Shown here: one piece after another, positions 1-36,425 of the stretch
Layout: the number at the start of each line of letters is the position of its first letter
Numbering within the stretch: the stretch's first letter is position 1
Origin: an uncultured Lachnospiraceae bacterium
GTDB lineage: Bacteria > Bacillota > Clostridia > Lachnospirales > Lachnospiraceae
NCBI GenBank assembly: GCA_946538525.1
Contig: CAMNGU010000010.1
Location: forward strand, 1-36,425
DNA: 36,425 nucleotides
Direction of reading: 5' to 3'
Program-made: the position numbers and the translations under genes
Notes under the pieces: generated by a model
The model's database searches: none
The model's input: the letters and a program-made list of their open reading frames with translations, nothing else
What the model was told of the DNA's origin: nothing

Positions 1-300
1 ATATACGCACATAAACCTGAAGGGATAGGAAAGCAAGAGGAGCCAACTTGCTTTGAAAAACTGATATACGCACATAAATCTGAAGGGTGTGGTGCCAACT
101 TACTTTGGTACCATCATATACGCACAGTAAAGCAAGATGGACTATTACACTTTTCAAAAAGTGTGCGTATATGAAAACACTATGGGACTTTGGCCCCCTA
201 GCGCAAAAAACAGCGTGCTTATATACATTCGCCTTAAGCTTTTGGAACCCCTGCGCTTCAACCAGTGTGCGTATATAGAAACGCCAACTTGCTTTGGCAC
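1..300. repeat. Cluster of short direct and inverted repeats, no gene
   Basis: The 10-mer ATATACGCAC occurs at 1-10, 64-73 and 116-125. Its reverse complement GTGCGTATAT occurs at 163-172 and 267-276, with a one-mismatch copy at 215-224. The first two copies extend to a shared 24-bp block (1-24, 64-87) that differs by one base. A second unit, GCCAACTTGCTTTG, occurs at 42-55, 94-107 (one mismatch) and 283-296, and the last two continue into small hairpins (GCCAA/TTGGC). ACACTTTT/AAAAGTGT forms another hairpin at 147-164. Short ORFs here have no family resemblance or good ribosome binding site. The rest of the stretch to 385 is plain AT-rich DNA. The cluster may begin left of the window. Confidence 0.6.
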
Positions 301-385
301 CACCTGCACAAGATCAGAAACATAAATCTAGCTACTAGAAAAATAAAAAAAGTAATAAAAGAATAAAATAGTGTTCGCACCTATC

Positions 386-415
386 TTGCATTTATTACCA
401 CTAAAGAGTTACAAT
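386..415 (+). promoter_or_regulatory. Candidate promoter for the first secreted protein
   Basis: TTGCAT (386-391) and TACAAT (410-415) are separated by 18 bp and lie about 65 bp before the start codon at 479. A GTTACA/TGTAAC inverted repeat lies just downstream, at about 408-433. The call comes from consensus matching only. Confidence 0.4.
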
Positions 416-478
416 ATAACTAGTTTTTGTAACATTATAAAACTAATATTTTATGTTTTGAGAAGGAGGGATTACGCA

Positions 479-1591
479 ATGCGAATCAAAAAATTGGTAA
501 GTGTTGTTCTTGCCACTGCATTTGTTGCAACTGGGGCTTTATCTTCAGGAATAACTGCAAAGGCATCAGGTACTTGGGAAGAAACCGATGGAGGTTGGAA
601 GTATAAGAAAGAATCTGGTGTCTACGCTGCAAACGAGTATATCGATGGCTGGTGGATTGATGAGAATGGAGTTCAGTCATATTCAGCTCAGGCATCATGG
701 AAGAAAGATTCTACTGGCTGGTGGTATGAGGATACATCAGGATGGTATCCAACAAATACTTCATATAGAATTGATGGTACTCTCTATTACTTTAATAATA
801 GTGGTTACATCTATGAAGAAGGCTGGGTAAATGGTTCTGGTGGCTGGTGGTATCAGTGGTCAGATGGAAGATATGCAGCAAATGAGTGGGTAGATGGTTA
901 TTGGCTTGGTGCTGATGGATACTGGACATATGCTCCTACAGCTCAGTGGTATAAGGATAGCGTAGGCTGGTATTACATGGATAGTTCTGGATACTATGAG
1001 AAGGGCGGAAGTGCAACTATTGATGGACATACTTGCTGGTTTGATGAGAATGGATATCTGATTGAGTATACTGTTTTAGTTCCAGCTAAGACTGGTAGCA
1101 CAACTGTAACTCTTGGTGTTTCTCTTGAAGATAAGAATACTGCAGCTAAGCAGATGGGAAGTCTTCTTGGAGCAATAACTAAGGACGGTTCTTCAACAAC
1201 ACTTTCAGTTGATGGAGAGAAGAAGACAGTTTCAAATAAGAGTGGAGTGATATATATCAACGATGAAACTCTTACAGTATATGTAAATAAGGTTTCAACT
1301 ACATCTACAAATATAAAGATCGACTTTGATGCTCCTACAAATAAGGTATTCGAGGGTATCGCACTTGCTGGAACAAACACATATAAATATGATGTTACTG
1401 TAGGTGATGTTACATTCAAGAACATCAAGGTAAGTGAAGGCCTTGCAATGTTTGAGGTTGATGGCAAGACTTACTCTGGAACAAGCCAGGATGGAGCTCT
1501 CTATGTACATGGAGATGTTTCAGGAGCTAAATGGGTTAAGGCTCTTAAGTCAGCTGGAGCAATTCAGAATGAAACACCTATCACATACTAG
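479..1591 (+). CDS. Secreted protein with cell-wall-binding repeats
   Basis: The predicted protein has 370 residues and is exported. I chose the ATG at 479 because GAAGGAGGG lies just upstream and a classic signal peptide follows (MRIKK, then a hydrophobic stretch, then a likely cleavage after AKA near residue 29). An in-frame start at 371 would add 36 unlikely residues. Residues about 32-200 are Trp/Tyr-rich repeats of the choline/cell-wall-binding type (GWWYEDTSGWYP, ADGYWTY), which in this family attach proteins to wall polymers. Residues about 200-370 form a Thr/Ser/Gly-rich, beta-looking domain with no catalytic motif that I recognise. It ends at a good terminator and appears monocistronic. 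The wall-binding part is clear; the role of the C-terminal domain is unknown. Confidence 0.8.
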   Translation: MRIKKLVSVVLATAFVATGALSSGITAKASGTWEETDGGWKYKKESGVYAANEYIDGWWIDENGVQSYSAQASWKKDSTGWWYEDTSGWYPTNTSYRIDGTLYYFNNSGYIYEEGWVNGSGGWWYQWSDGRYAANEWVDGYWLGADGYWTYAPTAQWYKDSVGWYYMDSSGYYEKGGSATIDGHTCWFDENGYLIEYTVLVPAKTGSTTVTLGVSLEDKNTAAKQMGSLLGAITKDGSSTTLSVDGEKKTVSNKSGVIYINDETLTVYVNKVSTTSTNIKIDFDAPTNKVFEGIALAGTNTYKYDVTVGDVTFKNIKVSEGLAMFEVDGKTYSGTSQDGALYVHGDVSGAKWVKALKSAGAIQNETPITY

Positions 1592-1622
1592 AATTTGCTT
1601 ACAATTTAGATATTAGTTAATA

Positions 1623-1657
1623 AGGACCTGCTGATGCTATGTCAGCAGGCCTTTTTT
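1623..1657 (+). terminator. Rho-independent terminator
   Basis: CCTGCTGA (1627-1634) pairs with TCAGCAGG (1642-1649) around a 7-nt loop. AGG/CCT extends the stem and a run of T follows. It ends the transcript of the secreted protein at 479-1591. Confidence 0.85.
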
Positions 1658-1699
1658 ATGTAATAAAAAATTGCGATATGCCTTTATGTAATAAATTGG

Positions 1700-1728
1700 G
1701 TGACAATTGAGAAATCATTTAATAAAAT
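1700..1728 (+). promoter_or_regulatory. Promoter for the aldo/keto reductase
   Basis: GTGACA (1700-1705) and TAAAAT (1723-1728) each match the sigma-70/SigA consensus at five of six positions and are exactly 17 bp apart. They lie about 45 bp before the ATG at 1771, which has a TAGGAGGT ribosome binding site. Confidence 0.6.
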
Positions 1729-1770
1729 GAAATTAGCAGTTTGTTTTGAGTTGTATAGGAGGTATTAGCT

Positions 1771-3003
1771 ATGCAATATAGAAAAGATAAGAATGGAAAT
1801 GATCTCTCAATCTTAGGCTATGGTTGCATGAGATTTTCAAAGAAGGGAAATAGTATAGATATAGATAAGGCTGAGAAGGAGATAATGGCAGCGTTTAAGG
1901 CAGGGGTGAATTACTATGACACTGCATATATTTATCCTGGAAGTGAAGCTGCACTAGGAGAGATAGTTGAGCGAAATGGGATTCGTGACAAGATAAATAT
2001 TGCGACAAAACTTCCGCAGTATCTTATAAAGAACAGTAAGGGAATTGATAAATATTTTAATGAGGAGCTCTCAAGACTTCGTACTGACTATGTTGATTAT
2101 TACCTGATGCATCATCTTACTGATGTGGAAATGTGGGAGAAACTTAAGGCTGTTGGAATAGAGGCATGGATTAAGGGGAAGAAAGAATCAGGACAGATTC
2201 GAAATATAGGCTTCTCATTTCATGGAAATAGTGACAGCTTTATAAAAATTCTAAATGACTATGACTGGGATTTTTGTCAGGTACAGTATAACTACCTGGA
2301 CGAGGTGACCCAGGCTGGTGTTAAGGGCGTGAAGGCAGCTGCGGAGAAGGGGATACCAGTTGTGATAATGGAGCCACTTCGTGGAGGCAAGTTGGTGAAT
2401 ATGCTTCCAGATAAGGCCAAGAAAGTATTTGCAGAGAGCGGCCGTGGATGGAGTCCTGCAGAGTGGGCGTTTAGATGGCTTTGGAATCAGCCGGAGATAA
2501 CGGTTGTGCTTTCCGGAATGAACTCTATGGAAATGGTTCAGGAGAACTGCAAGACAGCTGGAGATATGGAAGCTGGTACATTTACAGAGAAAGATTTTGA
2601 AACCCTGGAAAATGTAAAAAAGGCAATCCAGGAAAAAGAAAAGGTTGGATGTACCGGATGTAGATATTGCATGCCTTGTCCAAAGGGCGTGGATATTCCT
2701 GGAACATTTGCCTGCTACAATACAATGTATACAGAAGGAAAGAGTTCTGGAAGATTTCAGTATGCTCAAACTGTTGGACTTACATTGGAGCCGGCATTTG
2801 CAACTCAGTGTATTGGCTGTGGAAAATGTGAAAAGCATTGTCCTCAGAGTATTCCAATCAGGGAGAAACTGAAAGAGGCAGACAAGGCGCTTCGACCACT
2901 TACCTACAAGGTGGGAATCAATATCGCCCGCAAGTACATGTACAGGAAGAAGAGAAAGAGCAACAAGGATAATACGAATAGTAATAAATTAGAAAAAGTT
3001 TAA
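1771..3003 (+). CDS. Aldo/keto reductase with C-terminal 2x[4Fe-4S] ferredoxin domain
   Basis: The 410-residue cytoplasmic protein is of the COG1453 type. The N-terminal TIM barrel (about 1-280) keeps the aldo/keto reductase tetrad: D50 and Y55 in YYDTAYIYP, K80 in IATKLP, and H114 or H115 in YYLMHH. The C-terminal part carries two cysteine clusters: C294, C297, C300 and C303 (GCTGCRYCMPCP), and C347, C350, C353 and C357 (CIGCGKCEKHCP). These are typical of two [4Fe-4S] clusters, although the first has a compact CxxCxxCxxC spacing. Such proteins are thought to pass electrons between ferredoxin-like carriers and a carbonyl or nicotinamide substrate; the substrate cannot be told from sequence. 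It has its own promoter and ends at a bidirectional terminator, so it is probably a single-gene unit. The C-terminal tail is Lys/Asn-rich. Confidence 0.9.
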   Translation: MQYRKDKNGNDLSILGYGCMRFSKKGNSIDIDKAEKEIMAAFKAGVNYYDTAYIYPGSEAALGEIVERNGIRDKINIATKLPQYLIKNSKGIDKYFNEELSRLRTDYVDYYLMHHLTDVEMWEKLKAVGIEAWIKGKKESGQIRNIGFSFHGNSDSFIKILNDYDWDFCQVQYNYLDEVTQAGVKGVKAAAEKGIPVVIMEPLRGGKLVNMLPDKAKKVFAESGRGWSPAEWAFRWLWNQPEITVVLSGMNSMEMVQENCKTAGDMEAGTFTEKDFETLENVKKAIQEKEKVGCTGCRYCMPCPKGVDIPGTFACYNTMYTEGKSSGRFQYAQTVGLTLEPAFATQCIGCGKCEKHCPQSIPIREKLKEADKALRPLTYKVGINIARKYMYRKKRKSNKDNTNSNKLEKV

Positions 3004-3169
3004 TTCTTATAAATTTCAATTTGTGGTAAAAATTTATAGGTATAAGCTAATATTGGAAAAGAAAATAAAATAAGAAAAAGCATAGAAAAAATAAGAAGAA
3101 AATTCAAAAGAAAAAATCAGAAGAAAAATTAAATAAATAATTCAATAGAATATAAAAAAATAAAGAATC

Positions 3170-3213
3170 AAAAAACGCTGGATTGAGGTGACCTCATTAA
3201 TCTAGCGTTTTTT
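3170..3213. terminator. Bidirectional terminator between convergent genes
   Basis: AAAAAACGCT (3170-3179) pairs with AGCGTTTTTT (3204-3213), and an inner GAGG/CCTC pairing strengthens the hairpin. The A-run and T-run let it work in both directions. It serves the reductase on the left and the minus-strand gene on the right, whose stop codon lies inside it. The stretch 3004-3169 is only A-rich spacer. Confidence 0.85.
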
Positions 3214-4885
3214 CATATACTTCATTAAGTTCTAAACACAGTGGATCTAGTGCCGATAAGTTGGAAGGTATATCTGTGATGATGGCTATTATATATGGCG
3301 CCTTTCCATCTGGATAAATGATACCACCATCGGTGGTTGAGCGATATTTTCCTTCACATATCCACCCAGCTTTTGATTCAGTACGATAGCCTTTGGATTT
3401 AAGGATGGAGCCTGAAGAGTTACTTTTTTGAGTAGTGCCGTTTGCCTGCTGATCCTGGCTGTATGTTCCAAGAGTGTTATAGATTGAAGACGCATTTGGC
3501 GATATGTACCAGTCCTTAATCTGCATTCCCATTTCATCTGTATTGAAGAAGTAGTAGTTTTGAACCCAGAGCTTTGCCAGCTTGATTGCATTAAGCTGAG
3601 GATAGTGATATACGGAAGTGTCACGGCTCACATGGGCTTCTTCACACCAGTTGCCGAAGAATTCTCTGCCATAGGCCTTTCTGGTATTGCTATACATTTC
3701 GTTATCTGAGTTCATTATAATATTTTCAAAGGTCCTTGACTTGGTCTCAAGAAGCTCAGGCTTGTAACTCACAAGTGAAGCGATGTAAGGTCCCTTGATG
3801 CAGCTAGCCGAATAAACAGTCGGCTCGTAGTTATAGGCGATGCCTTTTCCGTTATATAGATTGATCATTACAAATCCGGCAGTTCTGCATTTCAGGTTCT
3901 CAATCTCATTTTGAAGGTTGCTTATATCGATGCTGTCCGGGGTATAACCACCGATGCCCACAATTTCAGCTGCTGAGCCTGAATTATTACTTGAGTTTCC
4001 GGAACTCTTGTTGTTTGAAGTTGAATCATTATTTTTCGGTTCGAGAGCGTCCAGCTGTTCCAAAAGAAAATCTTTTGTTATAAGCTTCCCTTTATCATCA
4101 AAGGTGTAAAATGTGTCTCCCAGCTTTGTGAGCCCCTTTGTGGCAGCTCCATTGGTGTGATAATAGTACCTGTCACCATTCTCATTTATCCATCCTGTCC
4201 TTGGGTGACCGGTTTCATCTAGAAGATATAACTCTCCATCGATATTTATATTACCAGTCGCAAGAGTTCCATTTTGGTTTACATAATATTTATCGCCCTT
4301 GGTATCAGTCTGCCAGCCAGAAGCAAGCTTCCCATCGTCACCGAAAATATACATGGTAGTTGAAGATGTATCTTTCTGAGAAGAAGCGTTACTTTGCTCT
4401 GCATTTATAGATGCATCTGTATCAGTTGAGGCAATAAAATCTGGAGCGGTATCCAGTTCCACATGTCCGCTTACCATGACTCCGTTGGTACCGAAATAAT
4501 AAGTGTCTCCATCAATCTGCTGCCATCCAGTAAGTACTGCAGGCTCGTCGGTGACATATTCCTTTGCCAGGCAAATCTCGGTCCAGCCCGTCTGGAGAAT
4601 GCCAGTGTCATCAAAATGATACATAAAGCCACCAATTTCGTGATTACCAGTGACTGCATATCCCTGTGCATCAAAATAATACCAGTTATCATCCAGTTTA
4701 GCCCAATTAGCTGATATATATTCACCATCCTCATTTACATATTTTATGCCAAGAGGATCATCCGTAATCCATGTATTGGGAGTTGGGTGTTTGAAGATAA
4801 GAAAATAAGATATAATGCCACCCGTAACTAGCAAAAGAATGATGATAAGAACGACAAATCTTTTTTTATTTATTTCTGAAAACAT
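3197..4885 (-). CDS. Membrane-anchored cell-wall-binding protein with beta-lactamase-fold serine hydrolase domain
   Basis: The predicted protein has 562 residues. I chose the ATG at 4885 because AGAGGTAA lies just upstream of it; a longer reading from 4942 lacks this. Residues about 10-31 form a single N-terminal transmembrane anchor. Residues about 40-285 are cell-wall-binding repeats (DDNWYYFDAQGYAVTGNH, TGWQQIDGDTYYFGTNG), followed by a Ser/Asn-rich linker. The C-terminal domain (about 330-562) resembles class A beta-lactamase-like hydrolases: S361-C-I-K364 fits SxxK and S393-D-N395 fits SDN, while the third box reads K505-A-G instead of KTG/KSG. It is probably a surface enzyme acting on peptidoglycan or a penicillin-recognising protein, not a true secreted beta-lactamase. 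It is transcribed away from the paralog pair at 5073-8733. Confidence 0.75.
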   Translation of the reverse strand: MFSEINKKRFVVLIIILLLVTGGIISYFLIFKHPTPNTWITDDPLGIKYVNEDGEYISANWAKLDDNWYYFDAQGYAVTGNHEIGGFMYHFDDTGILQTGWTEICLAKEYVTDEPAVLTGWQQIDGDTYYFGTNGVMVSGHVELDTAPDFIASTDTDASINAEQSNASSQKDTSSTTMYIFGDDGKLASGWQTDTKGDKYYVNQNGTLATGNINIDGELYLLDETGHPRTGWINENGDRYYYHTNGAATKGLTKLGDTFYTFDDKGKLITKDFLLEQLDALEPKNNDSTSNNKSSGNSSNNSGSAAEIVGIGGYTPDSIDISNLQNEIENLKCRTAGFVMINLYNGKGIAYNYEPTVYSASCIKGPYIASLVSYKPELLETKSRTFENIIMNSDNEMYSNTRKAYGREFFGNWCEEAHVSRDTSVYHYPQLNAIKLAKLWVQNYYFFNTDEMGMQIKDWYISPNASSIYNTLGTYSQDQQANGTTQKSNSSGSILKSKGYRTESKAGWICEGKYRSTTDGGIIYPDGKAPYIIAIITDIPSNLSALDPLCLELNEVYEKTLD

Positions 4886-5072
4886 GTAAATTACCTCTGT
4901 TCCTAAAGTGATTCCTTTGCGCGTAATTAATAATCGTAGCATTAATAATAATAAATCCGTGTCAACATTTCAAGATTGTATGCAACACTTTCCGATTATC
5001 GACATACTTATATGGATGTTGATTTAGAATATGCATATTTGAAAAGGAATAATAATCATTTAGGAGGAATGT
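4886..5072. promoter_or_regulatory. Divergent intergenic region
   Basis: This 187-bp AT-rich spacer must hold promoters for the minus-strand hydrolase and for the secreted paralogs to the right. A perfect TTGACA on the minus strand lies at 4965-4960, but no good -10 sits at the right distance. For the plus strand only a TAGAAT near 5026 looks like a -10. Both are weak calls. Confidence 0.3.
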
Positions 5073-6866
5073 ATGAAGAAATTTTTGTTTAGGCATATGG
5101 CATCTGTTGCTTTAGCTTCTGCACTTGCTATAAGTGCAGTACCTGCCTGGGGAATTGGAACTGTTGAGGCTGCTGAAGGGGATATACTTACTATTTATGC
5201 CAGTGAGCTAAATAAAGTTGCTGCAAAAAATGAAGGGAATTATACTGGAGAAGATTATACTTTAGATAATAATAATTTAACAGTTAATGAAAAAAATGAA
5301 TATGGTGAAGTTGTATTGGAGTTAAATGAAGATTTACATCTTTATGATGTTAAGATTTACGGAACAACTACAATTAATGGCCCGAAAACATTATATTTGG
5401 ATAAGAATTTGAATGATAATGATATTGATATGGATATTTATGGAAAACTTACTGTAGATAAAGATGCCACCATTAGTCTTGGTGCAAAAGATTCTGATGT
5501 ACACATATATGATTATAATAATGTTAAGGGAAGCCTATATAGTAAGAAGGGTAACTTTATATATAATGATCATGGTAGTGTTCGTGTTAGTGGTAATGCC
5601 TATATCTATGATGGAAACTATAAAGCTACAGGTGCAGATTATATGATTATGGCGGACGGGGCTATATCCGTAAGTGGCGGTAATTTTACAACTGAAGGAA
5701 ATGAAAAAGTTTTATCTGTATTATTTGGAGATAGTGTTTCTATTAGTGGTGGTACATTTGATTGTGAATCAGATTATTTAGGCCTTTGTAGCGCTTATGA
5801 TATGAATATTTCAGGTGGAGATATAAATATCACATCGAAGGATACATTGGCTATATACTGCTATGATGGTAATTTGAATATATCAGGTGGAAATGTGGTT
5901 GCTAATTTAGATATAGAATATGTAAAACCTGATGGTGTAATAAAATGTAATAAGTTTAACTTTTCAGGTGGCTATCTTGAAACAAATGTTCCGGAACATG
6001 CGAAGAATATTTTTGTGGCAAATAAGAAGTTTGATATAGCAGAAAATTGCTATATAGAGCAACCTGAGGGAGCTAAGTTTGATGCTGATAGATACACTAT
6101 AGTTGGAAAGAGAAATATATTTCCTACAAAGGTTGTTATGAAGGAAAAACTTGATCTTTCAAAGGCTGAGATAAGTGGAATTGAAGATAAGGAATATACA
6201 GGTTCTGCTATTACACAGAATGCAGTAGTAACAATTGAAGGAACAACGCTTACTGAAGGTACTGATTATGTAATTGAGTATAGTGACAATACAGAAATTG
6301 GTACAGCAACTATGACATTCAGTCCTGTAGAAGGTAGTAATACTTTAGGAACAGCTAGTAAGACTTTCCAGATTACAAAGGTTGACGATGACAAGAAAGA
6401 TGATGTTAAGAAAGATGACGACAAGAAGGACGACAACAAGGACGACAAGAAGGACGACAACAAGGCTGAAAAGAAATACTCAAATGAATGGGTAGATGGA
6501 AAATGGTATGACGCTGACGGAAAGCAGACATACAAGGGTACTATGAGTTGGAAGAGCAATGATAAGGGATGGTGGATTGAGGACAGCGAAGGTTGGTATC
6601 CACAGTCTCAGTGGGTTAAGATAGATGGAAAGTGGTATTACTTCTGTGCAGACGGTTACATGGATTACAGCGAGTACCGTGATGGATGCTGGCTTGGATC
6701 AGATGGTGCCTGGGTAGAAGAGTACCACGGTGGAACATGGAAACAGAATTCAACAGGCTGGTGGTATGAGGATGCATCAGGATGGTATCCACAGAGTCAG
6801 TGGGTATGTATTGACGGAAGTTGCTACTACTTTGGAGCAGATGGATATTGGGATTCAAGTAAATAA
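5073..6866 (+). CDS. Secreted beta-helix-like protein with cell-wall-binding repeats (paralog 1)
   Basis: The 597-residue exported protein starts at an ATG after TAGGAGGAATGT and has a signal peptide (likely cleaved near AAEGD, residue 34). Residues about 35-340 contain recurring ISGG or VSGG turns (VSGGNFT, ISGGTFD, ISGGDINI, ISGGNVV). These suggest a parallel beta-helix like the carbohydrate-binding Cthe_2159-type proteins, which is an inference. Residues about 365-440 (GIEDKEYTGSAIT to ATMTF) form an Ig-like bacterial surface repeat. A Lys/Asp linker (about 445-470) leads to Trp/Tyr-rich cell-wall-binding repeats up to the end. It is followed 88 bp downstream by its paralog with no terminator between. 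It probably binds or displays polysaccharide at the cell surface. Confidence 0.75.
   Translation: MKKFLFRHMASVALASALAISAVPAWGIGTVEAAEGDILTIYASELNKVAAKNEGNYTGEDYTLDNNNLTVNEKNEYGEVVLELNEDLHLYDVKIYGTTTINGPKTLYLDKNLNDNDIDMDIYGKLTVDKDATISLGAKDSDVHIYDYNNVKGSLYSKKGNFIYNDHGSVRVSGNAYIYDGNYKATGADYMIMADGAISVSGGNFTTEGNEKVLSVLFGDSVSISGGTFDCESDYLGLCSAYDMNISGGDINITSKDTLAIYCYDGNLNISGGNVVANLDIEYVKPDGVIKCNKFNFSGGYLETNVPEHAKNIFVANKKFDIAENCYIEQPEGAKFDADRYTIVGKRNIFPTKVVMKEKLDLSKAEISGIEDKEYTGSAITQNAVVTIEGTTLTEGTDYVIEYSDNTEIGTATMTFSPVEGSNTLGTASKTFQITKVDDDKKDDVKKDDDKKDDNKDDKKDDNKAEKKYSNEWVDGKWYDADGKQTYKGTMSWKSNDKGWWIEDSEGWYPQSQWVKIDGKWYYFCADGYMDYSEYRDGCWLGSDGAWVEEYHGGTWKQNSTGWWYEDASGWYPQSQWVCIDGSCYYFGADGYWDSSK
6468..6794 (+). 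repeat. Near-identical 327-bp block shared with 8293-8619 (copy 1)
   Basis: This stretch, encoding the cell-wall-binding repeats of paralog 1, matches 8293-8619 at a constant offset of 1825 bp with a single mismatch (6511 A, 8336 G). The matching falls off from 6795, and the N-terminal halves of the two genes are clearly diverged. Confidence 0.85.
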
Positions 6867-6954
6867 AAAATTTTAATATAGTCAGCGGGATCATTTATGA
6901 AATATTTGGTAAAATATAAAGGTATTATTATAATTTTCTAAGGAGGTATTTAAT

Positions 6955-8733
6955 ATGAGGAAATTATTGTTCAGGCGCATGGCGTCAGTTGCTTTATCTT
7001 CTGCACTTGCTATAAGTGCTATGTCTGCCGGGGGTATTGGAAGTGTTGAGGCTGCAGAAGGTGATAAACTCACATTAAAAGCTAGTGAGCTAAACGCAGA
7101 AGCTGCTTCAGGTGGAGGCGCTTATATTGATGAAGATTATAAGTTAAAAGTTAGTAACGGTGGTTTTGAAGTAGAATTAATACTGGATGAAGATATACAT
7201 TTGGGTGATTGTAAAATTTACGGTAATACCACCATAAGTGGATCTAAAACATTATCTTTGGACCAAACTAGTAGTGGTACTGATATGAATATTTATGGTG
7301 ATTTAACTGTAAAGTCAGGAGCTAAAATTGAGCTTAATTCACACGATACTGATATAATTATAAAAAAATATGAAGGTGCAGGTGGAAACCTATATAGTTG
7401 GGGTGACTTTATATTTACAGAAGGGTATCAAATATGTGCGTATGGCGATGTATATATCTATGATGGAAACTTTGATGGAACAATGGTAGAAACTAGTTTT
7501 ATATACTCATTGAAGTCTTTATATGTTGAGGGTGGAAATTTTAAAACTCATAATACTGAATCTATCTTTTGTACAGATAAAGATATTTTTATTAGTGGTG
7601 GAACGATTGATTGTACTATAATTAAAGAAGGATTTAAATCTAATTTTGATGGAAAGATAAATATTTCTGGTGGAGATATTAATATTGAAGCGGATGATTA
7701 TCCGGTTATCTACACCTGTGGTGGTGATGTAAGTATATCAGGTGGGGATTTGGTTGTTTCTACTAGTTCAAGTCGTGCGGTAGATTGTAAAAATTTTGCT
7801 TTTTCAGGTGGCTATCTTGAAATGAATGTTCCGAATAACTATACAAATGTTTTGGCAACTTCTTTTGATATGGCAGAGAACTGTTATATTGATCAGCCTG
7901 AGGGTGGAGCGTTTGATTCAAATAAAAACACAATACTTGATAGTGAAGGTAAATATCCTGCAAAGGTTGTTTTGAAGGAGTGTTATGATCTTTCAAAGGT
8001 AAAATTCAGTGGGATTGAAGATAAGGATTATACTGGTTCAGCAATTACTCAGAACGCTGTTGTTTCATTCAATGGCCACACTCTTGAGGAAGGAACGGAT
8101 TATGTTGTTGAGTATAGTAACAACAAAGATGCTGGTACAGCGACTATGACATTCAAGCCGGCTGAAGGTAGCAAAAATATAGGAACCGTTAGCAAGACTT
8201 TCCAGATTACAAAGTCTGATAAAGACGACAAGAAGGACGACGACAAGAAGGATGACGACAAGAAGGACGATAAGAAAGACGACAAGAAAGACGAAAAGAA
8301 ATACTCAAATGAATGGGTAGATGGAAAATGGTATGGCGCTGACGGAAAGCAGACATACAAGGGTACTATGAGTTGGAAGAGCAATGATAAGGGATGGTGG
8401 ATTGAGGACAGCGAAGGTTGGTATCCACAGTCTCAGTGGGTTAAGATAGATGGAAAGTGGTATTACTTCTGTGCAGACGGTTACATGGATTACAGCGAGT
8501 ACCGTGATGGATGCTGGCTTGGATCAGATGGTGCCTGGGTAGAAGAGTACCACGGTGGAACATGGAAACAGAATTCAACAGGCTGGTGGTATGAGGATGC
8601 ATCAGGATGGTATCCACAGTCTCAGTGGGTATGGATTGATGGAAGCTGTTACTACTTTGGTAGTGATGGCTATATGCTTACAAATCAGTATGTAGATGGT
8701 TACTGGATTGGATCTGACGGAGTGTGTCAGTAA
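6955..8733 (+). CDS. Secreted beta-helix-like protein with cell-wall-binding repeats (paralog 2)
   Basis: This 592-residue exported protein is a tandem paralog of the gene at 5073. It starts at an ATG after CTAAGGAGG and has a closely similar signal peptide (MASVALSSALAISA). The order is the same: ISGG/VSGG-rich beta-helix-like region (about 35-335), Ig-like repeat (SGIEDKDYTGSAIT, about 360-420), a longer DDKKDD linker (about 422-448) and wall-binding repeats. It carries one extra terminal repeat (NQYVDGYWIGSDG) that paralog 1 lacks. The N-terminal domains share architecture but have drifted, while the wall-binding modules are nearly identical in DNA. It is probably co-transcribed with paralog 1 and ends before the hairpin at 8786-8829. 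The ligand is unknown. Confidence 0.75.
   Translation: MRKLLFRRMASVALSSALAISAMSAGGIGSVEAAEGDKLTLKASELNAEAASGGGAYIDEDYKLKVSNGGFEVELILDEDIHLGDCKIYGNTTISGSKTLSLDQTSSGTDMNIYGDLTVKSGAKIELNSHDTDIIIKKYEGAGGNLYSWGDFIFTEGYQICAYGDVYIYDGNFDGTMVETSFIYSLKSLYVEGGNFKTHNTESIFCTDKDIFISGGTIDCTIIKEGFKSNFDGKINISGGDINIEADDYPVIYTCGGDVSISGGDLVVSTSSSRAVDCKNFAFSGGYLEMNVPNNYTNVLATSFDMAENCYIDQPEGGAFDSNKNTILDSEGKYPAKVVLKECYDLSKVKFSGIEDKDYTGSAITQNAVVSFNGHTLEEGTDYVVEYSNNKDAGTATMTFKPAEGSKNIGTVSKTFQITKSDKDDKKDDDKKDDDKKDDKKDDKKDEKKYSNEWVDGKWYGADGKQTYKGTMSWKSNDKGWWIEDSEGWYPQSQWVKIDGKWYYFCADGYMDYSEYRDGCWLGSDGAWVEEYHGGTWKQNSTGWWYEDASGWYPQSQWVWIDGSCYYFGSDGYMLTNQYVDGYWIGSDGVCQ
8293..8619 (+). repeat. Near-identical 327-bp block shared with 6468-6794 (copy 2)
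   Basis: This is the partner of the block at 6468-6794 and encodes the same wall-binding repeats in paralog 2. The single mismatch against otherwise diverged genes points to a recent exchange. Confidence 0.85.
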
Positions 8734-8785
8734 AAGAATGTCATTAGTAACATTTACTAGATGTGATTATTGGAATGATAAAGGG

Positions 8786-8829
8786 ATATCCTCTTTGCTG
8801 GATGAAAATCTGGCAAAGGGGATATTTTT
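8786..8829 (+). terminator. Terminator-like hairpin, copy 1 of a repeated element
   Basis: ATATCCTCTTTGC pairs with GCAAAGGGGATAT (one G-T pair) around TGGATGAAAATCTG, followed by TTTTTG. It terminates the paralog pair. Its stem and loop recur almost unchanged at 10374-10415, after the MATE gene. Confidence 0.7.
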
Positions 8830-8965
8830 GGATATTTTTGGAAGAATCGGGCAAAGGAAATTTATTTCATAACAAAAAATCGGCAAAGTAAGATAAAAAG
8901 TCACTATTGTATTTTTGATATATGGATTATACTATTTCACGATTTTTTGATAGGATGAGGAATTA

Positions 8966-10339
8966 ATGGAAAAGAATAGAACAACCGTCATAGACGAAAA
9001 TACCCCACTTCTTGTATTGGCAGGTCCTATGTTTCTGGAACTCCTGCTTAATACGATGCTGAATAATGTTGATACGCTCATGCTAAGTCATTATGACGAG
9101 TACGCTGTTGGAGCAGTAGGAAATGCAAACACCATCATGTTCATGATGAACATACTTTTTAATATCATAGCTACAGCGACAAGTGTTGTTGTGGCACAGT
9201 ACCTTGGTGCAAAGAAGTATGACAAAATGAATATGATATATACTCTGTCTGTAGCAGTAAATCTCGTTTTAGGTTTGGTGCTTAGCGCAGTATTCTGTGC
9301 AGCTAATCCATTTATTATGGATTTTCTACATGTGTCTCCAGAGATGCGTCCGTTATCCATGATATATATCTATATTGTTGGTGGCGGCGGATTCTTAATG
9401 GCAGTGTCAAATGTTATGCTGCAGATTCTGCGCTGTAACGGATATACCAAAATTGGTATGAGAGTTACATTTTGCATCAACATTATTAACATCATAGGAA
9501 ATTACATTTTCTTGTATGGACCGTTAAAAAATCTAAGTATGGGAGTAGCCGGAGTAGCTATTTCCACAGTTGCAGCAAGATTTCTTGCAGTTATAGCGCT
9601 TATAGTGTTTTTCTATGTAACAAAGACTGGAAAGATATCTCTACGCTATTTAAAGCCATTTCCTGTAGGACTTCTTTCTAAGATGATAAAGATAGGTCTT
9701 CCTTCTGCAGGTGAGAATCTTACATATAATCTTTACCAGACAACAATGCTGTCCTTCATAAATGCTATGGGAAATGATGCTGTAAATGCCAGGGCATATT
9801 GCAATACACTTATATCATTTGCGATGATCTTTTCAAATGCGTGTGCTATGTCTACCCAGATAATTACAGGACATCTGGTAGGAGCGGGAAAAAATGATGA
9901 GGCATATAAAAGAGTGTTTAAGACTCTTAGAACTTCCATGCCAATAACTATTGCGTTGGCATCACTAAATGCAATCCTTTGTGGATTTACGCTGCAAATT
10001 TTCACAGATAATGCGAATATCATAGCCCTTGGTCAGAAGATTATGATAGCGGATATATTTGTAGAAACAGGGCGTTGCCTGAATATGACATTTGTTAACA
10101 GTCTCAAGGCGGCAGGTGCCTATATGTTCCCATTCATAGCGGGAGTCCTATGTAACTGGGGACTGGGACTTACCACAGGATACTGCGTGGGCGTTGCATT
10201 TGGTCTAGGGGTTGCAGGTATATTTATAGGAACTGCAACGGACGAATGTATACGAGGACTAATAGTCATGTACTATTGGTATAAGAAAAAATGGCTTGGG
10301 AAGTCTGTGGTGGATAATAAAGATGTTCTTGTTGAGTGA
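8966..10339 (+). CDS. MATE-family multidrug/metabolite efflux transporter
   Basis: The 457-residue integral membrane protein has about twelve hydrophobic segments in two halves, as expected for the MATE (multi-antimicrobial extrusion) family. These proteins expel cationic or aromatic compounds using an H+ or Na+ gradient. Family-like features include the N-terminal PLLVLAGPMFLELLLNTMLNNVDTLML-type first helix region (from about residue 10), a VVAQYLGAKKYDKM loop near residue 75, the second-half GLPSAGENLTYNL segment near 245, and TQIITGHLVGAGKNDEA near 297. The start is supported by GATGAGG before the ATG. The substrate cannot be inferred. It is a single-gene unit flanked on both sides by the same terminator-like hairpin. 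Confidence 0.9.
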   Translation: MEKNRTTVIDENTPLLVLAGPMFLELLLNTMLNNVDTLMLSHYDEYAVGAVGNANTIMFMMNILFNIIATATSVVVAQYLGAKKYDKMNMIYTLSVAVNLVLGLVLSAVFCAANPFIMDFLHVSPEMRPLSMIYIYIVGGGGFLMAVSNVMLQILRCNGYTKIGMRVTFCINIINIIGNYIFLYGPLKNLSMGVAGVAISTVAARFLAVIALIVFFYVTKTGKISLRYLKPFPVGLLSKMIKIGLPSAGENLTYNLYQTTMLSFINAMGNDAVNARAYCNTLISFAMIFSNACAMSTQIITGHLVGAGKNDEAYKRVFKTLRTSMPITIALASLNAILCGFTLQIFTDNANIIALGQKIMIADIFVETGRCLNMTFVNSLKAAGAYMFPFIAGVLCNWGLGLTTGYCVGVAFGLGVAGIFIGTATDECIRGLIVMYYWYKKKWLGKSVVDNKDVLVE

Positions 10340-10373
10340 AAAAATCTAAAGGATAAATGACTATGTAAATACA

Positions 10374-10415
10374 TTTCCCCTTTGCTGGACGAAAATCTGG
10401 CAAAGGGGATTTTTG
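10374..10415 (+). terminator. Terminator-like hairpin, copy 2 of a repeated element
   Basis: CCCCTTTGC (10377-10385) pairs with GCAAAGGGG (10400-10408) around TGGACGAAAATCTG, followed by ATTTTTG. Stem and loop are nearly the same as at 8786-8829, with one base changed in the loop. It ends the MATE transcript. Confidence 0.7.
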
Positions 10416-10518
10416 TTGGAAAAGAAGTGCGAATATTTCTATCCGCAACATATTGTAAATAAAGAGCTTCCAAACCGCCAAGATTTGTGTATCAAGGCTT
10501 TAATAATCTAGAGTTTTG

Positions 10519-10527
10519 TGGTACAAT
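10519..10527 (+). promoter_or_regulatory. Extended -10 promoter for the condensin operon
   Basis: TGGTACAAT fits an extended -10 (TGnTATAAT) with a weak TTTAAT 17 bp upstream. It lies about 100 bp before the JetA-like ATG. The leader between them holds a CCACAG/CTGTGG inverted repeat at about 10549-10578. The rest of the 287-bp gap is the preceding terminator and AT-rich spacer. Confidence 0.45.
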
Positions 10528-10626
10528 ATCATGGCTGAAGTGTGCCCACAGAGGTTTACATAATGTGGCGACTGTGGATTATTACTTCGGATATAGAAAA
10601 AATAGAGAGACATACAGGACAGTCTG

Positions 10627-12222
10627 ATGGCAGATAAACACACTTTAATCGATGATATCATCAAGAATCATACAGAACGAATACTAAATCTTCGTAAGTT
10701 CTATCCTTTTTTTGCGCTTTCTGAAGGAACCTTCAGTCAGTATAAGGATGGTGCTTTTCGTTTTCTTGATATGGGATATATAACACTTGCCATCCTTAGA
10801 TATTTTATTAACGAAAATAGTTTCAATGATAGTCCTGTTACATATAATGGATATGCTGAGTTCTGCAAGGAAATGTTAGCTCGAGACTTTGATGTGGTAT
10901 CAGGTGCTCCAGTAAAAATAAAAAGAGAGTCATCCGAAGAAGTTTCGGGAGATGTTGATAAAAATGCAGTATACACAAAAGATGAAATTGATGAACTAAT
11001 TAGATACATTTTCGATAAGCTCCGTAACTATGGAAGGGCATTTGAGTTTTCTTTCTATGACCCAGCTGAGAAAAAGTCCAAGACGGCGAGAGTCAGAGTT
11101 ATCGACAGTACAGTTAAGGAAGATGAGGTGGTTTACACTATCACCGAAGACGGAATAGAATTCTACCTCACCACTAAAGAGGTGAGAGACGAGAGCCGTA
11201 TCAACATGGATCAGCTGCTTCTTGAGAAACTGATCAAGTCCGAGAACTTCCGTGGAAGTATCGATGTTATCCAGAGAATCAACATAGAGGTTAAGGCGCT
11301 TGAGAAATACCGTCAGGAGGTTGTGGAGCTTCTGCTTTCCGATATTCACCAGGGAACCAAAGCGGTGGATGAATATATGGACCGTACATCTGTATGGTTT
11401 GCTGAGGAGAGAAAGTCTTTCGCCAGAAACAGAGAGCTGGTTGATAAGGCGGTGGCAAGACTTACATTTGACGGTGATACCAAGACTGCCCGAGATATAA
11501 CAACACTTCAGACTGTACTGAAGCAGACTATTGAGAATCATAGCGCTCTGATTGCGGCAACGGCAGAATTGTCCAGGTTCTCCGATGAAATGATCCGCAG
11601 GAGCAGAGTAAGAAGCCTAAGAAAGTCATTTGACTTTGAAAATATACTGAATAGATTTGTGGCAGAGGATAGACCGGACCTGATGAGCGAGCTTATCGCT
11701 CCGCTGATGCTTCCTCGCAGAAGAAAGTCCCTGGCCATTTCCACCATCGACAACATCGTTCTTCATAAGACTGCCGAGTCACTGAAGGGCGAGAAGAGAG
11801 AAGAGGTGAAGGCGGATCTTAACTTCAAGTATGAAGACGAGATACTGAATGAAAATGTGGGCCATAACTTCATGCTTCTCTTCAAGGAACTCCTTGGCAG
11901 ACTGAAGCGCTGGGATAAGGTCACCCTTCAGGAGTATGGAGCAATCCTAGAAGTTAAGTTTGGACAGGACATTTATAAGAATAGAGATTACTACGCATTT
12001 CTGACTCACCTGGCTGGAAAGGAAGAGTACAGCATGGAGAAAATCAGAGATGACGCTGAAACCTTCCTTGAGGAAATGGTGGCGGCACATTTATCCGAAG
12101 ATGATTACGACGAATATGAAGGTGCAGCATTCGGAATAGAATTTGGAAATGAGACTATTAAACTTCAGCTTGATGATGAAGAGATAGCTGAAATTACAGA
12201 TATGACATTCGTGAAAAAATGA
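10627..12222 (+). CDS. jetA: Kleisin-like subunit of a Wadjet/MksBEF-type condensin (JetA-like)
   Basis: The 531-residue cytoplasmic protein is mostly helical with charged segments. From its resemblance to the DUF5716/JetA family and its place before a KITE-like and an SMC-like gene, it should be the kleisin-like bridge of an SMC complex. Residues about 1-95 look like a winged-helix segment (ILRYFINENSF), followed by an acidic insert at about 98-120, a conserved-looking FEFSFYDP block near 140-150, and a long helical middle (about 195-390) that includes DEYMDRTSVWFAEERKSFA. The C-terminus (about 410-530) is acidic. The start has only a weak GGACAG site but fits the promoter distance. G+C looks higher than in the flanking surface genes. 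The exact family is from memory of architecture; the role rests strongly on the operon. Confidence 0.7.
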   Translation: MADKHTLIDDIIKNHTERILNLRKFYPFFALSEGTFSQYKDGAFRFLDMGYITLAILRYFINENSFNDSPVTYNGYAEFCKEMLARDFDVVSGAPVKIKRESSEEVSGDVDKNAVYTKDEIDELIRYIFDKLRNYGRAFEFSFYDPAEKKSKTARVRVIDSTVKEDEVVYTITEDGIEFYLTTKEVRDESRINMDQLLLEKLIKSENFRGSIDVIQRINIEVKALEKYRQEVVELLLSDIHQGTKAVDEYMDRTSVWFAEERKSFARNRELVDKAVARLTFDGDTKTARDITTLQTVLKQTIENHSALIAATAELSRFSDEMIRRSRVRSLRKSFDFENILNRFVAEDRPDLMSELIAPLMLPRRRKSLAISTIDNIVLHKTAESLKGEKREEVKADLNFKYEDEILNENVGHNFMLLFKELLGRLKRWDKVTLQEYGAILEVKFGQDIYKNRDYYAFLTHLAGKEEYSMEKIRDDAETFLEEMVAAHLSEDDYDEYEGAAFGIEFGNETIKLQLDDEEIAEITDMTFVKK

Positions 12223-12237
12223 TAAATGTAATTTAGT

Positions 12238-12316
12238 AAATCTAAGAAAAATCTAAAAAGAATTTTTATGAGAATCTAAGAAGAAATCTAAGAAAGAATC
12301 TATAAAGGAATCTATA
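12238..12316 (+). repeat. Degenerate AATCTA tandem repeats between jetA-like and jetB-like genes
   Basis: The 94-bp gap after the JetA-like stop is built mostly from six imperfect units around AATCTAAGAA or AATCTATAA, ending in AAAGGAATCTATA just before the next ATG. The last unit doubles as the ribosome binding site region. No terminator is present, so the genes are likely co-transcribed. Confidence 0.5.
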
Positions 12317-13162
12317 ATGGAAAGAAATCTTGAAAAAGCACTTGATATATACAGCGTACTTGCCACAGGCAGGAGCATTTCCGCAAAGGACAAGGAGACG
12401 GCAGAATTATATAACGCTTTCTATTCAGAGTCTGAGGTATATGATACAGTAACAGGACTGCTGAAGAGACTTAACCTTAAGCTGTATGAATATAATGAAT
12501 CGATTTTCGTAACAGCCGGTTCCGGAAATAAAATCTTTGGTTATACAAATGATGATCTGAAGAAGCAGCTGGGACTCAGACTGAATAAGGAACTGTACCT
12601 GGTTTACTTCATCGCCTACGAGGCACTGCTGCAGTTCTATAAGACTTCCGATTCCTACCAGATTAAGGACTACATCAGAACCGATGAGCTGATTGAATCA
12701 GTGAATAAAGAGCTGAACAGAATCAGCAGCGACGCATCAGTTTATTCAGATGAAGATCTGTCTGACGACTCATTTAAAGCAGTGGCTCTTCTCTGGGATG
12801 GACTTCCTCCAATGATAAATGAGGATAGAGACAGGACCAAGGCTTCAAGAGGTTCCAGAATGGGATTCGTTAAGCTGACAGCAAATCTTCTTTCTGCTGA
12901 GGGAATCTTCACAGTGATAGACGACAGACTTTATCCAACTGACAGATTCCATGCCATAGCAGAGAACTACTTTGAGGAGACAGGAAGCGAGATCTTCGCA
13001 AAGCTGGAGCAGGCTGCGGAGGAAAGAGACGATAAGGCTTCTGACAGAATAGTAGAGAAGTCATCAGATTTTGAAAAAACACAGGAAAAAGTATCTGAGA
13101 TAGATTCTTCTGAGGATATGGATTCTACAGAAGATATAAATGAGGATTCAGACAATGCCTAG
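12317..13162 (+). CDS. jetB: KITE-like subunit of a Wadjet/MksBEF-type condensin (JetB-like)
   Basis: The 281-residue protein sits between the kleisin-like and SMC-like genes, the position of MksE/JetB, and resembles the DUF6063 family as far as I can judge by eye. Residues about 1-215 look like tandem winged-helix domains (FYSESEVYDTVTGLLKRLNL; FVKLTANLLSAEGIFTVIDD; RLYPTDRFHAIAENYF). In related complexes such subunits bind the kleisin and DNA. The last about 50 residues are a strongly acidic Ser/Glu/Asp tail (SSEDMDSTEDINEDSD) that probably arose at the overlap with the next gene. Its stop overlaps the next start by 8 bp (ATGCCTAG), suggesting translational coupling. AAAGGA lies before the ATG. 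Confidence 0.7.
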   Translation: MERNLEKALDIYSVLATGRSISAKDKETAELYNAFYSESEVYDTVTGLLKRLNLKLYEYNESIFVTAGSGNKIFGYTNDDLKKQLGLRLNKELYLVYFIAYEALLQFYKTSDSYQIKDYIRTDELIESVNKELNRISSDASVYSDEDLSDDSFKAVALLWDGLPPMINEDRDRTKASRGSRMGFVKLTANLLSAEGIFTVIDDRLYPTDRFHAIAENYFEETGSEIFAKLEQAAEERDDKASDRIVEKSSDFEKTQEKVSEIDSSEDMDSTEDINEDSDNA

Positions 13163-16100
13163 TATCAATCGAATTAGAGTTAACAATGTAAAATATAATT
13201 TCGGAACTCAGGGGTACGACGATTTCTCCATGAGAATGTACGGACGCAACACTCTCTACGACCTGGCAAATGGTGGTGGTAAGAGTGTTCTTATGCTGCT
13301 TCTCATGCAGAATCTGATACCTAACTGTACCCTTGATGATAAGCAGCCTATCGAGAAGCTTTTCAGGGATCCAAGCAATACGGTTATCCATTCCCTCATT
13401 GAGTGGAAGCTGGATCCATGTGATGTGAAGGAAGGCATGCGTTACATGACCACAGGTTTTGCTGCAAAGAAGGCAGCCACAGTGGACGGACAGGCTGAGG
13501 ACAAGTCCGGCGACGGTGATGCAGGGCAAAATGGAACTGCTCAGATAGAGTACTTCAACTATGTTATCTTCTACAGAGATTACAACAAAAATGATATCAT
13601 CAACCTTCCGCTTGTGAAGGACAACGAACGCATTTCCTATAAGGCGCTTCGTAATTATCTTCACGACCTGGCGAGAAATGATAAGAACATGATCGTTCAG
13701 ATATTTGACCGTAAGGGCGAGTACCAGAAGTTCATTGCTGACTATGGTCTCTACGAAAGTCACTGGGAGATAATTCGTGGTATCAATAAGACAGAGGGAC
13801 ATGTAAGAACCTACTTCGAGACCAACTATAAGACCACCCGTCGTGTCATCGAGGATCTGCTCATCGAGGAGATAATCGAGAAGGCATATCAGGCTAAGAC
13901 AGACAGGGAGTCAGATAAGACTGAAAGCACAGTATCACTTCTCATGACAATTCAGGAGGAGCTGAAGAGTCTTGCTGAGAAGAAGAAGGATATTCAGAGA
14001 TACGATCATGAGCAGGAGCTGGTTCAGCTTCTCATAGACAGAATCCAGTCCTTCATGGAGCTGTATAAAGAGCAGGAAGCAACTGCTGAGCAGTGCGGTC
14101 GTGTTCTTGTTACACTTCAGAATGAGAAGGATTCCAGAGAGGAAAGAACCAACGAGCTTCGTGACAGCATAAGTGAACTGGAGAACAAGCTGAAGCTGTC
14201 CAGAGAGCTGGTTGAGATATATAAGATTTACAAGGATATTGAAGAGCTGGAGAAGAGGAACAGCCTTATCTCCAGTAAGCAGGCAGATCTTACCAGGATT
14301 TCTTCCGACATGGATATGCAGGATAAGGCGTACCGCGAGAGACTGGCGGTCAGCGACTATCTTGAGTTGAAGAAGGCAAAGAGTGAGCTGGATGCCCTGA
14401 AGAAGGATAAGAGCGAAATCTCCAAGGATGCTCAGAACATCTACACAGTTGTTGCCAATATCCGTGACAGAATGGATAAGAGATTTGCTGCTATAGATGA
14501 GAGAAAGGCTCCAATAGAGGAGTTAGTAAACCAGATAAATGAGTCTCTTGCCAAGCAGAATAAAATTAAGGCTGAGGCAGAGACAGAGATGGCGGTCATC
14601 AGTAGCCGTCAGGATTATATCGATAGAGATATCGAAGAATGTAACAGGGGTCTGAATGACCTGAAGGGTGACATAGATTATGCCCTGATGATGGATCCTG
14701 GTCAGTCTATTAAAACTGAAACAGAGAAATATAAGGGACTGGAAAGAAGTCTTGAAACTCTGGAGGATCAGCTGACAGAACTTTCAGAAGCAGGTTCTGC
14801 TCTTCAGGAGAAGCTGAATCAGCAGAGAAATGAAAGCAGCGAGATAAAGGGAAAACTTTCTACTCTTGAGGAAAGAGTTGAGGAGTTCAGAAGTATAAAG
14901 GATAAGTTCCGTTCTATCTGCAGCATTTACGCGGATGATGCAAATGCTCAGGCAGAGGTGGTGGAGCAGAAGCTTCAGGACAGATCCAGTGCGCTGGTTA
15001 TCAAGACCTACGAGCTGAAGAAGAATATGGAAAGTCTGGAAAAGCGTGAGAAGGATATTCGTTCCGGCAGACTTATAGAGCCTACAGAGGCAGTGGAAAA
15101 GGTTATAGATTACATTTTCACAAGACACGGTATGCAGGCTATGTATGGAATGGACTATATCTCAGCTCTTTCGGATGCAAAGAAGGAAGAGATGCTTGCA
15201 AAGGTACCAGGACTTCCTTATGGAATAATTGTTGAAAATATGCCAAAGCTCATGGAGGATGCAGGGCTTAAGGAACTGGATATAGATTCAGAAGTGGTTC
15301 TCTATGGAAGGGAACTTCTTGAGGAAGCAGGAATTCTTCTTGGAGACGGAGTCGAAGTAGTAAGAAGAGAGAAGGATTTCTTTATTGAATCTCGTTTCCA
15401 GGATCAGAAGCTTAGACTTCTTGGGGCTGACATGGATGATCTTCAGGAGGATATCAGAAACAGCGAGAATATGCTGGAGACTCTTCAGGATGATATGGAA
15501 TTCGTCAGAACCTATAGGGAGCGTGGATATGCAACTGCAGAGGCTGATTACGAAGAAGCAAGGAAGACTCTTGCAGTAGTTGAAGAAGAAATTAAAAAGC
15601 TTGTTGAAGAGCTGAATAGTAATGATAGAAAACAGAATCAGACTAAGCTTCAGATTGAGGATACACATCATCAGATGAAGGTGATGGATGCTGAACTTAT
15701 CAGCCTTAGCAAGGCAGTTTCTTATCAGGATAAGATAAGTGAATTGTCCCGAGTAAAGGATGGTCTAAGGAGAGACAGAACAAGACTTGAGAAAGAATTA
15801 GAAGGAGCGGTTCAGAAGATCAGGACACTGGAAATGAAAGCTCTTGAGCAGAAGTCTATCAGTGAAGGTCTCAGTAACGAAAGGCTGGAGCTGGAGCATA
15901 AATGGGACAATAAATATGCAGTTTACTATATTGAAGGAACCCCATTTCCACCACTTGATATGGATGAGACCGAACTGGAAAAGGCATTTGAAGCGGCTCT
16001 TGGTTCCTCTGGTGAAAGCAGAATGTCTCTTGAAAAAGAAAGACTTCTGGAAGAAACCCTTAAGGGTACAATCGAAAGAATTACTAAAAATATAAACAAA

Positions 16101-17600
16101 CTCGGGGTTGACATAACTCTACTGGAACAAGTGGATAATTCGTCTCACATTTCGCCTGTTAGTGATGAAGTTCTTGAAGCAATGAAGAAGGAACTGGACA
16201 GACTGCAGAGTGAGAAAAATGCACTGGAGAAAGAACTTTCCGGTGTGGAAACAGATAAGGCTCGTCTTGAAGGAAGTATCGAATATGCCAAGAACAGGCT
16301 GAGCATGGAGTATGGAGAGGACGCGCTTCAGAAGCTGGGTGAGATAAGAAATGAGGATGGCTCATTTGACACCAATAAGGCACTGGAGGAGCAGAAGATT
16401 CTTGCTGGTCAGGCTGAAGAACAGCTGTACAGTCAGCGAAAAGCTCTTGATAAGTTGGAGAAAACAGCCAGAGGAAATGATGATCTTATCAAGCTGGCAA
16501 CTAGAATTGTTGATTCCAATAAGATTTCTTTAGCTGGTCTCGAACCGCTAGATGCACCGGAAGCGTTGAGTAACATTTCCACAGATTTCGATAATCTTAT
16601 ACTTAAGTATGACAAGATATCCAAGTCCATTGACAGAGCTAAGGCGGATATGCTGAAGGTTAAGATGAGTGTTTATGATACTCTGACCACCATGAATGTT
16701 CTGGAGCTGGCAATGTCAATCCGTGAGGATGTGGTAATACCGGATAGCAGAAAGGATGCAGAGCAGCTGCTTAAGCGTCTGGAGGATGTTGTAGGAATTA
16801 TCCTTCTTGAGAGAGACCGCATAGAGAAGAGTCTCACCAGTATGCAGCAGCTGAAGGACAGCTTCGTGGATCAGTGCGTGGAGCGTTGTCTGGATGTTCG
16901 TTCCGAGCTGGATAAGCTTACAAAGCTTTCGGAGATTACCATGGGAGATGAGAAGGTTCAGATGATCCGTCTCACTATTCCTTATGTGAAGGATGAATTC
17001 ATCAAGGACCGAATGGCAGAATATATTGACAACATCGTGGCGGAAGTAGATAAGAAGGAAAATGAGTCTGATAGGCAGAAGTTCCTTGGTCAGAACCTTT
17101 CTATGAAAAAGCTTTTCTCTGTCATAGTAACTGATATGTCGAAGATCAGGCTGATGCTGTATAAGCGTGAGAGGATTAGAGAACAGAGTAGATATCTTAG
17201 ATATGAGGAAGCGGTAGGAAGTACCGGACAGTCACAGGGTATCTACATTCAGTTCCTGATATCCATCATCAACTATATTGCGGGTATGTATGCAGTTGCA
17301 GACAGTACCAGCAGAGCCAAGACGCTATTTATAGATAACCCATTTGGAGCGGCTAAGGATATTTATATCTGGGAGCCAATCTTTAGTCTGCTGGCTGAAA
17401 ATAACTGTCAGCTTATTGTTCCTGCCCGTGGTGCTACACCTGAAATCACAGGTAAGTTCGATATCAATTATGTACTGGGACAGCAGATGACTGGAAATAG
17501 AACTACTACAGTTGTTGTTAACTACACCAGCAAGACAAAGGGCGAGGAACTGGAGTACAAGGCACTCAATTACGAGCAGCAGACCTTTGATTTTATATAG
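13155..17600 (+). CDS. jetC: SMC-like coiled-coil ATPase of a Wadjet/MksBEF-type condensin (JetC-like)
   Basis: The 1481-residue protein has SMC architecture. The N-terminal head carries a P-loop (LANGGGKSVLM, K43). Long coiled coils (about 230-620 and 760-1330) flank a globular hinge-like stretch (about 645-750, starting near RHGMQAMYG). The C-terminal head has an ABC-signature-like STGQSQ (1356-1361) and a Walker B-like TLFIDNPFG with D1394. The residue after that Asp is N1395 where canonical SMC proteins have the catalytic Glu. I prefer the ATG at 13155 (MPSINRIRV) over 13140 because GAGGAT lies at good distance and JetC-like proteins begin at such a motif. In Wadjet complexes this ATPase extrudes plasmid DNA loops. 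The gene overlaps the previous one by 8 bp. Confidence 0.8.
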   Translation: MPSINRIRVNNVKYNFGTQGYDDFSMRMYGRNTLYDLANGGGKSVLMLLLMQNLIPNCTLDDKQPIEKLFRDPSNTVIHSLIEWKLDPCDVKEGMRYMTTGFAAKKAATVDGQAEDKSGDGDAGQNGTAQIEYFNYVIFYRDYNKNDIINLPLVKDNERISYKALRNYLHDLARNDKNMIVQIFDRKGEYQKFIADYGLYESHWEIIRGINKTEGHVRTYFETNYKTTRRVIEDLLIEEIIEKAYQAKTDRESDKTESTVSLLMTIQEELKSLAEKKKDIQRYDHEQELVQLLIDRIQSFMELYKEQEATAEQCGRVLVTLQNEKDSREERTNELRDSISELENKLKLSRELVEIYKIYKDIEELEKRNSLISSKQADLTRISSDMDMQDKAYRERLAVSDYLELKKAKSELDALKKDKSEISKDAQNIYTVVANIRDRMDKRFAAIDERKAPIEELVNQINESLAKQNKIKAEAETEMAVISSRQDYIDRDIEECNRGLNDLKGDIDYALMMDPGQSIKTETEKYKGLERSLETLEDQLTELSEAGSALQEKLNQQRNESSEIKGKLSTLEERVEEFRSIKDKFRSICSIYADDANAQAEVVEQKLQDRSSALVIKTYELKKNMESLEKREKDIRSGRLIEPTEAVEKVIDYIFTRHGMQAMYGMDYISALSDAKKEEMLAKVPGLPYGIIVENMPKLMEDAGLKELDIDSEVVLYGRELLEEAGILLGDGVEVVRREKDFFIESRFQDQKLRLLGADMDDLQEDIRNSENMLETLQDDMEFVRTYRERGYATAEADYEEARKTLAVVEEEIKKLVEELNSNDRKQNQTKLQIEDTHHQMKVMDAELISLSKAVSYQDKISELSRVKDGLRRDRTRLEKELEGAVQKIRTLEMKALEQKSISEGLSNERLELEHKWDNKYAVYYIEGTPFPPLDMDETELEKAFEAALGSSGESRMSLEKERLLEETLKGTIERITKNINKLGVDITLLEQVDNSSHISPVSDEVLEAMKKELDRLQSEKNALEKELSGVETDKARLEGSIEYAKNRLSMEYGEDALQKLGEIRNEDGSFDTNKALEEQKILAGQAEEQLYSQRKALDKLEKTARGNDDLIKLATRIVDSNKISLAGLEPLDAPEALSNISTDFDNLILKYDKISKSIDRAKADMLKVKMSVYDTLTTMNVLELAMSIREDVVIPDSRKDAEQLLKRLEDVVGIILLERDRIEKSLTSMQQLKDSFVDQCVERCLDVRSELDKLTKLSEITMGDEKVQMIRLTIPYVKDEFIKDRMAEYIDNIVAEVDKKENESDRQKFLGQNLSMKKLFSVIVTDMSKIRLMLYKRERIREQSRYLRYEEAVGSTGQSQGIYIQFLISIINYIAGMYAVADSTSRAKTLFIDNPFGAAKDIYIWEPIFSLLAENNCQLIVPARGATPEITGKFDINYVLGQQMTGNRTTTVVVNYTSKTKGEELEYKALNYEQQTFDFI

Positions 17601-17648
17601 ATTCAAAACTATAAATACATATAAAACTATCAAGGATATAAATCGATA

Positions 17649-18506
17649 ATGTATATTGTAGACAGTAAAAACATATTAACACCGCAGAATGGTCTAAACA
17701 TCTACCGTGGCAGGACCGAGAACAGTATACTTCTTACTGAGGTGACGGGGGCTGATCCTCTGGATATAGGTGTAAAGAAGGATGCGCCGGATCAGTTGAA
17801 TCAGGTGCTGAAGACTAGAAGGAGTAAGGGAATAATCATCATAGGCAATCTGGGTGATCCTTATAACAGTCATGAAGAAGAGTATCTTCTCACAAGAAAA
17901 TGTCTTCAGGTTATTGAAAATAATGATTATGGTGTGGTAATATCCACAAAGCAGTCTCTTATAGAACGAGATATGGATGTTCTGAAGGGGATAGCCAGAA
18001 AGACAAAATGCGCCGTGGAGCTTACATTTCCAACCTTTGATAATGGCATGCTGAAGAAGCTGGAAGGTGAAGAGGTTATCTCTGTTGAGGAAAGATTTAG
18101 ATTACTGGATTTGTTCCGGGAAAATGGTATCGATATAATCGCAAAAGTATATCCTATAATTCCATTTGTAAATGATGAAGAGACGCTGGACATAGTGCAG
18201 CGCCTATCTGAGTATGATATACTTGGAATTGATTTCATGGAATACCGTCTTGCTATAAAGAAGTCGGTTAGAGAGTTCTTCTACACAGAATTCAAGAATA
18301 GATTTCCAGAGAGCTACGAAGCCTTCAGCGCAGAATATGAAGAGACCGGTGAGCTGCTTCCAAGGAATTATAAGGAAAATCTGAAGACTATTACAGAAAT
18401 GTGTGAGCAGAAGAATCTTCTTTGTGGAAAGAAAAAGCTTACCGACTGGAAGCGTAAGTACGAGAATAAAACTACCGGTGACCAGATGTCGATATTTGAT
18501 TTTTAA
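17649..18506 (+). CDS. Degenerate SplB-like radical SAM-fold protein lacking the cluster cysteines
   Basis: The 285-residue protein follows the spore photoproduct lyase-like (COG1533/SplB) pattern almost throughout: NIYRG at 17-21, GDPYNSHEEEYLLTR (about 74-88), ISTKQSLIERDMDVL (about 98-112), ERFRLLDLFRENGI and YPIIPFVNDEE (about 147-177), and KKSVREFFYTEFKNRFPE near 205-222. The CxxxCxxC that should follow YRG is replaced at identical spacing by R22, S26 and L29 (GRTENSILLTE), so it cannot bind a normal [4Fe-4S] cluster. The last seven residues, QMSIFDF, match a bacterial sliding-clamp-binding peptide. It lies 48 bp after the SMC-like gene, with AAGGA before the ATG and no terminator between, taking the place where Wadjet operons have JetD. 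The function is unknown; I infer a non-catalytic or repurposed scaffold. Confidence 0.7.
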   Translation: MYIVDSKNILTPQNGLNIYRGRTENSILLTEVTGADPLDIGVKKDAPDQLNQVLKTRRSKGIIIIGNLGDPYNSHEEEYLLTRKCLQVIENNDYGVVISTKQSLIERDMDVLKGIARKTKCAVELTFPTFDNGMLKKLEGEEVISVEERFRLLDLFRENGIDIIAKVYPIIPFVNDEETLDIVQRLSEYDILGIDFMEYRLAIKKSVREFFYTEFKNRFPESYEAFSAEYEETGELLPRNYKENLKTITEMCEQKNLLCGKKKLTDWKRKYENKTTGDQMSIFDF

Positions 18507-18740
18507 TATTATGACATAAGTGTCAAAAGTCAAAATGCGTTCCTGCTTGCAGGAAAAGCATGTTGACCTTATGACACGCTGAAACATGAGGAAATAGCAT
18601 TTTTCTTAGAAAAATAGCGGTTTCCGAATGTTTCTAGGATTGCGAGAATTTCGTAAGAAATGGAGCAATCCGTATGTCATATGGTGTCAAAAGGTACTTT
18701 TGACACCCACATCATATTTTTAATTAGTGAAGGATAAACT
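18507..18740 (+). promoter_or_regulatory. Hairpin-dense intergenic region
   Basis: Four inverted repeats fill this 234-bp gap. At 18515-18573 is a long interrupted hairpin (TTCCTGC/GCAGGAA at its tip, ATGC/GCAT, GTCAA/TTGAC and CATAAG/CTTATG below). At 18599-18615 is ATTTTTC/GAAAAAT. At 18637-18671 is GGATTGC/GCAATCC with inner ATTTC/GAAAT. At 18683-18707 is a perfect 11-bp repeat, GGTGTCAAAAG/CTTTTGACACC, with loop GTA. The 9-mer TGTCAAAAG also occurs alone at 18521-18529. The last hairpin is followed by a T-rich stretch and could terminate the condensin transcript; the repeats could equally be protein-binding sites. Confidence 0.6.
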
Positions 18741-20861
18741 ATGTCATATGAATTATACGAAAAAGCCAAGAAGCTAGGTACAAAAGCATATAAGGCAAAT
18801 ATGTCTGAGGGCCGCTATCCATTTCTACCGGTTCTGGATGATATCATCAGTAAGGAAGATATCACCGGAGAGGTTAGTCTTGGGATAGTGGACATCCCTC
18901 TATCCAGAGTTGTTGGAACGAGTACGGCGGCGAGAACCCAGTCCTTTGCTTCTAACTTTATGCCTCTTATGGAACGAAATACTGAGTTTGGTTCCAAATG
19001 GTCCATGCTCAGTGATGCCCACATGAATGAGGGTATCAGGGATCCTATAAAGGTATATGAATATATGAATTACTACTATGTAGTTGAAGGCAATAAGAGA
19101 GTCAGTGTCCTCAAGTTTTTTGAGGCTGACTCTATTCCTGCATTTGTAACCCGAAAAGTTCCTAAGCTTACAGATGATGAAGAGATTCAGATTTACTATG
19201 AATTCATGGACTTCAACAAGAAGACAGGAATCAACTCTATCTGGTTCACTCAACTGGGAAGTTACAAGCGTCTTATGGATCAGGTTGCCATGGCTGAGAA
19301 ACATGGAGGAGTGTTAGATGATACTCCTCAGAGCTCCCAGCAGGCTTCAGCATCTGATTCTGCTGATGGAACAGGAATTTTGATCAGAACTGAGGTTGGC
19401 CGTATTTGGTCCGATGATACTATTCTGGAGCTTAAGGCGGCATATAAGAGATTTGAAAAAGGCTACAAGCAGAAGGGTGGAAAGAAGCTGAGTAACATTT
19501 CCACAGGAGACGCATTTCTCACCTTTGTTGAACTTAAAGGTTTTGATAATGTATGCGAAATGAGTATCGAGGAATTTGAGATTGGCATCACTTCCATGTG
19601 GCAGGAATTCCTTGTTATGAATGAAAGCTATGAAGTTGAGGTTTCACTGGATCCGCCTGAAGAGAGGAAGACGGTGTTGTCCTCTATACTTTCTCCAAAT
19701 TATAGTGCAGCAAAACCGCTTAAAGCAGCATTTATCTATGATGCAGATACTGCGGATTCTGACTGGGTATATGCTCATGAGCTGGGAAGAAACTACATCA
19801 AAGAGGTATTCGGCGATAAGCTGGTGACATTAAAGATAGCCAATGTTCATACGGAAGATGAGATTATTTCGGCTATAGAAGATCTGGTTGAAAATCATAA
19901 GGCGGAAGTTATATTTACCACTAATGCTCAGGCTATCAGCGCCAGTTTAAAATGCGCTATCAAGTATCCTGATGTTAAGATACTTAATTGTTCTATAAAT
20001 ACACTGCATAGATATATTAGAACATATGATGCGAGACTGTATGAAGCAAAGTTCTTGGCGGGAATGATAGCTGGAGCGGTTACAGAGACCAATAAGATTG
20101 GATATATGGCAACATTTCCTATCTATGGAATTACAGCGAATATTAATGCCTTTGCTCTGGGAGCGAAGATGGTAAATCCAAATGTTAAAGTTTATGTTCA
20201 GTGGACATCAGTTAAAGGCGCCGAGGCCAAGTCGGATCTTTATAAATCATTTTATCAGGAAGGCATAGATATTGTTTCCGATCAGGATATGATCACTCCT
20301 AGAAAGGCATCTAGAAAGTATGGTATGTACAAACTTTCTGAAAATGGTCCGGAGAACATGACCATGACTGCCTATAACTGGGGTACCATGTATGAAAGGA
20401 TTATCAATATCATCATGCAGGGTGGATGGAACAGTGCTGATGCGGACAGCGAGAGTAAACCTATCAATTACTGGTGGGGAATGTCTGCAGGCGTTGTAGA
20501 TATTATTATGTCAGATAAGATTCCGGTAGGAACCAGACGACTGGTGAATACCATTAAGAAACTTATTATAGAAGATGAATTCTCTCCATTTATGGGAGAG
20601 ATAAGAAATCAGGCTGGCACTATTATAAGTGAAGAAGGCGAAGATCTTGAGGTTGAGGAGATAATCACCATGAATTATCTGGTTGATAATGTGGTGGGAG
20701 AGATTCCAGAGATAGATGACCTGAAGGAAGAGGCCAGAGCACTGGTTGAGATAAAAGGTGTTCAGCAAGGCAGTACTGATAATAATGCGGATAATTCAAG
20801 TACTGAAAAAAATGCGGACAATAAGTTAGGTAATACAGATAATACAGGTGATTCAGAGTAA
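18741..20861 (+). CDS. ParB-like domain fused to a BMP/PnrA-type ligand-binding domain
   Basis: The 706-residue protein has no signal peptide or lipobox, so it is predicted to be cytoplasmic. Residues about 48-140 resemble the N-terminal ParB/Srx-like fold: GIRDPIKVYEY then YYVVEGNKRVSVLKFFEAD, with the GNKRVS box at 117-122. A helical linker follows (about 145-310). Residues about 328-640 follow the basic membrane protein (BMP, PnrA/Med-like) pattern of nucleoside-binding proteins: AAFIYDADTADSDW, AIKYPDVKILN, EAKFLAGMIAGAVTETNKIGYM and ANINAFALGAKMVNP. The tail is Asn/Asp/Ser-rich. GAAGGA precedes the ATG. BMP proteins are normally extracytoplasmic ABC-transporter binding proteins; here the domain is tied to a putative DNA- or nucleotide-binding module. 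I infer a ligand-responsive regulator, possibly tied to the neighbouring condensin. Confidence 0.75.
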   Translation: MSYELYEKAKKLGTKAYKANMSEGRYPFLPVLDDIISKEDITGEVSLGIVDIPLSRVVGTSTAARTQSFASNFMPLMERNTEFGSKWSMLSDAHMNEGIRDPIKVYEYMNYYYVVEGNKRVSVLKFFEADSIPAFVTRKVPKLTDDEEIQIYYEFMDFNKKTGINSIWFTQLGSYKRLMDQVAMAEKHGGVLDDTPQSSQQASASDSADGTGILIRTEVGRIWSDDTILELKAAYKRFEKGYKQKGGKKLSNISTGDAFLTFVELKGFDNVCEMSIEEFEIGITSMWQEFLVMNESYEVEVSLDPPEERKTVLSSILSPNYSAAKPLKAAFIYDADTADSDWVYAHELGRNYIKEVFGDKLVTLKIANVHTEDEIISAIEDLVENHKAEVIFTTNAQAISASLKCAIKYPDVKILNCSINTLHRYIRTYDARLYEAKFLAGMIAGAVTETNKIGYMATFPIYGITANINAFALGAKMVNPNVKVYVQWTSVKGAEAKSDLYKSFYQEGIDIVSDQDMITPRKASRKYGMYKLSENGPENMTMTAYNWGTMYERIINIIMQGGWNSADADSESKPINYWWGMSAGVVDIIMSDKIPVGTRRLVNTIKKLIIEDEFSPFMGEIRNQAGTIISEEGEDLEVEEIITMNYLVDNVVGEIPEIDDLKEEARALVEIKGVQQGSTDNNADNSSTEKNADNKLGNTDNTGDSE

Positions 20862-20947
20862 AGGTCTGATGAATCATCTTGAAATATTTATCTATAAAAA
20901 TCTTTAAAAGATTTAAGCTAATCAAAACAAAAGGGGTTTCGGAGGAG

Positions 20948-21544
20948 ATGAAGATTCTTGCTCTGGCAGATGTAGAGTCTAAATATTTGTGGGACTTTTT
21001 TGAAAAAACTAAATTAGATGGCATAGACCTGATTGTTTCTGCGGGAGACCTGGCGCCTCAGTATCTGGAATTCCTGGCAACCTTTGCTAAGGTTCCGGTG
21101 TTATATGTACATGGCAATCATGATGGCTGTTATAAGGACACACCACCAAATGGCTGTATATGTGTAGATGAGGATATATATGAATACCAGGGACTTCGTA
21201 TCATGGGACTTGGTGGAAGTATGTGTTACAACTATGGAAGTCATCAGTATAACGAAAAGCAGATGAGGAAGAGGTATTATAAGCTCCTTCCGAAGATATG
21301 GAGGAAGAAGGGAATAGATATACTTCTTACCCATTCTCCTGCCAAAGATTTTCATGATGGGAAGGACATGCCGCACATGGGCTTTGACTGCTTCAATACT
21401 ATATTAAAAAAGTATGAGCCAAAGTTATTTATTCATGGGCATGTACATATGAACTATGGCAGAGAATTTAAGCGTGAAGAAATGTATGGAAATACTCGGG
21501 TTGTAAATGCATTTGAAAGATATATTATTGAAATAGATGTTTAA
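20948..21544 (+). CDS. Calcineurin-like metallophosphoesterase
   Basis: The 198-residue protein has the order of motifs of small metallophosphoesterases (YfcE/MJ0936-like): a degenerate first box, MKILALADVES (the usual D-x-H becomes D-V-E); VSAGDL for GDxx; YVHGNHDG for GNHD; LTHSPAKD; and IHGHVHMNYG for GHxH. I chose the ATG at 20948 because the family starts exactly at this beta strand; a TTG at 20879 would add 23 residues. GGAGGAG lies very close (about 2 nt) to the ATG, and AAGGGG at 11 nt is an alternative site. It lies 86 bp after the ParB-BMP gene, probably in the same transcript. The substrate is unknown; such enzymes cut phosphodiesters. Confidence 0.8.
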   Translation: MKILALADVESKYLWDFFEKTKLDGIDLIVSAGDLAPQYLEFLATFAKVPVLYVHGNHDGCYKDTPPNGCICVDEDIYEYQGLRIMGLGGSMCYNYGSHQYNEKQMRKRYYKLLPKIWRKKGIDILLTHSPAKDFHDGKDMPHMGFDCFNTILKKYEPKLFIHGHVHMNYGREFKREEMYGNTRVVNAFERYIIEIDV

Positions 21545-21634
21545 ATGCATTTTGATATCTATATTTAACACCGGTAGAAAAGCAATATAGAAACAGTTAT
21601 ACAGAAATAGTAATACCAGGAGATTTAGAAATAA

Positions 21635-23002
21635 ATGAGTAATTTGAATAATTTATTTGAAAATTATAGTGAGATACAGAAGCATATCTCAAATTTATGT
21701 GATGGTGGAGGGCATATTGATCCATCTCTCTATACAAAGTACGATGTTAAGAGAGGCCTTCGTGATTCTAATGGAAAAGGTGTCCTTACTGGCCTTACAG
21801 AAATTTCTGATGTATCAGGTTTTAGAGAAGAAAATGGAGAGAGAGTTCCAATTCCAGGCGAACTATTCTTTCAGGGCTATGATGTAAGGGAGATGGTAAA
21901 GGGATTCGGAGAGACCAGCCATGGTTTTGAAGAGACCATATTTCTGCTTCTTTTTGGCCAGCTTCCAACTAAAAGTGAACTTGAGGAATTCATGACTATC
22001 CTTGGACAGCTGAGACCTCTTCCTGAAAACTTCAACAGAGATGTTATCATGAAGGCTCCAAGTAGAAATATCATGAATGTTTTAGAGCGTTGTGTACTTA
22101 CACTTTATTCTTATGATGATGATCCTGATGATATTAGTGTTAGTCATGTGCTTGAACAGTCCCTTAGTCTTATTGCAAGATTTCCTGTTATTGCTGCATA
22201 TGGTTATCAGAGCTACAGACATAAGTTTATGGATTCCAGTCTTATAATCCATAGACCAAAGGCGGAGCTTTCAACAGCTGAAAATATACTTCGTCTTCTT
22301 AGACCAGATCCTACATTTACAAGTCTGGAAGCTCAGGTTTTAGATGTGTGTCTTGTGCTTCATGCAGAGCATGGTGGTGGTAATAACTCAAGTTTCACAA
22401 CCCATGTTATATCCACAACAGGAACAGATACATATTCAACAGTTGCAGGTTCACTTGGTTCTCTTAAGGGACCTCGTCACGGTGGAGCTAACCTGAAGGT
22501 TCAGCAGATGATGGCTGACCTGAAGGAAAATGTAAAAGATATAGAAAGTGATGCACAGGTTAAATCTTATCTTTCTAAGGTGCTTAAGAAAGAAGCGTTC
22601 GATGGAAGAGGACTTATCTATGGAATGGGTCACGCAATCTATACCATTTCCGATCCAAGAGCTGAGATTCTGAAGGAGTATGCTCGTAAGCTTTCAGAGG
22701 CTGAGGGTTATACTAAAGAGTTTGAACTTTATGATAGAGTAGAGAGAATTGCCAAGGAACTTATAACAAAGAATAGAGCGGTTATGAAACCGGTTTGCGC
22801 AAATGTAGATTTATATAGTGGCTTTGTTTATTCGGTTCTAAAAATTCCAGTAGAACTATTTACTCCAATGTTTGCTATAGCGAGAATTGCAGGATGGTCA
22901 GCTCATAGAATTGAAGAGCTTGCAAATAATGGAAAGATTATAAGACCTGCGTATAAATATGTGGGTACACATAGAGACTATAAGCCTATAGATGAGAGGT
23001 AG
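21635..23002 (+). CDS. Citrate synthase
   Basis: The 455-residue cytoplasmic enzyme condenses acetyl-CoA with oxaloacetate (or propionyl-CoA, if a methylcitrate synthase). The three catalytic residues of the family are in place: H282 in GPRHGGAN, H333 in GMGHAIYTISDPRA and D392 in CANVDLYSGF. The C-terminal FTPMFAIARIAGWSAHRIEEL is typical. CCAGGAGAT precedes the ATG. The approximately 70-residue N-terminal extension with FREENGERVPIPGELFFQGYD is of the kind seen in clostridial type II-like citrate synthases. In an anaerobe with a partial TCA pathway it would feed glutamate synthesis. No other TCA gene is adjacent. Citrate versus 2-methylcitrate cannot be decided from sequence alone; I favour citrate. 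Confidence 0.92.
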   Translation: MSNLNNLFENYSEIQKHISNLCDGGGHIDPSLYTKYDVKRGLRDSNGKGVLTGLTEISDVSGFREENGERVPIPGELFFQGYDVREMVKGFGETSHGFEETIFLLLFGQLPTKSELEEFMTILGQLRPLPENFNRDVIMKAPSRNIMNVLERCVLTLYSYDDDPDDISVSHVLEQSLSLIARFPVIAAYGYQSYRHKFMDSSLIIHRPKAELSTAENILRLLRPDPTFTSLEAQVLDVCLVLHAEHGGGNNSSFTTHVISTTGTDTYSTVAGSLGSLKGPRHGGANLKVQQMMADLKENVKDIESDAQVKSYLSKVLKKEAFDGRGLIYGMGHAIYTISDPRAEILKEYARKLSEAEGYTKEFELYDRVERIAKELITKNRAVMKPVCANVDLYSGFVYSVLKIPVELFTPMFAIARIAGWSAHRIEELANNGKIIRPAYKYVGTHRDYKPIDER

Positions 23003-23028
23003 AGGTTCGGTAGAAAGGGGAGAAGCGT

Positions 23029-24402
23029 ATGTTCTGTACAACATGTGGTGGAAAAATACCAGATGATTCTAAATTCTGTACTATTTGTGGTCAGGCGGTT
23101 TCAAGAAATCAGCAGGGTAAACAGATAAATTATCAGCAGAATCAGCAATATGCAGGTCAAGGCCAGCAGAACCAGTATGCAGGTCAAGGCCAGCAGAACC
23201 AGTATGCGGGGCAAGGCCAGCAGAACCAGTATGCAGGTCAAGGACAGCAGAACCAGCAGTATGCGGGTCAAGGTCAGCAGTATGGTGGACAGCAAAACCA
23301 GCATCGTCAGGCTTCACAGTCCCGTCCACCAAAACAGCGCTCAGAATCACAGAGTGGCAGCAAGAAGATGATGATCATAGTTATGTCGATATGTGCATTC
23401 GTCATTGTTGCAGCCTTGGGGATACTTCTATATTTCAAGGTTTTCTGGAAGAAGACAGTTGAAGTGGACATGAGTGAATATGTAAAAGTCAGCTTCGAGG
23501 GCTATGATGGAATAGGCACGGCTAGCGTATACTTTGACCAGGACAGTTTCTATGATGACTATGCAGATGATATAAAGTACATTGGAAAAGGACCGGATGA
23601 TGCAGATGAGTATTATGATGCAGCGGAATATCTGCTCTATGTTTATGTCAGTGGTGCGCTGGATAAATCTACAGGTCTTACCAATGGAGATACAGTAAAT
23701 TACATTTGGGATGTGGACAAGAAGGGTATAAAGGACAACCTGAATGTAGATATAGAATTTGAAAATGTTCCATTTACAGTAAGTGGACTTCAGTCAGTTG
23801 GACAGACTGATGTATTCCAATATGTAACGGTTTCGTTTGATGGTGACAATGGAGCCGGAAAAGTTACAATTACAGCAGCGGATGATTCTCCTGTTGCTTC
23901 TTGGAACTTTGTATCTGATAAGACAGAAGGTCTTACAAATGGTGATAGCATTCTTGTTTCGGTAAATGACGATGGAACGCTGGTAGATTCATTTGTAAGT
24001 GCTACTGGAACCAGTCCACTGTCTTTATCAAGAGAATATGTGGTAAGTGGACTTAAGGAAGATGCTTCTTCTGATAAAGATTCTGACAAAGACGCAGATA
24101 AAGATTCGGATGATACTGCTTCAAATAGTAATCATAACAGTGACGGAATGGTTATTCCAGACAGCAGTACCAGAATGCTTACTGAAAGCGAAGTTAAGAA
24201 TATGACTCAGGATGAAATCCAGACTGCAATAAATGAAATATATGCAAGGAATGGATATAAGTTCAAAGATCAGGGTATATATAACTACTTCTGTCAGTAT
24301 GATTGGTATGATCCTAAAACTACTAATCAAGAAGATGCGAAGAGAATGTTTAATTCGACTGAGAATTATAATGTGGATCTGCTTCAGAAGTATAGACAGT
24401 AA
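23029..24402 (+). CDS. Zinc-ribbon membrane protein with Gln/Gly repeats and extracellular YARHG domain
   Basis: The predicted protein has 457 residues. Residues 3-20 form a zinc ribbon (CTTCGGKIPDDSKFCTIC). Residues about 35-90 are a low-complexity tract of GQGQQNQYA repeats. A transmembrane helix (about 114-137, MMIIVMSICAFVIVAALGIL) follows a basic stretch, so the zinc ribbon should be inside and the rest outside. Residues about 140-345 look like two beta domains (VKVSFEGYDGIGTASVYF and VTVSFDGDNGAGKVTIT). An acidic Ser/Asp linker then leads to a C-terminal YARHG domain (INEIYARNGYKFKDQGIYNYF, about 403-457), a putative cell-wall-associated extracellular module. GAAAGGGGAG precedes the ATG, 26 bp after citrate synthase. 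The function is unknown; a surface or sporulation-type sensor is possible. Confidence 0.8.
   Translation: MFCTTCGGKIPDDSKFCTICGQAVSRNQQGKQINYQQNQQYAGQGQQNQYAGQGQQNQYAGQGQQNQYAGQGQQNQQYAGQGQQYGGQQNQHRQASQSRPPKQRSESQSGSKKMMIIVMSICAFVIVAALGILLYFKVFWKKTVEVDMSEYVKVSFEGYDGIGTASVYFDQDSFYDDYADDIKYIGKGPDDADEYYDAAEYLLYVYVSGALDKSTGLTNGDTVNYIWDVDKKGIKDNLNVDIEFENVPFTVSGLQSVGQTDVFQYVTVSFDGDNGAGKVTITAADDSPVASWNFVSDKTEGLTNGDSILVSVNDDGTLVDSFVSATGTSPLSLSREYVVSGLKEDASSDKDSDKDADKDSDDTASNSNHNSDGMVIPDSSTRMLTESEVKNMTQDEIQTAINEIYARNGYKFKDQGIYNYFCQYDWYDPKTTNQEDAKRMFNSTENYNVDLLQKYRQ
23155..23265 (+). repeat. Coding tandem repeat, 27-bp unit
   Basis: Three contiguous 27-bp units (23155, 23182, 23209) differ at only a few bases, followed by a 30-bp unit at 23236 with one extra Gln codon and a decayed copy. 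They encode GQGQQNQYA. Such repeats can change copy number by slippage without shifting frame. Confidence 0.9.
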
Positions 24403-24481
24403 ATGAGTTTAACTGGAATTAACTGAAATCAGGAAAACTATAGACCGATATATAGAAATAGTTAACTATAGATTGAATAAA

Positions 24482-25429
24482 ATGACAAAATATAGAAAGA
24501 TGGTTCTCTCCATAATACTTACGCTTTTAGTATCATTTGTCTTGGTGGGCTGTGGCCAGAAAGAAAAGGATAATAAGGAAAGAAGAGGAGACTGGGGAGA
24601 AGCGACAACTGAAGAAATAACAGAGAAAGCTACTCAGGAGGTTACGGAGGTAGCGCCGGATGTGGCAACGAAGCTGGAAGCGGATCATGATCATGATGAG
24701 AATAAGAATAAGAATAAGACGAAGGCTTCTAAGACAGATGCGGATAAAGACTCTAAGAACTCGAAAGACTTAGAAGAAGAGTCGAAGAAGGCTTCAAATG
24801 GTAAAGTGATAGTTCTTGATCCTGGTCACTCCAATGTGGTGACAGGCAATACGGAACCGCTTGGACCTGGTTCTTCTGAGATGAAAGCGGCGGATGCTTC
24901 GGGGACTAGAGGAACCACCACAGGACTTACAGAGATAGAACTTAATTTCCAGATTGCGACTAAGCTAAAGACGGAGTTGGAAGCCAGGGGCTATACAGTC
25001 ATCCTCACAAGGGAAGATAATGATACAGCAATCTCCTGCGCAGAGAGAGCACAGGTTGCAAATGATGCTCATGCAGATGCATTTATCAGGATTCACGCGG
25101 ATGGTTCAGAGAGTTCATCAGCCAGTGGTGCCATGGGGATTTGCATCACTTCCTCCAATCCGTATGTGCCGGAGATGTATAGTGAGAGTAGGATTCTGTC
25201 AGATGATATCCTAAATGAATATGTGGCAGCTACCGGCTTTTCGAGTCGAGGAGTATGGGAGACGGATACAATGACAGGGAATAACTGGGCTGAAGTTCCA
25301 TGTACTCTGTTAGAAATGGGATTCATGACTAATCCCAATGAGGATACTCTTATGGCGGATCCGGATTTCCAGATAAAGATGGTGGATGGAATTGCTAATG
25401 GAGTAGATAGATACTTCTTTACGGATTAG
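24482..25429 (+). CDS. Lipoprotein N-acetylmuramoyl-L-alanine amidase (Amidase_3)
   Basis: The predicted protein has 315 residues and cuts the amide bond between muramic acid and the stem peptide of peptidoglycan. The N-terminal hydrophobic segment ends in LVGC, a lipobox, so the protein should be anchored to the outer face of the membrane. A charged Glu/Lys/Thr linker (to about residue 105) leads to the zinc amidase domain: VIVLDPGH, GLTEIELNFQIATKL, ADAFIRIHADGS and CTLLEMGFMTNPNED carry the expected two His and two Glu positions. I chose the ATG at 24482; a TTG 9 bp upstream is also possible, and neither has a strong ribosome binding site. It is probably co-transcribed with the YARHG gene, which supports a shared envelope role. 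Confidence 0.87.
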   Translation: MTKYRKMVLSIILTLLVSFVLVGCGQKEKDNKERRGDWGEATTEEITEKATQEVTEVAPDVATKLEADHDHDENKNKNKTKASKTDADKDSKNSKDLEEESKKASNGKVIVLDPGHSNVVTGNTEPLGPGSSEMKAADASGTRGTTTGLTEIELNFQIATKLKTELEARGYTVILTREDNDTAISCAERAQVANDAHADAFIRIHADGSESSSASGAMGICITSSNPYVPEMYSESRILSDDILNEYVAATGFSSRGVWETDTMTGNNWAEVPCTLLEMGFMTNPNEDTLMADPDFQIKMVDGIANGVDRYFFTD

Positions 25430-25579
25430 TATTTATTTTCCTGAGTGTCTCGAGAGTTGTGTGAATCACTTTAGAGGCGGGATGGCAGTATGTCATATGT
25501 TATCAAAGGCGTTTGGGGTAACTGATAATAAACGAATAAATATATAGAATAAATATATATAAATAGAAAGAGGATATAA

Positions 25580-26482
25580 ATGATATTAGCAGATAGATGG
25601 AAAGATTATGAGGTGCTGGATTGTACCGATGGAGAAAAGCTTGAAAGATGGGGAAAGTATATTCTGCTTCGCCCGGATCCACAGGTCATCTGGAGCACAA
25701 AAAGGATTTCGGCTGAATGGAAGAAGTTGAATGGACACTATCATAGAAGTAATCGTGGTGGTGGAGAATGGGAATTCTTTGATCTTCCACAGGAGTGGCA
25801 GATTGAGTATAAGCTTCCAAGCGAAGGAGTTACTGGAAGCGATTCGATGACATTTAACCTTAAACCATTTTCCTTTAAGCATACAGGTATCTTTCCAGAA
25901 CAGGCTGCAAATTGGGATTATATTTTCGAAACTATAAAAAGCGCCAGGGCTTCTGATGATAGAGAGATCAAAGCTCTTAACCTTTTCGCATATACAGGAG
26001 GTGCCACTGTTGCAGCAGCAATGGCTGGAGCAAAGGTAACACATGTGGATGCATCAAAGGGAATGACTGGATGGGCGAAGGAAAATGCAAAATCCTCTGG
26101 TCTGGAAGAAGCGCCTATCAGATGGCTCATCGATGACTGCATCAAGTTTGTTGAACGAGAGATAAGAAGAGGGAATAAATATCAGGTAATCATCATGGAT
26201 CCTCCTTCATATGGTCGTGGACCAAAGGGCGAAATGTGGAAGATGGAAGATAACATCTTCGAACTGATAAAGCTCACAAGTCAGATACTTGCTGATGATG
26301 CTATCATTTATCTGATTAACATGTATACTACAGGACTTTCACCAGCGGTACTCAATTATATGATCGCTGAAACAGTGATCAAGTCACATGGTGGAAGCGT
26401 ATCTTCAGAAGATATAGGCCTTCCGGTTAGAGATACAGGACTAATCCTTCCTTGCGGCTCAACTGCAAGATGGACTCCATAA
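25580..26482 (+). CDS. Class I SAM-dependent methyltransferase (COG1092/RlmI-like)
   Basis: The 300-residue cytoplasmic methyltransferase resembles the catalytic part of the RlmI/RlmK-type 23S rRNA cytosine methyltransferases. SAM-binding motif I is LNLFAYTGGATVAAAMAGA (about 137-155), followed by VDASKGMTGWAKEN, and the catalytic motif IV is IMDPPSYGRGPKGE (about 209-222). The N-terminal PUA domain of true RlmI is absent; instead there is a Trp-rich stretch (WGKYILLRPDPQVIW). GAAAGAGGAT precedes the ATG. The 150-bp gap before it holds nothing I recognise. The target may be rRNA but is not proven. The gene ends at the palindrome at 26492-26538. Confidence 0.85.
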   Translation: MILADRWKDYEVLDCTDGEKLERWGKYILLRPDPQVIWSTKRISAEWKKLNGHYHRSNRGGGEWEFFDLPQEWQIEYKLPSEGVTGSDSMTFNLKPFSFKHTGIFPEQAANWDYIFETIKSARASDDREIKALNLFAYTGGATVAAAMAGAKVTHVDASKGMTGWAKENAKSSGLEEAPIRWLIDDCIKFVEREIRRGNKYQVIIMDPPSYGRGPKGEMWKMEDNIFELIKLTSQILADDAIIYLINMYTTGLSPAVLNYMIAETVIKSHGGSVSSEDIGLPVRDTGLILPCGSTARWTP

Positions 26483-26491
26483 TGTGTTAAT

Positions 26492-26542
26492 GGGGACAGG
26501 TCCAAATTGCACATTTCGTGCAATTTGGACCTGTCCCCTTTT
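26492..26542. terminator. Long perfect palindrome, terminator or REP-like element
   Basis: The two 21-nt arms at 26492-26512 and 26518-26538 are perfect reverse complements around the loop ATTTC. The arms begin GGGGACAGGTCC and end GGACCTGTCCCC, followed by TTTT. The structure is far longer than a usual terminator. GGGGACAGGTCC-type palindromes are, as I recall, widespread intergenic REP-like elements mobilised by RAYT transposases. It can also terminate the methyltransferase transcript. Confidence 0.75.
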
Positions 26543-26545
26543 CAC

Positions 26546-26574
26546 TTTACAAATCGTTCATGTTGTGATAATAT
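26546..26574 (+). promoter_or_regulatory. Candidate promoter of the FecR-CHASE2 cluster
   Basis: TTTACA (26546-26551) and TAATAT (26569-26574) are 17 bp apart, immediately downstream of the palindrome and 46 bp before the FecR-domain gene. A TGTGATAAT extended -10 overlaps it. Confidence 0.45.
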
Positions 26575-26619
26575 AGGAAGGTGACTTAGTTGCCAAAATT
26601 AAGTACGAGGTAAAAGGGT

Positions 26620-27522
26620 ATGGATAGGAAGAAGGTTGTTATAATTGTCTCTGCCGCTATACTGGCGATTGTTTTGGCGCTGGTCATTTTTCTTTTGGTT
26701 TTCAAAAAGGACGACTACCGAATTCTTAAGGTCTTTGAGGTTGAGGGCCAGGCGAATGTAGCCCGTGAGGGAAAAGGGGACATATCTCCATATACAAATA
26801 TGGTTCTTGAGTCTGGAGACAAGGTGTCGCTGGATAGCGGTAAACTTACTATCCGGGCAGATGAAGATAAGTATATCTTTTTTGATGAAAAAACAGAGAT
26901 TTTACTTAAAGCATCTGGAAATAGCAAAAATAGTAAAACCAATATCGAAATTCTAAGTGGTTCTATAACGAACAATATCCAAAACAAACTTTCCGATGAT
27001 TCTAGTTATGAAATTAATACACCGAATTCAACCATGTCAGTTCGTGGTACTGTTTTCTATGTGACGACCTACGAAATTGATGGAGTAAAGTACACGAGAG
27101 TATGTGTGTTTGAAGGAAAAGTTGCAACAAAGCTTGTATACAAGGACGGAACTGTTGCAGAAACAGAAGTGGGAGTTGAAAAAGGTAAAGAGGTAACTAT
27201 CTACGAAGATGGAACTACCACAGATTATGTGTCTGATCCAAAGGACATTGATTACGATACTCTTCCTGATAATGTACTTGAACTTCTGATTGATATCAAT
27301 GATGAAGGAAAGGATCTATCTATTACAAATCCTGAGATTAAGAGAATTCTTGAAGGACCATACTATGTAACATTTACATATAATGGAAAAGAATTTGGAA
27401 CACAGACAGTTGAGAAGGGTAAGAAGGCACAGGTACCTACACTTAGTCCGGCATCTAGTGGAGGATGGGACTTCGACTTTGATACTCCTATTGAACGCGA
27501 TACAACTATTGAGTGGAAGTAA
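26620..27522 (+). CDS. FecR-domain membrane protein
   Basis: The predicted protein has 300 residues. An N-terminal transmembrane anchor (about 6-28) is followed by an extracytoplasmic FecR-type domain: VEGQANVAREGKGDISPYTNMVLESGDKVSLDSG (from about 41), a beta-rich middle (IEILSGSITNNIQ) and the conserved INTPNSTMSVRGTVFYV (about 129-145), with FEGKV and VEKGKEVTIYEDG after it. The last 40 residues (YYVTFTYNGKEFGTQTVEKG) look like a Listeria-Bacteroides-type small repeat. There is no sigma factor nearby, so it is unlikely to be a classic FecR anti-sigma regulator. FecR-like proteins are found beside CHASE2 proteins in other bacteria. GAGGTAAAAGGG precedes the ATG. It is the first gene of a probable operon up to the diguanylate cyclase. 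Confidence 0.8.
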   Translation: MDRKKVVIIVSAAILAIVLALVIFLLVFKKDDYRILKVFEVEGQANVAREGKGDISPYTNMVLESGDKVSLDSGKLTIRADEDKYIFFDEKTEILLKASGNSKNSKTNIEILSGSITNNIQNKLSDDSSYEINTPNSTMSVRGTVFYVTTYEIDGVKYTRVCVFEGKVATKLVYKDGTVAETEVGVEKGKEVTIYEDGTTTDYVSDPKDIDYDTLPDNVLELLIDINDEGKDLSITNPEIKRILEGPYYVTFTYNGKEFGTQTVEKGKKAQVPTLSPASSGGWDFDFDTPIERDTTIEWK

Positions 27523-27618
27523 TGAGTGAATTTAGAAAATGATTCGAGATTAGAAACAAAGTAAATGATCCAGAGTGAATAATCCAAGTAAGTTGAACTA
27601 GGGTAGAAGGTGATTCGT

Positions 27619-30600
27619 ATGGTAAAAATGAATTCGAATAAAATAAAAAAAATCACATCCGCTTTTCTCGCAGTATGCATGGTGTTAACAGTGACATTTG
27701 GCGATGTGGGAAAAAATATAGGAATAAAAGAGGTTGAGTCTGCAGGAGAACCAACGCCAGTAGCATCGGGTGCATTGTCATTTGATAGATTTGATACTCT
27801 TACATATCTTCAAAGTGCTGTTGAGGGGGAAAACTGCTCATGTGTTTTGGCATATAATGAAGCCGAAGGTGTGGATGAGTTGACTTATCAAAGAATTACT
27901 GATGCAGATACAGGGACAATGGAAACGGTACATGAGTATATTAGTGAAGGCGAAGTTATAAGAGTTTATAATTCAAATGTCACACTATATGTGGTCGATA
28001 ACCGTACTGCTGTAATTGATAATCATGGTTATACATATGTTTTAGGCGACAATAAAATAGGCTCGAACAGTGGATATATGGAAGTATATAGTAGTTTATC
28101 TGGCGAGTTTAGTAATGGTGGAGAACTTCATCTTATGCCGGGGTGTGACTGTGAAGGGGTCACTGAGTTTAGTGGTGTGGGAAGTTTATATGCCGATTCT
28201 GTTACTATAGATTCGAGATTCTCAAACAGAAATAATTACGAAATATATGCCGATGATATTACTATGGAAAAGGGGACGACGATTAATGGCGGATCGATTC
28301 ATGCTGCTAAGAGTCTAACTATGTCGGGGTTCTCCTATGGTGATTCCTATGGACCGGCTATACATGTGAATTCAGACACAATTATAACTACGAGTAATTA
28401 TACATTTAATCTTTCTGTGGATGACATAGGGGAAAATAAGCGTATAGAAGGAGAGTTTTATGATGGAAAAGCTGTTTCCTGGTTATTAAAGGAAGAGCCA
28501 AGTATAGATGTTGATGATTCTATAAGTGTTCTATATGGTACAAATTATGATCTTAGTAATTATATGACTACTAATTCTGATGGTACTGTATCAATGAAAT
28601 ATGCCCGTTACTATGGCGGTGACTATTATGGGGAGGCTACTACCGAGAGGCCAACTGATGTTGGAATGTATAGGGTATATTATTCCGTTGCAGAAACAGA
28701 GGATTATAGAGGGATTGAAGATTATGACGCGGATTATGATATAAGGTATCTTACTAAAGATATTGATCCTAATATGAGTGCTACAACAACAGGTACATAT
28801 ATAGAATATGATTCGGATCGTTATTATAGTACTCCTGTTACTGTTACAGCGAATACTGGTTTTCAGATTAAGAATGATGATATTTTTGATGAAGATGGGG
28901 ATGAAGAACCATTTTCTGATTCGGTTACTATCGATGAGGATGGATATCATTATGGCGTGTTAGTTGTATTCCGCCGAAACAGTGACCTGGCAAAATCTCA
29001 ACCGGAATATGTAAATACTCTAACATATTATATTGATACTAAAGCTCCAGAAGCAATAGCTGAATCTGTTATTGATGAAAAAGGTAATACTCCTGATGTA
29101 CAGGTTAAGGATGGGGCAGAGTTCCATGCAAGGAGACTTGAGTTCGACATACAGGATGTTTGGGATAGTGAAGAGGATATCTACATGGATGCTCTAACAT
29201 CTGTTACAGTTAATGGAGAGGGAATTGATATTGTTGATGGTATTGCTCATATAGAAATGTCAACAACCAGAGGGGTAAAAACCTATGAAATAGTTGCAGA
29301 GGATAGGGCTGGTAACAAGAACAATATGACTTTGTCTATAGAGTATGTTAAAGATGTGCCTGAGACTACTATTTCCATGGCTGATGCTAAATATGGTTCC
29401 GCATTGGCTGCTCCAGAAGTTGAAACGGATTCTGATCAGGATGAATCTCAGTATGTATATTACTATAAGGAAAAGGGTGCTGATGATGATTCTTATACAA
29501 CTACAAAACCTTCTTCAGTAGGTGATTATACAGTTAAGGTTGAGATTCCTGCCACAGAACTTTATTCAGCGTCCACTGCAACAACAGATTTTTCTATCTC
29601 ATATCTTGCAGCGCCAGAGGAATCTTACAGTATAGCAGGAACAAAAGGTAAGAATGATTATTATACAAGTGATGTATATTTAAATGCACCAGAAGGCTAT
29701 ACCATAGCCACCTCTGAAGATGGTACATTTGCTGAATCTATTCTTTATACAGATAGCGTTAGTAATGTATATCTTAAGAGAACTACAGATGGTGCAATCA
29801 CTGATGCAATTGATGTGCCTGTTCTTTATATCGATAAGGATAAGCCTCATATAGCTGATAGAGCTCTTGACAGTGATGGTTATGAGCTTGAGCTATTAGA
29901 GGGAAATGCTATGAAGGCTAAATCTCTAAGCTTTACAGTCCAGGATATTAATCTTTCTTCGGTAACTGTAAATGGTGAAGCTGTCGATGTAGCTGATGGA
30001 AATGCGGATATAAATATCAAGGCAACAGTTGGTGAAAAGGTTGCATACAAAGTTGTAGCGGAAGATATAGCTGGAAATGAATCAAATCTTTCATTTACTC
30101 TCGAATATGGTGTAAAGATTGTTCCTACAGCAACAGTATCGCTTGGTGATTATTATGTTGGTCAGAGCTATGAGCCAGCCCTCAAAACAGATTCGGATGG
30201 AGCTGGTGATGCAGTGTTTGAATATAAGAAAGCCGGAACCGCTGATAGCAGCTACACAACTAGCGTTCCTGTAACGGATGGAAGATATGTGGTTCGCGCA
30301 ACAGTTCCAGAAACAGAAAATTATAAGGGAATAAGCTGTACAGATGAATTTGAGTTATCATTCCTGGAAGCTCCAAAAGTAGCATTTTCCCTTTCAGGAA
30401 CAAAAGGTAAAAATGAATATTATACAAGTGATGTATATCTTGAGGCTGTTGATGGATATAGTATTGCATATTCGTTAACAGGTGCATATAGTTCTAGCGT
30501 TGCTTATACAGGAGCAGGGCAGAGCGTTTATCTTAGAAGAGCTTCTGATGGAGCGAAGACAGATGCTATAAAGGTGGCACAGAATCTAAAGATTGATAAG

Positions 30601-31020
30601 GTGGCACCAGAGTTTCTTCAGGGAACCGACGGTAGTTCAGTATATTCAGATGAAATGTCTATTACTGTAAAAGATGATCACATGTCTTCACTCACAGTTG
30701 ATGGTGAGAAGGTTGGTTCTGCAGGAACATCAAAGGAAGAAGCAACGGCAAAGCTGGATCCTGAAAATGGTATAAAGACATTTAAGATGGTGGCTGAGGA
30801 CGAGGCAGGAAATACAAGTTCTCTCACTATGACACTTAAAGCAACCTGGCTTAAGGATAAGGTTATTCCTGCGAATAAGCTTCTTCCGCTTGTAAGATCA
30901 GAGTCCTACAAACTGGATAATGGTAAGTGGACAGTAAGTGGAGATTCAACAGTTTACTCAGGTGGCTGGGATGTATATGTTAATACTGATGGAAGTTATA
31001 CATTTACTAAGCAGAACTGA
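27619..31020 (+). CDS. Large secreted modular protein with repeated Ig-like domains
   Basis: The predicted protein has 1133 residues. I chose the ATG at 27619 because AGAAGG lies 8 bp upstream; a GTG at 27610 sits inside that site. The signal peptide covers about residues 1-40. The N-terminal third (about 50-280) is unassigned and contains many Tyr/Asp residues. From about residue 290 a three-part module repeats: an MBG-like unit (about 290, 579 and 834; SLGDYYVGQSYEP, VPETENYKG), a SxxGTKGKNxYYTSDVYL unit (about 667 and 917), and a bacterial Ig-like unit (about 474, 739 and 993; SSVTVNGEAV, VAEDIAGNES). It ends with a short YSGGWDVYVNTDGSYTF motif. There are no wall anchor or transmembrane segments at the C-terminus. 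It is probably a surface or matrix protein; the ligand is unknown. Confidence 0.75.
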   Translation: MVKMNSNKIKKITSAFLAVCMVLTVTFGDVGKNIGIKEVESAGEPTPVASGALSFDRFDTLTYLQSAVEGENCSCVLAYNEAEGVDELTYQRITDADTGTMETVHEYISEGEVIRVYNSNVTLYVVDNRTAVIDNHGYTYVLGDNKIGSNSGYMEVYSSLSGEFSNGGELHLMPGCDCEGVTEFSGVGSLYADSVTIDSRFSNRNNYEIYADDITMEKGTTINGGSIHAAKSLTMSGFSYGDSYGPAIHVNSDTIITTSNYTFNLSVDDIGENKRIEGEFYDGKAVSWLLKEEPSIDVDDSISVLYGTNYDLSNYMTTNSDGTVSMKYARYYGGDYYGEATTERPTDVGMYRVYYSVAETEDYRGIEDYDADYDIRYLTKDIDPNMSATTTGTYIEYDSDRYYSTPVTVTANTGFQIKNDDIFDEDGDEEPFSDSVTIDEDGYHYGVLVVFRRNSDLAKSQPEYVNTLTYYIDTKAPEAIAESVIDEKGNTPDVQVKDGAEFHARRLEFDIQDVWDSEEDIYMDALTSVTVNGEGIDIVDGIAHIEMSTTRGVKTYEIVAEDRAGNKNNMTLSIEYVKDVPETTISMADAKYGSALAAPEVETDSDQDESQYVYYYKEKGADDDSYTTTKPSSVGDYTVKVEIPATELYSASTATTDFSISYLAAPEESYSIAGTKGKNDYYTSDVYLNAPEGYTIATSEDGTFAESILYTDSVSNVYLKRTTDGAITDAIDVPVLYIDKDKPHIADRALDSDGYELELLEGNAMKAKSLSFTVQDINLSSVTVNGEAVDVADGNADINIKATVGEKVAYKVVAEDIAGNESNLSFTLEYGVKIVPTATVSLGDYYVGQSYEPALKTDSDGAGDAVFEYKKAGTADSSYTTSVPVTDGRYVVRATVPETENYKGISCTDEFELSFLEAPKVAFSLSGTKGKNEYYTSDVYLEAVDGYSIAYSLTGAYSSSVAYTGAGQSVYLRRASDGAKTDAIKVAQNLKIDKVAPEFLQGTDGSSVYSDEMSITVKDDHMSSLTVDGEKVGSAGTSKEEATAKLDPENGIKTFKMVAEDEAGNTSSLTMTLKATWLKDKVIPANKLLPLVRSESYKLDNGKWTVSGDSTVYSGGWDVYVNTDGSYTFTKQN

Positions 31021-31066
31021 TTATAGTAACTGTATTAAGCGGGACTATATCAAATAGGACGATATA

Positions 31067-32854
31067 ATGAATAAAAAAATATTTACAATAATAGAAACTT
31101 TGATGGTAGGAGTGTTGGTATTCGCGTTAACGATTACCAACGCTCTTAGCGCATTAGATTACATTGCAAGAGATAGTATCTACCAGATTCCGAGAGGAAT
31201 TGACAGCAATATCAAGATTATTGGTATTGATGAGAAGACTATGTCCCAGTATGGACCAGCGCAGACCTGGTCACGAAGCAGGTATGCTCAGCTTATCGAA
31301 AAGCTAAATGAATCTGAGGACAGTAAGCCTCTTATCATTGCCTTCGATATTCAGTTTTCCGGGAATGTGGATGAAGGTGATGATGAGTTCGCCCAGGCTG
31401 CAAAGGAAAGTGGAAATGTGGTTGTGGTGGATCAGCTGATCTATGGAAAGACTGCTCAGACTGATGAAAATGGAAATACTTATATTGAGGAGTCTGTGGT
31501 CGGTACTGATGAGCCTTATGATGCTCTTGGAGAATCAGTAAAGATTGGATATAGTAATGTGTCACTGGATTCTGATGGAGTTGTTAGAAGAATCATTCCA
31601 GAAGAGATGGTGGGAGACAAGACTTATCAGATGTTCTCCAATGTAATCTATCAGGAGTATTGTAGATTAACAAACATAACTCCAAATAAAATTCCAACAG
31701 ATAAGACTGGAAGGTCTCTGATAAATTTCTCCGGTGAACCAGGGGACTATGAATATATATCCCTGTGCGATGTTATGAATGGAGCTATAGATAGCAGGGC
31801 TTTCGGCGACAGCATAATATTTGTGGGTGCATATGCTCCGGGCATGCAGGATAATTTTGAGGTGCCAAGTGGCGGCAGTGAGCAGATGTATGGAGTTGAG
31901 ATTCATGCCAACATTCTGCAGTCATATATTCAGGAGAGGTTCGCTGTAGAAGGAAGTCCTTATATTTATGGACTCATCACTGCAGTTATAGCGATGCTTA
32001 TAACTCTGCTTTTTAGAAAACTGAGACCATGGCAGACCCTTATAGTTTTGGTTGTTACTATAATTGGTGAAGCGCTGATCCTTATAGCAATCAATAATAG
32101 CGGTAAGGCTTTTAGTGTCATTTATCTTCCTGTAGTACTTGCGGTTGCTTTTGTAGTACATCTGGCAAGAGAGTATATTCTCGAAAAGAAAAGGAAGAAA
32201 GAAGTGCTGAAAGCTTTTAGTAAATATGTGGCCCCTCAGATTATTGATGAAATCTCCAAAGGCGGAGATTTCCAGATTAAGCTAGGTGGCGAGAATAGAG
32301 ATATTGCGGTGCTCTTCGTAGATATTAGAGGATTTACCACAATGTCCGAGGCTTTGGAACCGGAACAGGTGGTGGAGATTCTAAATGAGTATCTTGCCCT
32401 TACAACCAAATCCATCTTTGATAATTCCGGTACTCTGGATAAATTCGTGGGTGATGCTACCATGGCGGTATTCAATTCACCGTTTGATTTAGAGGATTAC
32501 GAATTCAAGGCGGTTTGTGCCGCGATGGATATTGTAAATGGTGGCCGCGAGCTTGAGAAGGTTCTGCTGGAGAAGTATGGCAGAAGCGTTGGATTTGGAG
32601 TAGGCGTTAATGTGGGACCTGCGGTAGTTGGTAATATTGGCTGTGAATTCAGAATGGACTTTACGGCTATTGGAGATACAGTAAATACAGCTGCAAGACT
32701 TGAAGCAAATGCCAAGAAGGGGCAGGTGCTTATAAGTGATGTTCTGTATGAAAGAGTTAAGGATAGGGTTGAGGTTAAGGAGATTGGAGAAATTCCTCTC
32801 AAGGGTAAGAGTAAAGGCGTATTCGTATATGAAGTTACGGAGGTTCATAGATAA
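31067..32854 (+). CDS. CHASE2-domain class III adenylate/guanylate cyclase
   Basis: The predicted protein has 595 residues. An N-terminal transmembrane helix (about 7-28) leads to an extracellular CHASE2 sensor (about 30-300; IIAFDIQFSGNVDEGDDEFA, GYSNVSLDSDGVVRRI, FVGAYAPGMQDNFEVP). Three helices follow (about 302-367), and the cyclase domain occupies about 400-590. Both metal-binding aspartates are present: D419 in FVDIRGF and D463 in KFVGDATMAVF. So are K459 and the transition-state residues N540 and R544 (DTVNTAARLE). It should make a cyclic nucleotide in the cytoplasm in response to an outside signal. cAMP is more likely than cGMP, but this is not certain from sequence. It lies 46 bp after the Ig-like gene and overlaps the next start by one base. 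Confidence 0.9.
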   Translation: MNKKIFTIIETLMVGVLVFALTITNALSALDYIARDSIYQIPRGIDSNIKIIGIDEKTMSQYGPAQTWSRSRYAQLIEKLNESEDSKPLIIAFDIQFSGNVDEGDDEFAQAAKESGNVVVVDQLIYGKTAQTDENGNTYIEESVVGTDEPYDALGESVKIGYSNVSLDSDGVVRRIIPEEMVGDKTYQMFSNVIYQEYCRLTNITPNKIPTDKTGRSLINFSGEPGDYEYISLCDVMNGAIDSRAFGDSIIFVGAYAPGMQDNFEVPSGGSEQMYGVEIHANILQSYIQERFAVEGSPYIYGLITAVIAMLITLLFRKLRPWQTLIVLVVTIIGEALILIAINNSGKAFSVIYLPVVLAVAFVVHLAREYILEKKRKKEVLKAFSKYVAPQIIDEISKGGDFQIKLGGENRDIAVLFVDIRGFTTMSEALEPEQVVEILNEYLALTTKSIFDNSGTLDKFVGDATMAVFNSPFDLEDYEFKAVCAAMDIVNGGRELEKVLLEKYGRSVGFGVGVNVGPAVVGNIGCEFRMDFTAIGDTVNTAARLEANAKKGQVLISDVLYERVKDRVEVKEIGEIPLKGKSKGVFVYEVTEVHR

Positions 32855-33708
32855 TGATTAAATTTCTGGGGAGAGGCGCTGGATTCTCTGATGAACATAA
32901 TGGTGCCTGCTTCGGACTGGGGAAGAAACTGATACTTCTGGATTGTCCGCTTGTTACATTTAATAAACTTAAAAATGCTGGCCTGGGAGCGGTATATAAT
33001 TCCTGCGTATGTGGAAACTGTGATGCTGGAATCTATACGGAAGGGACAAATGTAGATTCTTCTGATAAGTTTGGTACAGCCGGGTTGGAGGAGCTGGTGA
33101 TTATAATCACCCACACTCATAGTGATCATATAGGTGGACTGGCGCTCACTATCCATTATGCGACTTTTATATGGAAGCTTCATGTTACAGTTGTTGCTCC
33201 CTCTCAGGAGGTTGAGAGGGACCTAAAATATATGTTTGATAACCTTGATGGGTGTGATGTTAATACTTATGACCTGGTGACGGCTCAGGAGTATATTTCC
33301 GGCAATTCTGCTGATCAGAACTTCTGGCTTAAGGCGGCAATTCCAACAACCCATGTTCCTAGCCTTGAAGGTAAGTGCTTTGGATATGCATTATATATAG
33401 AAGGAAAAAATGTAATCTATACTGGAGATACCAATACTTTGGAGCCTTATCTTGCTTATTTGGATAGTAAATATTTGGATAGTAAATATTTGGATAGTAA
33501 AGATATAAATGCCATTCTCTATACAGAGTGTTCAGCTTATGATACAGGTGTACATATGTTTGTGGATAGGCTTATGGAGTTGGAAACTCATTTCAAAGAG
33601 AAGAACATAAAGGTCTATCTAATGCATTTAGATAATGTCGAAGAAATATCGAAAAAAATACAGGATTCGTGTTTTGAACTTGCACCATATTGTGATATAC
33701 TGATGTAG
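32854..33708 (+). CDS. Metallo-beta-lactamase-fold hydrolase
   Basis: The predicted protein has 284 residues. The first zinc motif H87-T-H89-S-D91-H92 (THTHSDHIGG) is intact. Further ligands are likely in PTTHVPSL, in YTGDTNTLEP and in VYLMHLDN near the C-terminus, so it should be an active two-metal enzyme of the RNase Z/phosphodiesterase-like branch. The N-terminal CVCGNC pair of cysteines (around residue 52) is unusual. The start codon overlaps the stop of the cyclase (TAATG), with ACGGAGG inside the cyclase gene, so the two are translationally coupled. This makes a cyclic-nucleotide phosphodiesterase an attractive guess, but no motif proves it. A 15-bp in-frame repeat lies near residues 202-216. 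Confidence 0.8.
   Translation: MIKFLGRGAGFSDEHNGACFGLGKKLILLDCPLVTFNKLKNAGLGAVYNSCVCGNCDAGIYTEGTNVDSSDKFGTAGLEELVIIITHTHSDHIGGLALTIHYATFIWKLHVTVVAPSQEVERDLKYMFDNLDGCDVNTYDLVTAQEYISGNSADQNFWLKAAIPTTHVPSLEGKCFGYALYIEGKNVIYTGDTNTLEPYLAYLDSKYLDSKYLDSKDINAILYTECSAYDTGVHMFVDRLMELETHFKEKNIKVYLMHLDNVEEISKKIQDSCFELAPYCDILM
33457..33501 (+). repeat. Three perfect 15-bp tandem copies in the MBL gene
   Basis: TATTTGGATAGTAAA is repeated three times without change at 33457, 33472 and 33487, encoding YLDSK three times. It lies in a loop after the YTGDTNTLEP motif and looks like a recent slippage expansion. Confidence 0.95.
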
Positions 33709-33743
33709 CAGACAGTAATATCCGGTTTATCAAAGGGGGATAT

Positions 33744-34775
33744 ATGAATCTTAATATTAATATAGAAGAAAACACTCTTAAACAGATATATGATATCAGT
33801 GCAAAGCTTTATAATGAAATGTGTACTGACAAAGAGAAGGATCATGGTGCGATCTTCGAACACATGACGGAGCTGGGCAGAACTATGGCGGATGCCGACA
33901 GAGCCAGCTTCTGGAAATGGGACAGACATAAGCATGAGCTTTGGACCACTTCTGCAACAGGCGTTGACAAGATAGTGATTCCTGACAACACGGGACTGGT
34001 TGGAAGAGCTCTTAAGCTAGGACAGATAGTTGTTACAAATGATCCATATAATGATCCTGATTTTAATAAGGATGTAGACTGGATGACCGGTTATACAACA
34101 AACTCAGTTCTGGTTATGCCTGTAGCGAATATAAATGGAGAATTTATCGGAGCATTTCAGATTATCAATAAAAATGGTGATGGCGGCTTTGATGAGAAGG
34201 AAGATGTGAGAAAGCTTTCTATGGCTGCCCTGATATGCGGGCTTGCTATGGAGTCAGAAACATTCTTCGAGGAGTCTCATCACGATAAGCTTACGAAACT
34301 GAAGAACCGTATGGGATTCTACAATGATTTCTCTCGTAAATACAGCAAGATTCTGGATGAAGGTAGAAATCTTAGTATGTTCATCTGCGATATCGATAAG
34401 TTCAAGAGAGTAAATGATACTTACGGACATAATGCTGGAGATGATGTATTGGCATTTGCTGCATCAATGCTTGAAAGCTCTTGCGAAGAAGGCGAAGCTG
34501 TATACCGCTGGGGTGGTGAGGAATTCATCATGATGATGCCTGACACCGACCTTGAGAGCTGTGTGGCAAAGGCTGAGAAGATCAGAGAAAAGGTTATGAA
34601 GTCCACCATTGAAGCAGATGGAAATGAGATAAAGGTAACTGTAAGCTTTGGATGTAGAGCCTTTGATAAGAATATTTCTATAGAAGAAAATATAAGTAAA
34701 GCTGATGAACACCTTTACACAGCTAAGGAAACAGGTAGAAATAAGGTGGTCAGTGATCTGACAGAGAAAAAATAA
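33744..34775 (+). CDS. GAF-GGDEF diguanylate cyclase
   Basis: The 343-residue cytoplasmic protein has an N-terminal GAF sensor domain (about 25-170; DADRASFWKWD, GLVGRALKLGQIVVTNDPYND, VLVMPVANINGEFIGAFQIINK) and a GGDEF domain (about 180-340). The active-site loop is intact: W256-G257-G258-E259-E260-F261. Substrate-handling motifs are also present (LTKLKNRMGFY, FICDIDKFKRVNDTYGHNAGD, SFGCRAF). The RxxD inhibitory site that usually precedes the loop is absent (ExxE there), so product feedback of the usual type is not expected. It should make c-di-GMP from GTP under control of a small ligand or redox state sensed by the GAF domain. CAAAGGGG precedes the ATG, 35 bp after the MBL gene. Confidence 0.93.
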   Translation: MNLNINIEENTLKQIYDISAKLYNEMCTDKEKDHGAIFEHMTELGRTMADADRASFWKWDRHKHELWTTSATGVDKIVIPDNTGLVGRALKLGQIVVTNDPYNDPDFNKDVDWMTGYTTNSVLVMPVANINGEFIGAFQIINKNGDGGFDEKEDVRKLSMAALICGLAMESETFFEESHHDKLTKLKNRMGFYNDFSRKYSKILDEGRNLSMFICDIDKFKRVNDTYGHNAGDDVLAFAASMLESSCEEGEAVYRWGGEEFIMMMPDTDLESCVAKAEKIREKVMKSTIEADGNEIKVTVSFGCRAFDKNISIEENISKADEHLYTAKETGRNKVVSDLTEKK

Positions 34776-34880
34776 AATTATAAAAGTGAATTTATAAAAA
34801 ATATAATCGTAAAAAATATAGTAAAAAATATAATAGTAAAAAATATAGTAAAAAATTATAAATAATTTAAAATATTATAT
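34776..34880 (+). repeat. AT-rich degenerate tandem repeats, no gene
   Basis: The stretch consists of units around AGTAAAAAATATA repeated about five times with small changes. It forms the left part of a 558-bp non-coding gap between the diguanylate cyclase and rpsJ. Confidence 0.6.
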
Positions 34881-34893
34881 AGTTTGATCATTT

Positions 34894-34935
34894 CCCCACC
34901 AGGAATCACTCAGATTATTCCTGGTGGGGGATTTA
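34894..34935 (+). terminator. Strong terminator hairpin after the signalling cluster
   Basis: CCCCACCAGGAAT (34894-34906) and ATTCCTGGTGGGG (34917-34929) form a perfect 13-bp stem with a 10-nt loop, followed by the only modestly T-rich GATTTATT. It separates the signalling genes from the ribosomal operon. Confidence 0.7.
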
Positions 34936-35053
34936 TTCATCCGAAATAGTGCTTTGATATGTGATTTTATACGAGATTTTATACGAGAACAGAAGAGCAT
35001 ATCAAATATACAGAAATACAAGAAATTTAATATAAAAAATGCAAAGAAAACAC

Positions 35054-35082
35054 TTGCATTACCTTGTAAGGTATGGTAGTAT
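35054..35082 (+). promoter_or_regulatory. S10 ribosomal operon promoter with a palindromic spacer
   Basis: TTGCAT (35054-35059) and TAGTAT (35077-35082) are 17 bp apart. The spacer contains the inverted repeat TACCTT-GT-AAGGTA (35060-35073). The promoter lies about 250 bp before rpsJ. The spacer palindrome resembles an operator and is unusual for a ribosomal promoter. Confidence 0.65.
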
Positions 35083-35088
35083 ATCTCT

Positions 35089-35333
35089 TGCTGTGACATT
35101 GATAGCGGGGAATCGGAGATTGCTGTTGCAGGAACAGGTAACTTCGTGGAGCGAATGTCAAGATCTAGAATCTGGCGACAAGTCACTGTACCAATACCAT
35201 CTAACAAGGGTTAGAGATGACGGATGTAAATCCGATTTTTTTTAGAAATAAATCGCGATACACCCGGGATAGTTGTACAGTCACCACTTGCTCAGCATTA
35301 AGAAATGCTAAAAATAAGGAGGCGACTTTTTTT
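35089..35333 (+). ncRNA. Structured 5' leader of the S10 operon, family not recognised
   Basis: About 245 nt of transcribed leader precede rpsJ. TGACATT (35094-35100) pairs with AATGTCA (35154-35160) and would close a branched domain. CATCT-AAC and GTT-AG-AGATG form a hairpin at 35198-35219. CGGAT/ATCCG plus a T-run follows at 35221-35243. A GGAGG ribosome binding site ends the leader. The arrangement suggests autogenous control (L4-type or another ribosomal protein), but I do not recognise a named leader family. Confidence 0.5.
35221..35243 (+). terminator. Possible attenuator in the S10 leader
   Basis: CGGAT-GTAA-ATCCG is followed by A and eight T. The stem is short (5 bp), so it could be a conditional terminator. 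Read-through is required for rpsJ expression from the upstream promoter. Confidence 0.4.
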
Positions 35334-35654
35334 ATGAAGAAAAATGTAGCGAGAATAGTTTTAAAGGCTTATGACCATGAACTCCTTGATGATACAGCAA
35401 GACAGATCGTTGAAGCTGTAAAGAGCACAGGAGTTGAAGCAGTTAAGGGACCTATCCCAATGCCAACAAAGGTTGAGAAGATTACAATTCTTAGAGCTGT
35501 TCATAAATATAAGGACAGTAGAGAGCAGTTCGAGCAGAGAACTCACAAGAGAATTATCGACATCATCACACCTGGTAAGGGAACAATGAAGACTCTTAGC
35601 GACTTAGACATCTCAGCTGGAGTATTCATGGAAATACAGACAAAGATCAGCTAA
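35334..35654 (+). CDS. rpsJ: 30S ribosomal protein S10
   Basis: The 106-residue protein matches bacterial S10 throughout: VRIVLKAYDHELLD-like start (here ARIVLKAYDHELLD), GPIPMPTKVEKITILRAVHKYKDSREQFEQRTHKRIIDI and the ending LDISAGVFMEIQ. It binds 16S rRNA in the 30S head and also acts as NusE in antitermination. The start at ATG 35334 follows AAGGAGG with an 11-nt spacing; an in-frame upstream ATG would add 39 residues from the leader that no S10 has. It is the first gene of the S10 operon, but is separated from rplC by an unusual 295-bp gap. Confidence 0.98.
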   Translation: MKKNVARIVLKAYDHELLDDTARQIVEAVKSTGVEAVKGPIPMPTKVEKITILRAVHKYKDSREQFEQRTHKRIIDIITPGKGTMKTLSDLDISAGVFMEIQTKIS

Positions 35655-35949
35655 AACTGTTCAAAAAACAAAACAAAATAATAACAGTACCTAGTTGACT
35701 GCATTAAAAAATCCTGCGCTTATATGGAAGAAACAAAAGCAAAAAAGCAAGAAACAAAAGTAAGAAACAAAAAACTTCTATATATAAAGAAATGCAGTAA
35801 ATTTAGTAAGACCATCCCTGATAACTGCAAGATGTCGGGAATAAGTATGGTCCGCTGTAAATTATTTAGAATGATTTCTACTATAAAGAACGATGCTAAA
35901 GCTTTGATAGTATGAAATCCGCTGTAAATCAAATTAGGAGGAATAAGAA
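35655..35949 (+). promoter_or_regulatory. Long rpsJ-rplC spacer with repeats and possible RNA structure
   Basis: This 295-bp gap is unusual, since these genes are normally adjacent. The 12-mer TCCGCTGTAAAT occurs twice (35851-35862, 35918-35929), the second just before the rplC ribosome binding site. GACCAT (about 35811-35816) can pair with ATGGTC (about 35847-35852). A TTGACT at 35695-35700 is followed by TTATAT at too long a spacing for a good promoter. The 63-codon ORF at 35724 is Lys-rich, lacks a ribosome binding site and is not called. Confidence 0.45.
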
Positions 35950-36425
35950 ATGAAGAAAGCAATACTTGCAGAAAAAGTTGGAATGACTCAGATCTGGAAT
36001 GATCAGGGACAACTCGTTCCAGTAACGGTTCTTGCTGCTGGACCTTGTGATGTACTTCAGGTTAAGACAGTTGAGAACGATGGCTACGAAGCAGTTCAGG
36101 TTGGCTTCGGAGAAATCAAAGAAAAGATCGTAACAAAGGACGGTTCTGGTAAAAAGGTAGTTCGTAACGCACACGGAGCTACAAAGGCAGAAGTTGGACA
36201 TGCTAAGAAGGCTGGAGTTGATGCAAAGAGATTCGTTAAGGAATTCAAGTTCGACGATGTTACAGCTTTCGTACCAGGCGAGACAGTAATCAAGGCTGAC
36301 ATCTTCGCTGAAGGAGATAAGGTTGATGTTACTGCTAAGTCAAAGGGTAAAGGATACGCTGGTGGTATCAAGAGACATGGTCTTAAGTCAGGTCCTTCAG
36401 GACATGGTTCAAAGTATCATCGTCA
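35950..36425 (+). CDS. rplC: 50S ribosomal protein L3 (partial, cut by the window edge)
   Basis: Only the first 158 codons are present. The start ATG follows TAGGAGGAATAAG. The sequence matches L3: [37 protein letters not shown], a lysine-rich insert, then [28 protein letters not shown], the conserved loop that reaches the peptidyl transferase centre. L3 is one of the first proteins to assemble on 23S rRNA. The approximately 50 missing C-terminal residues lie right of the window. Confidence 0.97.

Follow-up and report, generated by a model that had tools for sequence, protein, structure and literature searches.

A clade of type III-like JetABC loci without JetD, and its pseudo-radical-SAM neighbour, in a Lachnospiraceae-like family

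Wadjet relatives of the JetABC complex are DNA-looping machines that cut plasmids. What a JetABC complex might do at a locus that carries no JetD is the question raised by a stretch of 36,425 nt from an uncultured Lachnospiraceae bacterium, which was analysed as a whole and is referred to here as the window. A first-pass annotation, made from the sequence without database searches, had described genes in JetABC order followed by a SplB-like gene, a BMP fusion gene and a phosphoesterase gene, and all of them proved to be present where it had placed them. The features on which the following analysis depends are listed below.

10376..10409, + strand: terminator-like hairpin of 14 pairs between a MatE transporter gene and jetA (pattern match only)
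10627..12222, + strand: jetA, type III kleisin-like subunit, 531 aa (PADLOC JetA3 PDLC00560, E=2e-174; JetA trees)
12317..13162, + strand: jetB, type III KITE-like subunit, 281 aa (PADLOC JetB3 PDLC00571, 1.4e-85; Pfam DUF6063 PF19539, 1.3e-40)
13140..17600, + strand: jetC, type III SMC-like ATPase, 1486 aa (PADLOC JetC3 PDLC00581, E=0; profile match from residue 6)
17649..18506, + strand: pseudo-radical-SAM gene, SplB/PA0069-like, 285 aa, without CX3CX2C, 48 bp past jetC (profiles, motif, synteny and tree)
18683..18707, + strand: 11-bp perfect inverted repeat GGTGTCAAAAG-GTA-CTTTTGACACC, inside the 234-bp gap after the pseudo-radical-SAM gene (read from the sequence)
18741..20861, + strand: ParB-like/BMP fusion, 706 aa (Pfam Bmp, 7.8e-24), placed outside the proposed system by its distribution
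20948..21544, + strand: calcineurin-type metallophosphoesterase (Pfam PF00149, 2.5e-13), partner of the ParB-BMP gene and likewise outside the proposed system
35217..35654: ribosomal S10 (profile scan)

The three jet genes follow the type III order of JetA, JetB and JetC, and their best PADLOC models are all of type III, with the JetC1 model matching the window JetC at only 2.5e-4 as against E=0 for JetC3. Pfam barely detects the window JetA and JetC and names JetB as DUF6063. Sequence searches against solved structures returned no match at E<=0.01 for JetC, matches at chance level (E about 0.5) for JetA, and a single non-significant match (E=0.059) for the pseudo-radical-SAM protein. The hairpin upstream of jetA is likely to mark the start of the jetABC unit, and the inverted repeat is a possible boundary between the unit of jetABC plus the pseudo-radical-SAM gene and the ParB-BMP module. 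Other scanned genes of the window encode choline-binding-repeat proteins, an aldo/keto reductase, citrate synthase, an amidase, a methyltransferase and cyclases.

The absence of any TOPRIM or JetD gene from the window, as reported in the first-pass annotation, was confirmed by a Pfam scan in which none of the 22 main genes matched these families, and the genome to which the window belongs (80% complete, 187 contigs) gave no match to the JetD_C profile at E<=10. One correction concerns where absence has to be judged: in the Clostridia type III Wadjets examined, JetD is positioned upstream of JetA. The JetA profile matches 41 of the 299 family genomes, strongly in 38 (that of the window included) and weakly in three (G157, G179 and G233), the latter three holding type III Wadjets in which JetD3 precedes JetA. 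Inspection of 77 distinct clade loci (38 from the family set and 40 from the genus set, with one in both) revealed no JetD, the family set comprising the stretches around 37 strong-match genomes plus L002; several of these clade stretches stop near jetA, with L047 and L052 starting less than 200 bp from it. Outside the clade, JetD lies upstream of JetA in 22 of 23 type III loci, or, more fairly, in 20 of 21, given that L139 and L140 had been fetched for their JetD. Among 341 genomes sampled from the class, JetA matches below E=1e-100 were confined to the family, and JetD stood directly upstream in 17 of 18 type III loci with weaker matches, the exception being L127. A separate observation is that L124 shows no JetC-like frame at the expected place of jetC. 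As for class membership, the JetD expected within the operon of a type III Wadjet is missing at the window locus, whose SMC, kleisin and KITE genes without a nuclease have the make-up of an MksBEF-type set.

Phylogenetic analysis extends the absence from one locus to a lineage. In the JetA tree, the 38 JetD-less rows (the window, L002 and 36 family loci, with L066 omitted because its jetA is split) form one clade with an SH-aLRT support of 100 against 22 JetD-bearing rows, and L127 appears as a separate JetD loss. The same split was recovered with a support of 99 after removal of four long branches, and again with 99 when JetC heads were used instead of JetA. The trees were rooted on a chosen row, and JetD is taken as the ancestral state on account of its presence in other Wadjet types, of which types I and II were seen here. 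Some 37 genera are spanned by the clade. JetD would accordingly appear to have been lost a single time, in a type III Wadjet that stood at the root of this clade of a Lachnospiraceae-like family.

Conservation within the clade extends to the ATPase. The window JetC carries ANGGGKS, STGQSQG and FIDNPFG, which we take to be the Walker A, signature and Walker B motifs, respectively; every one of the 37 clade JetCs has GGGKS, and STGQSQG together with DNPFG occurs in all 36 that extend that far. A dead ATPase, as might be read from the DN of Walker B, was ruled out because the JetD-bearing type III JetCs L071 and L072 share it. JetC also has 75 positions that reach 97% conservation or more within the clade and are seldom shared by JetD-bearing JetCs, and a scan for the loss of JetD-contact residues found only two JetA, one JetB and three JetC columns that are conserved in JetD-bearing proteins and lost in the clade. 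Values of dN/dS lie below 0.25 in the compared pairs, a few of them saturated, except for JetB in L165/L166 (0.28, at a dS of 0.02). JetC distances correlate with those of a near-universal TPR gene (r=0.69), as do JetA distances (r=0.53), with none of 2000 permutations as high across 27 loci. Within the genus of the window, 50 of 61 genomes carry JetA, and 26 of the 31 that are near-complete do so; it is absent from the other 11 (5 of them near-complete) and also from 258 of the 299 family genomes; judging from these genomes, the JetABC complex is dispensable. A canonical SMC accompanies it in all 38 clade genomes, 37 over the cut-off and one split across contigs. A tblastn search for JetC in 72,556 plasmid records yielded one weak partial match with 15% coverage.

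The genomic surroundings of jetABC vary among genera. In the first-pass annotation, proximity to the S10 operon had been used as an argument for a housekeeping role, which does not transfer to other genera, where the locus lies elsewhere: jetABC is situated behind dnaX-ybaB-recR in 13 of 37 family loci, 12 of these with a TPR-AAA gene downstream. Among 20 genomes without JetA, dnaX-ybaB-recR lies within about 6.5 kb upstream of the TPR-AAA gene in five and adjoins it in three, so the recR/TPR-AAA neighbourhood, with and without JetA, is consistent with a core site at which jetABC has been gained or lost. The TPR-acidic linker-AAA gene is the commonest downstream neighbour of jetC (27 of 37 family loci) and was considered as a JetD replacement; it was rejected because 283 of 299 genomes contain its N-terminal part, whether or not they carry JetA.

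The gene that follows jetC in the window has a more specific history. Its product matches Radical_SAM (PF04055) at 4.7e-7, over the Pfam cut-off, and the PA0069-type family NF033668 of NCBIfam at 1.6e-27 and 96.5 bits, below that family's cut-off of 360; homology extends across the barrel, and the CX3CX2C cluster motif is missing. The name SplB is that of the earlier annotation and is presumed here to apply. Across the family, the profile of this gene matches 126 of 299 genomes at E<=1e-20, the weakest matches possibly belonging to other radical-SAM families, and in 121 of these the gene does not lie beside JetC, so it is not a general JetABC partner. In the genus of the window, however, it comes next after jetC in all 38 loci that are long enough (the window, L063 and 36 of the 40 fetched loci, of which four stop short of its position), a survey that covers 42 of the 50 JetA-bearing genus genomes and led to revision of the view that it is merely a stray family gene. 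It also follows jetC in three loci of other genera (L047, L048 and L059) and is absent from this position in the sister genus L050. The spacing to jetC ranges from overlaps to a gap of 248 bp, with less than 60 bp or an overlap in 33 of 41 rows.

The cluster motif follows the same taxonomic boundary. CX3CX2C is absent from all 38 distinct copies of the genus, some of which retain one of the three cysteines, but the three linked copies outside the genus (L047, L048 and L059) carry it intact, as does every one of the 20 unlinked orthologues sampled. The description of a SplB-like gene without cluster cysteines that travels with jetABC thus holds within the genus. In a tree built without the motif columns from 52 of the 62 available rows, the 34 linked rows form one clade (support 100) and the 31 motif-less rows form one clade (87), and therefore one relocation to jetC followed by one loss of the motif is the probable history. 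Outside the motif, 24 positions are conserved in motif-bearing and motif-less rows alike. In the six pairs with dS <1.2, dN/dS amounts to 0.018, 0.042, 0.058, 0.069, 0.109 and 0.111, and over all 16 pairs (of 17 compared) in which dS is finite it ranges from 0.02 to 0.20; given these low values, the motif-less gene is best regarded as encoding a retained pseudo-enzyme under purifying selection rather than as a dying gene. Rate covariation with JetC does not single it out, because ParB-BMP covaries as strongly (partial r of 0.45 versus 0.39). The capture of a radical-SAM gene by an SMC operon with later loss of the cluster motif seems unusual, and no mention of such a case appeared in a literature search conducted at entry level.

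JetD genes located elsewhere in these genomes bear on whether the complex could still cut DNA. The JetD_C profile (PF09983) recovers a JetD3, so the type III form is detectable with it. It scores over the cut-off in 14 of the 41 JetA-bearing genomes, 12 of which belong to the 38 clade genomes; two of the other 26 clade genomes (G067 and G227) have sub-threshold matches in type II-like operons, and in 24 of 38 no JetD was found. In the 12 positive clade genomes, JetD lies in its own type I- or II-like operon in eight, in a type III JetDABC in two and in fragments in two (G014 and G115), and strong JetD3 matches are limited to G151, G157, G174, G179 and G233. In the genus of the window, JetD_C is over the cut-off in 10 of 61 genomes, and 19 of the 26 near-complete JetA-bearing genomes, including the one-contig G633, have no match at E<=0.001. 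Among 26 non-type-III JetD stretches, 19 show a frame of ~1075-1412 residues beside JetD plus JetA- and JetB-size frames, one of these 19 (G645) being without a JetA of the JetD-less clade; five (G014, G115, G025, G639 and G641) are fragments that in some cases lie at a contig end, and two (G180 and G106, E 0.14 and 0.31) are not JetD-like. Six proteins from these stretches were typed as type I or II, in agreement with this picture. In L228, a reverse-strand frame separates the JetA-size and JetB-size frames. As these JetDs belong mostly to their own operons or to fragments, the JetD-less complex is without an evident nuclease of its own, and nuclease help in trans would be conceivable for roughly one clade genome in three.

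Two observations on allele history complete the evidence. In L176/L180, dS is 0.63 for JetA and 0.65 for JetC as against 0.11 for the radical-SAM-like gene and 0.08 for ParB-BMP, and in L165/L166 it is 0.03 for JetA as against 0.55 for JetC. It appears that jetABC alleles were swapped between close relatives in these two pairs, in both of which the radical-SAM-like gene goes with the downstream block and not with jetA. Allele swapping is common in defence genes.

These data are best accommodated, with a reasonable degree of probability, by a nuclease-free JetABC complex derived from type III Wadjet that lost JetD once and took on an MksBEF-like chromosomal role, with the pseudo-radical-SAM protein as a possible accessory. 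Such a complex would no longer cut circular DNA, would still load on DNA and extrude loops, and would act on the chromosome in addition to SMC, in the manner of MksBEF of Pseudomonas aeruginosa. In the sub-clade of the window, a radical-SAM gene of the SplB/PA0069 type would have been relocated a single time, to a place just 3' of jetC, and in the genus of the window the relocated gene would then have lost its cluster motif and stayed under purifying selection; its product would bind JetABC and could assist the complex in DNA binding or regulation. A bolder version, to be held tentatively, is that a plasmid-cutting immune SMC was domesticated within one family, independently of MksBEF, and that a dead SplB-like enzyme, as a dedicated fourth subunit, replaced JetD, at the level of the genus, as a DNA-reading or regulatory partner. 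Continued immunity, in which JetABC would recognise plasmid or phage DNA and rely on another nuclease, on a co-resident JetD in trans or on a non-cutting block by loop extrusion, is rather unlikely. It draws on the patchy spread of JetA in the family, the apparent allele swapping, JetC dN/dS values above those of ParB-BMP in most pairs, and the JetDs of other types in some clade genomes. The genomes in which no JetD was found form the majority of the clade, however, and most non-type-III JetDs have a JetC-size frame of their own beside them; no nuclease gene lies consistently 3' of jetC, where the near-ubiquitous TPR-AAA gene is the commonest neighbour, and the 50 of 61 genomes with JetA in the genus are, in our judgement, a high proportion for a defence system. 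The earlier suggestion of a housekeeping-type condensin in preference to a plasmid cutter is retained as the more probable one; the locus is chromosomal, and the lack of JetD is clade-wide.

A wider system of six genes, in which ParB-BMP would be a ligand sensor and the phosphoesterase a working partner of JetABC and the pseudo-radical-SAM protein, was implied by the first-pass annotation and is highly improbable. ParB-BMP does lie downstream on the same strand in all 34 genus loci that reach far enough, yet a malic-enzyme gene, absent from the window, intervenes between the radical-SAM-like gene and ParB-BMP in 32 of these 34, sometimes along with MoxR, DUF58 and transglutaminase genes, and in the window the palindrome lies in between. 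ParB-BMP matches 165 of the 299 family genomes at E<=1e-10, the weaker matches possibly being plain Bmp proteins, and about 113 (hand count) below 1e-40; of the latter, only 16 are among the 41 JetA-bearing genomes, leaving about 97 without JetA. The phosphoesterase adjoins ParB-BMP in 29 of 29 loci examined. By distribution, pairing and intervening genes, the two would be a module independent of jetABC, so that the co-occurrence test proposed for the whole gene set fails across the family for six genes and holds within the genus for JetABC plus the pseudo-radical-SAM gene. In the fusion protein itself, Pfam recognises a Bmp/PnrA domain, most strongly over residues 328-567 (7.8e-24), and this part resembles 6pi5, an atrazine periplasmic binding protein, and 3s99. 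The N-terminus of the fusion has no Pfam match at E<=0.001; the label ParB is plausible but unproven, as weak matches to Noc (E 0.078) and PD-Lambda-5_A (E 0.0056) are all that this part gives. Least credible of all is a functionless, decaying remnant of a nuclease-less Wadjet: the split of the L066 jetA into two frames would agree with decay, but dN/dS is low in nearly all genes and pairs compared, the ATPase motifs are conserved, and a single clade has been kept across some 37 genera.

The loss of JetD in the clade, together with a neighbour in the genus that was formerly an iron-sulphur enzyme and no longer has its metal site, hints that a machine of defence has been given a new function. 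A literature search, mostly at entry level and outside bioRxiv and most subscription journals, turned up no JetD-less type III clade. Both states, with and without JetD, occur within one family and even within one genome, as in G174, which has a JetDABC (L140) plus a JetD-less JetABC, and in G151, where JetD3 belongs to a second type III locus (L139, its jetC cut by the end of the stretch) that accompanies a JetD-less JetABC; the switch from defence to housekeeping is therefore testable side by side. A practical consequence is that, in the 38 of 299 family genomes that have this clade, the PADLOC names for Wadjet subunits could be misleading.

In comparison with type III Wadjet, the window JetA, JetB and JetC match the corresponding PADLOC families and JetA falls among the type III tree rows, whereas the clade loci are distinguished by their uniform lack of JetD and by clade-specific head residues, with the signature STGQ in place of the SGGE found in most JetD-bearing rows. 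In comparison with the radical-SAM proteins SplB, PA0069 and Rv2578c, the pseudo-enzyme scores over the Radical_SAM cut-off and gives PA0069-type matches below theirs, and it differs in the missing CX3CX2C of all genus copies and in the position of its gene at the 3' end of jetC. The nuclease-free MksBEF, as in Pseudomonas aeruginosa, is presumably a member of the type I side, with MksB of the JetC1 lineage. The clade shares with it a three-subunit SMC-kleisin-KITE gene composition and the presence of a canonical SMC besides JetABC; it differs in being derived from type III, with a JetC that matches JetC3 rather than JetC1, and in having a pseudo-radical-SAM operon mate at the window locus. 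In the review from which the analogy is drawn, which treats MksBEF and not type III in this respect, most Wadjet work so far is said by its authors to concern type I, and MksBEF is thought to have arisen through the loss of JetD (PMC10586767). Because the window complex is of type III derivation and MksBEF is assigned to the type I side, the loss described here would be an event separate from that of MksBEF, and it looks like a second case of JetD loss, in the type III branch.

The ParB-like/BMP fusion and the phosphoesterase form a two-gene module that is conserved across the surveyed Lachnospiraceae-like family, with the two genes paired in 29 of 29 loci, and the fusion apparently carries a Bmp ligand domain. 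The features discussed here are as follows (L plus number, DNA stretch around a locus in a relative's genome):

Window 18741-21544, also L074-L102: ParB-like/BMP fusion and phosphoesterase
Window 371-8733: several cell-wall choline/glucan-binding-repeat proteins
Window 31067-34775: CHASE2-cyclase, metallo-beta-lactamase-fold protein and GAF-GGDEF diguanylate cyclase, consecutive
L033:9796-12882 and 26 other loci: TPR-like/acidic linker/AAA-like gene
L033:2268-2861 and 12 other loci: recR, upstream of jetA
L071:1646-3478: gene with an IetA-like match, near a JetD-bearing type III Wadjet

One of the choline/glucan-binding-repeat proteins shows a weak beta-lactamase-family match.

Between close relatives, the dS of jetABC genes departs from that of their neighbours (L176 versus L180 and L165 versus L166), a difference pointing to replacement of parts of the operon by other alleles in these pairs.

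The TPR-AAA-like gene encodes a TPR-like N-terminus followed by a long acidic linker and a degenerate AAA-like C-terminus. Its N-terminal part is present in 283 of the 299 family genomes, the linker is very variable in length, and a Pfam scan of one copy returned no named match.

In genome G620, JetD is likewise missing from a type III JetABC (L127), a second and independent case. The same genome has another locus, L124, that does carry JetD and in which jetC seems to have been displaced or interrupted. Upstream of jetA in L033 and 12 other loci, recR, which has a TOPRIM domain, occupies the position held by JetD in classical type III loci, a correspondence that is probably coincidental.
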